Origin: Alphaproteobacteria bacterium
GTDB lineage: Bacteria > Pseudomonadota > Alphaproteobacteria > UBA828
Direction: 5' to 3'
Length of the DNA: 64,000 bases
NCBI GenBank assembly: GCA_011523425.1
Contig: WTGU01000069.1
Span: 1 to 64,000 of the forward strand
Shown: in pieces, positions 1 to 64,000 of the stretch
How the letters are laid out: every line of letters starts with the position of its first letter
How positions within the stretch are numbered: position 1 is the first letter of the stretch
The notes under the pieces: generated by a model
Databases searched by the model: none
Seen by the model: only the letters and a program-made list of their open reading frames with translations
Told to the model about the DNA's origin: nothing
Program-made: the position numbers and the translations under genes

Positions 1-1130
1 CCGCCACTGCGGCGCTCGCGCTCGCCGACGGAACGGTCTTTCGCGGCCGCGGCCTCGGCGCCCGCGGCGAGGCCGTGGGCGAGATCTGCTTCAACACCGC
101 GATGAGCGGGTACCAGGAAATCCTGACCGATCCCTCCTACGCCGGGCAGATCATCACCTTCACCTTTCCCCACATCGGCAATGTGGGGACCAACGAGGAC
201 GACCTCGAGGCGGGCACGCCGGCGGCGCGCGGGCTGGTGCTGCGCGCCGACATCACCGAGCCCTCGAACTGGCGCGCGGCCCAGCACCTCGAACGCTGGC
301 TCGAGCGGCACGGCCTCGTCGGCATCGCCGGCATCGACACCAGGCGGCTGACCCGCCTGCTGCGCACCGGCGGCGCACAGGACGGCGCGCTCGCGCACAG
401 CGATACGCCGGAGGCGATCGACGAGGCCGCGCTCGTCGCCACGGCGCGCGCCTGGCCGGGGCTGGAGGGCATGGACCTCGCCAAGGAGGTCTGCTGCCGC
501 CAGTCCTACGACTGGACGGAGACCGCCTGGGACCCGGCGAGCGCGGGCTACGGCACCGTCTCTGCGCCGCGCTATCACGTCGTCGCCGTCGACTACGGCG
601 CGAAGCGCAACATCCTGCGCTCGCTGGCGTCAGCCGGCTGCCGCGTGACCGTCGTCCCCGCCACTGCGGATGCCGAGACGATCCTCGGGCACGGGCCGGA
701 CGGCATCTTCCTCTCGAATGGGCCGGGCGACCCGGCGGCGACCGGCACCTACGCCGTGCCCGTCATCCGCGCGCTGATGGCGAGCGGGCTGCCGATCTTC
801 GGCATCTGCCTCGGCCACCAGCTCCTCGCGCTGGCGCTCGGCGCCGAGACCCGGAAGATGCCCTTCGGCCACCGCGGCGCCAACCACCCGGTCAAGGAGA
901 TCGAGACCGGGCGGGTCGAGATCACCAGCCAGAACCACGGCTTCGAGGTCACGGCGGACTCGCTTCCCGCCGGCGTGACCGCCACGCACGTCTCCCTCTT
1001 CGACGGCACGCTGGAAGGGCTTGCGGTCGACGAGCGGCCGATCTTCTCGGTTCAGTACCACCCGGAAGCCTCGCCCGGCCCGCAGGATGCCCAGCATCTC
1101 TTCGGCCGGTTCGTCGCGCTGATGGGCTGA
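1..1130 (+). CDS. carA: Carbamoyl-phosphate synthase small (glutaminase) subunit, 5' end cut by the window
   Basis: CarA hydrolyses glutamine and passes ammonia to CarB, giving carbamoyl phosphate for arginine and pyrimidine synthesis in the cytoplasm. The frame is open from the first bases ([14 protein letters not shown]...), matching the usual CarA N terminus, so only about ten residues and the start codon are missing; the first in-frame GTG at 75 is internal. The N-terminal CarA domain has [14 protein letters not shown]. The C-terminal class I glutamine amidotransferase domain has the nucleophile motif GICLGHQ and the His-Glu pair in [10 protein letters not shown]. The stop lies 17 bases before carB, so the two form an operon. 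The call is secure. Confidence 0.97.
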
Positions 1131-1147
1131 GGGCGGGACTCCGGACC

Positions 1148-4423
<3,276 letters not shown>

Positions 4424-4487
4424 CGCGCAATCATCCGCAGGCTCGGGAGAGGGCGCGCCCCGGAGGAGGGCGCGCAGGAGTCCGGCG

Positions 4488-4958
4488 ATGGACAGGCATT
4501 TGATGACGCCCGAGGGGCACAAGCGCCTCAAGGACGAGCTGCGCCGGCTCAAGGCGGAGCGGCCCCGCATCGTGCGCGAGATCGCCGCCGCCCGGGAGCA
4601 CGGCGACCTCTCGGAGAACGCCGAGTACCACGCCGCGAAGGACCGCCAGGGACTCACCGAGGCGCGCATCCTCGAGCTCGAGGCGAAGATCGGCGGCGCC
4701 GAGGTGATCGACACCAGCACGCTCTCCGGCGACCGGGTGCAGTTCGGCGCGACGGTCTCCATCGTCGACGAGGACACCGAGGCCGAGAGCACCTACCAGA
4801 TTGTCGGCGCCGATGAGGCCGATGCGAGCGAGGGCCGTCTTTCCATCACCTCGCCGCTGGCGCGGGCGCTGGTGGGCCGGGCGACCGGCGATTCCGTGGA
4901 GCTCGAGACTCCGGGGGGGCGCCACACCTACGAGATCACCGCCGTCCTCTACGGCTGA
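4488..4958 (+). CDS. greA: Transcription elongation factor GreA
   Basis: GreA enters the RNA polymerase secondary channel and stimulates cleavage of backtracked transcripts. The 156-residue product has the expected length. The N-terminal coiled coil carries the acidic-tip motif EHGDLSENAEYHAAK, and the C-terminal domain includes ITSPLARALVGR. A longer open frame runs back into carB, but I chose the ATG at 4488 because AGGAG sits 7 bases upstream and the length then matches the family; an ATG at 4503 is a weaker alternative. The carAB-greA order is common in Rhodospirillales and relatives (family knowledge). Confidence 0.96.
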   Translation: MDRHLMTPEGHKRLKDELRRLKAERPRIVREIAAAREHGDLSENAEYHAAKDRQGLTEARILELEAKIGGAEVIDTSTLSGDRVQFGATVSIVDEDTEAESTYQIVGADEADASEGRLSITSPLARALVGRATGDSVELETPGGRHTYEITAVLYG

Positions 4959-5086
4959 TTGACCGCGGCACCCCCCTGGCGGGGACTGGCCGGTTTCCGT
5001 CGCAATTCCGACAGTGCGCGGCGGCGCGCGTGCGCACCGTGCCCCGTGGGGTAAGATCGGGCACGAACAGCGGCGGATTCCCTGAC

Positions 5087-6652
5087 ATGACGGCAGCACC
5101 GGACGACGGCGAAGGCAGGGCGCGACGAGGCGGCCGGCGCGGCGGCGGCCGCGCCGCACGGCGCGCGGAGCGGAGCGGCGGCAAGATCGAGCACCTGCGC
5201 TACATCACGCGCGACATCCCCTCGGTGGGGCTGCTCACCGACGAAGGCCTGGCGCTCATCGAGGAGAACGCGGAGACCATCCTCGAGGAGATCGGGATCG
5301 ACTTCCGCGAGGATGCGGAGGCGCTCGATCTGTTCCGGGAGGCCGGCGCCGACATCGACGGCGAGAGGGTGCGCTTTCCGCGCGGGCTCGCGCGCCGCCT
5401 GGTATCGACGGCGCCCGCCAGCTTCACCCAGATCGCGCGCAATCCCGAGCGCTCGGTGGAGATGGGCGGCCCCAACACAGTCTTCGCGCCGGTCTACGGG
5501 CCGCCCTTCATCTACGACATCGAGCAGGGGCGCCGCTACGCCCAGCTCGAGGACTTCCAGAACCTGGTCAAGCTCTCCTACATGACGCCGGCCATGCACC
5601 ACTCCGGCGGCACCGTCTGCGAGCCGGTCGACGTGCCGGTCAACAAGCGCCATCTCGACATGGTCTACGCGCACATGCGCTATTCGGACAAGCCGTTCAT
5701 GGGCTCGGTCACGCACCCGGAGCGCGCCGCCGATTCGGTCGAGATGGCGAAGATCCTCTTCGGCGCCGACGTCGTCGACAGCCAGGCCGTCATGGTCAGC
5801 CTGATCAACGCCAACTCGCCGATGACCTTCGACGCCACCATGCTGGGCGCCCTCAAGGTCTATGCCCGCGCGAACCAGGGCCTGCTCGTCACCCCCTTCA
5901 TCCTGGCGGGTGCGATGGCGCCGGTCTCGCTCGCGGGCACCATGGCGCAGACGCTCGCGGAGGCCATGGCGGGCATGGCCCTCGTCCAGCTCTGCCGGCC
6001 CGGCGCGCCGGTGATCTTCGGCAGCTTCCTCAGCTCGATGTCGATGCAGACGGGCGCGCCGACCTTCGGCACGCCGGAAGCCACGCTGGCGATCTTCGGC
6101 CTCGCTGCCCTGGCCCGCCGCCTCGGCGTGCCCTTCCGCAGCGGTGGCGCGCTCACCGCGTCGAAGCTACCGGACGCGCAGGCCGCCTACGAGAGCGCGA
6201 ACACGCTGCTGCCGACCGTGCTCGCGGGCACCAACTTCGTGCTCCACGGCGCCGGCTGGCTCGAAGGGGGCCTCGCCAGCGGCTACGAGAAGTTCGTCAT
6301 GGACGCGGACCAGCTCGGCATGATGCAGGTGCTGGGGAACGGCTACGACCTCACGGCCAACGGCCAGGCGATGGACGCGATCCGCGAGGTCGGCCCCGGC
6401 AGCCACTATCTCGGCTGCGCCCACACCCAGGCGAACTTCGAGACCGCCTTCTACCGCTCCACCGTCGCCGACAATTCGAGCTACGAGCAATGGCAGGCCG
6501 ACGGCTCGAAGAACGCGACCCAGCGGGCACACGATCTCTACAAGGCGATGCTGGCGGACTACGAGGCGCCGCCCATCGACCCCGGCATCGACGAGGCGCT
6601 GAGGGACTACGTGGCGAAGAAGAAGGCCTCCATGCCCGACGCCTTCGCTTGA
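5087..6652 (+). CDS. MttB-family (trimethylamine methyltransferase-like, non-pyrrolysine) corrinoid methyltransferase
   Basis: The family (COG5598/PF06253) moves a methyl group from a methylated amine to a cobalamin-bearing corrinoid protein. The 521-residue frame contains no in-frame TAG, so this is a non-pyrrolysine member; known non-Pyl relatives act on quaternary amines such as glycine betaine. The substrate here is not known. The core begins at EHLRYITRDIPSVG after a ~30-residue N-terminal tail rich in Arg and Gly. The ATG at 5087 is preferred over an upstream in-frame GTG at 5030. It converges on the corrinoid-activation gene with one base between stop codons; all partners lie on the opposite strand immediately beyond. 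Confidence 0.88.
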   Translation: MTAAPDDGEGRARRGGRRGGGRAARRAERSGGKIEHLRYITRDIPSVGLLTDEGLALIEENAETILEEIGIDFREDAEALDLFREAGADIDGERVRFPRGLARRLVSTAPASFTQIARNPERSVEMGGPNTVFAPVYGPPFIYDIEQGRRYAQLEDFQNLVKLSYMTPAMHHSGGTVCEPVDVPVNKRHLDMVYAHMRYSDKPFMGSVTHPERAADSVEMAKILFGADVVDSQAVMVSLINANSPMTFDATMLGALKVYARANQGLLVTPFILAGAMAPVSLAGTMAQTLAEAMAGMALVQLCRPGAPVIFGSFLSSMSMQTGAPTFGTPEATLAIFGLAALARRLGVPFRSGGALTASKLPDAQAAYESANTLLPTVLAGTNFVLHGAGWLEGGLASGYEKFVMDADQLGMMQVLGNGYDLTANGQAMDAIREVGPGSHYLGCAHTQANFETAFYRSTVADNSSYEQWQADGSKNATQRAHDLYKAMLADYEAPPIDPGIDEALRDYVAKKKASMPDAFA

Positions 6653-6653
6653 G

Positions 6654-8660
6654 TTAGCCTCGCGTCCGCCGCCTGTTCCGGCGGCGCGCGGCCGGTGCCG
6701 GCGCCGCCTCCGCGGCCGGCAGGGCGACGTGGCTCGGCAGGTGGACGTACGTCGCCGTGCCGTGGGGGATCGCCATGGCGTCGACGAAGTGGCGCTGGAA
6801 GGCGGGCTCGACGGCGGTCTCCACCTTCTCGATCCGGCGCACCACCGTCTCGATCTCGTCGCGCGCGGCCCGATCGAGCAGCGCGATCAGCGCGCCCGTG
6901 CCGGCGGCGTTCCCCGCCGCGGACACCTTGTCGAGGGGGCAGTCCGGGATCATGCCGAGGACCATGGCGTAGAGCGGGTCGATATGGCTGCCGAAGGCGC
7001 CGGTCAGCACGATGCGGTCGACCGCCTCGATGCCGAAGCGGTCCATCAGAAGCCTGGCGCCGGCCATCAGCGCCGCCTTGGCGAGCTGGATCGCGCGCAC
7101 ATCGTTCTGATTGACGAGGATCGCGGGCTCGCCCGGATGGAGCACGTAGGCGAAGGTCCGCCCCTCCTCGACGATGCGCCCGGTGCGCGCCTGCGCGGCG
7201 CCCGAGATGGTGCCGTCGGCCAGCAGGATGCCGGCGAGATACATCTCGGCCAGCGCCTCGATGATGCCCGAGCCGCAGATGCCGGTGACCCCCGTGGCGG
7301 CGGTGGCCTCGGCGAACCCTTCCTCGTCGGACCAGAGCGCGCAGCCGATGACTCTGACCTTCGCTTCCAGGGTCTCCCGGTCGATCCGCACCCGCTCGAT
7401 CGCGCCGGGCGCGGCCCGCTGGCCGGCCGTGATCTGCGCGCCCTCGAAGGCGGGCCCGGTGGGCGAGGACGCCGCCAGCAGCCGCTCCCGGTTGCCGAGC
7501 ACGATCTCGGCGTTGGTGCCCACGTCGACGAGCAGCACCGTCTCCTCCGCCCGGTGCGGAGCCTCCGAGAGCACCACGCCCGCGGCGTCCGCCCCCACGT
7601 GGCCGGCGATGCAGGGCAGGACGTAGACGCGTCCGCCGGGGTTCATGTCGAGGCCGATGTCGCGCGCCTGAAGCGTCAGCCCGCCCGAGCGCGCGAGCGC
7701 GAAGGGCGCGCCGCCCAGCTCGGTCGGATCGATGCCGAGCAGCAGGTGGTGCATGATCGGGTTGCCGACGAAGGTCGCGTTCAGGATGTCGCTCCGCTCC
7801 GCGCCCGCCTCCGCCGCGACCTCGCCGATCAGCGCGTTCACGGCCTCGCGCACGGCCTCGGTCAGCTCCGCCTCGCCGCCGGGGTTCATCATGACGTAGG
7901 AGACGCGGCTCATCAGATCCTCGCCGAAGCGGATCTGCGGGTTCATGCGGCCGGCGGACGCCACGACCTCGCCACTGGAGAGCGCAGCCAGGTGGCAGGC
8001 GAGCGTCGTGGAGCCGATGTCGAAGGCGACGCCGAAGGCCCGGTCGCGGAAGCCGGGCCAGACGGCGATGATTCGCTTGGCCCCGTGGACGGCGACCGTC
8101 GCGGACCATTCGCCGTCGCGGAGCGCGCGTTGCAGCCCCTGCAGCACGTGGAGGTCGCAGGCGAGGCCCTCGAGCCCCCATTGCGCGCCGAGCGCATCCG
8201 CCAGGCGCTCGAAGTCGCCGTTGGGCGCGTCCATGTCGGGCTCGGCGACCTCGACGTAGTGCAGCCGGATGGTGGGATCGACCGTGAAGTCGCGGGCCTC
8301 GGCGCGCTTGCGCACGACCTGCTTGTGGACCTGGCTCTCGGGCGGAACGTCGATGACGAGGTCGCCCCGGATCAGCGACGAGCAGCCTAGGCGGCGGCCC
8401 TGCTTCAGGGTACGGCGGGCGGCGTAGCGGGCCTCCTTCTCGCCCGGCGGGCTCAGATGGCCGGGCGCGCTCTCGATCCCGAACTTGGCGAAGTGGCCGG
8501 TGCCCGCCTCCACTTGGCAACGGCCGCAAAGCCCGCGCCCGCCGCACACCGAATCGAGATCGACGCCGAGAGAGCGCGCGGCGTCGAGGACCGTCGTGCC
8601 GTGCGCGAAGCGCCCGCGCCTGCCGGATGGGGTGAAGACGACGAACGAATGGTCCGTCAT
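6654..8660 (-). CDS. RACo-like corrinoid-protein reductive activator (2Fe-2S ferredoxin + ASKHA/DUF4445)
   Basis: Such proteins use a low-potential iron-sulfur centre and an ATP-dependent ASKHA domain to reduce inactive Co(II) corrinoid to Co(I). The N-terminal ferredoxin domain has the cluster motif CGGRGLCGRC, with a fourth Cys in RRLGCSS. The C-terminal ~450 residues carry ASKHA signatures FDIGSTTLACHL, VDVGTNAEIVLG and VLTGAFGSHID. The 668-residue length fits the family. The C terminus is a basic tail (ARRRNRRRTRG). It is the last gene of a minus-strand operon, four bases after the methyltransferase gene, and its product would reactivate the corrinoid protein encoded at 10290. Confidence 0.9.
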   Translation of the reverse strand: MTDHSFVVFTPSGRRGRFAHGTTVLDAARSLGVDLDSVCGGRGLCGRCQVEAGTGHFAKFGIESAPGHLSPPGEKEARYAARRTLKQGRRLGCSSLIRGDLVIDVPPESQVHKQVVRKRAEARDFTVDPTIRLHYVEVAEPDMDAPNGDFERLADALGAQWGLEGLACDLHVLQGLQRALRDGEWSATVAVHGAKRIIAVWPGFRDRAFGVAFDIGSTTLACHLAALSSGEVVASAGRMNPQIRFGEDLMSRVSYVMMNPGGEAELTEAVREAVNALIGEVAAEAGAERSDILNATFVGNPIMHHLLLGIDPTELGGAPFALARSGGLTLQARDIGLDMNPGGRVYVLPCIAGHVGADAAGVVLSEAPHRAEETVLLVDVGTNAEIVLGNRERLLAASSPTGPAFEGAQITAGQRAAPGAIERVRIDRETLEAKVRVIGCALWSDEEGFAEATAATGVTGICGSGIIEALAEMYLAGILLADGTISGAAQARTGRIVEEGRTFAYVLHPGEPAILVNQNDVRAIQLAKAALMAGARLLMDRFGIEAVDRIVLTGAFGSHIDPLYAMVLGMIPDCPLDKVSAAGNAAGTGALIALLDRAARDEIETVVRRIEKVETAVEPAFQRHFVDAMAIPHGTATYVHLPSHVALPAAEAAPAPAARRRNRRRTRG

Positions 8661-8664
8661 GCCG

Positions 8665-9597
8665 TCAGGCGCTGACGGCGGCGCCCTCCCGCCGCCGCCG
8701 GCGACCCTCGCGGCGGCCGCGCCTGCCCTCGCCGCCGACGCCGCCCTCGGCCGCGGGCTCGCGGAAGCGGGTGAGCCAGCGGGCGCAGTCGGGATCGTTG
8801 CCGTTCATCATGTCGGCGGCCATGACCGCGGCGATCTCCGCTTCGTGCAGCGGATTCATGATGGCGGACGTAAGCCCCGAGCGCGCAGCCATGCTGAGGA
8901 ACGCCGCGTTCACGCTCGGCCGGTTGGGCAGGCCGAAGCCGATGTTGGAGGCGCCGCAGGTCGAGTTCACGCCCAGCTCCTCCTTGAGCCGCCGCATGAT
9001 GGCGAAGGCCTGGACGCCAGCCTTGTTGATGGCGCCGATGGGCATGACCAGCGGATCGACCACCACGTCCTCCTTGGGGATGCCGTGGTCCATGGCGCGC
9101 TCGACGATCTTCTTCGCGATCGCGAAGCGCTCGTCCGGGTCTTCCGAGATGCCGCTCTCGTCGTTGGAGATGGCCACGACCGCGCAGCCGTACTTCTTCA
9201 CCAGCGGCAGCACGGATTCGAGCCGCTCCTCCTCGCCGGTGACCGAGTTGAGCAACGGCTTGCCCTGGTAGGCCTCCAGCCCGGCCTCAAGCGCCGCCAC
9301 GATCGAGCTGTCGATGGAGAGCGGCACGTCGACCAGCGACTGCACGAGCCGGACGCATTCGGCGAGGATCTTCGGCTCGTCGGCGAGCGGCACGCCCGCA
9401 TTGACGTCGAGCATATGCGCGCCGGCCGCGACCTGCGCCAGCGCGTCCCTCTCCACCCGCGCATAGTCGCCGGCCGCCATCTCCGCCATCAGCAGCTTGC
9501 GGCCGGTCGGGTTGATGCGCTCGCCGATGATGCAGAAGGGCTCGTCGAAGCCGATCACCACCTCTTTCGTCGCGGAGCTGACGACGGTGCGTGTCAT
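8665..9597 (-). CDS. Pterin-binding methyltransferase (methyltetrahydrofolate:corrinoid type)
   Basis: This is a dihydropteroate-synthase-fold protein of the MtgA / MetH pterin-domain / AcsE class. Hallmarks are IIGERINPTGRKLL, HMLDVNAGVPLADEP, SIDSSIVAALEAG, LLNSVTGEE and TCGASNIGFGLPNRP. It probably moves the methyl group from the corrinoid protein to tetrahydrofolate, completing the demethylation. A longer open frame exists upstream, but the ATG at 9597 gives the family N terminus and overlaps the previous stop by 4 bases. The C-terminal ~30 residues after FREPAAEGG are an Arg/Gly/Glu tail (GRRGRREGRRRRREG) outside the catalytic domain, echoing tails on two partner proteins. Confidence 0.88.
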   Translation of the reverse strand: MTRTVVSSATKEVVIGFDEPFCIIGERINPTGRKLLMAEMAAGDYARVERDALAQVAAGAHMLDVNAGVPLADEPKILAECVRLVQSLVDVPLSIDSSIVAALEAGLEAYQGKPLLNSVTGEEERLESVLPLVKKYGCAVVAISNDESGISEDPDERFAIAKKIVERAMDHGIPKEDVVVDPLVMPIGAINKAGVQAFAIMRRLKEELGVNSTCGASNIGFGLPNRPSVNAAFLSMAARSGLTSAIMNPLHEAEIAAVMAADMMNGNDPDCARWLTRFREPAAEGGVGGEGRRGRREGRRRRREGAAVSA

Positions 9598-10280
9598 GGC
9601 GTCCCTGCCTCCTCGCCGGCTGCCGCCGCCGTCTCCATGAAGCCCGCCAGCTCGCCGTAACCGACATGGCGATGGACGTAGCCGAGCCCCAGGCGCTCGG
9701 CCGCCACGCGGGCCCTGGCCTCGAGCGCGGCGTCGCGAACCTGCGAGATGTAGACGACGTTCGTGTAGTTGCCGAAGTAGTCGTCGCGCAGCTCCGGCCA
9801 GCGGTCGAGGCCCAGGCCTTCGATGATCAAGCGATCGAAGTGGCGCACCATGTAGTCGGTCAGGAAGAACTGGGTCGGGTCGTCGTCGGTGATGGCGGCA
9901 AACGCCTCCTGGCCGGTGTAGAAGGCGTAGCAGTGCGGCCCCTCGATGCGCCGCACCCTTTCCTCCTCGATCACCGCGTCGAGCAGACCGCCGGTGCCGC
10001 AATCGCCGTAGGCCACGAAGATCGCGCGGTAGCGGCGCCGGTTGGCGCGGATCTTCGCCCGCACCGCCTCGGGGATCAGGTGGGGCCGGTTGTGCAGCTT
10101 GGCCGGCAGGCAGGTGATGTCGAGATGGTCGAAGCCGTTGGCGGCGCGGAAGTCCACGATCTCGCGCGCCAGCGCGCCGCAGGCGATAACGAGCGCGCGC
10201 GCAGGGCCGGCGGAGGCGAACGCGGCCTCGTCGTCGACCGAGAGGTCGGTGTGCTCTGGCTTCGCAGTCGCGGCCGTCAT
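9594..10280 (-). CDS. DUF1638 protein of the corrinoid methyltransferase operon
   Basis: The 228-residue protein matches DUF1638: a short variable N terminus, then ALVIACGALAREI, LHNRPHLIPEAV, VAYGDCGTGGLLD and FFLTDYMVRHFD. Conserved Cys and His residues (IACGALA, YGDCGTGG, GPHCYAFY) suggest metal or corrinoid handling, but that is inference; no reaction is established for the family to my knowledge. It overlaps the pterin methyltransferase start by 4 bases and follows the corrinoid-protein gene by 9 bases. The operon context ties it to methylamine or betaine demethylation. Confidence 0.82.
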   Translation of the reverse strand: MTAATAKPEHTDLSVDDEAAFASAGPARALVIACGALAREIVDFRAANGFDHLDITCLPAKLHNRPHLIPEAVRAKIRANRRRYRAIFVAYGDCGTGGLLDAVIEEERVRRIEGPHCYAFYTGQEAFAAITDDDPTQFFLTDYMVRHFDRLIIEGLGLDRWPELRDDYFGNYTNVVYISQVRDAALEARARVAAERLGLGYVHRHVGYGELAGFMETAAAAGEEAGTP

Positions 10281-10289
10281 GCGCCGGCC

Positions 10290-11000
10290 TCAGGCGGCTC
10301 CCGCTTCGTCGGCGCGCAGGTTGTGCCGGCGCTTCATCAGCTCCTTGGCCGTCTCCACCGTGATCGCGGCATCGGAGCAGTAGGCGTCCGCGCCCACCGC
10401 CTTGGCGAACTCCTCGTTGAGCGGCGCGCCGCCCACCATCACCATGTAGTCGTCGCGGATGCCCTTCTCCTTCATCGTGTCGATCACGACCTTCATGTAG
10501 GGCATGGTCGTGGTCAGCAGCGCCGACATGCCGAGGATGTCGGGCTCGTGCTCCTCCAGCGCGGCCAGGTAGTTCTCCACCGGGTTGTTGATGCCGAGGT
10601 CGATGACCTCGAAGCCGGCGCCCTCCATCATCATCGTCACCAGGTTCTTGCCGATGTCGTGGATGTCGCCCTTGACGGTGCCGATCACCATCTTGCCGGC
10701 GCGCGGCGCTCCGGTCTCGGCCAGCAGGGGGCGGAGGATGAACATGCCGCCCTTCATGGCGTTGGCGGATTTCAGCACCTCGGGCACGAAGAGGATGCCG
10801 TCGCGAAAGTCGATGCCGACGATGCGCATGCCCTCGACCAGCGCCTCGGTCAGGATCCTGTAGGGCTCCCAGCCGCGCTCGAGCAGGATCCTCACGCCCT
10901 CCTCGATCTCCTCCTTGAGACCGTCGTAGAGGTCGTCGTGCATCTGCTCGACGAGGTCGCCGTCGTTCAGCTCGCTGAGAATGATCTCGTCGTCCGGCAT
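10290..11000 (-). CDS. B12-binding corrinoid protein (methyltransferase partner)
   Basis: This is the corrinoid shuttle between the MttB-like methyltransferase and the folate methyltransferase. It has the two-domain layout of MtaC/MtbC/MttC proteins: an N-terminal helical cap (EEGVRILLERGWEPY, LVEGMRIVGIDFRDG, FVPEVLKSANAMKGG) and a C-terminal cobalamin domain with the lower-ligand motif GDIHDIGKNL (DxHxxG), then SALLTTTM and VGGAPLNEEF. I chose the ATG at 11000 (236 residues), with AGGA about 11 bases upstream. An upstream in-frame start at 11039 would add 13 residues of no clear relation to the family. It is the first gene of the minus-strand operon. Confidence 0.92.
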   Translation of the reverse strand: MPDDEIILSELNDGDLVEQMHDDLYDGLKEEIEEGVRILLERGWEPYRILTEALVEGMRIVGIDFRDGILFVPEVLKSANAMKGGMFILRPLLAETGAPRAGKMVIGTVKGDIHDIGKNLVTMMMEGAGFEVIDLGINNPVENYLAALEEHEPDILGMSALLTTTMPYMKVVIDTMKEKGIRDDYMVMVGGAPLNEEFAKAVGADAYCSDAAITVETAKELMKRRHNLRADEAGAA

Positions 11001-11119
11001 GGGCCCTGTCCTGATCCGGGAAACGACTGCGCCGGGCATTCGGTGACGGCGCCGCGCGCCGCTAGCTGGAAGTCCTCTCGCGGATACGCGGCTCGGCGCC
11101 TGAACCCCGTCCCTTTTGA

Positions 11120-11177
11120 ATCATATGGCGACCGGCAGACTATTCCTCACACGACATCGCCTTGTTGCCCGGCGACA
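11120..11177 (-). promoter_or_regulatory. Predicted activator-dependent promoter with direct-repeat GlxA/ArgR-type operator
   Basis: On the minus strand the sequence reads TGTCGC-N8-AA-N5-TGTCGT, with the half-sites starting exactly 21 bases apart (complements at 11172-11177 and 11151-11156). This matches the direct-repeat consensus TGTCGC-N8-AA-N5 that I recall for Pseudomonas ArgR, an AraC-type regulator. Downstream is a good -10, TATGAT (11120-11125), with no -35 at the right spacing, as expected for an activated promoter. The likely regulator is encoded just upstream at 11255-12271. Transcription would start about 110 bases before the corrinoid-protein gene. The assignment is by pattern only. 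Confidence 0.5.
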
Positions 11178-11254
11178 AAGCGCGAATTATCGGCCGCCCC
11201 CGCCGCCCCGTTCCCTCTTCACGTCATGGCCGGGCTGAGGAACGGACAGGAACG

Positions 11255-12271
11255 CTAGAGGGGCGCCGGCCCCGGCAGGGCGACGTCGATCGAGCGATAG
11301 GGCGTGGACCCGCTGGTCAGCCGCTTGGTCTCGCGCGGCGCGTGCCCGAAATGCTGGCGATAGGACTTCGAGAAGTGCGAGGCCGAGACGAAGCCCGTGG
11401 CCAGCGCCACGTTCGTCACCGACATGCAGGTCTGCTGCAGCAGGGCGCGCGCCCGGTTCAGCCGCATGTCCAGGTAGTAGCGGCTGGGCGTGCAGTTCAG
11501 GTACTTCAGGAACAGCCTCTCGATCTGGCGGGTGGAGAGCCCGACCTCGCGGGCGAGCTCCGCCTGGCTCAGCGGCGCCTCGATATGCTCCGACATCAGG
11601 TTGATGCTGGAGAGCAGCCTGGGCTGGCTGACCGCGAGGCGGAGGCGCAGCGCCATCCTCTGGTGGTCGTCCTCGCCCCTGATCCGCTCGCACACCAGCC
11701 CCTCCGAGACCGCCGCGGCCAGCTCGTAGCCGTGGTCGCGGCTGATGAAGCTCAGCATCATGTCCGAAGCCGCCATGCCGCCGGCGCAGGTGTAACGGTT
11801 GCGGTCGATGACGAAGATGTCCTCGCTCACGTCGATCTCGGGGAAGTCCTCGACGAAGCCCGGCAGGTTCTCCCAGTGGATCGTGCAGCGATAGCCGTCG
11901 AGCAGCCCGAGCCGGGCCAGGACGTGGCTGCCGGTGCAGAGCGCGCCGATGTTCGTGCCGCGCCGCTCGATCTGGCGCAGCCAGATGGCGAGCCGCGAGT
12001 CCTCGAAGAGGTGGGTCTCGATGCCGCCGCAGAGGAAGACGGTGGAGAGCCGCGCCGCGGCGTCCCCCATCGCGAGATCGGCCGCGACGCTGAGGCCGGC
12101 CGAGGAGGCCACGGCGGTGCCGTCCATTGAGACGGTGCGCCACTCGTAGAGCGTGCGGCCGCTGACGTAGTTCGCGAGCCGCAGCGGCTCGATCGCGCTC
12201 GAGAGCGCGCCGAGCGAGAACTTCGGGACCATCAGGAAGCCGAACTGGGAGCCGGGGTCGGTGGTCTGCAT
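11255..12271 (-). CDS. GlxA-family transcriptional regulator (DJ-1/PfpI-like + AraC HTH)
   Basis: The N-terminal ~190 residues are a DJ-1/PfpI-like domain (FGFLMVPKFSLGALSSAIEP, GALCTGSHVLARLGLL, CAGGMAASDMML). The C-terminal ~100 residues are an AraC double helix-turn-helix (LAREVGLSTRQIERLF, NVALATGFVSASHFSKSY). This is the layout of GbdR, CdhR and ArgR, several of which control betaine, carnitine or amino-acid catabolism. It lies upstream of the corrinoid operon on the same strand, and a site of the expected type sits between them, so it probably activates that operon. ATG at 12271 was chosen; an upstream GTG at 12316 would add 15 residues, and neither has a strong ribosome site. Confidence 0.85.
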   Translation of the reverse strand: MQTTDPGSQFGFLMVPKFSLGALSSAIEPLRLANYVSGRTLYEWRTVSMDGTAVASSAGLSVAADLAMGDAAARLSTVFLCGGIETHLFEDSRLAIWLRQIERRGTNIGALCTGSHVLARLGLLDGYRCTIHWENLPGFVEDFPEIDVSEDIFVIDRNRYTCAGGMAASDMMLSFISRDHGYELAAAVSEGLVCERIRGEDDHQRMALRLRLAVSQPRLLSSINLMSEHIEAPLSQAELAREVGLSTRQIERLFLKYLNCTPSRYYLDMRLNRARALLQQTCMSVTNVALATGFVSASHFSKSYRQHFGHAPRETKRLTSGSTPYRSIDVALPGPAPL

Positions 12272-12445
12272 GGCATCGCCGCCGGTGAGGCGCCTCCCTG
12301 CGGCGTCGCTTGGCACACGAACGCCGCTCGTGCGTGACCTCTGTTCAAATTACGACACCGAGCGGCGGATAGGGCAACAGGATTCTCGCGCCGCGCTGTT
12401 CCTCGGCGACCGGCGCGCGGAAGGCGCCCGGAGTGGGCGGAGAGG

Positions 12446-13444
12446 TCAGGCGTTGACGTCGACCACGACGCGGCCGCGCACGCCGCCCGCGAGGATCTCC
12501 TCGCCCTGCTCCACCACCTCGGCGAGCGGGATGACCTCGGTCATCGCCGCGAGGGCCGAGCCCGGCAGGTCGCGGGCGAGCCGCTGCCACGCTTCCCGGC
12601 GCGGCGCGGGCGGGCACATGACCGAATCGATGCCGAGCAGGCTCACGCCGCGCAGGATGAACGGCATGACCGTAGTCTTCAGCCCCGCGCCGCCGGCGAG
12701 CCCGCAGGCCGCGACCGCGCCGCCGTAGCGCACCTCGGCGAGCACGTGGGCCAGCATCGCGCCGCCCACCGTGTCGACGGCGCCGGCCCAGTGCTCGGAG
12801 AGCAGCGGCTTCTCCGGCGCCTCGGCGCGGGCGCCGCGGGGCAGCACCTCGTGCGCACCGAGACCGGTAAGGTAGTCGCGGCACTCGTCGGCGCGGCCGG
12901 TGATGGCGACGGCCTCGTGGCCGAGGCGGGCAAGAAGGGCGACGGCGACGCTGCCGACGCCACCGGCGGCACCGGTGACGGCGACGGGGCCCGCGCCTGC
13001 GGCAACGCCCGCCCGCTCGAGCGCGATGACGCAGAGCATCGCGGTGAAGCCTGCCGTGCCGATGGCCGCCGCCCACTTGGTGTCGCAGCCCTCGGGCAGC
13101 GGCTCCAGCCACTTGGCCGGCACCCGCGCCCGTTGCGCGAGCCCGCCGGGGTGCCGCTCGCCGACGCCCCAGCCGGTGAGTACCACGGCCTGCCCCGGCG
13201 CGAAGTCGGGCGACTCGCTGCTTTCGACCGTGCCGGCGAAGTCGATGCCGGCGGTCATCGGCGGCCGCCTGATGATCGGCGCGCGCCCGGTGAGGGCCAG
13301 GCCGTCCTTGTAGTTCAGGCAGGAATAGTCGATCCGCACCGTGACCTCGCCCTCCGGCAGGTCGGCCTCGGTGAGGGTCCTGATCCCGGCGACGGTCTCA
13401 CCGTCCTGCCGATCGACGACAAGGGCTCTGTAGCTGTCTGACAT
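12446..13444 (-). CDS. acuI: Acryloyl-CoA reductase / YhdH-type quinone oxidoreductase
   Basis: This 332-residue NADPH-dependent medium-chain reductase resembles AcuI/YhdH: YRALVVDRQDGETVAG at the N terminus, LNYKDGLALTGR, and the dinucleotide motif VTGAAGGVGSVAVALLARLG. AcuI reduces acryloyl-CoA to propionyl-CoA, which matters in DMSP use and for detoxifying acrylate in marine Alphaproteobacteria; whether this copy has that role is inference. The ATG at 13444 starts the family N terminus; the longer open frame upstream lies in the divergent promoter region before thrS. It is transcribed away from thrS and shows no operon partner. Confidence 0.87.
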   Translation of the reverse strand: MSDSYRALVVDRQDGETVAGIRTLTEADLPEGEVTVRIDYSCLNYKDGLALTGRAPIIRRPPMTAGIDFAGTVESSESPDFAPGQAVVLTGWGVGERHPGGLAQRARVPAKWLEPLPEGCDTKWAAAIGTAGFTAMLCVIALERAGVAAGAGPVAVTGAAGGVGSVAVALLARLGHEAVAITGRADECRDYLTGLGAHEVLPRGARAEAPEKPLLSEHWAGAVDTVGGAMLAHVLAEVRYGGAVAACGLAGGAGLKTTVMPFILRGVSLLGIDSVMCPPAPRREAWQRLARDLPGSALAAMTEVIPLAEVVEQGEEILAGGVRGRVVVDVNA

Positions 13445-13529
13445 CGTGCGCTCCCACCCCGCATTGCCTAACGCCGTCTCAATATCCGCCCGCGCGGGGT
13501 CAGGCAACCGTGGCGGGCACCCGCCCGCC

Positions 13530-13557
13530 TTGACAGGCGAAGCGCCGCGGCTAGAGT
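13530..13557 (+). promoter_or_regulatory. Predicted promoter of thrS-infC
   Basis: A perfect -35 TTGACA (13530-13535) is followed after 16 bases by TAGAGT (13552-13557), four of six matching the -10 consensus. The spacing suits a housekeeping sigma promoter. It lies 41 bases before the thrS start in the short divergent gap from acuI. No experimental start is known. Confidence 0.55.
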
Positions 13558-13598
13558 GCCGCGACTTTCGCGCAAACTGAGGACTCGACGCCGCCGCA

Positions 13599-15539
13599 AT
13601 GCCGACACTTTCGTTGCCGGACGGCGCGGCGCGCTCGTTCGATGCCCCCGTCACCGGCGCCGACCTCGCGGCAGCGATCGGGCCCGGACTCGCCAAGGCG
13701 GCCCTCCTCGTCGAGGTCGATGGCGAGCTGCGCGATCTCTCCCGCCCCATCGAGGAGGACGCAGCGGTGCGCGTGATCACCGCGCGCGATACGGACGCGC
13801 TCGAGGTCATCCGCCACGACGCCGCCCACCTGCTGGCGGAGGCGGTCAAGGAGCTCTACCCCGACGTCCAGGTGACCATCGGCCCGGCCATCGAGGACGG
13901 CTTCTACTACGACTTCGCCCGCGACGAGCCCTTCACGCCCGCCGACCTGGAGCGGATCGAGGCCCGCATGGCCGAGATCAAGGCGCGCGACGAGACCGTG
14001 GCCCGCGAGGAATGGGCGCGCGACGACGCGGTGAAGATGTTCGAGGGCATGGGCGAGCACTACAAGGCGGAGCTGATCGCCGCGATCCCCGACGGTGAGC
14101 CCATCACCCTCTACCGCCAGGGCGGCTTCGTCGATCTCTGCCGCGGCCCCCACCTGCCGTCGACCGGCAGGGTGGGCGCCTTCAAGCTCCTCAAGGTCGC
14201 CGGCGCCTACTGGCGGGGCGATGCCCGCAACGAGATGCTGCAGCGCATCTACGGCACGGCCTGGCCCGACGACAAGCAGCTCAAGGCCTATCTGCACCGC
14301 CTGGAGGAGGCCGAGAAGCGCGACCACCGGCGGCTCGGACGCGAGATGGGCCTCTTCCACTTCCAGGAGGAGGCGCCAGGCGCCGCCTTCTGGCATCCCA
14401 AGGGCTGGACGCTCTTCCGCACGCTCGTCGACTACATGCGGATTCGGCAGGACCGTGCCGGCTACCAGGAGGTGAGCACACCCGACATGATGGACAGCGT
14501 GCTCTGGGAGGCCTCCGGCCACTGGCAGACCTTCCGCGAGCACATGTTCACCTCGCAGACCGAGGACGGCCGGCACTACGCGGTCAAGCCGATGAACTGC
14601 CCCGGCCACGTGCAGGTCTACAAGCGCGGCATCAAGAGCTACCGCGACCTGCCGCTGCGCATCTCGGAGTTCGGCAAGGTCCACCGCTACGAGCCGTCGG
14701 GCGCGCTGCACGGCCTGCTCAGGGTGCGCGCCTTCAGCCAGGACGATGCCCACATCTTTTGCACGCCGGAGCAGACCGAGGCGGAGTGCCGGGGCGTCAC
14801 CGAGCTCTGCCTCGACATCTACCGCGACTTCGGCTTCGAGGACGTGCAGATCAAGTTCGCCGACCGGCCGCCCAAGCGGATCGGCGCAGACGAGGTGTGG
14901 GACCAACTCGAGGCGGCGCTCATGGGCGCGCTCGAGAGCATGGGGATCGACTACAGCCACAACCCCGGCGAGGGCGCGTTCTACGGGCCGAAGCTCGAGT
15001 TCGTGCTGCGCGACGCCATCGGCCGCGAATGGCAGTGCGGCACGCTCCAGGTCGATCTCAACCTGCCGGAGCGCCTCGACGCCACCTATGTCGGCGAGGA
15101 CGGCCAGCGGCACCGGCCGGTGATGCTGCACCGGGCGCTGTTCGGCTCCCTCGAGCGCTTCATCGGCATCCTGCTGGAGCATTACGGCGGCCACCTGCCG
15201 CTCTGGCTGTCGCCGACCCATGCCGTGGTGGCGACCATCACCGACCAGTGCGCCGACTATGCGCAGGCCGTGGCCGCGCGGCTCGGCGATGCCGGGCTTC
15301 GCGTCGACGCCGACCTGCGCAACGAGAAGATCGGCTACAAGGTGCGCGAGCACAGCGCGGCCAAGGTCCCGCTCATCCTCGCCGTGGGCGCGCGGGAGGC
15401 CGAGGCCGGCACCGTCTCGGTGCGCCGGCTCGGCTCCAGGGATCAAGAAAATCTTGCGCTCGACGAGGCCGTCGCTAGGATTCGCCGGGAGGTGGCCGGC
15501 CCGCTCGGCGGTACGGCCGTGCAGGAGGGCACGGGCTGA
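13599..15539 (+). CDS. thrS: Threonyl-tRNA synthetase
   Basis: The 646-residue class II synthetase charges tRNA-Thr. Domains in order are TGS (residues 1-60), the editing domain with [10 protein letters not shown] (an HxxxH zinc pair) and IEDGFYYDF, the catalytic core with [10 protein letters not shown] (zinc Cys) and [16 protein letters not shown] (motif 2), and the C-terminal anticodon-binding domain ([19 protein letters not shown]). Length and start match the family. It begins the thrS-infC-rpmI-rplT-pheS-pheT block. Confidence 0.97.
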
Positions 15540-15606
15540 TGCAGCGTCCCAGCGCCCGTGCGGCTGCCGGCAGCCGGGGACGCACCACGACGAAGGGAGC
15601 CAGGGG

Positions 15607-16143
15607 ATAGCGAGACATCCGGTCGCGGCACCGCCGACGCGCGAAGGACCACGCGTCAACGATGACATTCTGGCGGCAAGTGTCCGCCTGATCGATCAGA
15701 ACGGAGGGCAGGTCGGCGTCGTCGCCGTGGAACGTGCCCTGGAGCTCGCCGACGAGGTCGGCCTCGACCTGGTCGAGGTGGCGCCGGAGGCGGAGCCGCC
15801 GGTCTGCAAGCTGCTCGACTTCGGCAAGTACAAGTACGAGGCCCAGAAGAAGGCCAGCGAAGCCCGCAAGAAGCAGAAGACCATCGATATCAAGGAGGTC
15901 AAGTTCCGGCCCGGTATCGACGAGGCCGACTACGAGGTGAAGCTGCGCAACATCCGCCGCTTCCTCGACGTGGGCGACAAGGTCAAGGTGACCATGCGCT
16001 TTCGCGGGCGCGAGATGGTCCACCAGGATATCGGCATGAACGTGCTCATGCGCGTGCGCGACGATCTCGGCGAGCTGGCGAAGATCGAGCAGCTGCCGAA
16101 GATGGAGGGCCGCCAGATGACCATGGTGATGGCCCGCAGGTAG
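15607..16143 (+). CDS. infC: Translation initiation factor IF-3, with predicted ATA start codon
   Basis: IF3 binds the 30S subunit and checks initiator codons. The conserved N terminus ([14 protein letters not shown]), the linker ([20 protein letters not shown]) and the C-terminal domain are present. No in-frame ATG, GTG or TTG precedes GPRVND near the gene; the codon at the right distance is ATA at 15607, behind the purine-rich GGGAGCCAGGGG. Bacterial infC genes typically start with ATT, ATC or ATA, which lets IF3 repress its own translation (established for E. coli). The frame remains open back into thrS, but the next in-frame ATG is at 15220, deep inside that gene. The product is 178 residues. 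Confidence 0.9.
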
Positions 16144-16346
16144 CCGCACCGCGACGAGCCTTCGCCCCGCGCCCGCGGGGTGACGGCGGCGGGGTTCCAT
16201 CGAGATGGCGAGAGAGGCAGCGGGCGCAGCCGGCGCCGCCTGCACGCTGCCGCTTCGGCTCTTGAATCCGGCCGACACACCGAGTACAAGAGCGCGCGCC
16301 CGGCGCCCCTCATCCTTCGAGAAGTGACGAGACACGCGAGACGCCC

Positions 16347-16544
16347 ATGTCCAAGCTCAAGACCAAGAGCAGCGCCAAGAAGCGGTTCTCCGCCACGGGG
16401 CGCGGCAAGCTTCGCCGGCGCGCGGCCTTTCACAGCCATAATCTGACCAAGCGCGCCAAGAAGGTGAAGCGCAACCAGCGCACCTCGCGGGCGCTCTCGG
16501 CGGCGGACGCGGCGATCGTGCGGCCCTTCCTGCCCTATCTCTGA
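16347..16544 (+). CDS. rpmI: 50S ribosomal protein L35
   Basis: The 65-residue basic protein starts [18 protein letters not shown] and ends VRPFLPYL, matching bacterial L35 in length and sequence. It lies between infC (203 bases upstream) and rplT (19 bases downstream), the universal order. The 203-base gap after infC could hold a leader or an internal promoter; I could not define either. Confidence 0.97.
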
Positions 16545-16563
16545 GCGCGGCGGAGGAACTCCC

Positions 16564-16929
16564 ATGGCACGGGTAAAGCGGGGCGTGACCACCCACGCCC
16601 GGCACAAGAAGGTGCTGAAGATGGCCCGCGGCTATCGCGGGCGGGGCAACTCCAGCTACCGCGTGGCGCTGGGGCGGGTCGAGAAGGCGCTGCAATACGC
16701 CTACCGCGACCGCCGCACCCGCAAGCGCCGCTTCCGGGCGCTATGGATCCAGCGCATCAACGCCGCCGCCCGCGAGCACGGGCTCACCTATTCGCAGCTC
16801 ATGCACGGGCTGGCGCTGGCCGAGGTGGAGGTGGACCGCAAGGTGCTCGCCGACCTCGCCGTGCGCGAGCCGGCGGCGTTCGCGGCCGTCGTCGAGCAGG
16901 CGCGGAGCGCCCACGGCCAGACCGGCTGA
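16564..16929 (+). CDS. rplT: 50S ribosomal protein L20
   Basis: L20 is a primary 23S rRNA-binding assembly protein. The 121-residue product begins [19 protein letters not shown] and contains [18 protein letters not shown] and the C-terminal globular region. In E. coli L20 also represses rpmI-rplT translation; no clear operator structure is visible by eye here. GGAGGAACTCCC lies just upstream of its ATG. Confidence 0.97.
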
Positions 16930-16972
16930 TCGGCCGCCGCGGCGGCGGGACACGGCCGTCGGAGAAGGCTCC

Positions 16973-18049
16973 TTGGAAGACCTCCACGCCCTGGAAGAGC
17001 GGATGCTGGCGCAGATCGCCGACGCCGGCGATCTGCCCGCGCTGGAGCAGGCCCGTGTCGCCGCGCTCGGCAAGCGCTCGCCGCTGACCCAGGCGATGAA
17101 GGGACTGGGCGGCCTCGACGTCGATGCCCGCAAGGAGGCCGGGGTCCGGCTCAACCGGATCAAACGCAGGCTCGGCGACGCCGTCGAGGCGCGGCGCGGG
17201 GCGCTGGAGCGCGCCGCGCTGGACGAGCGGCTCGCGACCGAGCGGGTCGACGTCACCCTGCCGCCCCGGCCCGAGGGCGAGGGCGCCGTTCATCCCGTCG
17301 GCCAAGTGCTGGACGAGCTGATCGCGATCCTGGCGGACATGGGCTTCCGCGTCGCCGACGGGCCGGACATCGAGGACGACTTCCACAACTTCACGGCGCT
17401 CAACATCCCGCCGGAGCATCCGGCGCGGCAGATGCACGATACCTTCTACTTCCGCGCCGACGAGGCGGGCGAGCGCATGCTGCTCCGCACCCATACCTCG
17501 CCGGTCCAGATCCGCCACATGCAGGCCGAGCCGCCGCCCCACCGGATCATCGCGCCGGGCCGCACCTACCGCTGCGACTACGACATGACCCACACCCCGA
17601 TGTTCCATCAGATCGAGGGGCTGGTGATCGACGAGAGCACCCACATGGGCCATCTCAAGGGCTGCCTGATCGACCTGGCGCGCGCCTTCTTCGAGGTGGA
17701 CGACCTGCCGGTGCGCTTCCGCCCGAGCTACTTCCCCTTCACCGAGCCGTCCGCCGAGATGGACATCGGCTGCTCGCGCGAAGGGGGCGGCTTGCGGATC
17801 GGCCACGGCGCCGACTGGATGGAGATCCTGGGCTGCGGCATGGTGCACCCGAAGGTGCTGGAGATCGTCGGCCTCGATCCCGCGCGCTACCAGGGCTTCG
17901 CCTTCGGCATCGGCGTCGAGCGCCCGGCGATGCTGAAGTACGGCATTCCCGACCTGCGCAGCTTCTTCGACGCCGACCTGCGCTGGCTGCGCCACTACGG
18001 CTTCGCGCCCTTCGACGTCCCCAGCCTGGCCGCGGGACTGAGCGCGTGA
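16973..18049 (+). CDS. pheS: Phenylalanyl-tRNA synthetase alpha subunit
   Basis: PheS is the catalytic subunit of the alpha2beta2 enzyme. The 358-residue protein has an N-terminal coiled coil and a class II core with [35 protein letters not shown] and the motif 3 region [16 protein letters not shown]. The start is a TTG at 16973 preceded by GGAGAAGG; the next ATG is at residue 11 and would trim the coiled coil. The stop overlaps the pheT start in GTGA. Confidence 0.96.
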
Positions 18050-20454
18050 AGTTCACCCTCTCCTGGCTGAAGACGCATCTGGAGACGGAGGCGTCGGTGG
18101 ACGAGATCGCGGCGACGCTCACCGCCATCGGCCTCGAGGTGGAGCAGGTGCGGCGGCCGGGCGACGAGCTCGCCGCCTTCACCGTCGCCCACGTGGTCGA
18201 GGCGCGGCCGCATCCGAACGCCGACAAGCTCAGGCTCTGCGTGGTCGATACCGGAGCCGAGCGGGTGGAAGTGGTCTGCGGCGCGCCCAACGCGCGCACC
18301 GGCATGAAGGGCGTCTTCGTGCCGCCCGGCACCACCATCCCGGGCACCGGCATGGTCCTCAAGAAGGCGAAAATCAGGGGCGTCGAGAGCTGCGGCATGC
18401 TCTGCTCCGAGAGCGAGATGGGCCTGAGCGACGAGCACGAGGGGATCATCGAGCTGGAGCCGGATGCGCCGGTGGGCCAGCCCTTCGCGGAAGTCATGGG
18501 GCTGGACGACCCGCTCTTCGACATCGCCATCACGCCCAATCGGGGTGATTGCCTCGGCGTGCGCGGCATCGCCCGCGACCTCGCGGCGGCGGGCCTCGGC
18601 CACCTTAGGGAAGCCGGGATCGAGCCGGTCGCCGGCGCCTTCACGAGCCCGATCGGCGTCTCGCTCGACTTCCCGGGCGACGGGCCCGCCCCCTGCCCGC
18701 TCTTCCTCGGCCGCCACATACGCGACGTGCGCAACTGCGAGAGCCCCCGCTGGCTCAAGGAGCGGCTCGCCTCGGTGGGCCTGCGCCCGATCTCGGCGCT
18801 GGTCGATCTCACCAACTTCCTCACTCTCGACCGCAACCGCCCGGTGCACGTCTTCGACGCCGGCAAGGTGAGCGGCGACATCTGGCTCCGCCTCGGCCAG
18901 GGCGGCGCACGCTTCGACGCGCTCAACGGCAAGGAATACGTGCTCGACGACGAGATGTGCGCCATCGGCGACGGCAGCGGCGTGATCAGCCTCGCGGGCG
19001 TCATGGGCGGCGAGGCCACCGGCTGCACGATGGAGACGACGGAGGTCTTCATCGAGATCGCGCTCTTCGACCCCGTCCGCACCGCCGCGACGGGCCGGGC
19101 CTTCAATCTCGAGAGCGACGCCCGCTATCGCTTCGAGCGCGGCGTCGACCCCGCCTTTGCCCGGCCCGGCATGGAGCTGATGACCCGTCTCGTGATCGAG
19201 CTCTGCGGCGGCGAGGCGAGCGAGATCGTCGTCGCCGGCGAGGAGCCCGCCTGGCGGCGCGAGATCGCCTTTCGCCCCTCCCGTGTGCGCGCGCTCGGCG
19301 GCGTCGACAGCGCAGCGGCGGAATCGGTCGCCGTGCTCAGGGCGCTCGGCTTCGCCTGCGCCAAGCGGGAGGACGACCTGGTCGCGGTCGCGCCGCCCTC
19401 CTGGCGGGGTGACGTGGCGGGCGAGGCGGATCTGGTGGAGGAGGTGCTGCGGATCGCGGGTTTCGACCGGATCCCGGCGGTCTCGCTCGCCCGGCCGGCA
19501 GCCGAACGGAGCCGCCCGGCACTCTCGCCGACGCGCCGCCGGCTTGGCGCCATGCGCCGCACGCTGGCGGCACGCGGCATGTTCGAGGCGGTGACCTGGT
19601 CCTTCATGCCGCGCGGGCACGCCGCCCTCTTCGGCGGCGGCGGGGACGCGCTGATGCTTGCGAACCCGATCAACGCCGAGCTCGATTCCATGCGCCCCTC
19701 GATCCTGCCCAACCTGATCGAGGCCTGCCGGCGCAACGCCGACCGCGGCGCGGGCGATGCGGCGCTCTTCGAGGCGGGGCCGGTCTACGCCGGCACACGA
19801 CCGGAGGACCAGCGGACCTCCGTCGCCGGCGTGCGCGCACTCGCCGCGGTGCCGCGCAACTGGCACGGACCGGCGCGGCCGGTGGACCCCTTCGACGCCA
19901 AGGCCGATGCGCTCGCCGCACTCGGCGCGGCCGGCGTCTCGCTCGCCGGCCTCCAGACCAGGGCGGAAGGCCCGGACTGGTACCACCCCGGCCGGGTCGG
20001 CACCCTTGCGCTGGGGCGCACCGCGCTCGCCTCGTTCGGCGAGCTGCATCCGGGCGTGCTCGCGGCGCTCGGCGCCGAAGGGCCGATGGTGGGCTTCGAG
20101 GTCGCCATGGACGCGCTTCCCCGGCCGAAGGCGAAGGCCACGCGGGCGCGGCCGATGCTCACCGCCTCGGACTATCCGGCGGCGGAGCGCGACTTCGCCT
20201 TCATTCTCGACGGCGACGTCCCGGCCGCGGAGGTGGAGCGTGCCGCCCGCAGTGCCGAGAAGGCGCTGATCAAGCGGGTCACGGTGTTCGATCTCTATGC
20301 CGGGCCGGGCATCGACGCGGACAAGAAGTCGCTTGCGATCACGGTCCGCCTCGAAGCCCCGGATCGCACGCTGACCGATCCGGAAATCGACGCGGCGGCC
20401 GCGAAGATCGTCGCCAACGTGGCGAAGATCACCGGCGGCGTGCTGCGCGGCTGA
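18046..20454 (+). CDS. pheT: Phenylalanyl-tRNA synthetase beta subunit
   Basis: The 802-residue subunit has the expected domains: an N-terminal EMAP-like tRNA-binding OB fold (residues ~40-150), B3/B4 editing domain, B5, a catalytic-like core and the C-terminal FDX-ACB anticodon domain ([17 protein letters not shown] onward). It starts with GTG overlapping the pheS stop by 4 bases, indicating translational coupling. Confidence 0.97.
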
Positions 20455-20492
20455 CCGCGCGGCGGCGCCGGCGCAGGAGTGGGGCCGCGGCC

Positions 20493-22295
20493 ATGAGCGA
20501 GCTGGCGCGCATCCGCAACGTCGCGATCATCGCCCATATCGACCACGGGAAGTCGACCCTCGCCGACCGGCTGATCGAGCGCTGCGGTGGCCTGCAGAAG
20601 CGCGAGATGACGAGCCAGGTGCTCGATTCGATGGAGCTCGAGCGCGAGCGCGGGATCACCATCAAGGCGCAGACGGTGCGCCTCGCCCATCGCGGCGCCG
20701 ACGGCACCGAGCATGTGGTCAACCTGGTCGACACGCCCGGCCACGTGGACTTCTCCTACGAGGTGAGCCGCTCGCTCGCCGCCTGCGAGGGCTCGCTGCT
20801 GGTGGTCGACGCCACCCAGGGTGTCGAGGCGCAGACGCTCGCCAACGCCTACCAGGCGGTGGACCACGACCACGAGATCGTGCCCGTGCTCAACAAGATG
20901 GACCTGGCGTCGGCCGAGCCGGAGCGGGTGAAGCGGCAGATCGAGGACGTCATCGGCATCGATGCGGCCGGCGCGCTCGAGATCTCGGCCAAGACCGGGC
21001 AGGGGATCGAGGCCCTGCTGGACGCGCTCGTCACCCGCCTGCCGGCGCCCGAGGGCGACGAGGACGCACCGCTCACGGCGCTGCTGGTGGACAGCTGGTA
21101 CGACCCCTATCTCGGCGTGGTGATCCTGGTGCGCGTCCTGCACGGGCGGCTCACGCCGCGCATGAAGATCAGGATGATGGCGTCGGGCGCCGAACACGAG
21201 GTCGAGCGGGTCGGCGTGTTCACGCCGAAGAAGACGCTGGTGAAGAGCCTCGGGCCGGGCGAAATCGGCTTCATCACCGCGGCCATCAAGGACGTGGCCG
21301 ATACCGAGGTTGGCGACACGATCACCGCGGTGCGGCGGCCGGCGGCGGCGGCGCTGCCGGGCTTCCGCCCCAGCGTGCCGGTGGTCTTCTGCGGCCTCTT
21401 CCCGGTCGATTCGAACGACTACGAGCGGCTGCGCGAAAGCCTCGCCAAGCTCCGCCTCAACGATTCGAGCTTCCACTACGACGCCGAGAGCTCGCCGGCG
21501 CTGGGCTTCGGCTTCCGCTGCGGCTTTCTCGGCCTGCTCCATCTCGAGATCGTGCAGGAGCGGCTGGAGCGCGAGTTCGGCCTCGACCTCGTGGCGACGG
21601 CGCCGAGCGTGGTCTATCGCGTGACGCTGACCGACGGGCAGGAGCTCTCGCTCCACAACCCGGCGGACATGCCCGACCCCACGCGCATCAAGCGCATCGC
21701 CGAGCCCTGGATCCACGCCACCATCCTGGTGCCGGACGACCACCTCGGCGGCGTGCTTGCGCTCTGCGAGGAGAAGCGCGGCATCCAGCTCGACCTGACC
21801 TATGCGGGCAACCGGGCGATGGTGATCTACCGCCTGCCGCTCAACGAGGTCGTGTTCGACTTCTACGACCGGCTGAAGTCGGTCTCGCGCGGCTACGCGA
21901 GCTTCGACTATCGCCTCGAGGAGTATCTGGAGAGCGACCTGGTCAAGCTCGCCATCATGATCAACGGCGAACCCGTGGACGCGCTGGCGTTGATCGCCCA
22001 CCGCAGCCAGGCGGAGAAGCGCGGCCGGGCGCTCTGCGTCCGCCTCAAGGAGCTGATTCCGCGCCAGCTCTTCAAGATCGCGATCCAGGCGGCGATCGGC
22101 GGCAAGATCGTGGCGCGCGAGACGGTGAGCCCCCTGCGCAAGGACGTGCTCGCGAAGTGCTACGGCGGCGACGTCTCGCGCAAGCGCAAGCTGCTGGACA
22201 AGCAGAGGAAGGGCAAGAAGCGGATGCGCCAGATCGGCAACGTCGAGATCCCGCAGGAGGCCTTCCTCGCCGCGCTGAAGATGGGCGAGTCTTAG
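20493..22295 (+). CDS. lepA: Elongation factor 4 (LepA)
   Basis: The 600-residue translational GTPase has G1 [16 protein letters not shown]3 [12 protein letters not shown] and G4 [10 protein letters not shown], followed by EF-G-like domains and the LepA-specific C terminus ([15 protein letters not shown]). EF4 acts at the ribosome under stress and in 30S biogenesis. It follows pheT by 38 bases, and GCAGGAG lies about 12 bases before the ATG. Confidence 0.97.
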
Positions 22296-22308
22296 GCCCT
22301 GTGCCGGC

Positions 22309-22614
22309 TCACCAGCGGTGACGGCGGCGGCGACGCCTCCCGATCAGGAGAAGCAGCACGGCCGGCACCAGGGGAATTGCCCAGGCGGGGCCGAGCAGCA
22401 CCGGCAGCACGACGTCGGACCAGAGCCAGGGGGCGATACCCTTCTCGATGAGGGCCTGGAAGCCGACGAGGCTGTTCGCGCCCGCCCTCGCCCACAGCTC
22501 GCCCGCGCTGATCAGGCGATAGTCGCCGGCGCCCGCCCACGAGTAGACCTCGTGGCCGAACGTGGCGAGCGCCAGCAGCAGCAGCAACACCCCAACGAGC
22601 CGAACGATGATCAT
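22309..22614 (-). CDS. Small hypothetical membrane protein
   Basis: The 101-residue product has an N-terminal transmembrane segment (IIVRLVGVLLLLLALATFG), a central part with SAGELWARAGANSLVG and a second hydrophobic segment (PVLLGPAWAIPLVPAVLLLL), and ends in a run of Arg. Small two-span proteins of this pattern are common in Proteobacteria with no known function. I chose the ATG at 22614; a longer open frame would run through tRNA-Ser. It converges with lepA. Confidence 0.6.
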   Translation of the reverse strand: MIIVRLVGVLLLLLALATFGHEVYSWAGAGDYRLISAGELWARAGANSLVGFQALIEKGIAPWLWSDVVLPVLLGPAWAIPLVPAVLLLLIGRRRRRRHRW

Positions 22615-22654
22615 GCACCTATCCTCTGCACAGACAAATATGGTGCCTGGCGTA

Positions 22655-22682
22655 TTGCAGCGCCAGATGTTGTTGCTATTGT
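22655..22682 (+). promoter_or_regulatory. Possible promoter of tRNA-Ser
   Basis: TTGCAG (22655-22660), 16 bases, then TATTGT (22677-22682) sits 11 bases before the mature tRNA 5' end, the expected position for a tRNA promoter. The match to consensus is moderate (3/6 and 4/6). Confidence 0.4.
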
Positions 22683-22693
22683 TTCGCCGCCGG

Positions 22694-22781
22694 GGAGGGA
22701 TGGCCGAGTGGTTTAAGGCGCACGCCTGGAAAGCGTGTTCACCGAGAGGTGTCCGGGGTTCGAATCCCCGTCCCTCCGCCA
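22694..22781 (+). tRNA. tRNA-Ser(GGA)
   Basis: The 88-base class II tRNA has acceptor arms GGAGGGA / TCCCTCC, discriminator G and encoded CCA. The anticodon stem CACGC/GCGTG encloses loop CTGGAAA, giving anticodon GGA. There is a long variable arm and the T-arm GGGGTTCGAATCCCC. It reads serine codons TCC and TCT. Its 3' end and downstream flank recur in diverged form at 46123-46174. Confidence 0.96.
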
Positions 22782-22815
22782 GCCTTGCTCCGCGCAGCAC
22801 CGGCACATGCCGCTA
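22764..22815 (+). repeat. Left copy of a 52-base direct repeat: tRNA-Ser 3' end plus flank (putative attL)
   Basis: This segment covers the last 18 bases of tRNA-Ser and 34 bases of downstream flank. It matches 46123-46174 in the same orientation with about five mismatches in 52 bases. A repeated tRNA 3' end in direct orientation is the usual trace of site-specific island integration. Confidence 0.7.
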
Positions 22816-22818
22816 AAC

Positions 22819-22839
22819 CCCCGGATTTCCGGGGCTTTT
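22819..22839 (+). terminator. Rho-independent terminator of tRNA-Ser
   Basis: Stem CCCCGG / CCGGGG with a four-base loop (ATTT) is followed by CTTTT. It lies 37 bases after the tRNA. Confidence 0.75.
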
Positions 22840-22999
22840 CTCTATGTCGCACACCTGAACGTTCCCGCGAATAATGCGCGGCGCGCAGGGTCTGTGCCGA
22901 CCGGCACGGCAATTCAATGAAATCTCACCATTGCGTGGGGTCAACGAGGCGCGCCTAACAACCGCCGGAAGCCGTGCGGATCGTCCGAGTTTGTTCTGC

Positions 23000-24304
23000 T
23001 CAATGGCCGATCCGGATCGCGTCGGGAAGGAAGGTCACGATGTCCGGCACGAAGGTGATGAGCAGTGCGAGTCCCGCCATGATGAGGAAGAAGGGAAGCG
23101 TCGCGCGGGCGATGCGACCGATCCGCTCGCCGGTCATGCCCTGGATCACGAACAGGTTGAAGCCCACGGGTGGCGTGATCTGGGCCATCTCCACCACGAT
23201 CACCAGGAACACGCCGAACCAGATCTTGTCGAAGCCCGCCGCCGTCACCAGCGGCAGCGTGATGGGCAGCGTCATGACGATGCTCGACATGCCTTCGAGC
23301 ACGCAGCCGAGGATCGCGTAGAACACCAGCAGCAGCACGATGAGCGCGATGGGCGAGAGGTTCAGCGCGGCGATCTCGCCCGCGATCATGCGCGGCACGC
23401 CGAGAAAACCCATGGCGATGGAGAGGAAGTAGGCGCCGGCGACGATCAGCCCGATCATGCTGATGGTCCGGACCGCGCCGAGGCTCGCCTTGCGCAGCGT
23501 CTCCCAAGTGAGCGTCCCCTGTGCGGCGCTCACGATCAGCGCGCCCAGCACGCCGACCGCGGCGGCCTCGGACGGGCTCGCGATCCCGCCGTACATCGAG
23601 CCCAGCGCCGCGAGGATCAGGAACACCACGGGGCCCAGGTGCCGCAGGCCGAGCAGCTTGTCGGCGAGGCTCATGCTCTCCGCCTCGGCCGGCGCGAGCG
23701 AGGCCTTCCAGCTCGTTCGGATGCCGAGCCAGGTCATGTAGAGCAGCGCGAGCATGAGCCCCGGAATGATGCCGGCGAGGAAGAGCTTGAGGATCGAGGT
23801 CTCCGACAGCACGCCGTAGATGATGAGGATGATGCTGGGCGGGATCAGGAAGCCCAGCGTACCGGCGCCGGCGAGCGAGCCCATCGCCAGGTCGCGGTCG
23901 TAGCCGCGGCGCAACAGCTCCGTCAGCGTGATGCGGCCGACTGTCGCCGTGGTCGCGGCCGAGGAGCCGGAGATGGCCGCGAACATGGTGCAGCCCAGCA
24001 CGTTCACGTGCAGCAGGCGCCCCGGCAGGTGCGTCGTCCACGGCGCGAGCCCGGTGAAGAGCGAGGCGGAGAGGCGGGAGTGGAACAGGATCTCCGCCAT
24101 CAGGATGAAGAGCGGGAGCGCGATGAGCTCGGGCGTGGTGGTCGCGTTCCAGGTGAGCTGCGCGAGCAGTTTCTCGACCGGCAGGTCGCGGAAGATGGCG
24201 AGCCCGGCCAGGCCGGGCGCGTAGAGGGCGAGCCCGACCCAGACTCCGAGACCCAGGGCCAGGGCGAGCACGCCGAGTACGGCGCCGGCGGCTGCGACGG
24301 TCAT
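23000..24304 (-). CDS. TRAP transporter large permease (DctM family)
   Basis: The 434-residue protein has about 12 hydrophobic segments typical of the TRAP large subunit. Family motifs include FAAISGSSAATTATVGRI, GTLGFLIPPSIILIIYG and VVEMAQITPPVGFNLFVI. It carries out Na+-dependent uptake with the small subunit (4 bases upstream) and the periplasmic binding protein. The ligand cannot be read from sequence; TRAP systems mostly import carboxylates. It is the last gene of a dctP-dctQ-dctM operon on the minus strand, the first genes after tRNA-Ser. Confidence 0.93.
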   Translation of the reverse strand: MTVAAAGAVLGVLALALGLGVWVGLALYAPGLAGLAIFRDLPVEKLLAQLTWNATTTPELIALPLFILMAEILFHSRLSASLFTGLAPWTTHLPGRLLHVNVLGCTMFAAISGSSAATTATVGRITLTELLRRGYDRDLAMGSLAGAGTLGFLIPPSIILIIYGVLSETSILKLFLAGIIPGLMLALLYMTWLGIRTSWKASLAPAEAESMSLADKLLGLRHLGPVVFLILAALGSMYGGIASPSEAAAVGVLGALIVSAAQGTLTWETLRKASLGAVRTISMIGLIVAGAYFLSIAMGFLGVPRMIAGEIAALNLSPIALIVLLLVFYAILGCVLEGMSSIVMTLPITLPLVTAAGFDKIWFGVFLVIVVEMAQITPPVGFNLFVIQGMTGERIGRIARATLPFFLIMAGLALLITFVPDIVTFLPDAIRIGH

Positions 24305-24308
24305 GCGC

Positions 24309-24914
24309 TCATCCCGCGCTGAACTCGTCCTTCGCGGCTTCGTCCTCCGGCGGCTCGCCGATCAGCAGGCGCAGCGCCCGGGCAACGAGCTGCAACGTGA
24401 GCAGGGCCGCGCCGAAGGCCATCGCCGCCTGGGGGTAGACGAGAGGCGTCTCGTCGATGGTGGGCGACGTGCTGCCGCTCACCCATGACCGCGCGGCGAA
24501 GGCGGTGAGCGCCCACGCGAGGAACCCGGCGATCATCGTGCCGACCACCGTGGCGGCGGCGTCGAGCCAGTAGGCCAGCCGGGGCGGAATGCTCTGCGAG
24601 AGCAGCATCACCCTGACGTACCCGCCCGTCCTGAGCGCGAATGCTGCGGCGAGGAAGATCGAGACCGCGAAGAAGTACGCCGCGTACTCCCAGGCGAAGG
24701 AGAGGCTGACGTTGAGGACGGTGCGGCAGAAGATCTCCGCGAGGATGAGCCCCGCGATCCCCAGAACCAGCACGGCCGCGACGTAGCCGCAGCCGCGCGA
24801 CAGCGTGTCTATGCCTGCGAGAACCCGTGCGAGAACGGACAAGGGGCCGGCCTCCTCTGCCCGCTCCGGGCTGTCCGGACCGGAGCCCGGTGCCGACGAC
24901 GACCCGCCGGGCAC
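24309..24914 (-). CDS. TRAP transporter small permease (DctQ family)
   Basis: The 201-residue protein has four predicted membrane segments (VAAVLVLGIAGLILAEIFCR, YAAYFFAVSIFLAAAFAL, VVGTMIAGFLAWALTAFA, AAMAFGAALLTLQLVA), as in DctQ. A hydrophilic ~30-residue N-terminal extension precedes the first. The start is a GTG at 24914; no ATG precedes the first membrane helix, so the exact N terminus is uncertain. It lies between the binding protein (15 bases) and the large permease (4 bases). Confidence 0.88.
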   Translation of the reverse strand: MPGGSSSAPGSGPDSPERAEEAGPLSVLARVLAGIDTLSRGCGYVAAVLVLGIAGLILAEIFCRTVLNVSLSFAWEYAAYFFAVSIFLAAAFALRTGGYVRVMLLSQSIPPRLAYWLDAAATVVGTMIAGFLAWALTAFAARSWVSGSTSPTIDETPLVYPQAAMAFGAALLTLQLVARALRLLIGEPPEDEAAKDEFSAG

Positions 24915-24929
24915 CGGAGCCGCGCCCGG

Positions 24930-25934
24930 CTAGCGCTCGATGTCTTGCCGGAAGCCGTCGATGATCGCCTGGCCTTCGTCTCCCAGCTCAGCCAGCGCCT
25001 CGGCCAGCATCGGCTCGGTCGCGGCCTGCATGTCGGCCAGCATCGCCGCAGGCACCTCGCCCATCGCCACGCCGCGCTCGTTCAGGATCTTCGACTTGGC
25101 CGCGTCTTCCGCCTTGCTGACCTGCCAGAACACCGGTTCGAGCATCCGCGCCGCGGCCTCGATGGCGGCGCGCTGGCCCTCGGCAAGCGCGTGCCAGGCA
25201 TCCAGGTTGACCGAGACCATGTTCGACGACCAGACGTGCCTCGTCGGGTACATGTGCGTGAGGAACTCCCAGAACTTCCCGTCCACGCCGGAGCTCGCCG
25301 AGGTCGTGACCGCGTCGATGGTGCCGGCCGCGAGCGAGGGGACCACCTCGCCCCAGGGAAGCTGCACCGAGGTCATGCCGATGCGGTTGAACATCTCGGT
25401 CGTCGTGTCGTTGTAGGTGCGGATCTTGATGCCGGCGAGGTCCGCCACCCCCGCCGCCTCCACCTTGGTGTAGACGTACTGGCGCGGCCACGGCACGACG
25501 TAGAGCGCCTTCTGGTTGTACGCCGCCGCCACCCTCTCGATGGCCGGGCGAAAGTGCTTGTGGAAGATCGCGAGCTCATCGAGGTCCTCGATGATGTAGG
25601 GCTGCGTCTCCAGCCCGAGGATCTTACGCTCGCCCACCTGCTGGTTGAGCAGCATCTCGCCGATGGGCACGAGGCCGTCGCCGACCGCGTTCAGCATCTC
25701 CGGCCCCTTGAAGCCGAGGGAGCCGCCCGGGTGAATGTTGATGACGACCTCTCCGCCGGTCACCTGGCTCACCACCTTGGCGAAGGTCCTGGCGTTTTCG
25801 ACGTGGAAGTTGCCGTCGGTCCACGCGAGCGGCAGGTCCCACTCGGTCTCGGCGACGGCAGTCGCGGTCAGAGAGACCGAGAGCAGCGCCGCGGAAGCAA
25901 GGGCGATGGCTGCGCGTTTCGCGGAATGCATCAT
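24930..25934 (-). CDS. TRAP transporter substrate-binding protein (DctP family)
   Basis: The 334-residue periplasmic protein has a Sec signal peptide (about residues 1-28, ending AVA before ETEWDL). The DctP fold is marked by GGSLGFKGPEMLNAVGDG, the substrate-Arg region GIKIRTYNDTTTEMFN and LPWGEVVPSLAAGTIDA. It captures ligand for the permeases encoded immediately downstream. The ligand is unknown. It is first in the operon, with a 299-base upstream gap that probably holds its promoter. Confidence 0.93.
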   Translation of the reverse strand: MMHSAKRAAIALASAALLSVSLTATAVAETEWDLPLAWTDGNFHVENARTFAKVVSQVTGGEVVINIHPGGSLGFKGPEMLNAVGDGLVPIGEMLLNQQVGERKILGLETQPYIIEDLDELAIFHKHFRPAIERVAAAYNQKALYVVPWPRQYVYTKVEAAGVADLAGIKIRTYNDTTTEMFNRIGMTSVQLPWGEVVPSLAAGTIDAVTTSASSGVDGKFWEFLTHMYPTRHVWSSNMVSVNLDAWHALAEGQRAAIEAAARMLEPVFWQVSKAEDAAKSKILNERGVAMGEVPAAMLADMQAATEPMLAEALAELGDEGQAIIDGFRQDIER

Positions 25935-26233
25935 GGCTCAATACCTCTTCGTCAAATCCGGCTTCAACGATCCTGCCCTCGTTCCGGGCGCGGCCCGCAT
26001 GTCGCGCTCTCTCATTGTTCGGAGAGGAAGACGCTCGAACAACGAATTCCTACCCGATGGCAACGGCTTGCGCTACGTCCGCCACCCCACGATCCGATCC
26101 GACGCGAATAATCCGGGCTAGGTATACACCTCCGATGACACGCGCGACGACCCCACGGCGTCACCGATACAGTGCGCACCGCAGCATCAGGCCGCGCCCG
26201 GGCCGAGCTTCTGGACGTGAGCCCCTTCGATCC
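25935..26233. other. Intergenic region upstream of the TRAP operon
   Basis: About 300 bases between the dctP start and the downstream end of the Opp operon. It must hold the minus-strand TRAP promoter. A near-palindrome GGTATACACC (26121-26130) resembles operators of FCD-type GntR regulators, which often control TRAP genes, but no GntR gene is in the window. No gene or terminator is evident. Confidence 0.5.
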
Positions 26234-27268
26234 TCAGCGGCGGCCGGCGCCGAGCAGCTTCTCCGCCTCTACCTGGAAGTCGTCGAAATAGTCGAGCGCG
26301 TCGTGACCGCGCAGCGCGTCACGATGCTTGAAGCAGTTGACGGTGTGCCCCTGGGCGACCGTGTCTTCCGGCGGCATCTCGCTGCGGCACCGATCGTCGG
26401 CGAAGGGGCAGCGCCCGGCGAGGTAGCAGCCGGTCGGAAGGTCGATCGGGCTCGGAATCTCGCCTGCGAGGTCGACGGCGCTTTCCCGCTTGAGGTTCGG
26501 GTTGGGCAGCAGGACGGAGGAGAGAAGGCCGACGCTGTAGGGATGGCGCGGGTGGCTGAAGAGCTCCTTGGCCGTGCCGAGCTCCACGATCATGCCGAGA
26601 TACATCACCGCGACGCGGTGGCTCAGGTAGCGCACCGTGCTGAGGTCGTGGCTGATGAAGAGGTAGGCGGTCTCCAGTTCCTGCTGCAGGCGGATCAGGA
26701 GGTCGATGATCTCCGCCCGCGCCGTCGGGTCGAGAGCCGAGGTGGGCTCGTCCAGCACGATCAGCTCGGGATCGGTGACGATGGCGCGGGCGATGCCCAC
26801 TCGCTGCTGCTGGCCCGCGCTGAGCTCGGCCGGGAACTGCTCCAGCGTCGAATCGCGCAAGCCCACCCGGCGCGCGACCTCGCGCACCCGCCGGCGCTGG
26901 TCGGGGCGGGAGACTCCCATGGAGCGCAGCGGCTCGGCGATGGTGTTGCCGATCCGCACCTGCGGGTCGAGGGATTCGGCGGGCTCCTGGAAGACGAGCT
27001 GCAGCTTGCCGCGCAGCTCGCGCGTGCGGATGTTGCGCCGCCGGTTGATGGGTTTTCCGTGGAAGCCGATGGAGCCGTCCGTCGACTTGATGAGGCCGAG
27101 GACGCAGCGGCCGACCGTTGTCTTGCCCGAACCGGACTCGCCCACCAGCGAGAGCGTCTCGCCCCTGGCGACGGAGAAGCTCACCCCGTTCACCGCCTGC
27201 ACCACCGAGCGCGAGCCCGCGATGGGGAAGTGCTTGACCAGCCCGTCTACGGTGAGGACGGCGCTCAT
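26234..27268 (-). CDS. Oligopeptide/dipeptide-type ABC transporter ATPase (OppF/DppF-like)
   Basis: This 344-residue ATPase has an intact catalytic set: Walker [11 protein letters not shown]-loop VFQEP, signature LSAGQQQR, Walker [11 protein letters not shown] and H-loop His in ISHDLS. The C-terminal oligopeptide-type domain has Cys-bearing GCYLAGRCPFADDRC. Its start overlaps the stop of the partner ATPase (ATGA). It should pair with the degenerate OppD-like subunit and supply the main ATPase site. It is last in the minus-strand operon SBP-permease-permease-ATPase-ATPase. Confidence 0.92.
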   Translation of the reverse strand: MSAVLTVDGLVKHFPIAGSRSVVQAVNGVSFSVARGETLSLVGESGSGKTTVGRCVLGLIKSTDGSIGFHGKPINRRRNIRTRELRGKLQLVFQEPAESLDPQVRIGNTIAEPLRSMGVSRPDQRRRVREVARRVGLRDSTLEQFPAELSAGQQQRVGIARAIVTDPELIVLDEPTSALDPTARAEIIDLLIRLQQELETAYLFISHDLSTVRYLSHRVAVMYLGMIVELGTAKELFSHPRHPYSVGLLSSVLLPNPNLKRESAVDLAGEIPSPIDLPTGCYLAGRCPFADDRCRSEMPPEDTVAQGHTVNCFKHRDALRGHDALDYFDDFQVEAEKLLGAGRR

Positions 27269-28287
27269 GCCACCCGCTCCACCGGGAAGTGACAACGCAC
27301 GAGGTGGCGGGTGCCGAGCTCGCGCAGGTCGGGGTGACGCGCGTCGCACTCGTCCTCGCGGTGGACGCAGCGGGGCGCGTAGAGACAGGCCCTGCCTGCC
27401 TCCGCCTCGGTCGAGGCGAGCGGCTTGTGCCACTTGTTCCGGAGCGCCGGGTTGTGGGCGAAGGCGGCGAGCAGCATGACGCTGTACGGGTGCTGCGGAT
27501 TGTCGAAGAAGTCGCCGGTCTTCGCGAACTCCACGATCTCGCCGCGGTAGATCACGGCGACGCGGTCGCAGAAGTGCGCTGTGATGCCGACGTCGCGGGT
27601 GATGAAGAGCATGGAGGTGTCGTGCTCGCGCACGAGCGTGCGCAGCAGGTCGAGCACCTGGGCCTGCACCGTCACGTCGAGGCCGCTGGTGGCGTCGTCC
27701 GAGATCACGAACTTGGGCGAGCAGACGAGCGAGATCGCCATCACCACCCGCTGCGCCATGCCGCCGCTGAGCTCGTGCGGGAAGGCGCGGAAGCGCCGCG
27801 CGGGATCCGGGATGTGCACCGCCTTCAGCATGTCGAGCGCCATCTTGTCGGCCTCGGCGCGGCCGATGTCGAGATGGGCGCGGGCGACGGCGGCGATCTG
27901 CTTGCCCACGGGGATCAACGGGTCGAGCTCGCTGCGCGGGTTGGGGATCACCATGGCGATGTCCCTGCCGCGGATCGCGCGCAGCTGGTTCTCGGAGAGC
28001 GCCCGCATGTCCTTGCCGTCGAACTGGATCGAGCCGCTGTCGATGCGTCCGGGCTGGGTCAAGAGCCCCATCACCGCACGGGCCAGCGTCGTCTTGCCCG
28101 AGCCCGATTCGCCCACCAGCCCGACGATCTCGCCGCGGCGCACGCTGAGGTCGAGGTCCCGCACCGCGCGCACCGGCTCCTCCTCGTAGACCGGGTAGGA
28201 GACGTTGAGTCCGGCGATGTCGAGCATCGTCGTGCCCGGCGCGCCCGCCTGCGGTGCCATGGTCGTGTCGGTTGCGGCGGCGGCCAT
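27265..28287 (-). CDS. Opp/Dpp ABC transporter ATPase, OppD-like with degenerate catalytic motifs
   Basis: This 340-residue ATPase has Walker [10 protein letters not shown] and signature LSGGM, but three key positions differ from family consensus. The Q-loop region reads VIPNP instead of xFQDP. Walker B is followed by Asp rather than catalytic Glu (ISDDATSGLD). The H-loop reads ITRDVG, with Arg for His. The oligopeptide C-terminal motif ACLYAPRCVHREDEC is kept. It probably binds ATP but contributes little hydrolysis, making an asymmetric pair with the neighbour. The ATG at 28287 was chosen; the longer open frame upstream overlaps the permease gene. Confidence 0.9.
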   Translation of the reverse strand: MAAAATDTTMAPQAGAPGTTMLDIAGLNVSYPVYEEEPVRAVRDLDLSVRRGEIVGLVGESGSGKTTLARAVMGLLTQPGRIDSGSIQFDGKDMRALSENQLRAIRGRDIAMVIPNPRSELDPLIPVGKQIAAVARAHLDIGRAEADKMALDMLKAVHIPDPARRFRAFPHELSGGMAQRVVMAISLVCSPKFVISDDATSGLDVTVQAQVLDLLRTLVREHDTSMLFITRDVGITAHFCDRVAVIYRGEIVEFAKTGDFFDNPQHPYSVMLLAAFAHNPALRNKWHKPLASTEAEAGRACLYAPRCVHREDECDARHPDLRELGTRHLVRCHFPVERVA

Positions 28288-28289
28288 CG

Positions 28290-29300
28290 TCAGCCCCTGA
28301 TGCGCGGGTCGATGGCGAAATAGATCAGGTCCACCAGCAGGTAGATGATCAGCGACAGAATCGCCGAGAACAGCACGAAACCCAGCACCGGATTGATGTC
28401 GGCGTTGAGCACTCCCTGCACGGCGTACTGGCCGGCCCCGCCCCAGCTGAAGACGATCTCCACCAGCACGGCGCCGCCGATGAGGAAGCCGTAGAGCACG
28501 CTCACGATGGTGACCACCGAGGGCAGCGAGTTGCGGAACGCCTTGCGGATCACGACCCGCTTGGGCAGCCCGCACATCTCGGCGTAGCGGATCAGGTCGG
28601 ATTCCAGCATCCGCTCCATGGTCGCCTGGGTCATCTTGAGGATCGGCCCGGCGTTGATGACGGCGAGCGTCACCACCGGCAGCACGAGGTGGCCCAGCGT
28701 CGACCAGAGCGCCTGCCAGTTGCCGGCGATCAGGCTGTCGATGATCAGGAAGTTGGTGACCGGAGCCGGCGGCAGCACCGCGAAGTCGATGCGCCCGAGC
28801 GGTGCCGGGGCCACCTGCATGATCGTGTAGAACAGGTAGATCAGGATCAGCCCCAGCCAGAAGTCCGGCAGCGAGCCGGCGAGCAGGCCGTAGTAGTCGG
28901 AGAACTTCTTGACGATCGAGCGCTTGAAGTAGGCGGCGGCGACGCCGAGGGGAATACCGATCAGCAGCGCGAGCAGGAGCGAGAGGGTGATGAGCTCCAG
29001 CGTCGCGGGGAAGCGGATGGCGAGGTCGTGGAAGACGGGCTTCGTGGTCTGCCACGAGGTGCCGAGGTCGCCCTGCACCAGGTTCTGCAAGTAGATCCAG
29101 AACTGGTCGATGATCGTGCCGTCGAGCCCCATCTCCGCGTTGAGCATGGCGAGCTGCTCTTCGGTCGCGAAGGGGCCCAGCATCATCACGGCCGGGTCGC
29201 CGGGGATCAGCTTCACCAGCAGGAAGCTCACCAGGATGATGCCGAAGAGCTGCGGCCCGATGAAGAGGAAGCGGCGGCCGATGTAGCGGAGGATACGCAT
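28290..29300 (-). CDS. ABC transporter permease (OppB/DppB-like)
   Basis: The 336-residue inner-membrane protein starts with the OppB-type N terminus (RYIGRRFLFIGPQLFGIILV, LIPGDPAVMMLG) and has six predicted spans. The cytoplasmic coupling loop (EMCGLPKRVVIRKAFRNSL) contacts the ATPases. It lies 2 bases before the OppD-like gene and 9 bases after the second permease gene, so the operon is tight. Confidence 0.93.
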   Translation of the reverse strand: MRILRYIGRRFLFIGPQLFGIILVSFLLVKLIPGDPAVMMLGPFATEEQLAMLNAEMGLDGTIIDQFWIYLQNLVQGDLGTSWQTTKPVFHDLAIRFPATLELITLSLLLALLIGIPLGVAAAYFKRSIVKKFSDYYGLLAGSLPDFWLGLILIYLFYTIMQVAPAPLGRIDFAVLPPAPVTNFLIIDSLIAGNWQALWSTLGHLVLPVVTLAVINAGPILKMTQATMERMLESDLIRYAEMCGLPKRVVIRKAFRNSLPSVVTIVSVLYGFLIGGAVLVEIVFSWGGAGQYAVQGVLNADINPVLGFVLFSAILSLIIYLLVDLIYFAIDPRIRG

Positions 29301-29309
29301 CGCGCGGGC

Positions 29310-30260
29310 CTACGATGCCCTCTTCCTCTCGCGCAGCGTGCCGGCGAGGGCGCGCCTGCGCGCCGGGTCCGCCAGCACCTCGACGCTCGCGCCGACCAGC
29401 GCGAAGCCGAAGACCGTGACCGCAAGCGCGATACCGGGAAAGACCGAGGGCCACCACTGACCGGTGATGATGTTCTGGAAGCCCATGGCGATCATGCTGC
29501 CCCACTCGGGCGTGGGCGCGACCACGCCGGCGCCGACGAAGCTCAAGGCCGCCGTCAGCAGGATCGACCAGCCGATGTTGACCGAGAGCTGGGCCAGGAT
29601 CGGCGCCATCGAGTTCGGGATGATGTGGCGCAGCATGATCATCAGGTCGGAGGCGCCCGACACGTAGGAAGCCTCGACGTAGCGCATGTTGCGGATCGCC
29701 AGCACCTGGCTCCGCATGAGCCGCAGGTAGATCGGCGCGTTCACGAAGGCGATGGCGGCGATGATGCTCTCCAGGCTCTGGCCGAAGATCGCCACCAGAG
29801 CGATGGCGAAGACGAAGACGGGGAAGGCCTGCAGCACGTCGGCTGCGCGCATCACGAAGCCCGCGCCGAAGGAGCCGAAGCCGCCGCCTTCCTGGTAATA
29901 GCCGACCACCGCACCGATGAAGGAGCCTACGACGGCCGAGATCATCGTGCCCGCGAGCGCGATCGTGAGGTCGATGCGCGGCGCGTAGACGATGCGGCTG
30001 AAGATATCCATGCCGGTCGCATCGGTGCCGAAGAGGTGGCGCCAGCTCGGGCCCTGCAGGAAGTCGGCCGGGTTCGCGACCTCGGGTTCGTAGGGCGCGA
30101 TCAGCGGCGCGAAGATGGCGAGCACGATGACGAGCAGAACGATGACGTAGCCGAGCGCGAAGAGGGGCCGCGCCCGCAGCACCGCGAACAGGAAGCGGAG
30201 GGCGAAGAGAGTGGCGTCCCAGCGGCTGCGCTCGGAAGAGCCGGCGGCGATGTCCGTCAT
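29310..30260 (-). CDS. ABC transporter permease (OppC/DppC-like)
   Basis: The 316-residue permease has the OppC layout: an N-terminal anchor helix (LFALGYVIVLLVIVLAIFAP), a periplasmic segment with LFGTDATGMDIFSRI, then five spans with the coupling loop YVSGASDLMIMLRHIIPNSM. It forms a heterodimeric channel with the OppB-like protein encoded 9 bases downstream. Confidence 0.93.
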   Translation of the reverse strand: MTDIAAGSSERSRWDATLFALRFLFAVLRARPLFALGYVIVLLVIVLAIFAPLIAPYEPEVANPADFLQGPSWRHLFGTDATGMDIFSRIVYAPRIDLTIALAGTMISAVVGSFIGAVVGYYQEGGGFGSFGAGFVMRAADVLQAFPVFVFAIALVAIFGQSLESIIAAIAFVNAPIYLRLMRSQVLAIRNMRYVEASYVSGASDLMIMLRHIIPNSMAPILAQLSVNIGWSILLTAALSFVGAGVVAPTPEWGSMIAMGFQNIITGQWWPSVFPGIALAVTVFGFALVGASVEVLADPARRRALAGTLRERKRAS

Positions 30261-30320
30261 GGAACGCGCGGCATGCGCATGGCGCGAGTGAGTGTTCGCT
30301 CAGAACGGGGGGATGCGGTC

Positions 30321-30352
30321 GGGCCGCGCCGCCGCGGGTGGCGACGCGGCCC
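30321..30352 (-). other. Stem-loop between binding-protein and permease genes
   Basis: Perfect 8-base arms GGGCCGCG (30321-30328) and CGCGGCCC (30345-30352) with a 16-base loop lie just after the binding-protein stop. No T-run follows. In this position such hairpins often stabilise the upstream binding-protein mRNA or partly terminate, giving more binding protein than permease; that role is inferred. Confidence 0.5.
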
Positions 30353-30364
30353 GGAGAGCATCCC

Positions 30365-32032
30365 TTACGCCTCCCGACTGAAGTCCTGGAAGCGGATGTT
30401 GTTGGAGGTGTAGTAGGTCCACCCCTTGATGTCGGAGCGGCGCGCCATCGAGTAGTTCGTGAAGGCGACGAACACCCACGGCGCCTCGCGCATCACGATC
30501 TGCTGCACCTCGTCCATCATCGCGAGGCGCGCATCCATGTCGCTCGTTCTCGCCGCATTGTCGATGAGCTCGTCCACCCGTGCGTTCTCGTAGTTCGAGT
30601 AGTTGATGAACGACTTGGAGTGGAAGTAGAGGTTCATCGAGTAGCCCGGATCCGGGCACCACGGCGAATCGTAGTAGAAGATCATCGGCTGCTTGCGCTC
30701 GGAGACGTTGTTGTAGAACGTCGATGCCGGAATCTTCTTGAGCTGGAGGTTGACCCCGATCTCCTTGAGCGCGCTCTGGAAGAGGATCGCCGTGGTCTCC
30801 TGCGTCGTCACTGCGGCGTTGTAGCCGAGCGTGGTGTCGAAGCCGTCACCGTATCCGGCCCCCTTGAGCAGCTCCCGCGCCAGGTCGAGATTCTGGGTTT
30901 CGTACTCCGAATAGTCCCCGTTGAAGCCCGGATAGATGTCGGGCATGCAGCCGGTGAGCGGGCTCGCCAGGTTCTGGAACACGGTGGAGATGACCTGCTC
31001 CTGCGGGAACGCGAAGTTCATCGCGCGGCGCACGTCGATGTTGTCGAAGGGCGGGATCTTGGCGTTGAGCTCGATGAGCAGCTTGAAGGTCGCGCGGACC
31101 GTGTCGACGCTCACGCCCGGCGCGTTCGCGAGCTGCACCAGCTCCAGCGGCTGCAGGTATTGCGCGATGTCCACCGCGCCGCCCTGCAGAAGCTGGGCCC
31201 GGTTGGCGGACGTGGGCACCTCGCGCAGGATCACCGTGTCCATGGCCGCCTTGCCGCCGTAGTAATCCTCGCGGGCCTTGTAGACCGCCTGGGCGCCCCG
31301 CGTGAGCTGCTCGATGCGGTAGGGGCCGAAGCCGGCGGTCTCGTTCTTCAGGAACTCCTTGGCCCACGGGTCGTCGGAGCCGCCGACTGCCTGGCACTGC
31401 GTGGAATCGTAGATCGGATTGTAGAGGTTCGGCTGCAGCTTCAGCAGCAGCGGGTTCGGATGGTCGAGGTTGAAGGAGACGACGTACTTGTCCTCGGCCT
31501 TGATCTGCTCCTTCCGCTTGAGGCTGATGGTGTTGGCGAAGAAGCCGCCGATCGCGCCCAACTCCAGCTTGCGGTGCCAGGTCCAGACCACGTCCTCGGC
31601 GGTGAGCTCGTTGCCCCAGTTGCTCTTCACGCCTTCGCGCAGCTTGAAGCGGATCCACTGGCTGTTGGGGTCGATCTCCCAGCTTTCGGCGAGCTTGCCC
31701 TTCATGTTCACGCGGCCGGGGCGGTCCGGGTAGTCCTTGATGTCCTCGCGCAGGGCGTCGGGGTCGTCAGGGTCGGGGATCTTCTCGAATTCGACGAGCG
31801 AATCGTAACAGGCAGCCACCGATTCGAAGGTCCCGAGGCTCACGTCGTATTCGCTGTCGAGGCTCTGCGGCGTCGCGGGTGCGGCGATCACCAGAGTCGA
31901 TGCCCGGTCCTGCGCCAAGGCGTCGCGGCCTGCGATCGCCCCCGGCACCGCCGCCGCTGCGGCTGCCGCGGTCGTGCCCTTGAGGAAGGTACGCCGGTCC
32001 AGCGACCAGCGATTGCCCGTCGAATTCGTCAT
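30365..32032 (-). CDS. ABC transporter substrate-binding protein (family 5, Tat-exported)
   Basis: The 555-residue SBP_bac_5 protein has a twin-arginine signal (DRRTFLKG at residues 12-19, Ala-rich core, likely cleavage after ALAQ near 41). Family 5 features include AESWEIDPNSQWIRFKLREG, LTAEDVVWTWHRKLE and the late segment NLYFHSKSFINYSNYEN. Such proteins bind peptides, but also opines, nickel, glycosides or other organics, so the ligand is open. The start at 32032 puts the twin-Arg motif at the normal place. It heads the minus-strand operon. Confidence 0.92.
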   Translation of the reverse strand: MTNSTGNRWSLDRRTFLKGTTAAAAAAAVPGAIAGRDALAQDRASTLVIAAPATPQSLDSEYDVSLGTFESVAACYDSLVEFEKIPDPDDPDALREDIKDYPDRPGRVNMKGKLAESWEIDPNSQWIRFKLREGVKSNWGNELTAEDVVWTWHRKLELGAIGGFFANTISLKRKEQIKAEDKYVVSFNLDHPNPLLLKLQPNLYNPIYDSTQCQAVGGSDDPWAKEFLKNETAGFGPYRIEQLTRGAQAVYKAREDYYGGKAAMDTVILREVPTSANRAQLLQGGAVDIAQYLQPLELVQLANAPGVSVDTVRATFKLLIELNAKIPPFDNIDVRRAMNFAFPQEQVISTVFQNLASPLTGCMPDIYPGFNGDYSEYETQNLDLARELLKGAGYGDGFDTTLGYNAAVTTQETTAILFQSALKEIGVNLQLKKIPASTFYNNVSERKQPMIFYYDSPWCPDPGYSMNLYFHSKSFINYSNYENARVDELIDNAARTSDMDARLAMMDEVQQIVMREAPWVFVAFTNYSMARRSDIKGWTYYTSNNIRFQDFSREA

Positions 32033-32127
32033 GGTGATCTCCCTTGATGAACGGTGCGGGGCCGGTGGCCCCGCAGTCCGCGCCAATATAGGCGAACGCG
32101 CTGCCCGACGCGACGATCATGCGGCAA

Positions 32128-33150
32128 TCACCGGGCGAAGGCGGCGATCATCGCTTCGTGGTTTGCGCGTGTTTCTTCCGGGTCGTCGGGAAAGATCGGG
32201 CATGTCAGGATCACGGTGTCGACGAGACCCTCGAAGGGCGCGAGCTGCGCGCACACCTCGTCGGCCGTTCCCGCCAGCACCAGCGCATCGATCATGTCCT
32301 CCGTCACCGCGTCCAGCATGGCCGGAAAGTCGTTTCGCGCATGGGCCGCGCGAATGCGCTCCTTCTGCTCGGCAAACCCCGCCGGATCGAGAACGATGTC
32401 GAAGTAATCCAGCGTCGCGTAGAAGGCGATCGCATGCCTGACTGACGCACGGGCGCGCGTCCGATCCTCGTGCACGGTACAGGCCTTGAGCGTCGCGATC
32501 TCGAAGGGCACGTCGCTCCGGCCCGCCCGCGCCATGCCGGCGGCGATTCGCGGTCGCACGATGTCGCGGAAATAGGCCGGCGTGTTGAGCGTGTTGGCCA
32601 GCAGGCCATCGCCCACCTCGCCGGCCAGCTCCAGCATCCGCTCCCGCACGGCCGCGAGGTAGATCGGCACCGGCGGGCAGGGCGCGGGGATGAAGCGCCG
32701 GTAGCCGCGAACGCTGACGAACCGGCCGTCATGGTCGATGGCTTTCGTCGGACTCGCGGTCCACATCTTGCGGATGCACCCGACGTACTCGCGCATGCGC
32801 GCAACCGGTTTGTAGTCGGCGAGCCCGTGCCAGTCCCTGTTCCACTCCCGGGGCGCGGTACCGAGGCCCAGCACGAACTTCCGGCCGGTGAGCTCGGCCA
32901 TGGTCATGGCCGCGGTCTCGGTGTGCATCGGCGGGCGCGCGAAGGTGGCGACGGCGGTTCCCAATCGCACCGACTTGACGACGCCGGCCATGGCAGCGAG
33001 CGGCGTGAAGGCATCGCGCCCCAGATCGCTCGACCAGAGACTGTCGGCGCCGGCCTCCTCGGCCATGCGGGCGTAGCGGAGAATCTCGTCCAGCGACAGG
33101 TTGTCGCCGTTGAAGAGAACACCCCACTTGATCCGGCGTTCGGCGGCCAC
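32128..33150 (-). CDS. LLM-class flavin-dependent oxidoreductase
   Basis: The 340-residue luciferase-like (TIM barrel) protein contains KWGVLFNGDNLSLDEILRYA, LGTAVATFARPPMHTETAAM and KFVLGLGTAPREWNRDWHGL. These flavin (FMN or F420) oxidoreductases attack C-N, C-S or ring substrates; the cofactor cannot be read directly. I chose the GTG at 33150 because the strong site GGAGG lies just upstream; an ATG at 33168 would place that ribosome site inside the coding region. It lies between the Opp operon and the divergent second transport operon, so it probably acts on an imported compound. Confidence 0.83.
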   Translation of the reverse strand: MAAERRIKWGVLFNGDNLSLDEILRYARMAEEAGADSLWSSDLGRDAFTPLAAMAGVVKSVRLGTAVATFARPPMHTETAAMTMAELTGRKFVLGLGTAPREWNRDWHGLADYKPVARMREYVGCIRKMWTASPTKAIDHDGRFVSVRGYRRFIPAPCPPVPIYLAAVRERMLELAGEVGDGLLANTLNTPAYFRDIVRPRIAAGMARAGRSDVPFEIATLKACTVHEDRTRARASVRHAIAFYATLDYFDIVLDPAGFAEQKERIRAAHARNDFPAMLDAVTEDMIDALVLAGTADEVCAQLAPFEGLVDTVILTCPIFPDDPEETRANHEAMIAAFAR

Positions 33151-33401
33151 GTCCCCACCTCCTCTCATCGGCTTTCAACGAAGCGGCAGGTCGTCGCCGC
33201 GACCGCGACCGCGCCTCGCGGGCAATCAACACATTAACCCGCACTTCTCGCCACGGTCATGGTCCGTGCGGCGGCGAAACACACTTGCGCCGCCGCGCCC
33301 GCTGACGGCAAGCTTCCCACGCGGCAGTCGGGGGAGGATCGTCGGAAGCGGCGCGCCTCGCAATCAACGGTAGAAGGCTGTCGCGCAGGGAGGGACCGAC
33401 A

Positions 33402-35090
33402 ATGCACATTTCATGGCTGCATCGCCTGCTCGTTGCGTTCGTGGCTGCCATCGGCATGGCCGGTGCGGCGCAGGCCAAGGACCTGCTGGTCCTGGCGGAC
33501 GACATTCCCGCCGGTCTCGACTACGACGGGCCGACGGCCTCGCTGATCCCGACCTACGGCGGCATCGCGAACCTGCTGGAGCCGCTGGTCTACTACGCCC
33601 ACGGCGAGGTGAACGAGGAGGGCGTGCAGCTGCTCGACTTCGACAAGTTCGAGGGAAGGCTCGCGGAATCCTGGACCTACGACCCCGAAACCTTCACCTG
33701 GACCTTCACGCTGCGCCAGGGCGTCAAGGGCTGCAACGGCGCCACCTTCAACGCCGATGACGTGGTCTACACCTTCGCCCGCGCCAAGTCGGTGAGCGGG
33801 GCCGCGCCGATCGGCTGGTTCCTCTCCAACGTCGGCTCGATAGATGGTTTCACGCCGGCTGTCTTCGCGCAGGACGAATCCGGTGCTGCGGCGCGGACGC
33901 TCGGCGACGAGGTCAAGAAGATCGACGACTACACGGTCCAGATCCGCCAGTCGGGGCCGAACCAGCTCTTCCTCCGCGTGCTCACGATCTTCGGCCTCTA
34001 CATCTACGACAAGGAGACCATGGAGGCCAACGCGACCGAGGAGGACCCCTGGAGCCACACCTACAACAACAACGTCAACGCGCCGGGCTTCGGCCCCTGG
34101 TGCCTCGACGACTGGGACAAGGGCGCGGGCTTCACCGTGAAGGCGAACCCGGACTACTACCTCGGCGCGCCGGCTTACGACCGGGTGGTGCTGAGGAAGG
34201 TGCCGCAGAGCGCGAACCGCGTCGCCATCCTGCAGTCGGGCCGGGCGCAGATCGCAGAGCGGCTGACGCCGAAGGAATACGACAGCCTCAGCAAGATCGA
34301 CGGCGTCAAGGTCGTCAGCGCCTACGGCAACGAGAACCTGTTCCTTTACGTGAACTACCAGGTGCCGCCCTACGACAATCTGGCGATGCGCAAGGCGCTG
34401 GCCCATGCGGTGCCCTACGACAAGGTCATCTCGACCAGCTACTTCGGCAAGGCGCGCAAGTGGCCGGGGATGATCCCGACGACCTATCCGGGCTACCACG
34501 AAGCCTCGGTCCAGTACGCCGAGGATCCGGATAAGGCCGGCGCCTACCTCGCCGAGGCCGGCTATCCGGAGGGCCAGGGCCTGGAGGCCTTCCCCGACGC
34601 GCTCCGGATCACCTACATCGCCGAGAAGGAATCGGCCCTCGGCCCCACGGCGACAGTGCTGCAGACGGCGCTCCGCGACGTGGGCATCCCGATGGAGCTC
34701 GATCCCATCCCGCAGACCCAGTACGGCGAGCGCGAGCTGGTCAAGAAGGACATGCCGCTCGGGCTCACCGACCACGTGAAGCCCATCGGCGTCGACGCCG
34801 CCTACGGCATCCTGCTCAGCTACGTGACGGCGGCCAAGGGCGGGATCATGAACGCCATGAACTACAGCAACGAGGCGGTGGACAACGCTCTCTTCTCGAC
34901 CCTGAACGAGGCGGACGACGCCAAGCGCGCGGCGACGCTCGTGGACATTCAGGAGACGCTGATGGAGGAGCTCGCGATGGTGCCGATCCTCGAATACAAG
35001 ACCCACTGGGCGACGTCGGCGGACGTCACCGGGGTCGTCTGGCACCCGGACAACGCGCTCCACTATTACGACTTCCGCCCGGCCGAGTAG
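33402..35090 (+). CDS. ABC transporter substrate-binding protein (family 5, Sec-exported)
   Basis: The 562-residue SBP_bac_5 protein has a Sec signal peptide (residues 1-25, AQA before KDLLVLADD). Typical features are LAESWTYDPETFTWTFTLRQ, FNADDVVYTFARAKSV and VPPYDNLAMRKALAHAVPYD. GGAGGG lies about 8 bases before the ATG. It begins a plus-strand operon with an isochorismatase, two permeases, a fused ATPase and catabolic enzymes; the ligand is presumably the substrate of those enzymes. It is distinct from the Tat-exported protein of the opposite operon. Confidence 0.92.
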   Translation: MHISWLHRLLVAFVAAIGMAGAAQAKDLLVLADDIPAGLDYDGPTASLIPTYGGIANLLEPLVYYAHGEVNEEGVQLLDFDKFEGRLAESWTYDPETFTWTFTLRQGVKGCNGATFNADDVVYTFARAKSVSGAAPIGWFLSNVGSIDGFTPAVFAQDESGAAARTLGDEVKKIDDYTVQIRQSGPNQLFLRVLTIFGLYIYDKETMEANATEEDPWSHTYNNNVNAPGFGPWCLDDWDKGAGFTVKANPDYYLGAPAYDRVVLRKVPQSANRVAILQSGRAQIAERLTPKEYDSLSKIDGVKVVSAYGNENLFLYVNYQVPPYDNLAMRKALAHAVPYDKVISTSYFGKARKWPGMIPTTYPGYHEASVQYAEDPDKAGAYLAEAGYPEGQGLEAFPDALRITYIAEKESALGPTATVLQTALRDVGIPMELDPIPQTQYGERELVKKDMPLGLTDHVKPIGVDAAYGILLSYVTAAKGGIMNAMNYSNEAVDNALFSTLNEADDAKRAATLVDIQETLMEELAMVPILEYKTHWATSADVTGVVWHPDNALHYYDFRPAE

Positions 35091-35107
35091 GGCGCCGAGC
35101 GGGAGGC

Positions 35108-35734
35108 ATGACGGTGGAGATGGAGCTTACCAAGGAGCGCACGGCGCTCGTCGTCATCGACATGCAGCGGGCCTTCCTCGAGGACGAGGGCTCGCTGGCG
35201 AAGGCGGGAATCGACATCACGGGGCTGAAGGCGGCGCTCGAGCCGTGCCGGCGGCTCCTCGCGTCGGCCCGCCAGGCCGGGGTGCCGGTGATTCACACCC
35301 GCTACGTCTACCGGCCGGACTACGCCGACGGCGGCATCCTCGTGAACTACATCATGCCGCAACTCCGAGAGGTGGACTCGCTCGCCGCCGGCACGCCGGA
35401 CATCGAGATCGTCGACGAGCTCGCGCCGGTGGACGGCGAGACGGTGATCGACAAGAACCGGCCGAGCGCCTTCTACGCCACCAATATCGAGCCGCTGCTG
35501 AACGGACTCGGGGTCGATAGCCTCGTCGTCTGCGGCGTGACCACGAACATCTGCGTCGAGACCACGGTGCGCGACGCAAGCCAGCGCGACTACAAGGTCT
35601 TCGTGCCGAAGGATGCGACCGGCGAGCTGGAGCAGCTCCGCTACGACGGCGCGCTTGCCGGCATGGCCTGGGTGTTTGCCAAGATCGTGGACACCGACGA
35701 CGTGATCAGCGTCTGGGGTCAGGGCAACCGGTGA
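35108..35734 (+). CDS. Isochorismatase-family cysteine hydrolase
   Basis: The 208-residue protein has the cysteine-hydrolase triad: Asp in VVIDMQRAFL, Lys in VIDKNRPSAFYAT and Cys in TNICVETTVRDA, with the typical cis-peptide region VCGVTTN. Members include RutB-like (per)ureidoacrylate amidohydrolases, N-carbamoylsarcosine amidase and biuret hydrolase, so amide or urea cleavage is likely. It lies 17 bases after the binding-protein gene and 65 before the permease, so its substrate may be the transported compound. Confidence 0.87.
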   Translation: MTVEMELTKERTALVVIDMQRAFLEDEGSLAKAGIDITGLKAALEPCRRLLASARQAGVPVIHTRYVYRPDYADGGILVNYIMPQLREVDSLAAGTPDIEIVDELAPVDGETVIDKNRPSAFYATNIEPLLNGLGVDSLVVCGVTTNICVETTVRDASQRDYKVFVPKDATGELEQLRYDGALAGMAWVFAKIVDTDDVISVWGQGNR

Positions 35735-35799
35735 GCGAACGGCCGGCGGCCCGGCGGCGGCCGGCGGCCATACACTGACAAGGCCGCTGCTCTCGCGCC

Positions 35800-36831
35800 A
35801 TGATCGGCCGCTTCGTCCTCCGCCGCCTCGGGATCGCCGTGCTTCAGCTGCTCGGCGTGGCGCTTGCCGTCTTCTTCCTCATCAGGCTGCTGCCGGCCGA
35901 TCCCGTCGCCCGGCTGGTGGGGCTCAACGCCAGCGAGGAGGCGTACGCCCAGGCCGAGCGCACCCTCGGCCTCGACCGGCCCGTCGCCGATCAGCTCCTG
36001 AGCTTTCTCGGGCTTTCCTCCGACAGGGGCGCAGACGGGCTGGCCGACGGCAGCCTCGGCCTCTCCTGGGTGACAGGCGATCCGGTATTCCTCGAAATCG
36101 GGCGCTTCCTGCCGGTCACGCTGGAGCTGGTCACGCTCGCGCTGCTGATCTCGTTCCTGATCGCCATCCCGCTCGGCATGGCGAGCGCGACCAAGCCGGG
36201 CGGCATCGCCGACCGCATCGCCTTCGTCTGGGGCCTCTTTGCCGGCGCCCAGCCGGACTACTGGTGGGGGCTGCTGTTCGTCTTCCTCTTCTTCTTCATT
36301 CTCGGCATCGCGCCGCCGCCGCTCGGCCGCATCGACCCGCTGCTCATCGAGCCGAGCGTCATCACGGGCTTCCTCACCGTCGATTCGCTGCTGCAGGGAC
36401 GGCTCGACACGTTCGTCTCGTCCCTCCATCACCTGATGCTGCCGATTCTGACCCAGGTGTTCGTGGTCTCCGGCGCCATCACCAAGATGGTGCGGCAGAA
36501 CATGGTCCGCGCGCTGCAGTCGGACTACATCCTCTACGCCCGCTGCTGCGGCCTCTCCAAGCGGGAGGTCGGGCGCTACGCGCTCCGCGCCGCGCTGACG
36601 CCGGCGGTCACGCTGGTCGGCATCTTCTACGGCGTGCTGCTGAGCGCCGCCGTCACCGTGGAGCTTGTGTTCTCGCTGGGTGGCATCGGCGAGTACGCGA
36701 TCCGCTCCATCCTCTCCTTCGATTACCCGGCGATCCAGGGCGTGGTGTTGATCGTGGCGCTGGTGTCCCTGCTCATCTATCTGCTGCTCGACATCATCCA
36801 CGCCTACCTCGATCCCCGGGTGAAGTATTGA
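35800..36831 (+). CDS. ABC transporter permease (DppB/OppB-like)
   Basis: The 343-residue permease has the OppB N terminus (MIGRFVLRRLGIAVLQLLGV, RLLPADPVARLVG), six spans and the coupling loop YARCCGLSKREVGRYALRAA. It is 16 bases before the second permease gene. Together with the binding protein at 33402 and the fused ATPase at 37771 it forms a complete second importer. Confidence 0.93.
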   Translation: MIGRFVLRRLGIAVLQLLGVALAVFFLIRLLPADPVARLVGLNASEEAYAQAERTLGLDRPVADQLLSFLGLSSDRGADGLADGSLGLSWVTGDPVFLEIGRFLPVTLELVTLALLISFLIAIPLGMASATKPGGIADRIAFVWGLFAGAQPDYWWGLLFVFLFFFILGIAPPPLGRIDPLLIEPSVITGFLTVDSLLQGRLDTFVSSLHHLMLPILTQVFVVSGAITKMVRQNMVRALQSDYILYARCCGLSKREVGRYALRAALTPAVTLVGIFYGVLLSAAVTVELVFSLGGIGEYAIRSILSFDYPAIQGVVLIVALVSLLIYLLLDIIHAYLDPRVKY

Positions 36832-36847
36832 GCGGGGCGGGCGCAGC

Positions 36848-37774
36848 ATGACCGATCTCACGGGCGCACCGAACTCCGCACTGCCGGCGGTGGACCGCCG
36901 CAGCCTCCTCGCCCGGCTGCGCAGCGACCGCTTCTTTCTCGTCGGCGCCGTGATCGTCGTGCTCTCGCTCTTTCTCGCGGCCTTCGGCCCGCTCATCAGC
37001 CCCTACGACCCGCTGCGGTCGACCGGCGAGATCTCGACGCCGCCGCCGCCCATCGAGACCTGGCCGCGCCTCCTCTACGAGACGGTGAGCGGGCAGCGCG
37101 AGGCCCCGCCGCACTGGTTCGGCACGGACCAGTCCGGCCTCGACGTCTTTTCGCGCGTGATCTCGGCGCCGCGCGCGGACATGACCATCGCGCTCGGAGG
37201 GGCGCTGATCTCGCTGGTGATCGGCACCTTCCTCGGGCTGCTCGCAGGCTTCTATCGCAACTGGGCCACCGAGTTCATGATGCGAATCTCGGACGTGCTG
37301 CAGTCCTTCCCGGTCTTCATCACCGCGATGATCCTGGTCGCCCTCTCGGGCCGCCAGACAGGCAACCTGGTGCTGGCCCTGGCGCTGGTCTACACGCCGA
37401 TCTTCGTGCGCCTCACCCGCGCCGAGGTGATGGCGCAGAGTTCGCGCGGCTACGTGCAGGCGGCGCTCGCGGTCGGCAACTCGCGCTGGACCATCGCGAT
37501 CAAGCACGTGCTGCCCAACTCGCTCGTACCCTCGCTGGTGCAGATGTCGGTCACCATCGGTTTCGCGATCATCCTGACGGCCGGGCTGAGCTTCGTCGGC
37601 GCGGGCGTGCGCCCGCCGACACCCGAATGGGGCAGCATGATCTCCATCGGCGCGCCGCAGTTGATTCTGGGCGAGTGGTGGCCCTCGGTCTTCCCCGGCG
37701 TCGCCATCTCGCTGACGGTGCTGGGCTACGCCTTCGTCGGCCACACCATCGAAGCCGAGTTCCGCGAGACATGA
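36848..37774 (+). CDS. ABC transporter permease (DppC/OppC-like)
   Basis: The 308-residue permease has an N-terminal anchor helix (FFLVGAVIVVLSLFLAAFG), the periplasmic HWFGTDQSGLDVFSRV element and the coupling loop YVQAALAVGNSRWTIAIKHV. Its stop overlaps the start of the ATPase gene in ATGA. Confidence 0.93.
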   Translation: MTDLTGAPNSALPAVDRRSLLARLRSDRFFLVGAVIVVLSLFLAAFGPLISPYDPLRSTGEISTPPPPIETWPRLLYETVSGQREAPPHWFGTDQSGLDVFSRVISAPRADMTIALGGALISLVIGTFLGLLAGFYRNWATEFMMRISDVLQSFPVFITAMILVALSGRQTGNLVLALALVYTPIFVRLTRAEVMAQSSRGYVQAALAVGNSRWTIAIKHVLPNSLVPSLVQMSVTIGFAIILTAGLSFVGAGVRPPTPEWGSMISIGAPQLILGEWWPSVFPGVAISLTVLGYAFVGHTIEAEFRET

Positions 37775-39615
37775 GCGCCGAGGCTTTGCACGCCGCTGCC
37801 GGCGGCACCGACCGGATTCTCTCGGTGCACGGCCTCACGGTTGCGTTCGCCGGGAGCCAGGGCGCCGAGCACGTCGCGGTGAAGGACTTTTCGCTCACCA
37901 TCGGCGCGGGCGAGTTCGTCGGCGTCATGGGAGAGCCCGGCTGTGGCAAGTCGACCGCGGCGATCGCCATGATGGGCCTGGTACGCCCGCCCGGCCGCAT
38001 CGTCTCGGGCGAGGTGCACTATCTGGGCCACGACCTGCTGGCCATGAGCGATGCGGAGCTCGATTCCATCCGTGGCAAGGACATCGGGCTCATCGTGCAG
38101 AGCCCGCGCACCTCGCTCCATCCGATGCTGACGGTGGGTCGGCAGATCGAGAACGTCTACCGGGCGCACAACCGCGTGAGCCGCAGGGCCGCGCGGGCGC
38201 GCGCCATCGAGATGCTGCAGCTCGTCGGGATCAACGACCCCGAGCGGCGGGTGAAGTCCTACCCCCACGAGCTCTCCACGGGCATGACCCAGCGCGTGCT
38301 CATCGCCATGGCCATGAGCTCCGGCCCGAAGCTCCTGATCGCGGACGAGCCCACCAGCGGCCTCGACGTGACGATCCAGGCGCAGTTCCTCGACCAGATG
38401 TGGGAGGCGGCGAACCGCACCGGCTCCGCCGTGCTGGTGGTGACGCAGGACCTCGGCATCGTCGCGAACTACTGCGACCGCGTGGTCATCATGGAGCGCG
38501 GCGAGATCGTCGAGGCCAGTGCCGTGCGGGACTTCTTCACGGCGCCCGCGCACGACTACAGCCGGCGCATCCTTTCTCTGCAGCGCGAGAGCGCGGCCAG
38601 CCTGGCGGATACACCCGAAGCGCAACAGGCAACCGCTGAGCCGCTGGTCTCGGTGGAGGGTCTCGCCAAGGAATTCGACATCCGCGGCTCCAAGGACAAG
38701 GTCCACGCCGCCGACGATGTCTCCTTCGCCGTCCATCGCGGCGAGGCGATCGGCCTCGTCGGCGAGAGCGGCTCGGGCAAGACCACGGTCGGCCGCTGCA
38801 TCGTGCGCCTGGAGGAGCCGACCCGGGGCACGGTTCGCTACGGGGACGAGATCGTCAGCGACCTCGCGCAGCGGGAATTCACGCCGTTCCGCAACGACAT
38901 GCAGATCGTCTTCCAGGACCCGACGGATTCGATGAACCCGCGCTGGAGCGTCGAGCAGGTCCTGACGGAGCCGCTCGACCTGCACACGACGCTGTCCGCG
39001 GCGGAGAAGCGCAAGCGCGTGACGGCGCTGATGAGGATGGTGGGGATCGATCCGGCCGTGCGCGAGGTCAAGCCGCGCCAGCTCGGCGCCGGCCGCCAGC
39101 AACGCATCGCCATCGCCCGCGCGCTCGCCACCGAGCCCGCCTTCATCGTGCTCGACGAGCCGACCTCGGCGCTGAGCCCGGAGACCCGCGCCGAGATCAT
39201 CGAGCTCCTGATCCGGCTCTCGCGCGAGCTCGACATCGCCTATCTCTTCATCTCCCACGATCTGACCACGATCGAGCGCGTCTGCGACCGCATCGTGGTG
39301 ATGTACCTCGGGCAGGTGGTCGAGACCGGCACACGCACGGAGGTGTTCCGGGCGCCGCTGCACCCCTATTCTCGGGTGCTGCTGGCTTCGCACCTCTTTC
39401 CCGACATCGCCGACCGGCGGGTCGACCGGCCCGAGCGCGTGACGCTCAAGGGCGAGATACCGAGCCCGGTCTCGCTGCCGGAGGGCTGCTATCTTTACGG
39501 GCGTTGCCCGAACCAGGTGGAGCGCTGCCGCGCCATGCCGCAGACGCTCGAAGAGGTGTCGCCGGGCCGCTCGGTGCGCTGCTGGCGTGCGGTGGCAGGC
39601 GAGCTTCCGGGCTAG
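37771..39615 (+). CDS. Fused double ATPase of Dpp/Opp-type ABC transporter
   Basis: This 614-residue protein joins two ATPase domains, equivalent to DppD (about 1-280) and DppF (about 285-614), so no second ATPase gene is needed. Domain 1 has Walker [10 protein letters not shown], signature LSTGM and Walker [10 protein letters not shown], but Gln for His in the H-loop (VTQDLG). Domain 2 has Walker [10 protein letters not shown], signature LGAGRQQR, Walker [10 protein letters not shown] and the H-loop ISHDLT, plus the C-terminal [15 protein letters not shown]. Hydrolysis is probably unequal between domains. The start overlaps the permease stop by 4 bases. Confidence 0.92.
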
Positions 39616-39651
39616 GATCGAGAAAGGACACAAAATGCAGGGGCAGTTGCG

Positions 39652-40524
39652 ATGAAGGCAATCGATATCGTCGTCAACCCGTACACGCCGCAGGAGGTGG
39701 AGCAGGGCCAGACCGGGATCGACGCGGTTTTCCAGGACCAGATTAGGATGCCGGCGGAAATGCGCGGCGGCGTCACCGTCGACGACTATGTCGAGAAGAT
39801 GAACCGCGCCGATATCGAGCTCTCGCTGATGATCGCGGTGCGCGCCGGCGACATGCGGCTTGCCGGCTCGTTCGAGATTTCCTACGAGCGGGTCCACGAG
39901 ATCTGCCGGAGCCACCCCACCCGCTTCGCCGGGCTCGCAGGCGTGGATCCCTATCGCGGCATGCAGGGCCTGCGCGACCTGGAGTACGGGGTGAAGGAGC
40001 TGGGCTTCGTCGGCGCCCACCTTTATCCGCACTGGTTCGAGCTCGCGCCCGACGACGCCAAGTACTATCCCTACTATGCCAAGTGCTGCGAGCTCGACGT
40101 GCCCATCATGATGCAGGTGGGCCACAGCCTGGTGTACCAGCGCGAGCGCCGGATGCGCAGCGTGGGGCGCCCGATCTGCCTTGATCAGGTGGCCTGCGAC
40201 TTCCCCGAGCTCAAGCTGCTCGGCATCCACATCGGCATTCCCTGGACCGACGAGATGATCTCGATGGCGTGGAAGCACCAGCACGTCTACATCGGCGTCG
40301 ATGCCTACGCGCCGCGCTACTGGCCGCCGCAGCTCATCCACTATCTGAATACCTACGGCCGCCAGAAGGTGCTGTTCGGCACCGACTGGCCGGTGATCGA
40401 CCCGGAACGTGCGGTGGCCGAGATCGCCGAGCTCGACCTCCGCCCGGAGGCCTACAAGGCGCTGATGCGGGAGAACGCGCTGCGCGTCTTCAGGCTGCCG
40501 CAGGTGGCGGTACAGGGCGGCTGA
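39652..40524 (+). CDS. Amidohydrolase-2 family protein lacking the N-terminal HxH metal pair
   Basis: The 290-residue protein has the TIM-barrel pattern of PF04909 (ACMSD / resorcylate decarboxylase group): GLAGVDPYRGMQGL, GAHLYPHWFEL, MMQVGHSLVYQ and the terminal Asp in LFGTDWPVIDPE. The first strand, normally IDxHxH, reads IDIVVNPYTP, so both His are replaced. Metal binding by this copy is therefore in doubt. It is followed by a CoA-ligase gene after 9 bases, suggesting hydrolytic or decarboxylative processing of a ring or acyl compound before CoA activation. The exact reaction is unknown. Confidence 0.8.
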   Translation: MKAIDIVVNPYTPQEVEQGQTGIDAVFQDQIRMPAEMRGGVTVDDYVEKMNRADIELSLMIAVRAGDMRLAGSFEISYERVHEICRSHPTRFAGLAGVDPYRGMQGLRDLEYGVKELGFVGAHLYPHWFELAPDDAKYYPYYAKCCELDVPIMMQVGHSLVYQRERRMRSVGRPICLDQVACDFPELKLLGIHIGIPWTDEMISMAWKHQHVYIGVDAYAPRYWPPQLIHYLNTYGRQKVLFGTDWPVIDPERAVAEIAELDLRPEAYKALMRENALRVFRLPQVAVQGG

Positions 40525-40533
40525 GGCCACGCC

Positions 40534-42081
40534 ATGACCGGGGGCGACGGCGGCCGGCCCGCGACCTACCGCTCAACCACCATCGCAACGGGAATCCGCA
40601 CGGCAGCGCAGCGCACGCCGGAGAAGACAGCGCTCCGCGAAGGGGAGCGCACGCTCACCTACCGACAGCTGGTCGAGCGGATCGACCGGGTGAGCGCCGG
40701 CGCCCGGCACGATCTCGGCCTCGTCCCCGGCGACCGGGTGATGCTGCTCGCGCTGAACCGCCTCGAATACATCGAGGTCGTGGCCGGGTTCTCGGCCATG
40801 GGCGCGGCGGTCGCCACGATCAACACCCGGCTCTCCGCGAAGGAGCTGGAAGCGATCTGCCAGGATTGCAGGCCGCGCGTGCTGGTGGTCGACCAGGCCT
40901 GCGAGGAGCTTGCCCGCAGCGCTGTGCTCGAAGGAGTCGAGCGCGTGCTGGTGCTCGGCGGGAGCTACGACGAATGGCTCGCGCGCGCGGTACCGGAAGA
41001 GCCGGACGAGACGCCGGAGGAGTGGCAACCCTTCGCCATCTCCTACACCTCGGGCACCACGGGCACGGCCAAGGGCATCGTGCTCTCCCACCGCTCGCGG
41101 GTGCTGACGTGCTTCGGCATGGCCTCGGAGTACGGCTGCTACGGGCCGGACGACACCCACCTCGCCTTCGCGCCGCTGTTCCACGGCGGCGGCTTTGCCT
41201 TCGCGCTGGCCGCCGTCTTCTTTGGCGGCTTTTGCGAGCTCCTGCCCCGCTTCGACCCGGAGCTGGTGATGCAGCGGCTCTGCGACGGCCGCTTCACCGG
41301 CACCTTCATGGTGCCGACGCATTTCCACGCCATCCTCAACCTGGGCGAAGGCGTGCTTTCGCGCTACCGCGACCACGGGCTCACGGCGCTGGTCTCCAAC
41401 GCGGCGCCGCTGCCGCAGGTCACCAAGGAGAAGATCGTCGCCCAGTTCGGCGCGGGCGTGCTGCACGAGACCTACGGCTCGACCGAGGCCGGTATCGTCA
41501 CGAACCTGCGCCCGCCCGATCAGCTCCGCAAGAAGAGCTGCGTGGGCCTCCCCTTCGTCGGCAACCGCATCCGCCTGCTCGACGACGAGGGCAACGAGGC
41601 CGCGCCCGGCGAAGTGGGCGAGCTCTTCAGCACCTCGCCCTATCTCTTCAACGGCTATTGGAACAAGCCGGAGGAGACCGCTGCGACGATGCGGGGCGGC
41701 TGGGTATCCGCCGGCGACATGGCACGGCGCGACGAGGAGGGCTACATCTATATCGTCGACCGCAGGAAGGACATGATCATCTCCGGCGGGGTCAACGTCT
41801 ATCCACGCGAGGTGGAGGACGCGCTCTCGCGGCATCCGGCGGTGCGCGAGGTGGCCGTGGTCGGCGTGCCGGACGCGTACTGGGGCGAGCGGATCAAGGC
41901 GTTCGTCGTGCCCCAGCCGGACGCGCGGCCCTCGCCCGATGAGCTGATCGCCTATGGGAAGGAGAGCCTCGCCGCCTTCAAGGTCCCCAAGGAGGTCGAC
42001 TTCATCGACGCCCTGCCGCGCAACCCCGGCGGCAAGGTGCTGAAGCGGGTACTGAGGGAGCAGGGCGCGGGGTCGACATGA
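40534..42081 (+). CDS. Acyl-CoA synthetase (AMP-binding enzyme)
   Basis: The 515-residue adenylate-forming enzyme has P-loop ISYTSGTTGTAKGIVLSH, ETYGSTEAG (A5), GWVSAGDMARRDEEGYIY (A7), the hinge DRRKDMIISGG (A8) and a catalytic Lys in NPGGKVLKRVLR (A10). It activates an organic acid to its CoA thioester; the acid is unknown. It lies 9 bases after the amidohydrolase, and its stop overlaps the next start (ATGA). Confidence 0.92.
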   Translation: MTGGDGGRPATYRSTTIATGIRTAAQRTPEKTALREGERTLTYRQLVERIDRVSAGARHDLGLVPGDRVMLLALNRLEYIEVVAGFSAMGAAVATINTRLSAKELEAICQDCRPRVLVVDQACEELARSAVLEGVERVLVLGGSYDEWLARAVPEEPDETPEEWQPFAISYTSGTTGTAKGIVLSHRSRVLTCFGMASEYGCYGPDDTHLAFAPLFHGGGFAFALAAVFFGGFCELLPRFDPELVMQRLCDGRFTGTFMVPTHFHAILNLGEGVLSRYRDHGLTALVSNAAPLPQVTKEKIVAQFGAGVLHETYGSTEAGIVTNLRPPDQLRKKSCVGLPFVGNRIRLLDDEGNEAAPGEVGELFSTSPYLFNGYWNKPEETAATMRGGWVSAGDMARRDEEGYIYIVDRRKDMIISGGVNVYPREVEDALSRHPAVREVAVVGVPDAYWGERIKAFVVPQPDARPSPDELIAYGKESLAAFKVPKEVDFIDALPRNPGGKVLKRVLREQGAGST

Positions 42082-43718
42082 TCGAGCATCGCTTTGTCAT
42101 TTGCGGCGCGCGCCGGGTCATGGTGCGCCGCGCCGGGAGCGGCCCGCCGGTCCTGCTGCTTCACGAATCGCCGGTCTCGTCGGCCGCGTTCGTGCCCTTG
42201 ATCGGGTCGCTGGCCGAGCGCTTCACCGTGATCGCGCCCGACACGCCGAGCTATGGCGGCTCCGACCCCCTGACCTTGCACCGGCCGCAGATCCCCGACT
42301 ACGCCGACGCGCTCAGGGAGGTGGTCGACGTCCTCGGCCTGGAGCGCGCAGCCGTCTTCGGCCGCCACACCGGGGCTGCCATCGCGATAGAGTTCGCGAA
42401 CAGCCACCCGGAGCGCGTCAGCGGCGTCGTGCTCGACGGCTGCCCGGCCTTCACGCCGGAAGAGATGGAAGAGCTCGTGGCGAGCTACCTGCCGCCCTTC
42501 CGCCCGGACTGGAGCGGTAGCCACGTCGCCTGGCTCTGGTCCCGCATCCGCGACCAGTTCAGCTTCTTTCCCTGGAACCGCCAGGGGCCCGCGTCACGGC
42601 TCGCCATCGACATGCCCCGGCCCTCGATCCTGAACCGGATCGCGACGGACCTCTTGCTGGCGGGCGACGGCTACCGCATCGCCTACGAGGCGGCGTTTCG
42701 CTACGACGGCGCCGCGGCAGCGGCGGCCGCGCGCGTGCCCGCCCACTACATGGCGACCGAGACCGACGTTCTCTTCCCCCACCTCGACCGCCTTCATTCG
42801 CTGCCGGACGACGCGCATATCCACCGGCTGACGGACGCGGAGCGCGTGACCGCCATCGGCGATCTGCTCGCCGCCTGTGCCGACGGATTGCCGCCGGCGC
42901 CGCCTGCGCCGGAGGAGACGGGCGTGCGGCGCTTCATTCAGGTAGACGGCGCATCGCTCATGCTCCGCCAGTGGGGAGACGACAGCGCGCAGCCGCTGCT
43001 GCTCGTGGCCGATCTGCCGGGATCCACGCGAGGGCTGGACCCCGTCGCAGCCCATCTGGCCAGGGAGCGCCGGGTCGTCGCCATCGATCCCCCCGGCCAC
43101 GGCCTCTCCTCCCCCGCTCCGGCCGACATGGCCGACGGCGGCGTCGAGCTCGTGGCCCGCGCGGTGGCGTCGCTGGGGCTCGGGCAGGTCGATGTCGCCG
43201 GGATCAACGCGGGCGCCTGCTGGGCGGCGCATCTCGCCGGGCGCCTTGGGGCGGATTGCGGCCGTCTGGTGCTGATCGACCCGCCGCCTGATCCGCGGGC
43301 GCTGGCCGAATGCCTGCCGGCAACCGCGCTCGCGCCCGTCTGGAGCGGCGCCCACCTGCTCACCGCCTGGCATCTGGCGCGCGAATCCCTGCTCTACCGG
43401 CCCTGGTTCGTGCCCACGGCTGCCACCCGGATGCCGGTGGAGATCGGGCTCGACGTTGACCTCCTGCACCGGCGCTTCGTCGACACGGTCATTGCCGGCG
43501 ACGCCTTCCCTCGGACGCTGCAGGCGGTGTGCGGAGAGCCGTGGCCGGCTCTGCTCGCGCCGTTGGCGGGCAGGGTCGCGGTGGTCACTGGCGAGGGCAT
43601 GCCGGACGCGGCGGAACAGGCGGCGCTTGCCGCAGGCGCCTCGGCGCCGGTCACACGCGCCGTCCCCGACGCGCGGGGCTACGCGGACGCGATCGTGGCG
43701 GCGATGGAGCGAGAGTGA
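42078..43718 (+). CDS. Tandem alpha/beta-hydrolase protein with non-canonical nucleophile elbows
   Basis: The 546-residue protein contains two alpha/beta-hydrolase-like domains (about 1-270 and 285-546). The first has the oxyanion-type LLLHESPVSSAAF and an elbow reading FGRHTGAA. The second has IDPPGHGLSSPAP and an elbow reading GINAGACW. In both, the Ser of GxSxG is replaced (His and Ala). It may be a lyase, a non-hydrolytic member or a binding protein. Coupled 4-base overlaps on both sides place it between the CoA ligase and the FAD oxidoreductase of the same catabolic operon. No specific function is claimed. Confidence 0.75.
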   Translation: MIEHRFVICGARRVMVRRAGSGPPVLLLHESPVSSAAFVPLIGSLAERFTVIAPDTPSYGGSDPLTLHRPQIPDYADALREVVDVLGLERAAVFGRHTGAAIAIEFANSHPERVSGVVLDGCPAFTPEEMEELVASYLPPFRPDWSGSHVAWLWSRIRDQFSFFPWNRQGPASRLAIDMPRPSILNRIATDLLLAGDGYRIAYEAAFRYDGAAAAAAARVPAHYMATETDVLFPHLDRLHSLPDDAHIHRLTDAERVTAIGDLLAACADGLPPAPPAPEETGVRRFIQVDGASLMLRQWGDDSAQPLLLVADLPGSTRGLDPVAAHLARERRVVAIDPPGHGLSSPAPADMADGGVELVARAVASLGLGQVDVAGINAGACWAAHLAGRLGADCGRLVLIDPPPDPRALAECLPATALAPVWSGAHLLTAWHLARESLLYRPWFVPTAATRMPVEIGLDVDLLHRRFVDTVIAGDAFPRTLQAVCGEPWPALLAPLAGRVAVVTGEGMPDAAEQAALAAGASAPVTRAVPDARGYADAIVAAMERE

Positions 43719-45274
43719 GCGGCGGCCTCGCGGCGCGCCTCGCCGATCTGGTCGGCGCGGTGAACGTCATCGACGACGCGGCGGAAAGCGCCTACTACGC
43801 CCACGATATCGCCGGCCCTGCGCCGCACCCGGCGCACCTCGTCGTCCGCCCGCCGAGCGTGGACGCCGCCGTCGCCAGCGTCGCGGCGATCACCGGCGCG
43901 GGCCATGCGCTCACCGTACGGGGCGGCGGCCATTCCTACACCGGCGGCTACGGGCCGACGCGGCCGGGAACGGTGATCCTCGACACGAGCGCGCTCGACC
44001 GGGTGGTCGAGATCGACGAGGCCGACGGCTGGGTGATCGCCGAGGCTGGCTGCACCTGGCGCACGCTGCACGAGGCGCTTGCGGCGGCAGGGCGCCGGAC
44101 TCCGTTCTTCGGCCCGCTCTCCGGCGTCGTGGCGACGGTCGGCGGCGCGGCGTCGCAGAACGCCGCGTTCTTCGGCTCAGCCCGGCACGGCCCGATGTCC
44201 GAGAGCGTGCTCGGCCTTGACGTGGTGACGGCGGACGGCGCCCTGATGCGGCTCGGGCGCGTCGGCGATCAGGCGTTCGCGCGGGATTTCGGGCCCGATG
44301 CCGTTGGGCTCTTCCTGGGCGACGGCGGCGCCTTCGGCGTCAAGCTGCGCATCACCATGAGGCTCGTTCCACTGCCTCCCGCCACCCGCTTCGCCTCCTT
44401 CGCGTTCGAGAGTTTTGAGGCCGCGATCGATGCGCAGATCGCGCTGGCCGGCATGGACGAGATCAGCGAGAGCTACGGCTTCGACGCCGAGACCCACGAG
44501 AACCTGCGCCGCGCCGGTTTCAGCATCGGCGAGGGGGCGGCGGCGCTCCGCGACGTGGCGCAGGCGGAAGGTGGGCGGGCGAGCGGCCTCGCGGCGGCGG
44601 TCAGGACCGCGGCGGGCGTTCGCCGCGCCGTGGGCGAGACGCGCAACTCCCTCCACCTCGTGATCGAGGGCGCGAGCGAAGCGGCAGTGGCGGAAGCTTG
44701 TGACGGGATCGCCGCTTGCGCCAGCCGTCACGGCGGCACCGAGATCCCGGACACGATCCCCCGCATCACCCGCTCGCGGCCCTTCCGCCCGCTCAAGGCG
44801 CTGCTGGGGCCCGACGGCGAGGCGTGGCTGCCGATGCACGGGCTGCTTCCGCTCTCCCGCGCGCGGGATGGCCTGCAGGCGGCGAAAGATTGTCTCGCGC
44901 CCCACGAGGACGAGATGCGGGCGATCGGCATCCGCGTCACGCGGCTCACGACCATGGTCGGCGACCGGCTGCTGCTGGAGCCGCAGTTCTTCTGGCCGGA
45001 TGCGCTCTCACCCTTTCATCTGCGCGCCGTTACGGACGCGCAACGAACGCAGTACGCGGATCGGCCACCCAACGAGGAGGCGCGGGCGCAGGTGCACGCC
45101 TTGCGCGCGGCCCTGGTCGAGGCGCTCGCCGCCCACGGCGCGACCCACTACCAGATCGGCACCTACTATCCTTATCTGGAGCGGATCGATCCGGGCCAGC
45201 GGTGGCTCATCGAGTCACTGAAACGGACACTCGATCCGAAGAACTTGATGAGTCCCGGCGTCCTGGGCCTGTGA
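43715..45274 (+). CDS. FAD-linked oxidoreductase (VAO/GlcD type)
   Basis: The 519-residue flavoprotein has an N-terminal FAD_binding_4 (PCMH) domain with RGGGHSYTGGYGPT, where the His is a candidate covalent FAD attachment, and GPLSGVVATVGGAAS. The C-terminal FAD-oxidase domain ends with DPKNLMSPG, typical of GlcD and vanillyl-alcohol-oxidase relatives. The GTG at 43715 overlaps the previous stop by 4 bases; a longer open frame upstream lies inside that gene. Substrates in this superfamily are hydroxy acids, alcohols or phenols. Confidence 0.87.
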   Translation: MSGGLAARLADLVGAVNVIDDAAESAYYAHDIAGPAPHPAHLVVRPPSVDAAVASVAAITGAGHALTVRGGGHSYTGGYGPTRPGTVILDTSALDRVVEIDEADGWVIAEAGCTWRTLHEALAAAGRRTPFFGPLSGVVATVGGAASQNAAFFGSARHGPMSESVLGLDVVTADGALMRLGRVGDQAFARDFGPDAVGLFLGDGGAFGVKLRITMRLVPLPPATRFASFAFESFEAAIDAQIALAGMDEISESYGFDAETHENLRRAGFSIGEGAAALRDVAQAEGGRASGLAAAVRTAAGVRRAVGETRNSLHLVIEGASEAAVAEACDGIAACASRHGGTEIPDTIPRITRSRPFRPLKALLGPDGEAWLPMHGLLPLSRARDGLQAAKDCLAPHEDEMRAIGIRVTRLTTMVGDRLLLEPQFFWPDALSPFHLRAVTDAQRTQYADRPPNEEARAQVHALRAALVEALAAHGATHYQIGTYYPYLERIDPGQRWLIESLKRTLDPKNLMSPGVLGL

Positions 45275-45299
45275 CGGGTCGCTCGCCTCGGAATCCGGG

Positions 45300-45881
45300 C
45301 TACGCCGCCGCACGCGGCCCGATCGGGCAGTGCGCCTCGCGCTCGACGAGGTCGTAAACGAAGAGGAACTTGGCGATCCCGGTGAGCACGGCCGCCACCA
45401 TACCGAGCTCGAATATCTCGCCATCGTCGAAATGCGCCGAGAGATCGGCGTAGAGGGCGGGCGTGAGCTGCCCCTCCATGTTGGGGAGCGCCATCTCGGC
45501 GGCGAGACGTAGCACCGCACGCTCCTTCGCGGAAAAGGCGTCGTTCTCCTCGTCCATGATGGCGTCGAGCTGGGCGTCGCTGACGCCGGCTCGGCGTGCG
45601 GCCTCGACGTTCCCCTTGTTGCAGAAGGCGCAGCCGTGGGTCATCGAAAGCCGATAGCGCAGCAGTTCCTTGATCCTGACGTCGACCCGGCCGCCGTAGA
45701 AGACGCCCTCGTAGAAGCTCTTGAAGTACCATTCGAGCATGTGGGGCGCATTGGCGCCGATCTCGTAGAAGGTCGCATCGCCGCCCTTGCTCTCCTGCAG
45801 CGCACGGCTCTGCCGATAGGCGTCTTGCAGCCAGTCGCCCATGGCGTCCGGCCCCACCCTCCGCAACAAGGGATTGGGCAT
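45300..45881 (-). CDS. Carboxymuconolactone decarboxylase / AhpD-like protein
   Basis: The 193-residue helical protein has the CMD motif HGCAFCNKGN (CxxC with following Asn), as in AhpD-like disulfide proteins and many members of unknown substrate near catabolic genes. I chose the ATG at 45881, behind GGGGAGG; upstream open frame is likely non-coding. It converges on the FAD oxidoreductase with a 25-base gap and is the last gene before the tRNA-derived repeat. Confidence 0.82.
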   Translation of the reverse strand: MPNPLLRRVGPDAMGDWLQDAYRQSRALQESKGGDATFYEIGANAPHMLEWYFKSFYEGVFYGGRVDVRIKELLRYRLSMTHGCAFCNKGNVEAARRAGVSDAQLDAIMDEENDAFSAKERAVLRLAAEMALPNMEGQLTPALYADLSAHFDDGEIFELGMVAAVLTGIAKFLFVYDLVEREAHCPIGPRAAA

Positions 45882-46550
45882 ACCCGCCTCCCCGGATCGT
45901 GGACATCCCGCGACGGCGAGAGTGGCACGAAACCGCTCCTCCCGCCACGCCCACGCACAAACGGGCAACGCTGATGCGCATTCCAGAAGCCCTCGTACTG
46001 AGCTGCATACTCGGCTCCGGAAGCCCGCTATGCTCCGTTTGGGTGTGGTGGGCCAACTGTGGGGCTGGCGAGAAGACGCCCCTGGGACGTGGTGTATATC
46101 AATAGGTTATGCGAGGGTGCGCATCCTCGTCCCTCCGCCAGCCTCGCTCCGCACAACACCGGCATATGCCGCTACCCCCCGGAATACGACGGTTTTCATG
46201 TCTCTGAGGCGAGCGCGCCGGGCCCGGCTGGCGGGTCGCGGCCGCGGCGATGACGGCCGCGCCTATTCCGATCTTCTCCCTCCTCGTGTGGCGCTATATC
46301 GTGCGGGCATCCGACGCGGCAGCCGCAGGACGAACGACATGGCAATGCCCGAATCCGACGACTCGGGCCGGGTTTCGCGCGTCTGCGCGCGCGACTCCGC
46401 GAGAGGCCGCGTGCCGGCGCGCGCGTTCGACCGCAGTGGCCGGGCGGCACCCCTCATAGCCCTGAGGACGCGGGATACCTGAGACCTCTATCGAATGCGG
46501 GCTAGAATGCGCGGGCCCGCCACGCTGCCGAACGGTGAAAGGACCGAGCG
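45882..46550. other. Non-coding region at the right end of the putative island
   Basis: No convincing gene lies in these 669 bases. The segment contains the diverged tRNA-Ser 3' copy at 46123-46174. A possible 47-codon frame starting at 46339 has Arg-rich low-complexity content and no recognisable homology. The promoter of the CMD gene (minus) and that of the nitroreductase (plus) must lie here. Confidence 0.6.
46123..46174 (+). repeat. Right copy of the tRNA-Ser 3' direct repeat (putative attR, tRNA remnant)
   Basis: This shares CGTCCCTCCGCCAGCC and the following flank with 22764-22815, same orientation, about 47 of 52 positions. The preceding bases (GCGAGGGTGCGC) look like a decayed T-arm. 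The full tRNA cannot be folded, so it is a remnant and not a gene. Confidence 0.7.
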
Positions 46551-47219
46551 ATGGAACTGTACGAGGCGATGCGCACGACGTTTGCCGCGCGCGACTTTAC
46601 CGACGAGCACCTGCCCGACGAGGTGCTCTACGAGATGATCGAGAATGCCCGCTTCTCGCCGAGCGGGGGCAATCGCCAGGGCAACCGGGTCATCGTCGTG
46701 CGCGACATGGCGACACGCGAGCGGATCGCCGAGCTGACGGTGCCGGTCGCCAAGCGCTACCGCGCCCAGATCGACGCGGGCGAGAGCCCCTGGAGCGCGC
46801 ACGTTCCGACCAAGGTCTCACCCGAGCAGATCGAGGCGACCCCCGCGCCGGCCATGCTGACCGGGCCCTACACGCAGTCCTCGGTCGTGCTCGTCGTCTG
46901 CGTCGACCTCAAGGTCGTCGCCGCCACCGACCAGTATCTCGACCGCGTCGGGGTGATCAGCGGCGCCTCGATCTACCCCTTCGTCTGGAGCCTGCTGCTG
47001 GCGGCGCGTCAGAACGGCTTCGGCGGCACCATCACGACGCTCCCCATCGCCCACGAGCCCGAGATCAAGGCGCTCCTGAACATCCCGGGCGATCACGCCG
47101 TCTGCGCCGTCGTGCCCCTCGGTCGCCCGCCCAAGCAGCTCACCAAGCTGAAGCGCCGCCCGGTGGAGGAGATCGCCACCCGCGAGCGCTTCGACGGCGC
47201 GGTGTTCACGCTGGACTGA
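46551..47219 (+). CDS. Nitroreductase-family protein
   Basis: The 222-residue FMN-dependent family member starts MELYEAMRTTFAARDFTDEH with the usual FMN-phosphate Arg region, then ARFSPSGGNRQGNR, and SGASIYPFVWSLLLAARQ and VVPLGRPPKQLTKL near the C terminus. Members reduce nitro groups, quinones or enones, or dehalogenate; the substrate is not predictable. It is the first gene right of the putative attR and stands alone, followed by a strong hairpin. Confidence 0.87.
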   Translation: MELYEAMRTTFAARDFTDEHLPDEVLYEMIENARFSPSGGNRQGNRVIVVRDMATRERIAELTVPVAKRYRAQIDAGESPWSAHVPTKVSPEQIEATPAPAMLTGPYTQSSVVLVVCVDLKVVAATDQYLDRVGVISGASIYPFVWSLLLAARQNGFGGTITTLPIAHEPEIKALLNIPGDHAVCAVVPLGRPPKQLTKLKRRPVEEIATRERFDGAVFTLD

Positions 47220-47268
47220 CGTACGCCCGCCTGAGACGACAGGGCGGACAGCAGGGGGCAAAGACGAC

Positions 47269-47300
47269 GAGACCCCGCAGGCATTGCCCGGCGGGGTCTC
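47269..47300 (+). terminator. Terminator-like hairpin after the nitroreductase gene
   Basis: Perfect 10-base arms GAGACCCCGC (47269-47278) and GCGGGGTCTC (47291-47300) with a 12-base loop lie 49 bases after the stop. No T-run follows, so it may act as an mRNA 3'-end stabiliser instead of an intrinsic terminator. Confidence 0.5.
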
Positions 47301-47374
47301 GCGCCGACCGTGGGACCGCACAGCGCCCGCACGGCGCGTGCAGCCGGTGTGACTCGCAAAATACTCTACCGAAG

Positions 47375-47423
47375 GGTTGAACATTTGCCGGGAGCCGGTA
47401 TGTTCAACCACATGGTTGAGCAT
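47375..47423 (+). promoter_or_regulatory. Inverted-repeat operator overlapping the ArsR-type regulator start
   Basis: Perfect 10-base arms GGTTGAACAT (47375-47384) and ATGTTCAACC (47400-47409) are separated by 15 bases; the right arm contains the ATG. A third half-site, GGTTGAGCAT (47414-47423, one mismatch), follows. ArsR-family repressors commonly bind inverted repeats at their own promoters, so this is probably the autoregulatory operator of the operon. Confidence 0.65.
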
Positions 47424-47753
47424 GATCTGAACCGGGTCTTCCACGCGCTCGGCGATCCCACCCGCCGCGCCATCCTCGATCGTCTGGCCGAGGGGGAAGC
47501 GACCGTCAGCCACCTCTCCCGGCCTTTCGACCTCTCGTTCGCCGCAGTGTCGAAGCATCTCGGCGTACTCGAACGGGCCGGCCTCGTCACGCGCGAAACG
47601 CGGGGGCGGGAACGGGTGTGCCGGATCAACCCGGCCGCCCTCGATGACGCCCGCTCATGGCTCGAGTTCCACGAGCGCTTCTGGACGGACCGCCTTGAGG
47701 CGCTCGAGGCCCTTGTCGGAGCCGCCCCGGACAGACCGGACGACTCGCGATGA
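47400..47753 (+). CDS. ArsR-family transcriptional regulator (SdpR-like, metal-independent)
   Basis: The 117-residue winged-helix protein has LNRVFHALGDPTRRAILDRL, LSFAAVSKHLGVLERAGLV and the wing RETRGRERVCRINP. No Cys-based metal site is visible, as in the ArsR subgroup usually found with AHSA1/SRPBCC genes. The ATG at 47400 has GGAG five bases upstream. Its stop overlaps the start of the AHSA1 gene (ATGA). It probably represses this three-gene operon. Confidence 0.9.
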   Translation: MFNHMVEHDLNRVFHALGDPTRRAILDRLAEGEATVSHLSRPFDLSFAAVSKHLGVLERAGLVTRETRGRERVCRINPAALDDARSWLEFHERFWTDRLEALEALVGAAPDRPDDSR

Positions 47754-48211
47754 CCGAGTTCGAATCCTCTGCGGGAGCTGCAGAACGGAACATCTACCTG
47801 ACGCTTCACCGCGTGATCGACGCGCCGGTCGAGGCGGTCTACGCCGCCTGGACCGAGCCGGAGATGTTGCGTCGCTGGCTGGCGCCCGGCAATGCGACGG
47901 TCGTGCGTGCGGTCGCCGAGCCCGAGGTCGGCGGAACGTTCCTGGTCGAGATGCGGGGGGCGGACGGGCGGAGATGGCTCACCCGTGGCGTTTACCGTGA
48001 CGTCGTACCGCATCGTCGTCTCGTGCATACCTGGCGCTGGGAGGGCAGCGAGATCGAGTCACTCGTCACCGTCGAGTTCGAGCCGGAGTCGGCCGGCAGG
48101 ACGCGCCTGACCCTGACGCACGCCCGGTTCGCGGAGGACGAAGCGCGCGACGAGCACGTGCGGGGCTGGACCGGCTGCCTCGCGAAACTGGAGGCGCTGT
48201 GGGCGGGATGA
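47750..48211 (+). CDS. SRPBCC / AHSA1-family protein
   Basis: The 153-residue protein has the START-like fold pattern of AHSA1 proteins: RVIDAPVEAVYAAWTEPEML, RRWLAPGNATV, GGTFLVEMRGADG and the C-terminal helix VRGWTGCLAKLEALW. Such proteins bind hydrophobic ligands. The ArsR-AHSA1 pair is widespread and usually co-transcribed. It overlaps both neighbours by 4 bases. Confidence 0.88.
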   Translation: MTEFESSAGAAERNIYLTLHRVIDAPVEAVYAAWTEPEMLRRWLAPGNATVVRAVAEPEVGGTFLVEMRGADGRRWLTRGVYRDVVPHRRLVHTWRWEGSEIESLVTVEFEPESAGRTRLTLTHARFAEDEARDEHVRGWTGCLAKLEALWAG

Positions 48212-49128
48212 ACCGGATCGCGCCGACCCCGCGTCAGGACTGGGTATCCGACGCCATGTATCCCTTCGAGAGCAGGTTCTTCGCCACCGAGTCGGGACAC
48301 CGGATGCACTTCGTCGACGAGGGCGAGGGCGAGCCGATCGTGTTCGTGCACGGCAACCCGGCCTGGTCGTTCGAATTCCGTCATGTAATCCGGGAACTTC
48401 GCTCGGAGTTTCGCTGCGTCGCGCCGGACCATATCGGCTTCGGCCTGTCGTCGCGCAGCAGCCGGCGCGAGGACCATCATCCAGAAAGTCACGCGCTGAG
48501 GTTCGCCGCCCTGCTCGATGATCTCGACCTTCGCGACATCACGCTCTTCATGAACGACTGGGGCGGGCCCATCGGCCTCGACTTCGCGCGCAGGCATCCG
48601 GAGCGCGTCCGTCGTCTCGTCATCGCGAATACCTGGTGCTGGCCGGTCGGCGACGACTTCCACTTCAAGGCGTTCAGCTTCCTGATGTCGAGCTGGATCG
48701 GCCAGTACCTGATCCGGCACCGCAACTTGTTCGTGAACAGGGTGATGCCGAAGGCGGTGGGGGATCGAAGCATCCTGACGCCGGAGATCATGGCGCAATA
48801 CCGCAACGCGCAGCCGACGTCCGATACGCGGGCTGCCATGGCAGCCTTCCCGGGTCACATCGTCGGCGCAGGCGACTGGCTGCGCTCGATCTGGGACGAC
48901 CGCGCGGCCTTTGCCGACAAGCCGGCGCTCCTTCTCTGGGGCCTGAAGGACATTGCGTTCCGAAGGAAGGAACTCGAACGGTGGACGTCCGTTCTGTCGG
49001 ACCACGAGCTGCACGAGTTCGAGGACTGTGGGCACTTTCTCGCGGAAGAAGCGCCCGACAGGGTCGCATCCGCGCTCCGGGACTTCATGGAGCGAGCCGG
49101 ATTCCGGCCCGGCGAGCGAGAAGGCTGA
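48208..49128 (+). CDS. Haloalkane-dehalogenase-like alpha/beta hydrolase
   Basis: The 306-residue hydrolase has Asp, not Ser, at the nucleophile elbow: FMNDWGGPIG, the pattern of haloalkane dehalogenases (D-W-G-G, the Trp being a halide ligand in DhlA). The oxyanion motif is HGNPAWSFEF and the catalytic His lies in DCGHFLAEEAP. Dehalogenation of an alkyl halide is plausible; related Asp-nucleophile hydrolases act on epoxides or fluoroacetate. The ATG at 48208 overlaps the previous stop; a GTG at 48199 is less likely. Third gene of the ArsR operon. Confidence 0.82.
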   Translation: MNRIAPTPRQDWVSDAMYPFESRFFATESGHRMHFVDEGEGEPIVFVHGNPAWSFEFRHVIRELRSEFRCVAPDHIGFGLSSRSSRREDHHPESHALRFAALLDDLDLRDITLFMNDWGGPIGLDFARRHPERVRRLVIANTWCWPVGDDFHFKAFSFLMSSWIGQYLIRHRNLFVNRVMPKAVGDRSILTPEIMAQYRNAQPTSDTRAAMAAFPGHIVGAGDWLRSIWDDRAAFADKPALLLWGLKDIAFRRKELERWTSVLSDHELHEFEDCGHFLAEEAPDRVASALRDFMERAGFRPGEREG

Positions 49129-49311
49129 CCTGCGCGTGTGTGGGGAGCGGCGAAATCCATCCGCTCAAGAGCGACGCCCGACGAGATAAGAACGAGGCAG
49201 CGCGGCGGAAGACGCCGACGACTGCGACGCGTTGCGCAGGGATGGGCGGTCGGGGATGTCCGCCCGGAGTCCACGGTCGCCAGGACCTCCGCGACGTCGA
49301 TATGAAGCGAC

Positions 49312-50343
49312 TCAGCCGGGTTTGCGGGCGACGAAACAGTAGAGCGGCGTGAATATGCCCATCTTGCCGCCCGCGACGTAGGCGTTGGCCGTTCTGTCCA
49401 TCAATTGAATAAGGTCCGCAGAACCCTTCGGAAAGAGCCGGAACGCCTCCGCCAATCGCAGACCCGCGAATATCGCCTTGCGGCCCAGGGGCGTCCTGCG
49501 AAACGCATTGCGCAACGTGCCGCTCTGACCTTCCATGGGTCGATACCACCCTACGCCCTGGCCTTCCCTGTCGTCCCTGTCCGCCGCTTCGATGACGTCG
49601 TATCCCGCAGCCTCAAGCGCGCGATTCACCTCGGCGAACGTGGCGATCTCTTTCAGGGCGATCCCCAGCTTGAGTTCATGCTTGGCGGTGCGGTGAAGGC
49701 TGTCGTCGGGGTCGAACTTTTCTGTCATGCACATCTCCTGACCCCACAGCCGGGCTCCCGGTTTTAGCACACGATAGATCTCCGCAAACGCGCGCTCCTT
49801 GTCCGGCGCATGGCACGTCGACTCGATCGCATAACCCGCATCGAACGAGTCGGCTTCAATCGCGCTCATATCCATGAAGTTGCATTTGACGTACTCGGCC
49901 ATGTCGTCGAGCCCCGCCTCGACGTTCCTCCGCCTGGCCTCTTCCAGCTGCCGTTCGTTATTGTTGATGCAGACGACCCTGACGCCGCTTTCGCGGGCAA
50001 CCCGCCGCATAGGGCCGCCCACTCCGCAGCCGACATCGACGACCACCATGCCCTCTCGCAAGCCCAGCTTTTCGATCATCAGGCGCTGATGGCGAACGAT
50101 CGATTCTTCCAGCGATTCTTCGCGCGTCAATGGCGCAAAGTGCAGGGATTCGCTCCACCCGAATTGCATGATGTCGTTGCACAATGAATAGTAATCGTTC
50201 ACCGTCTCGGTGAAGTCATAACTGCTGCCATCGGCTTCAGCCTGCCTCATTCTGTCAGGCCAACCGTGAAATCGTGCGACGCGACTACCGACGTCCCGCC
50301 CTTGGCGAACGATCTGCAGGAGTCTGAACGGACTTGTCGACAT
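49312..50343 (-). CDS. Sterol C24-methyltransferase-like SAM-dependent methyltransferase
   Basis: The 343-residue protein has the hallmarks of sterol 24-C-methyltransferases (ERG6/SMT): YYSLCNDIMQFGWSESLHFA (region I type), SAM motif VVDVGCGVGGPMRRVA and the SMT signature AIESTCHAPDKERAF, plus a C-terminal region with GWYRPM. Such enzymes methylate sterol or other isoprenoid side chains and are uncommon in bacteria. No sterol or hopanoid synthesis genes are visible nearby. The ATG at 50343 was chosen over a GTG at 50415. The gene is less GC-rich than its neighbours and lies beside an integrase remnant, consistent with transfer. Confidence 0.8.
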   Translation of the reverse strand: MSTSPFRLLQIVRQGRDVGSRVARFHGWPDRMRQAEADGSSYDFTETVNDYYSLCNDIMQFGWSESLHFAPLTREESLEESIVRHQRLMIEKLGLREGMVVVDVGCGVGGPMRRVARESGVRVVCINNNERQLEEARRRNVEAGLDDMAEYVKCNFMDMSAIEADSFDAGYAIESTCHAPDKERAFAEIYRVLKPGARLWGQEMCMTEKFDPDDSLHRTAKHELKLGIALKEIATFAEVNRALEAAGYDVIEAADRDDREGQGVGWYRPMEGQSGTLRNAFRRTPLGRKAIFAGLRLAEAFRLFPKGSADLIQLMDRTANAYVAGGKMGIFTPLYCFVARKPG

Positions 50344-50427
50344 GTGCCGTTTGTTGAACCTGTTGCGGTTTTCTGATCTCGTTAGTGGTGGTAACGGCGC
50401 GGAAGTGTTTGCCACCGCTACACTGGC

Positions 50428-50634
50428 TTATTTCCCGACAATAGGGGAGGGATTCACGCGAAGGTGGCGCCCTTCGCCGCTACCGCCGGGCCTTGCACAG
50501 GTCAAGGGCAAAGCCCCTTGATCAACCCGGCCCTTGGCACCGCTGGGCCTGACGCACGAATTGAGCGTGCCACCGTCGCCGTACATGCCCGGCTTGGCGA
50601 GCGATTTCGCCTTCGCAGCGGTCAGCCGTCCCAT
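50428..50634 (-). pseudogene. N-terminal remnant of a P4-type tyrosine integrase (DUF4102 part)
   Basis: Residues MGRLTAAKAKSLAKPGMYGD, then GGTL...RPSGAKG, match the start of P4/IntS-type integrases (the arm-binding DUF4102 domain: LTDAKV..LKPPG.YGDGGGL...PSGAKSW). After PSGAKG the frame loses similarity, suggesting a frameshift, and no catalytic domain remains. It sits immediately downstream of the 3' end of tRNA-Asn on the same strand, the usual position of an island integrase. Confidence 0.62.
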
Positions 50635-50711
50635 GCAGTCCCCACATCCACACCCACACTCGATCACACATTCTGGTGGAATCGAGCGGAACGGACAAGT
50701 ACGAAAACAAG

Positions 50712-50740
50712 GAAAAAGCCCTGCCGGAGCAGGGCTTTAG
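50712..50740 (-). terminator. Rho-independent terminator of tRNA-Asn
   Basis: On the minus strand the arms AAAGCCCTG / CAGGGCTTT enclose a 6-base loop and run into TTTTT. It lies about 45 bases beyond the tRNA 3' end. Confidence 0.78.
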
Positions 50741-50782
50741 TGTCTTTCCTGAGAACAGGATGGACCTTGTCGGTCCTTGATC

Positions 50783-50858
50783 TGGCTCCCCGGGCCGGAC
50801 TCGAACCAGCGACCCAGCGGTTAACAGCCGCTTGCTCTACCAACTGAGCTACCGGGGA
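50783..50858 (-). tRNA. tRNA-Asn(GTT)
   Basis: On the minus strand the acceptor TCCCCGG pairs with CCGGGGA, followed by discriminator G and encoded CCA. The D-arm is GTAGCTCAGTTGGTAGAGC. The anticodon loop CTGTTAA within stem AGCGG/CCGCT gives anticodon GTT. The T-arm contains GGTTCGAGTCC. Length is 76 bases. Confidence 0.96.
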
Positions 50859-50994
50859 TCATGGATAGCCTTCTGGCCGCTCACCTCCCGGCTGAACGTC
50901 CATTCTCGCTCCATATAGCACCAAAGGAGCGCCCGTTCCAGACACCCCGGCCCCGGCAAGCGGAGCCGCCCCAGCCACCGCCCCGACCGCGGCG

Positions 50995-52152
50995 CTAACC
51001 GCCGCCGGGTACCAGGTTGTGCGGCGCCCGGCTGAGGCTCTCGGCGCCGTCGTCCGTGACCGCGTAGGTCTCGCCGAGGGTCATGGCGAGCCCTGCATCG
51101 CTGTTCGCGAGGATGATGTGGACGAAGAGGACCATGCCCGGCGCCACGACCTGCGGATTGCCGGTGTAGAACATCGGGCCGTCCATCCATGAGGGCGCGA
51201 AGGTCGCGCCGAGGCTGTAGCCGCAGGCGTTGAGGCGATGCTCCCGATAGCCTGCGCGATCGAGCACGCGGGCGTGGGCGTCGAAGACCTCGCCGAACGT
51301 GCGGCCGGGGTGCAGCGTCTCGCGGCAGGCGTCCAGCGCGTCCGCAGAGGCCCGGTGCATGGCCGCATGCGCCTCCGAGACCGGGCCGATCACCAGCGTG
51401 CGCATGAGCGCGGCGTGATAGCGGCAGTAGGTGCCCGCGAACTCGATGGTGAGCTGGTCCCGCTCCGCGAGCCGGCGCCGCCCGGCCTTGTCGCGGCAGA
51501 GCAGCGCGTCGGCGCCGGAGCTGAGGATAAAGGGATTGCCGGGATACTCGCCGCCGCCGCGGAAGACGGCCCCCTGCATCGCGGCGAGGATGTCGCCTTC
51601 GAACGCGCCGGGAGCAGCCAGCCTCTCCGCTTCCGCCAGGGCATCGTCCGCGAGCGCAGCCGCCCGGCGGACGTAGGCAAGCTCGCTCTCGCTCTTGACG
51701 AGGCGAAGCGCGGAGACGAGGTCCGACGCGTCCTCCAGCGTGCAGAAGTCCCCGAACGCCTGCTCGACCGCGAGCCAGTTCGCGGCCGTGAGACCCTGGG
51801 TGTCGCGTTCGACGCCGATGCGCGCACCGGCCGCGCCGTGCCCGGCCACCACGTCGCGGAGCGCCGCAGCGGGGTCGGCGCCGGCCTCGTCGACCCAGAT
51901 GCGGATGTCCTCGATGATCGAGGTGTGCCGCGCCTGGCGGAGGTCCGGCGCGCGGGTGAGCAGCGTCATCCGCCCGTCGCTCCCGAGCCAGAGGCACTGG
52001 AAGAAACAGAACCCGAAGGTGTCGTAGCCGGTCAGGTAGTACATGCTCTCCTGCTTGAAGAGCAGGATGCCCGCGAGGCCGCGGTCGGTGAGCGCCCGCA
52101 CCGCCGCAGCGCGCCGCCGCCCGAATTCGTCAGCCGTGAAGTGGGTCGCCAT
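50995..52152 (-). CDS. M24-fold hydrolase of the creatinase / ectoine-hydrolase (DoeA) type
   Basis: The 385-residue pita-bread-fold protein has the N-terminal creatinase domain and a C-terminal M24 domain. The metal ligands of true aminopeptidases are missing: the D-x10-D region reads IEFAGTYCRYHAALMRT and the His region reads CGYSLGATFAPSW. This matches the metal-independent creatinase/DoeA group, which cleaves C-N bonds in small osmolyte-like compounds. No ectoine genes are nearby. The ATG at 52152 was preferred to a GTG at 52173. It is divergent from the UxaA-family gene. Confidence 0.83.
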   Translation of the reverse strand: MATHFTADEFGRRRAAAVRALTDRGLAGILLFKQESMYYLTGYDTFGFCFFQCLWLGSDGRMTLLTRAPDLRQARHTSIIEDIRIWVDEAGADPAAALRDVVAGHGAAGARIGVERDTQGLTAANWLAVEQAFGDFCTLEDASDLVSALRLVKSESELAYVRRAAALADDALAEAERLAAPGAFEGDILAAMQGAVFRGGGEYPGNPFILSSGADALLCRDKAGRRRLAERDQLTIEFAGTYCRYHAALMRTLVIGPVSEAHAAMHRASADALDACRETLHPGRTFGEVFDAHARVLDRAGYREHRLNACGYSLGATFAPSWMDGPMFYTGNPQVVAPGMVLFVHIILANSDAGLAMTLGETYAVTDDGAESLSRAPHNLVPGGG

Positions 52153-52331
52153 CGCACCCGTACCTTTCGCCACGCCGCATCCCCTGGCTGCGGACGATAG
52201 GGCGCGCCGGCGCGAGCGTAAACCACGCGGAGCTTGCCCGCGCGCGCCGCGCCAGGACTACCGCTTCGCGGCGTTTACCGATAAGGAAGGCGTCCGTGAC
52301 CAGCGCAACGTATCGAGCCGGGGAAGGCGCG

Positions 52332-55031
52332 ATGCCCGATCGTTTCCAGTTCGGCCAGGTGGCCCGCGTTCCGGCGGCGACGGACAACGTCGCGATCGCG
52401 ACGCGGCGCCTCGAAGCCGGCACCCTCGTCGCCGACGGGACCGGCGCGTTCCGCCTCCCCTACACCGTCCTGGAGGGACACCGCTTCGTCCGCGTGCCCG
52501 TTGCCGAGGGCGCGCGCCTCACCTCCTGGGGTCTCCCGTTCGGCATCGCGGCCCGCGCGCTGCAGCCGGGCGAGTATGTCTGCAACGAGAGGATCCTCGC
52601 CGCGCTGGTGGAGCGCGACATCGACTTTGCTCTGCCGGACGCCGCCAACTTCAGCGACACCATCGAGACCTATGCGCTGGACGAAGCGACCTTCAGCGCG
52701 GGAGAGCAGGTGGCGTCCGCCGAGGAGCCTGCGACCTTCGCCGGCTTCCGCCGCCCCGGCGGGCGCGGCGTCGGCACCCGGAACTTCGTCGTCGTGCTGG
52801 CCACCACCTCGCGCGCCAACGGCTTCGTTCGCGAGGTCGCGGGCCGGGCCGCGGCGGCCGCGCCTGCGGGCGTCGACGGCGTCGTCGCGGTCACCCATAC
52901 CGAAGGCGGCGGCAGCGCGCGGCCCAACAATCTGGACCACGTGCTCAGGGTGCTCGCCGGCTTCATCGTGCATCCCAACGTGGGCGCGGTGCTGGCGGCC
53001 GACGACGGCACCGGCGCCTACGCCAACGACGACCTGCGGCGCTTCATGGAAGGCCGCGACGACCCGCTCGACCACGTGCTCCACGCCTTCTTCCGCATCG
53101 AGGGAGAGCACGAGCGGGAGGTGGTGCGCGCGGCGGCGCTGATCGAAGGCTGGCTGCCGGAGGTCGCCGGCCAGCGCCGCACGCGCGAGCCCGTGGGCGC
53201 GCTGCGGCTCGCGCTCCAGTGCGGCGGCTCGGACGCGTTCTCCGGGGTCTCCGGCAACGCGCTGGCGGGCTGGGTGGCGCGGGAGGTCATCCGCCACGGA
53301 GGCGCGGCCAACCTGGCCGAGACCGACGAGCTCATCGGCGCCGAGCCCTACGTGCTGGAGAACGTGCGCGATGCCGGCACGGCACGGCGGTTTCTCGGGA
53401 AGATCGAGAACTTCAAGCGCTACGCCGCCAACCACGGGGCCACGGCCGAGGGCAACCCCACCGGCGGCAACAATTTCCGCGGCCTCTACAACATCGCGCT
53501 GAAGTCGCTCGGCGCCGCCCGCAAGAAGGCCCCCGACGTGCGGCTCGACCACGTCATCGACTACGGCGAGCCCATGCGCGCGCCCGGCTTCTACTTCATG
53601 GACAGCCCCGGCAACGATCTGGAGAGCATCGCCGGCCAGGTGGCGGCCGGCTCCACCCTCATCCTCTTCATCACCGGGAACGGCTCGATCACCAACTTCC
53701 CCTTCGTGCCGACGCTCAAGTTCGTGACCACCACGGGCCGCTTCGAGCTGCTCGCGAACGAGATGGACGTGAACGCGGGCCGCTACAACGACGGCATGGA
53801 GATGGATGCGCTCGGCGCGGAGACCTTCGAGCTCGCGCTCGACGTCGCCTCCGGGCAGCGCAGCAAGGGCGAGCGCGCGGGCCACGCCCAGGTCTCGGTC
53901 TGGCGCGACTGGCCGCGCACCGGGACGGACGGGCTGGAGGAGATACGCCTACGGCCGGCACCGGCCGGGCGCCCGCTCGCGGTGCGGGATGCGGCTCCCC
54001 TCGAGCTTGCCTTCGACGCCGTGGTCACGGGCCAGGGTATCGCCTCCGACCAGGTCGCGCTGGTGATGCCGACGAGCCTCTGCTCCGGCCAGGTGGCGCG
54101 CCTCATCGCCGACGACCTCACGCGGAACCCGCCCGCGTGGAGCGACGTCTCGCGCTTCGTCGCCCTCGTGCATACCGAGGGCTGCGGCTCGGCCAACGGG
54201 GCCGGCCTCTATCTCGACACGCTCACCGGCCACCTCGCGCATCGCTGCGTGCGCCACGCGGTGCTGCTGGAGCATGGCTGCGAGATGACCCACAACGACG
54301 CGGTGCGCCACCATCTCGCCGCGCGCGGCCTGGAGACGGAGCGCTTCGGCTGGGCGAGCGTGCAGCTCGACGGCGGCATCGGCCGCGTCCGCGCCAAGGT
54401 GGCGGGCCAGCTCGAGGCCATGGCCCGGACCCGCTCCGCGGCGCAGCCCGAGAGACGGCGCGTGGGCGCTGCCGAGATGCGCCTCGCGCTTGCCGCGGAC
54501 GGGCCCATGCCGGAGTCGGTCGGGGCGGCCTTCGGCCGGCTGGCCGCCGGCCTCGTCGCGGCCGGCGCGACCGTGGTCGTAGCGAGCAGCGGGAGCCTGC
54601 TTGGGAATACCGGCTTCCGCCGCGCCCTCCTTCCGGCGGGCGCGGTGCCGGCGGCCTCTCTCGCCTTCGCCCAGCCGGCAGCGGGCGCGGGGTTCCACGT
54701 CATGGAGACGCCCACCGAGAACGCGGTGGAGACCTTCGCCGGGCTGGGTGCTACCGGGGTCGAGCTGATGCTCTGCCACGTCGGGCGGACCCCGCTGCAG
54801 GGCCACCCCATGCTCCCCCTCCTCCAGGTGACGGCCGACGAGGCGGTGGCCGCGCGCTACGGCAGCGATCTCGACCGGGTCTTCGCGCCAGGGCACGACA
54901 CTCCCTCCATCGCCGCCGCACTTGCGGCGCTCGTCGCGGAGACGGCCTCCTGCCGCTACCGGCCGGCGCTCTGGTCGCGCGGGGTCACCGAATTCCAGCT
55001 CACCCGCGGTCCGCTCGGCCTCTCCATGTGA
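52332..55031 (+). CDS. Double-length UxaA-family (altronate dehydratase-like) protein
   Basis: The 899-residue protein is nearly twice the ~495 residues of E. coli altronate dehydratase. An N-terminal SAF-like domain (AIATRRLEAGTLV, GEYVCNERI) precedes a UxaA catalytic-type region with GTRNFVVVLATTS, THTEGGGSARPNN and NPTGGNNFRGLYNI. A second UxaA-like block begins near residue 600 with MPTSLCSGQVARLI and VHTEGCGSANGAG. UxaA enzymes dehydrate sugar acids, usually with Fe or Mn. Internal duplication or fusion is seen directly; the substrate is unknown. ATG at 52332 (GGGGAAGG upstream) was preferred over a GTG at 52296, which also has a ribosome site. Confidence 0.82.
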   Translation: MPDRFQFGQVARVPAATDNVAIATRRLEAGTLVADGTGAFRLPYTVLEGHRFVRVPVAEGARLTSWGLPFGIAARALQPGEYVCNERILAALVERDIDFALPDAANFSDTIETYALDEATFSAGEQVASAEEPATFAGFRRPGGRGVGTRNFVVVLATTSRANGFVREVAGRAAAAAPAGVDGVVAVTHTEGGGSARPNNLDHVLRVLAGFIVHPNVGAVLAADDGTGAYANDDLRRFMEGRDDPLDHVLHAFFRIEGEHEREVVRAAALIEGWLPEVAGQRRTREPVGALRLALQCGGSDAFSGVSGNALAGWVAREVIRHGGAANLAETDELIGAEPYVLENVRDAGTARRFLGKIENFKRYAANHGATAEGNPTGGNNFRGLYNIALKSLGAARKKAPDVRLDHVIDYGEPMRAPGFYFMDSPGNDLESIAGQVAAGSTLILFITGNGSITNFPFVPTLKFVTTTGRFELLANEMDVNAGRYNDGMEMDALGAETFELALDVASGQRSKGERAGHAQVSVWRDWPRTGTDGLEEIRLRPAPAGRPLAVRDAAPLELAFDAVVTGQGIASDQVALVMPTSLCSGQVARLIADDLTRNPPAWSDVSRFVALVHTEGCGSANGAGLYLDTLTGHLAHRCVRHAVLLEHGCEMTHNDAVRHHLAARGLETERFGWASVQLDGGIGRVRAKVAGQLEAMARTRSAAQPERRRVGAAEMRLALAADGPMPESVGAAFGRLAAGLVAAGATVVVASSGSLLGNTGFRRALLPAGAVPAASLAFAQPAAGAGFHVMETPTENAVETFAGLGATGVELMLCHVGRTPLQGHPMLPLLQVTADEAVAARYGSDLDRVFAPGHDTPSIAAALAALVAETASCRYRPALWSRGVTEFQLTRGPLGLSM

Positions 55032-55163
55032 GGGGACGGGATGCGCAGGCCAGGCGGCGCCCGGTTGCGCCGCCGGCTGAATCGTGGCACATCACGCGCG
55101 CGGCGCGGCCGCCGCCGGTGAGGCCCCAAGCGGGTTGCCCGCGGCTTTCTCTCCGCCGCATGT

Positions 55164-55239
<76 letters not shown>

Positions 55240-55275
55240 AAATCCCCTCTATATCAATGCATTAGAGGGGATTTT
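55240..55275 (+). terminator. Rho-independent terminator of tRNA-Lys
   Basis: Long perfect arms AAATCCCCTCTA and TAGAGGGGATTT are separated by an 11-base loop, and the right arm ends in TTTT. It starts directly after the CCA end and should terminate in both directions. Confidence 0.85.
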
Positions 55276-55717
55276 CATTTGGTGTTCCAGGCTCTCTTTC
55301 TTCAGGCACCCTATAGGTACCACTGTTTTGTAACCTCCCGGCCGCTCCAGACCACGGCGAAGGTAAAGGTTCGGGTAGGTTCGGGTGGTGCGGGGCGATG
55401 CGACCTCGCACACCTATGAGCGCACGATCCAGCCGCTGCCGAAGCTTGGGCCGTGGGTGGACGAGCTCGAGCGCCGCCTGGAGGCCAACGAGAGGACTAA
55501 GCGCCGGAGGTTCCTGTCGGCCCACCGGGACAACCGGGTTGAAGGCGGGGTCGGTGCCGGCGACGTGAAGGCAAACGGCACGGGCGCTCAACTGCGTATA
55601 ACAAGAGATAATAGTAAGGCCTCCGGCTCGCGTATTTCTCATTGCTTGACCGCGTCCTTTCGCTAAGGACAATTGAGTCCGCTGGTGCAGAGTCACTTGA
55701 CCATGTGAGAAGCCGAC
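55276..55717. other. Region between tRNA-Lys and the RiPP-like cluster
   Basis: This 442-base stretch contains no convincing intact gene. A frame at 55385-55666 includes PLPKLGPWVDELERRLEA, which faintly recalls transposase fragments (possibly IS21-like), but this is weak. Composition shifts to AT-richer sequence near 55600 (ACAAGAGATAATAGTAAGG), where the promoter of the plus-strand cluster may lie; no clear -35/-10 pair was found. Confidence 0.45.
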
Positions 55718-58165
55718 ATGGCTGAGGTTGGGGCCGATCCAGGCGGCTTGGGCGCCGGAGCGGCCGCGGGCGGCAGGCCGCTCCAGCCGTCGCTCTGGAG
55801 CGCCCTCCCCCACTTCCTGCCGCTTCTGATCTTTCCGCTGATCGTCAACGCCGCGCTGCAGGGCAGCTGGTGGATCGCGGCGCCGTTCGTCTTCTTCATG
55901 CTTGCGGGTCCCCTGGATGTCGCGCTCGGCGCGGACGAGAAGAACATGGACCCGGCGAAGACGCCCGAGAGGCGCCTGTTCTGGCACAATCTGCCGGTCT
56001 GGGGGTGGGCGTTTCTCTGGCCCCTGACCTTCGCCTTCACGCTCTGGCACATCCTCGTCGTCGGCCATCTGGCCCTCTGGGAGACCGCGTTGATGGCGGT
56101 GGTGCTCGCGACCGAGGCACAGGCGGTCTTCATCGTCGGCCACGAGCTGGTCCATCGGCGGCACACGTGGGAGCGCCGCCTCGGCGAGTTTCTGCTCGCG
56201 TCCGCCTCCTACCCGCACTACGCCACGGAGCACATCTACATTCACCACGCCCTCGTCGGCACGCCGCTGGACGTGGGGTCTGCGCCCAAGGGCGAGAGCC
56301 TCTGGCGCTATTTCCCGCGCGAGCTGGCGAGCAACATCCTCGGCGCCTGGCGCGTCACCCGCGAGCGGCTGGCACGCCGCCGCCTGCCCATGTGGCACTA
56401 CAGCAATCCCTTCTGGCGGTACGGCTTCGAAACCGCTCTCTGGTACGCGCTGATCTACTGGATGGGCGATTGGTGGGCAGTCCTGATCTACGCCGTACTC
56501 TGCCTCGGCGTCGTGCTCTCGATGAAGATCAGCAACTACATCCAGCACTACGGCCTGCGCCGCATCCGCATGCCCAACGGCCGCTTCGAGAAGGTCCGGC
56601 CCCGGCATTCGTGGAGCGCCAGCTGCAGGTTCAGCAACTGGATGTTCTACAACATGCAGCGCCATCCGGATCACCACGCGGTGGCGAGCCGGCCGTATGC
56701 GCTGCTGCAGCATCGCGGCGAGGACGAATCGCCGCAGTTGCCGGGGAGCTACGGCAAGATGTTCGGCTTGGCGGTGCGACCGAAGCGCTGGTTCCGGACC
56801 ATGGACCCGCTGGTCGATCAGTGGCGCGCCCACTTCTACCCCGAGATCGAGGACTGGAGCCCCTACGACAGCGCGGTTGCCGAAGCCCGGCCGGAGGCCT
56901 TCGACGCCATCGTCGAGATCTTCGGCGCCGCGCCGCGGCTCGCCGGGCTGATCGAGCGAAGCCCGGAGCTGCTCGACAGCCTCAAGAGCCGGGAGTTTAC
57001 CGATCTCGATCTCCCGGGCGGCTTCGGGCCGGACCTGGAATTCGAGGTGACCGCCCGCAGTGGCCTCACGCGCCTCTACTGGACGCACGAGTTCGGCGTC
57101 GCGGAGATGACCGAACAGATCGCCGAAGCGCCCGTTCAGGATGTGAGCGACACGGCGGACGCCGTGCGCAACTGGTCGAACGACAAGACCTTCCAGATCG
57201 GCATCCACATGCTGCGCGGCAATCTCACCCCGATCGAGGCGGGAACGGCGCTCGCGAATGTCGCGGAGGCCGCGATTGCCGCCGTGCTCGAGGCGGTCGA
57301 CGAGGAGATCGCCGAGACCCGCGGCCCGCGCGGCGAGGGAGGGATCGCGGCGGTGGCTCTGGGCGATCTGGCAAGCCGGGACGTGGCGCCCGGCATGGCG
57401 CTGGACCTCCTGTTCGTGCATGGGGGCGGCTCCGCCGGCGAGCAGGAGGCGACGTGCCGCCGCTACGGCGATGCGCTCCGGCGGCTGTCGCGCGGCAGCC
57501 TGCTGTTCGCGGACGCGCCGCGCGGTGGAAAGGGACGGGCCGCGAGAGCGCTCTCGGAGTTCGCCGATGGCGGCTGGAGCGCCGGATCGGCGGACGAGCT
57601 GCTGGAGCTGACACGCGCGCGCTGCGTCTTCGAATCGGGCGAGAGCGGGATCGGCCGGCGCTTCGACGAGGCGCGGCAGGCGCTGCTCGGCCGCGGCGAC
57701 GCGCACGCGGCGCTCGTCGCCGAGCTGCGGGGCGGAGCCGGCGGCACGGCCGCACCGGGGCTTGCCGCGCTCGACGAGATGACCGGCGGCCTCGACGACG
57801 TCGAGCGCACTGCCCGGCTTCTCCAGCTGACCGGCCCCGGAGACGCCGTGGACGACCCGGCGCCCAGGGCGGTGGCAGTCTTCGAAGCTGCAGGAGCGCA
57901 TGGCGCGATCCCCGGCGACGGCGCGGAGGCCTTGATCGAGGCCGCCACGATGTGGCGCACCCTGCGCGGCATTCTGCGGCTGATTGCGGACGACGGCGTC
58001 GTGGACGGTGCAGCGGCGACCGGGGTCAAGGCCGCCATTGCGCAGGCCGCCGGGCTGGACGATTTCGACGCGCTCGCCAACACGATCCGCGATAGGGCAT
58101 CCCGCGCCGCAGCCGCGCGCGATGCAGTGAACGGAACGCGTGGCCCCGCTGCCGGCACGAGCTGA
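55718..58165 (+). CDS. AlkB-type di-iron monooxygenase fused to a degenerate GlnE-like nucleotidyltransferase domain
   Basis: The 815-residue protein has two parts. Residues ~1-380 are an alkane-1-monooxygenase-like membrane protein with the histidine clusters HELVHRRH (142-149), EHIYIHH (171-177) and QRHPDHH (314-320), plus NYIQHYG (273-279). Residues ~394-800 resemble the adenylyltransferase half of GlnE: FGAAPRLAGLIERSPELLDS, FQIGIHMLRGNLTPIEAG and VALGDLASRDVAPGMALDLL. The GlnE active-site pattern S-D-L-D is M-A-L-D here (560-563), so one metal Asp is lost. The next gene, for the YcaO protein, starts one base after the stop, so hydroxylation of the cluster's product is the likely role. 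The function of the second domain is unknown. Confidence 0.8.
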   Translation: MAEVGADPGGLGAGAAAGGRPLQPSLWSALPHFLPLLIFPLIVNAALQGSWWIAAPFVFFMLAGPLDVALGADEKNMDPAKTPERRLFWHNLPVWGWAFLWPLTFAFTLWHILVVGHLALWETALMAVVLATEAQAVFIVGHELVHRRHTWERRLGEFLLASASYPHYATEHIYIHHALVGTPLDVGSAPKGESLWRYFPRELASNILGAWRVTRERLARRRLPMWHYSNPFWRYGFETALWYALIYWMGDWWAVLIYAVLCLGVVLSMKISNYIQHYGLRRIRMPNGRFEKVRPRHSWSASCRFSNWMFYNMQRHPDHHAVASRPYALLQHRGEDESPQLPGSYGKMFGLAVRPKRWFRTMDPLVDQWRAHFYPEIEDWSPYDSAVAEARPEAFDAIVEIFGAAPRLAGLIERSPELLDSLKSREFTDLDLPGGFGPDLEFEVTARSGLTRLYWTHEFGVAEMTEQIAEAPVQDVSDTADAVRNWSNDKTFQIGIHMLRGNLTPIEAGTALANVAEAAIAAVLEAVDEEIAETRGPRGEGGIAAVALGDLASRDVAPGMALDLLFVHGGGSAGEQEATCRRYGDALRRLSRGSLLFADAPRGGKGRAARALSEFADGGWSAGSADELLELTRARCVFESGESGIGRRFDEARQALLGRGDAHAALVAELRGGAGGTAAPGLAALDEMTGGLDDVERTARLLQLTGPGDAVDDPAPRAVAVFEAAGAHGAIPGDGAEALIEAATMWRTLRGILRLIADDGVVDGAAATGVKAAIAQAAGLDDFDALANTIRDRASRAAAARDAVNGTRGPAAGTS

Positions 58166-58166
58166 C

Positions 58167-60494
58167 GTGACGGATCGCCCTGCCCGATCCGGTTCGCGCC
58201 GCGGCATCCTGACGACGACATCCGCTGCCGATCACGATCCGATCGAGCGGCCGGCGCTGACGCCGCACCTCGAATTCCGGTCACTCGGCGAAGACCGTGC
58301 GCTGCTGGTGTCGGACTCCTTCAACACGTTGCTGCACGGGCGGATCCACTGCGATCTGCTGCCCCTTCTCGACGGCCGGCGCGCGCGGGACGAGATCGTT
58401 GCCGCCCTCGCGGGCGTCCATGCGGGCGCCGAGGTGGAGCAGGCGCTGGCCTCGCTCGCCGCCAGGGGATACGTCGTCTCCGGCGCGCATGCCATGGACC
58501 GCTCCCGGGCGGCGTTCTGGTCGGCGCTGGGCGCCTCGCCCCGCCGGGTGGAGGAGCGGCTCGGCGCATCGACGGTCGCGGTCGAGGGAGACGACGGCCG
58601 CCTCGTCCGCGGCCTGGGCGCCATGGGCGTGACGGTGGCCGCAGATCGCCCGACGCTCGTCGCCGTCGTCTGCGCCGACTATCTCGACGAGCGGCACGAC
58701 TCTCTCAATCGCCGCCACCTTGCCGCCCGCACGCCCTGGATGCTGGTCCGGCCCGCGGGCGTGCAGCCGCTCTTCGGACCCGTCTTCCGGCCGGCGGAAC
58801 AGGGCCCGTGCTGGGCCTGCCTCGCCTACCGGATGCACGGCAATCAGGAGGTGCACACCTTCCTGCGCAATTTGGGCGGCGAGGATGCGGCCTTCGTGCC
58901 TTTCGCCGCCGTGCCCACCACCCTGGATGCGGTGGCGGGCCTCGCCGCGGCCGAGATCGCCAAGTGGCTGGTCCTGGGCGACGCGGCGCCACTCCACCAG
59001 AGGGCGATCTCGCTGGACCTCGCCAGCCTCGAGAGCGCGCACCATCCGACCATGCGCCGGCCGCAGTGCCCCGTCTGCGGCGACGAGGCGCGCCATCGCG
59101 CCGACCGGCCGGCGCAGCCGGTACGCCTCGGCCCGAGCCCGAAGGGCACGCGCAACAGCGGTGGCGTGCGCGCGATCTCACCGGAGGAAACCCTCGCCCG
59201 TTACCGGCATCTGATCAGCCCGGTGAGCGGGATCGTCACATGGGTGGCGCGCACCACGGCGGAGTCCGACCCCTGGCTGCACGTCCACTGGGCCGGCAGC
59301 AATCTGGCGCTCCGGATCAGGAGCCTGAGCTCGCTCAGGCGCAGCCTGCGGAGCAAGAGCGCGGGCAAGGGGAGCACCGCGCAGCAGTCCGAGGTAAGCG
59401 CGCTTTGCGAGGCGATCGAGCGCTATTGCGGCGCCTTCCACGGCGACGAGATCAGGCGGCCGGCGCGGTTATCGGATTTTGCGGCAGCCGGCGGCGCGGA
59501 GGCGATCCACCCCAACCAGGTTCAGCTCTTCAGCGAACGGCAACTGGACCACGCAGACGAGATCAACGCCCGCGGCCATCCCTACAACGTAGTGCCGCCG
59601 CGCTTCGATCCCGAGAAGGAGATCGACTGGTCGCCGGTGTGGTCGCTCACGCAAGGCCGGCACCGCTATCTCCCCACGTCCATGCTCTACGGCATGACGC
59701 CCGAGCAGCGGGCGCATGCGGACCTCTGGGCGGATTCGAACGGATGCGCCGCCGGCAACACGCTCGAAGAGGCGATCCTGCAGGGGTTCTACGAGCTGGT
59801 GGAGCGCGATGCCGTCGCCATCTGGTGGTACAACCGGCTGCGCCTGCCCGCGGTGGAGCTCGGGAGCTTCAGCGACGACTACCTGTCCACCGCGCCCGAC
59901 TATTACCGGGGCCGCAATCGCGACATGTGGGTGCTGGACGCGACCTCAGACCTCGGCATCCCCGCCTTCGTCGCGCTCTCGCGCCGCACCGACGTCGAGA
60001 GCGAGGACATCATCTACGGCGCCGGCGCGCACGCGGACCCGCGTATCGCAGCGCTCCGCGCGGTGTGCGAGATGAACCAGTGCCTGACCTGGGTGCCAAG
60101 CCCGGGCGACGGCGGCGGCCGCTACGGCGTGGACGATCCCATGTGCCTGTGGTGGTGGAAGAACGCGACGCTCGCGGACCATCCCTACCTGGCGTCGGCG
60201 CCGGATGCCACGCCGCGCCGCCGGGCGGACTATCCGGTCCCCGACGGCGCCGACCTGAGAGAGGACGTGGAGCGCTGCCGCGCGCTGGTCGAGGCCCGGG
60301 GCATGGAGTTCCTCGTTCTCGACCAGACCCGGGCGGACGTCGGGATGCCGGTGGTTCGGGTGATCGTGCCGGGCCTGCGCCACTTCTGGGAACGCTTCGC
60401 GCCGGGGCGGCTCTTCGACGTGCCGGTGGAGATGGGCCGGCGCGAGTCTCCCCTGGCGGAGTCCGACCTCAATCCGGTCCCGGTCATCGCCTGA
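58167..60494 (+). CDS. Fused E1-like/YcaO TOMM cyclodehydratase
   Basis: The 775-residue protein is a fused azoline-forming cyclodehydratase. The N-terminal ~100 residues look like a winged-helix leader-recognition (RRE) domain (SFNTLLHGRIHCDLLPLLDG). Next is an E1-like part with zinc tetrathiolate Cys pairs CWAC (215-218) and CPVC (301-304). From about residue 342 is the YcaO domain, with SEVSALCEAIERYC (from 408) and AILQGFYELVERDA for ATP/Mg binding. It ends NPVPVIA, near the Pro-rich C terminus of SagD-type enzymes. It would turn Cys residues of a precursor into thiazolines. Start GTG at 58167; the upstream frame overlaps the previous gene. Confidence 0.88.
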   Translation: MTDRPARSGSRRGILTTTSAADHDPIERPALTPHLEFRSLGEDRALLVSDSFNTLLHGRIHCDLLPLLDGRRARDEIVAALAGVHAGAEVEQALASLAARGYVVSGAHAMDRSRAAFWSALGASPRRVEERLGASTVAVEGDDGRLVRGLGAMGVTVAADRPTLVAVVCADYLDERHDSLNRRHLAARTPWMLVRPAGVQPLFGPVFRPAEQGPCWACLAYRMHGNQEVHTFLRNLGGEDAAFVPFAAVPTTLDAVAGLAAAEIAKWLVLGDAAPLHQRAISLDLASLESAHHPTMRRPQCPVCGDEARHRADRPAQPVRLGPSPKGTRNSGGVRAISPEETLARYRHLISPVSGIVTWVARTTAESDPWLHVHWAGSNLALRIRSLSSLRRSLRSKSAGKGSTAQQSEVSALCEAIERYCGAFHGDEIRRPARLSDFAAAGGAEAIHPNQVQLFSERQLDHADEINARGHPYNVVPPRFDPEKEIDWSPVWSLTQGRHRYLPTSMLYGMTPEQRAHADLWADSNGCAAGNTLEEAILQGFYELVERDAVAIWWYNRLRLPAVELGSFSDDYLSTAPDYYRGRNRDMWVLDATSDLGIPAFVALSRRTDVESEDIIYGAGAHADPRIAALRAVCEMNQCLTWVPSPGDGGGRYGVDDPMCLWWWKNATLADHPYLASAPDATPRRRADYPVPDGADLREDVERCRALVEARGMEFLVLDQTRADVGMPVVRVIVPGLRHFWERFAPGRLFDVPVEMGRRESPLAESDLNPVPVIA

Positions 60495-60504
60495 GAGGCC
60501 GACA

Positions 60505-61806
60505 ATGAAGAGCCCCATCGACGCAGCAGAATTTCTCGTGTCGAAAGCCGGCGACGACGACGCGTTTCGTGACCGTCTTCTCGCAAACCCCCAGGAAACC
60601 ATCGAAGCGGAGCTCGGCGTTACCCTTGACGGAGATCATCGGATTCACGTGCACGAAGACAGCTATTCGGCGACCCATCTCGTGCTTCCGCCGCGCGAAA
60701 AATACACTCGAGAAGAACGGGAGGAAGCAAGAGGCGGTGCGGCGTCGCTCGAGTTTCTTCGCAAGACAATGCACGACCCCGCGCCTCCCCGTCGTCCGCC
60801 TGCGCCCGGACGGTCGCGATCCCGAGAGGTCGTCCCTACCGCCGAGGCACTGGCGAGAGAGGCCGAAGAAAGCATCGGTCTCGGTCTCGAATTCCTGAAG
60901 TCGACCATCGACGAATTCGGGGCCTGGCACTGCATCCGCTTCAACACCGCCGACCCGGACATTCCCCGGCATTTCGAGAGGCCCCCCTTCGTTTCGGCTC
61001 TCTGCGTGCTTGCCTTGGAGCGTTGCCCTGACGCGCGCGCAAAGGCCATGTGCGCTGCCACCAGGGCGTATCTTGTCGGCTCGATCGAATATCCCGGGCT
61101 ATGGCGCTACTACCGCCATTTGCCGCAAGACCTCGACAGCACGGCGCTCTGTTCGCTCGTCCTCCGGGCTCATCCCTGGATTTTGCTGGGCAGAAACGTT
61201 CCGAAAATACTGGCCAATCGCGACGACGAGGGTCGTTTCCTGACATGGCTCCTGGCAGAAGACGAGCCCACTGTCGTGTCGACCTTTCGCATCGAAGCCG
61301 ACCCCGTCGTCAATGCGAACGTCATCGCCTATCTCGGCGACCACCCCGAAACCGAACCCGCCCAACGCTGGCTGGAAGCCCTGCTTGGCGAAGGCGGCGA
61401 GACGAATTCGTCCAAATGGTATCCGGATACCGTCGCGATCTACTATGCGATCAGCCGCGCCGTGGTTCGCGTGCAGCCTGCTCTCGATCGCCTGCGCCCG
61501 GTGCTCGCGGAGCGCATCCTGGGTTTGCGCGACGGGACGGGAGAATTCGGCAACGTTCTCCAGACCGCCCAGGCCGTGTCGGCGCTCCACAATGTCGGAC
61601 GCCTCGAAAACGATCACGCCAAACGCCAGGCGGAAAAGTTGATCGATTTGCAAGGTGACGACGGTAGCTGGCCGGAGCTTCTCGCCTTCGGCGACCAGTC
61701 CGTCAAGTGGGGTACGGCAGGCCGGATAGGGCACGGCTCCGAAGCCGTGACGTCCGCGTTCTGCATCGAGGCTCTGGCACGTCTCGTCGAGACATTGCGG
61801 GCCTGA
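60505..61806 (+). CDS. NHLP leader peptide fused to a terpene-cyclase/prenyltransferase-repeat domain
   Basis: Residues ~1-75 match NHLP (nitrile-hydratase-like leader) RiPP leaders: FRDRLLANPQETIEAELGVT, IHVHEDSYSATHLVLPPR. This is followed not by a core peptide but, after a Pro/Arg-rich linker, by a ~310-residue alpha-helical repeat domain like squalene-hopene/class II terpene cyclases. It shows DLDSTA (209-214), close to the catalytic DxDDTA, VVNANVIAYLGD, and a QW-type QGDDGSW (383-389). The gene starts 10 bases after the YcaO gene. It may be an enzyme delivered to the cluster's leader-binding domain. The product ends 102 bases before the next gene. Confidence 0.78.
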   Translation: MKSPIDAAEFLVSKAGDDDAFRDRLLANPQETIEAELGVTLDGDHRIHVHEDSYSATHLVLPPREKYTREEREEARGGAASLEFLRKTMHDPAPPRRPPAPGRSRSREVVPTAEALAREAEESIGLGLEFLKSTIDEFGAWHCIRFNTADPDIPRHFERPPFVSALCVLALERCPDARAKAMCAATRAYLVGSIEYPGLWRYYRHLPQDLDSTALCSLVLRAHPWILLGRNVPKILANRDDEGRFLTWLLAEDEPTVVSTFRIEADPVVNANVIAYLGDHPETEPAQRWLEALLGEGGETNSSKWYPDTVAIYYAISRAVVRVQPALDRLRPVLAERILGLRDGTGEFGNVLQTAQAVSALHNVGRLENDHAKRQAEKLIDLQGDDGSWPELLAFGDQSVKWGTAGRIGHGSEAVTSAFCIEALARLVETLRA

Positions 61807-61908
61807 GGGAGGCGCCGTTACGACATGCTCGTCCGCACGGGCGTTCGCAAGCGCCCTCTCGCTGAAGCCGATTCGACTCCCGCACCCGTTGTCGCGTGAG
61901 GAAGCACC

Positions 61909-63027
61909 ATGGACGTTGACGAGGCAGTCACGCTTACCCAGGACCGTCTTGCCCAAGAGGGCGGCACCATGGCCGACCTGCTCGGGCACTTTCGAAGCGG
62001 GATTTCGCCGGTTCTCATCGGCGATTCCGAATGGGAGGACATACTCGACTGCGCCGTGAAACTTCCCATCACCATGGGCGCTCTGCCGTTCGGCTTTGAG
62101 CTGCCGCTGCATGCACGCAGGCCACAGGCTGATTTCGGTGTTTCGCTCGCGAGCGGAACCAGAACGGCGGCGTTTTTCGAAGAGCGCGCTCGGACCGACC
62201 AGTCGGATGGAACCGCGAAAGCGATCGTGCAGTTGTTCAGACAAATGGATGACGAAGACTCACCGCTGCGTGACATTGTCGGCCGCAAGTTGATGCTGGA
62301 ATTCGACATCGGCTCGGCGCGGGAAAGCAAGATATCGCTTCCGGGCATGTTCCTGCGGCCGGGCGAACGCCCCATCATCGGCGCCCGTGGTCAGGCGGAC
62401 GATGTCGCCATGGTGGTCGACGCGCTCGCTTCCTGCGTCGGCTGGGAGGTGACCGACGCCGAGCGGGCGACCGTCGAACGCGTTTACCTGGCGCAGCCTG
62501 GAGAGACGCGCATGGATTCGTTCGGTGTGTTCCCGTCTCGCTCGCGGGCGATCCGCCTGGCGATCATGGGCTTCAGATCGGGGCAGGAAACATGTTCCTA
62601 TCTTGAAGACACGGGCTGGCCGGGCCGAATCCAGACCGTCGCCTCCGTGATTGCGCGCTTCAGGGAGCGCGCGAACATCGTCAGGGTCGGGGCGAACATC
62701 GACGTGCAGGAAGAGGGTATCGGTCCGACGCTCGGCCTCACGCTCATCGTCAAGCAGAGATACACGAAGGATTCACGCTATTGGCTCGACGGCCTGACCG
62801 ATTGGGACCCGTTCCTGGCGGCACTGAGCCACGAGGACCTCGTCGTTCCGGAGAAGCTTGCGGCGCTTGCCGACTGGGTCTCGAGACCGACAACGCTTTT
62901 TGCGAAGTCCGGGCAGTATGTACTGCTGCGCGGCATTCACCACATAAAGCTGGTCATATCCGGCAATCGGCTCCGACACGCGAAAGCCTACGTGTTCATG
63001 GTGCTTTCCGGAGCGGTCTCGGCTTAG
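61909..63027 (+). CDS. Uncharacterised protein of the RiPP-like cluster
   Basis: I do not recognise this 372-residue soluble protein. It has no signal peptide or membrane helix. Distinct segments are LPITMGALPFGFELPLHA, KLMLEFDIGSARESKISLPG, RQMDDEDSPLRD and a C terminus reading LLRGIHHIKLVISG. Alternating beta-rich segments and the terminal HIKL element loosely recall ABBA-type aromatic prenyltransferases, but this is speculation. GAGGAAG lies about 6 bases before the ATG. Position suggests it works with the cyclase-like protein upstream on the cluster's product. Confidence 0.7.
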   Translation: MDVDEAVTLTQDRLAQEGGTMADLLGHFRSGISPVLIGDSEWEDILDCAVKLPITMGALPFGFELPLHARRPQADFGVSLASGTRTAAFFEERARTDQSDGTAKAIVQLFRQMDDEDSPLRDIVGRKLMLEFDIGSARESKISLPGMFLRPGERPIIGARGQADDVAMVVDALASCVGWEVTDAERATVERVYLAQPGETRMDSFGVFPSRSRAIRLAIMGFRSGQETCSYLEDTGWPGRIQTVASVIARFRERANIVRVGANIDVQEEGIGPTLGLTLIVKQRYTKDSRYWLDGLTDWDPFLAALSHEDLVVPEKLAALADWVSRPTTLFAKSGQYVLLRGIHHIKLVISGNRLRHAKAYVFMVLSGAVSA

Positions 63028-63036
63028 AGACGAAGG

Positions 63037-63064
63037 TGCCCCCCGGCGTTCGCGAAGGGGGGCA
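63037..63064. terminator. Bidirectional hairpin between convergent cluster genes
   Basis: Perfect 8-base arms TGCCCCCC (63037-63044) and GGGGGGCA (63057-63064) enclose a 12-base loop between the plus-strand cluster and the minus-strand precursor gene. No T-run follows on either strand, so termination strength is uncertain. Confidence 0.5.
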
Positions 63065-63133
63065 GTTCAGGCCGCGCACGAACGCGGATTCGGAATGTTC
63101 CGCTTGTGACCGGCTACACGCCGGCCATGGGAT

Positions 63134-63385
63134 CTACCAGCAACAGCACAGCCCGGCCGAGATGGCCTCGAGCTGCTCCTCGCTGATGTTCGGGTCCGGC
63201 GGCAACGCGAGATGCACCGTCTGCATGTCGCTCTCATGGACCTTGATCGTCATCGACTCGGGAATGGTGATGCCCAGCTCCTCGGAGATGGTGCTCTTCG
63301 GATCTGCGAGAAGCTGCTGTCGGAAATCCGCATCCAGAGCAGACTTCTCGACTATCTGCTTCAGCATTTCGTCGCCACTTCTCAT
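63134..63385 (-). CDS. NHLP-family RiPP precursor with predicted core Leu-Cys-Cys-Cys-Trp
   Basis: The 83-residue peptide has an NHLP leader (FRQQLLADPKSTISEELGIT, IKVHESDMQTVHLALPPDP) ending in ISEEQLEAISAG, the usual pre-cleavage helix and small-residue site (typically GG or AG). Only LCCCW follows before the stop. Three adjacent Cys are ideal substrates for the YcaO cyclodehydratase encoded nearby. The ATG at 63385 has GAGGGAG at good spacing; a GTG 21 bases upstream would include the ribosome site in the gene. A weak promoter candidate (TTGACC at 63439-63444, 17 bases, TACTCG) lies upstream. Confidence 0.85.
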   Translation of the reverse strand: MRSGDEMLKQIVEKSALDADFRQQLLADPKSTISEELGITIPESMTIKVHESDMQTVHLALPPDPNISEEQLEAISAGLCCCW

Positions 63386-63539
63386 GGCAATGCTCCCTCG
63401 GTTCACGCACGATACCGAGTAACACGATCATTTTTCCCGGTCAAGCGCCTGAAGTAACGGAATTTATTATGGTATCGACAAGTTTATCTTATGACGCCGG
63501 AATGCCTGGTGTGGCGTACGGCGGCCGCGCGCCGGCTTC

Positions 63540-64000
63540 TCAGGACTCGGTCGCGGCCCGCTTCGCAGATCGCCGGTCGAGCGCCGTCAGCAGCGCCGGC
63601 AAGAGCGTCAGGTCGGCAACGAGCGCAAAGGCGATGATCAGCGCGGTAAGGACCCCGACCTGGGCGGTCGGAACGAACGGAGAGAACACGAAGATGAGAA
63701 AACCGGCGACGAGCACGACCGTCGTCGTGAACAGGGCACGGCCGCTCGTGTCGAAGGCGTAGCGCACCGCCTCGTCCGGGTCATGGCCGAATTCATGCCG
63801 CGCACGGCGGTACTTGCTGAGGAAATGCACCGTATCGTCGACGACGATGCCTATGGTCATGGCCACCACGACAGACAGCGAAAGACCGACCTGTCCGACC
63901 GCCAATCCCCAGACGCCGAAGCCCAGCACGGCGGGAAGCAGGTTGGGAACGATGCTTATCAGGCCCAGCCGCAGCGAGCGTAGAGCGAAGAGGAGAATGG
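63540..64000 (-). CDS. RND/MMPL-family transporter, N-terminal part beyond the window
   Basis: The C-terminal ~153 residues are visible; the frame stays open to the right edge. It reads LRSLRLGLISIVPNLLPAVL, then IGIVVDDTVHFLSKYRRA (the RND/MMPL/SSD Asp pair in membrane helix 4-like position), FTTTVVLVAGFLIFVFSPF and ALVADLTLLPALLTALD. This is typical of the last membrane bundle of MMPL-type exporters. It lies 154 bases upstream of the precursor gene on the same strand and is a good candidate exporter for the cluster's product. Confidence 0.88.
   Translation of the reverse strand, partial: ILLFALRSLRLGLISIVPNLLPAVLGFGVWGLAVGQVGLSLSVVVAMTIGIVVDDTVHFLSKYRRARHEFGHDPDEAVRYAFDTSGRALFTTTVVLVAGFLIFVFSPFVPTAQVGVLTALIIAFALVADLTLLPALLTALDRRSAKRAATES

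What the first reader, a model, noticed from the sequence alone, without database searches (positions are those of the whole stretch)
55718..64000. Candidate unusual RiPP cluster combining YcaO cyclodehydratase, AlkB-type oxygenase, NHLP-tagged terpene-cyclase-like protein and an ultra-short CCCW core
The sequence shows a fused E1/YcaO enzyme, two separate NHLP leaders (one a precursor, one on an enzyme), an AlkB-fusion oxygenase, an unknown protein and an RND exporter within 8.3 kb. The known biochemistry of YcaO/NHLP systems predicts thiazoline formation on the three Cys. Combining that with an AlkB oxygenase and a terpene-cyclase-like protein suggests a lipidated or prenylated, hydroxylated thiazole peptide. 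I know of no described family with this gene set.
Basis: partly seen in the sequence, partly recalled or inferred. Interest (0 to 1): 0.93.

Follow-up and report, generated by a model that had tools for sequence, protein, structure and literature searches.

The report
Sponge peptide cluster with terpene enzymes
This is a copy of the srp gene cluster, known from marine-sponge bacteria for a mini-peptide with three thiazolines and a brominated tryptophan; by predicted fold and conserved motif it also carries a likely prenyltransferase and a likely terpene cyclase, so its product would probably be a terpene-bearing peptide.

Summary
In detail: E1/YcaO fusion, leader peptide ending LCCCW, a leader-like domain on an enzyme, AlkB-GlnE fusion, an unnamed protein, the end of an RND exporter. 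"No described family" is wrong: this is the published sponge srp cluster (SrpE core LCCCW; SrpC makes three thiazolines; SrpI brominates Trp; PMC10858898, PMC10286304), and a Trp halogenase lies just beyond the window (C73:74137-75411). New here: (1) the unnamed protein is confidently modelled as an abba-barrel prenyltransferase (pLDDT 90; all 50 listed PDB matches are such enzymes); (2) the toroid aligns with drimenol synthase over its catalytic DxDTT motif (E 1.3e-06); (3) the AlkB-GlnE fusion is real and recurrent (54 of 54 rows with AlkB), its adenylyltransferase half degenerate; (4) relatives bear labels of seven phyla; (5) another leader-peptide cluster type pairs relatives of both terpene enzymes with cores ending in Trp or Tyr. 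Best reading: a secreted, brominated tris-thiazoline peptide likely carrying a prenyl group cyclised in place; the fused enzyme NctPC is a published precedent. The terpene steps, their site and AlkB's target are inferred, and the 2021 srp paper could not be read.

The parts
55164..55239 (+). tRNA-Lys(CTT), left boundary marker 480 bp before the cluster (context, not a functional part)
   Evidence: ARAGORN; no copy of 11 or more bases of it found in the cluster or right flank
55718..56872 (+). AlkB-type membrane diiron monooxygenase domain of the fusion; nine histidines H142, H146, H172, H176, H177, H277, H316, H319, H320 kept
   Evidence: FA_desaturase PF00487 E 7e-26; PDB alkane monooxygenases 8f6t E 5e-50 and 8sbb E 8e-39; His kept in 48 of 48 rows with letters there, or 52 of 52 (that these nine are the diiron ligands is recalled)
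56873..58165 (+). GlnE C-terminal-like domain in the same ORF, with degenerate adenylyltransferase DxD
   Evidence: PF03710 and PRK14108 matches; both catalytic Asp kept in 0 of 52 fusion rows (which Asp are catalytic is recalled)
58140..60494 (+). YcaO cyclodehydratase with N-terminal winged-helix/E1-like leader-binding part (SrpC-type); exact start codon not settled
   Evidence: TIGR03604, TIGR03882, PF02624; winged helix PF21084 residues 42-112
60505..60738 (+). NHLP leader-like domain at the N-terminus of the terpene-cyclase-like protein
60823..61806 (+). Single toroid-like domain resembling the beta domain of class II terpene cyclases
   Evidence: profile A4 versus PDB: drimenol synthase 9mhs E 1.3e-06, 9m7d 7.6e-06, squalene-hopene cyclase 6e-04; SQHop_cyclase_C in 45 of 45 members at E <= 0.1, best 2.2e-07; the window's own copy is below the cut-off
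61129..61143 (+). DLDST motif (residues 209-213) on the DxDTT catalytic motif of drimenol synthase
   Evidence: alignment; D209, D211, S212 in 53 of 53, T213 in 51 of 53; central D-S-T also kept in the 37-40% identical stand-alone relatives L130-L132
61909..63027 (+). Predicted abba-barrel (PT-barrel) aromatic prenyltransferase, no family match by sequence
   Evidence: AF2 model pLDDT 89.9, pTM 0.89; Foldseek and VIA-align against PDB; no Pfam or NCBIfam match for the window's protein
63134..63406 (-). SrpE-type proteusin precursor (90 aa), NHLP leader plus LCCCW core
   Evidence: TIGR03793; 8tb1 proteusin leader E 3e-11; core AGLCCCW in 62 of the 63 loci with a precursor
63137..63151 (-). Core peptide LCCCW (five codons before the stop)
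   Evidence: read from the sequence; identical to the published SrpE core
63540..64000 (-). C-terminal end of an MMPL/RND transporter (780 aa; continues to C73:65882)
   Evidence: runs off the window

Best explanation
This locus is a copy of the marine-sponge srp proteusin cluster, and besides the YcaO enzyme and a tryptophan halogenase it encodes a predicted aromatic prenyltransferase and a likely class II terpene cyclase, so its product would be a brominated tris-thiazoline peptide that likely carries a terpene cyclised in place. Step 1 (published for SrpE/SrpC; only sequence match here): the three Cys of LCCCW become thiazolines on the YcaO protein; that the NHLP leader docks on its E1-like part is inferred from family. 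Step 2 (published for SrpI; only gene presence here): the halogenase at C73:74137-75411 brominates the C-terminal Trp. Step 3 (inferred from predicted fold): the 372-aa abba-barrel protein transfers a prenyl group to the core, most likely to the Trp indole. Step 4 (inferred from the aligned DxD(S/T)T motif): the NHLP-tagged toroid protonates and cyclises that prenyl chain; its leader-like domain would serve for docking in the complex. Step 5 (inferred from family): AlkB hydroxylates a methyl or alkyl carbon, probably on the terpene or on Leu, with the degenerate GlnE-like half as a scaffold. Step 6 (inferred from family): the C39-peptidase ABC exporter cuts after the Ala-Gly before LCCCW and exports the core; RND, LolA-like and DUF1302-like proteins carry the hydrophobic product through the envelope.
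Against: No prenylated or cyclised srp product is known to me, and no activity was measured here. The prenyltransferase call is by fold only: no Pfam/NCBIfam prenyltransferase family matches it, and TM-scores are modest (0.37-0.50 by query). The conserved charged residues I name are picked from a family with 85 of 372 invariant columns, so they prove little. The full-length cyclase model is poor (pLDDT 47.5), so that call rests on profile and motif. In G007 (96% complete, 7% contaminated, same genus) a 46% identical prenyltransferase stays although the core is LCCCGL with no aromatic residue, so the acceptor need not be Trp; cyclase and halogenase were not found there. Six of 50 srp genomes show no halogenase match, five of them with an LCCCW core, one of these on a 4.3-Mb record (L052/G081); of the 44 with a match, G064 has only a 127-residue piece and G083 and G095 have it in two pieces. 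Fusion copies are in two frames in G090 and interrupted by stops in G098 and G100. No rubredoxin for AlkB was seen among the cluster genes scanned. 17 of 80 loci show no precursor in the stretch fetched.
Confidence: 0.6

Rival explanations
1. [quoted passage not shown] the cyclase then acts on that prenyl chain.
For: CCCG-X sister clusters (L119; second copies in L078 and L083) keep a 46-50% identical prenyltransferase although their cores lack a C-terminal aromatic residue. Two SAM methyltransferases stand near it in L119, and two ORFs that look alike, not scanned, in L078; a methyltransferase-prenyltransferase set recalls AgeMTPT (title seen in a reference list; its methyltransferase part is recalled). 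Bromination and prenylation would otherwise share one indole.
Against: Most of the closest folds by VIA-align are indole/Trp enzymes by title. Wherever the cyclase protein and a precursor were both found near it, a core ending in W or Y is present (W in LCCCW loci and in L116, Y or W in L130-L132); the cyclase was not found in G007, whose core ends in L.
Confidence: 0.25
2. The terpene enzymes make a separate terpenoid, or act on a carrier, and the srp peptide itself is only the brominated tris-thiazoline LCCCW.
For: Only cyclodehydration and bromination are described for srp in the passages seen of PMC10286304 and PMC10858898. The drimenol synthase match cyclises free farnesyl diphosphate (PMC9128629 abstract passage).
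Against: The cyclase carries an NHLP leader-like domain; peptide-modifying prenyltransferase plus cyclase is known from NctPC; the pair recurs in another precursor-bearing cluster type with a different core. No HAD phosphatase domain or prenyl diphosphate synthase was seen among the cluster genes scanned.
Confidence: 0.12
3. The product works mainly as a metal ligand: the CCC block is the functional unit and the tail residue is secondary.
For: CCC is kept in every core of the LCCCW and CCCG-X types seen while what follows it varies (W, GW, GL, GI, GN, GQ).
Against: No metal-uptake receptor was seen among the cluster genes scanned, and the exporters include a hydrophobe/amphiphile-type RND protein. 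The cores of L130-L132 have no Cys. It does not exclude the main reading.
Confidence: 0.15
4. The AlkB-GlnE fusion or the whole cluster is an assembly or annotation artefact, or AlkB is a bystander.
For: The window genome is a fragmented assembly of 159 contigs; AlkB and GlnE are unrelated by function; a few copies elsewhere are in two frames or hold stops.
Against: One-frame fusion in 54 of 54 rows with AlkB, including megabase records (L052, L075, L116); an ordinary GlnE lies elsewhere in the same genomes; 47 of 50 srp genomes versus 0 of 397 others.
Confidence: 0.03

Closest known systems
Marine-sponge srp proteusin clusters (SrpC/SrpE/SrpI; Nguyen et al. 2021, JACS, cited by the papers seen, itself not held)
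   Same: LCCCW core on an NHLP leader, YcaO cyclodehydratase and Trp halogenase in one cluster; one of the closest relatives comes from a Spongia bin.
   Different: No difference in gene set was shown; the 2021 gene list could not be compared. Added here: predicted prenyltransferase, terpene cyclase motif, AlkB-GlnE fusion and their recurrence.
NctPC (peptide geranylgeranyltransferase-cyclase; passage of PMC13290415)
   Same: abba-barrel prenyltransferase plus a monodomain terpene cyclase acting on a peptide Trp.
   Different: One fused protein there; here two separate proteins, the cyclase fused to an NHLP leader-like domain, in a YcaO and halogenase pathway. Its sequence was not at hand to compare.
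Bacterial drimenol synthases (AsDMS; passages of PMC9128629)
   Same: Single class II beta domain with DxDTT, fused behind another domain.
   Different: HAD-like partner domain and free farnesyl diphosphate as substrate there; NHLP domain here.
Cyanobactin prenyltransferases (PatF) and indole prenyltransferases (MpnD, DMATS, PriB)
   Same: Predicted fold.
   Different: Only 6-15% identity in the listed matches; no shared sequence family model found.
Alkane monooxygenase AlkB, including the 8f6t structure
   Same: Domain family and nine conserved His.
   Different: C-terminal partner is a degenerate GlnE-like domain (recalled: rubredoxin in the 8f6t protein).

Membership tests
srp sponge proteusin cluster | NHLP precursor with LCCCW core | tested here: met
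srp sponge proteusin cluster | YcaO cyclodehydratase (SrpC) | tested here: met
   TIGR03604 and TIGR03882 above cut-off; direct comparison with the SrpC sequence not possible (not at hand)
srp sponge proteusin cluster | Flavin-dependent Trp halogenase (SrpI) in the cluster | tested here: met
   PF04820 154.7 bits, cut-off 21, at C73:74137-75411; halide choice not testable; SrpI sequence not at hand
srp sponge proteusin cluster | Origin in a sponge microbiome | tested here: inconclusive
srp sponge proteusin cluster | Three thiazolines and bromo-Trp actually formed | not testable with these tools
   published for SrpE, not measured here
abba-barrel (PT-barrel) aromatic prenyltransferases | Barrel of alpha-beta-beta-alpha units | tested here: met
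   predicted model
abba-barrel (PT-barrel) aromatic prenyltransferases | Prenyl transfer to an aromatic or peptide acceptor | not testable with these tools
   no assay
abba-barrel (PT-barrel) aromatic prenyltransferases | Detectable sequence similarity to a curated prenyltransferase family | tested here: not met
   48 members scanned against Pfam and NCBIfam, no prenyltransferase family; not a defining feature of the fold, so it lowers the family name, not the fold call
Class II terpene cyclases (beta-domain type) | DxD(D/T)T catalytic motif with central Asp | tested here: met
   DLDST aligned to DLDTT; D211 in 53 of 53; fourth place is Ser, not Asp or Thr
Class II terpene cyclases (beta-domain type) | alpha/alpha toroid fold | tested here: inconclusive
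   SQHop_cyclase_C match in 45 of 45 members at E <= 0.1 (window member below cut-off) but the AF2 model is poor, pLDDT 47.5
AlkB membrane diiron monooxygenases | Nine His ligands and AlkB similarity | tested here: met
   (that these are the ligands is recalled)
GlnE adenylyltransferase | Catalytic Asp pair of the nucleotidyltransferase | tested here: not met
   0 of 52 fusion rows keep both
Proteusins / NHLP peptides | Nitrile-hydratase-like leader | tested here: met
   TIGR03793 70.7 bits, cut-off 50.9; 8tb1 E 3e-11

The most novel reading that the evidence does not exclude
The srp clusters, found in sponge-type symbionts labelled as seven phyla, make a brominated tris-thiazoline meroterpenoid peptide: an abba-barrel prenyltransferase loads an isoprenoid on the leader-bound core, a class II terpene cyclase that wears its own leader-like domain cyclises it on the peptide, and AlkB oxidises it. 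Another leader-peptide family, without a YcaO match nearby, uses the same prenyltransferase-cyclase pair on cores ending in Tyr or Trp, so 'meroterpenoid proteusins' are a class of their own.
Probability: 0.5. Interest if true: 0.82.

Novelty: new variant of a known kind. Interest (0 to 1): 0.62.

Why it matters
Passages of PMC9426513 cite srp among clusters conserved across sponge species, yet I know of no end product. If the terpene reading holds, searches for the plain bromopeptide ([M+H]+ 651.088) would miss it: expected values with 79Br are 787.213 (C10), 855.275 (C15) or 923.338 (C20), each +15.995 if hydroxylated. These are directly testable in sponge extracts. It would also give RiPP engineering a leader-tagged terpene cyclase and a peptide prenyltransferase family with no match in the two family libraries searched, and it would explain why a hydrophobe-type RND and a LolA-like protein sit in a peptide cluster.

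Tried and rejected

Mobile-element idea: tRNA-Lys stands 480 bp left of the cluster, but no repeat of 11 or more bases of it was found in the 19-kb stretch or right flank; of 21 stretches scanned only the window's own had a tRNA; one short direct repeat only. Not supported.

Halogenase tracks the C-terminal Trp? Only partly: not found in G007 (core CCCGL), but also not in L116's genome (CCCGW), nor in six of 50 srp genomes, five with LCCCW and one with no precursor seen. Not a clean rule.

Papers: the 2021 srp paper (PMC8780398) and the MstE paper (PMC7613056) are not held, so I could not see whether the terpene genes were already annotated there. Ten paper searches were made; none of their listings showed a prenyltransferase or terpene cyclase assigned to srp. 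Only listings, abstracts and passages were seen; no paper was read whole.

Full report
What is in the window. On the left lie a tRNA-Lys, a galactarate/altronate-dehydratase-like gene, an M24-peptidase gene and a methyltransferase gene that show no link to the cluster.

It is srp. PMC10858898 and PMC10286304 (passages) state that the sponge proteusin SrpE has the core LCCCW, that YcaO SrpC turns its three Cys into thiazolines and that SrpI brominates the C-terminal Trp with help of the leader. The window's precursor ends AGLCCCW and its leader matches the solved proteusin leader 8tb1 (E 3e-11). So the claim of an undescribed family falls. PMC9426513 (passages) also notes srp-like clusters in two of three sponge species.

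How widespread. A scan of named genomes gave 219 relatives of the 372-aa gene; the best 80 were fetched (L037-L116). Within the fetched stretches: YcaO 71 of 80, NHLP-toroid 68, precursor 63, precursor and YcaO together 56, AlkB-GlnE 50, halogenase 35; 37 of the 80 stretches are shorter than 21 kb. Whole-genome checks: halogenase 44 of 50 genomes (one a 127-residue piece, two in two pieces), fusion 47 of 50 at E <= 1e-100 (42 in one match over both halves, two of these with stops inside; five in parts, most at contig ends, one in two frames), cyclase protein 45 of 48. Among 22 genomes near the window's searched for both, the fusion at E <= 1e-100 is in the window genome, G003, G005 and G007, the same ones that hold the 372-aa gene, and in no other, including G001, G002, G004 and G006 of the same genus. 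Of 397 other genomes of the phylum none had either gene (in the rows shown the quick first look passed on at most 2 or 5 candidates per genome). The tree of the 372-aa protein covers records labelled as seven phyla (Pseudomonadota, Acidobacteriota, Gemmatimonadota, Nitrospinota, Myxococcota, Verrucomicrobiota, Binatota; G007 as a label of its own), with 11 label changes where 7 is the least, and a strongly supported Vicinamibacteria-Binatia pair: some transfer between phyla, then inheritance within them. That tree is of the quick kind, with 30 of 81 inner branches open.

The core is frozen. Of 63 loci with a precursor, 62 end AGLCCCW and one (L116) ends LCCCGW. The CCCG-X type is seen in L116, L119 (CCCGL) and in extra copies in L075, L078, L083, L092, L097, L098. 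L117 and L118 are repeats of L037 and L045 and were not counted; the window itself is not among the 80.

The toroid. Its profile without the NHLP part hits drimenol synthase 9mhs at E 1.3e-06 over 221 positions, placing DLDST on the enzyme's DLDTT; then squalene-hopene cyclases. PMC9128629 (abstract and passages) reports that the middle Asp of DxDTT is critical for cyclisation. That Asp would be D211, present in 53 of 53 (129 of 433 columns are invariant in this set) and also in the 37-40% identical stand-alone relatives, which read EVDST or DLDST. The full-length model is poor.

Another family with the same pair. Searching for the cyclase protein showed stand-alone relatives in G080, G094 and G096. 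In L130-L132 they lie next to a 26-28% identical relative of the prenyltransferase, NHLM exporters and an NHLP precursor, with no match to YcaO, halogenase or AlkB-GlnE in those stretches. The precursors end GGIAPTDDSY (twice) and GGFAPGGDSW. hhalign joins the two prenyltransferase families over 338 columns, E 6.5e-43. A CmcJ/NvfI oxygenase stands in L132 and a PhyH-type one in L130. That two different leader-peptide systems keep prenyltransferase and cyclase together, on cores ending in an aromatic residue, is the best support for action on the peptide. Three loci are few, and L130 and L131 are near-copies; these genomes also hold srp.

Precedent. PMC13290415 (passages): NctPC is an abba-barrel prenyltransferase fused to an MstE-like cyclase; it puts geranylgeranyl on Trp and cyclises it. 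So the chemistry is not unheard of.

AlkB-GlnE. In the loci held, every AlkB row is in one ORF with the GlnE-like half (54 of 54). AlkB keeps nine His and matches 8f6t and 8sbb. The GlnE half keeps both catalytic Asp in 0 of 52, though the ordinary GlnE of this genus also lacks the first one there in the four checked. In a tree with 14 ordinary GlnE and 23 chosen fusions, the fusion is one group, and the genus' own GlnE lies between it and six other GlnE, which suggests the fusion arose once from a GlnE near this lineage; taxon sampling is thin and the tree unrooted.

Against. G007 (96% complete) keeps the prenyltransferase relative with a core lacking any aromatic residue, and no cyclase and no halogenase was found there; near it stand two methyltransferases and a FAD enzyme. 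So the acceptor may be other than Trp, and the step order is open. No activity was measured. Whether the 2021 srp paper already names these enzymes could not be checked.

Verdict. Locus: almost certainly an srp cluster. Product: likely a terpene-bearing, brominated tris-thiazoline peptide; prenylation and cyclisation inferred, acceptor site and AlkB target open.

Noticed in passing
L130 (G080:C196), L131 (G094:C140), L132 (G096:C87): Another NHLP cluster type: stand-alone terpene-cyclase-like protein beside a prenyltransferase relative, a CmcJ/NvfI (L132) or PhyH-type (L130) oxygenase, cores IAPTDDSY and FAPGGDSW, no YcaO match.
   Followed up: partly
L119 4565-19901 (G007, same genus); L078 14914-21108; L083: CCCG-X sister clusters: L119 has YcaO, a prenyltransferase relative, two SAM methyltransferases and a FAD enzyme, with no halogenase or cyclase found in G007; L078 and L083 hold a second precursor and prenyltransferase relative.
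   Followed up: partly
L116 17358-18821 (-): SagB-type peptide dehydrogenase (TIGR03605 147.5 bits) next to the CCCGW cluster: thiazolines there may be oxidised to thiazoles.
   Followed up: partly
L092 13104-16324: Second precursor (CCCGI) flanked by a UbiA prenyltransferase and an MpaB/rubber-oxygenase-like protein, families that act on isoprenoid chains (recalled).
   Followed up: partly
L005 (G000:C95) 5678-13813: Paralogous RND, an outer-membrane-like and a LolA-like protein (by likeness to the cluster's own) beside an amine oxidase and a P450 fused to a GPP34 domain.
   Followed up: partly
G000 C95:72248-72415 (L015): A weak third NHLP-like match in the genome (E 0.003) inside a 214-aa frame.
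   Followed up: no
G064 C1:1077842-1078222 (L125): Only a 127-residue stretch of halogenase found in a genome that keeps other srp genes.
   Followed up: no
ordinary GlnE of the window's genus (L021, L022, L024, L033): The C-terminal adenylyltransferase site has Pro in place of the first catalytic Asp in the four checked.
   Followed up: partly
window 55164-55239: tRNA-Lys 480 bp left of the cluster; no end repeat found.
   Followed up: yes
17 of 80 loci (e.g. L072, L081, L088, L093; several Gemmatimonadota): No precursor in the fetched stretch although the enzymes are there; no CCCW-stop end found either.
   Followed up: partly
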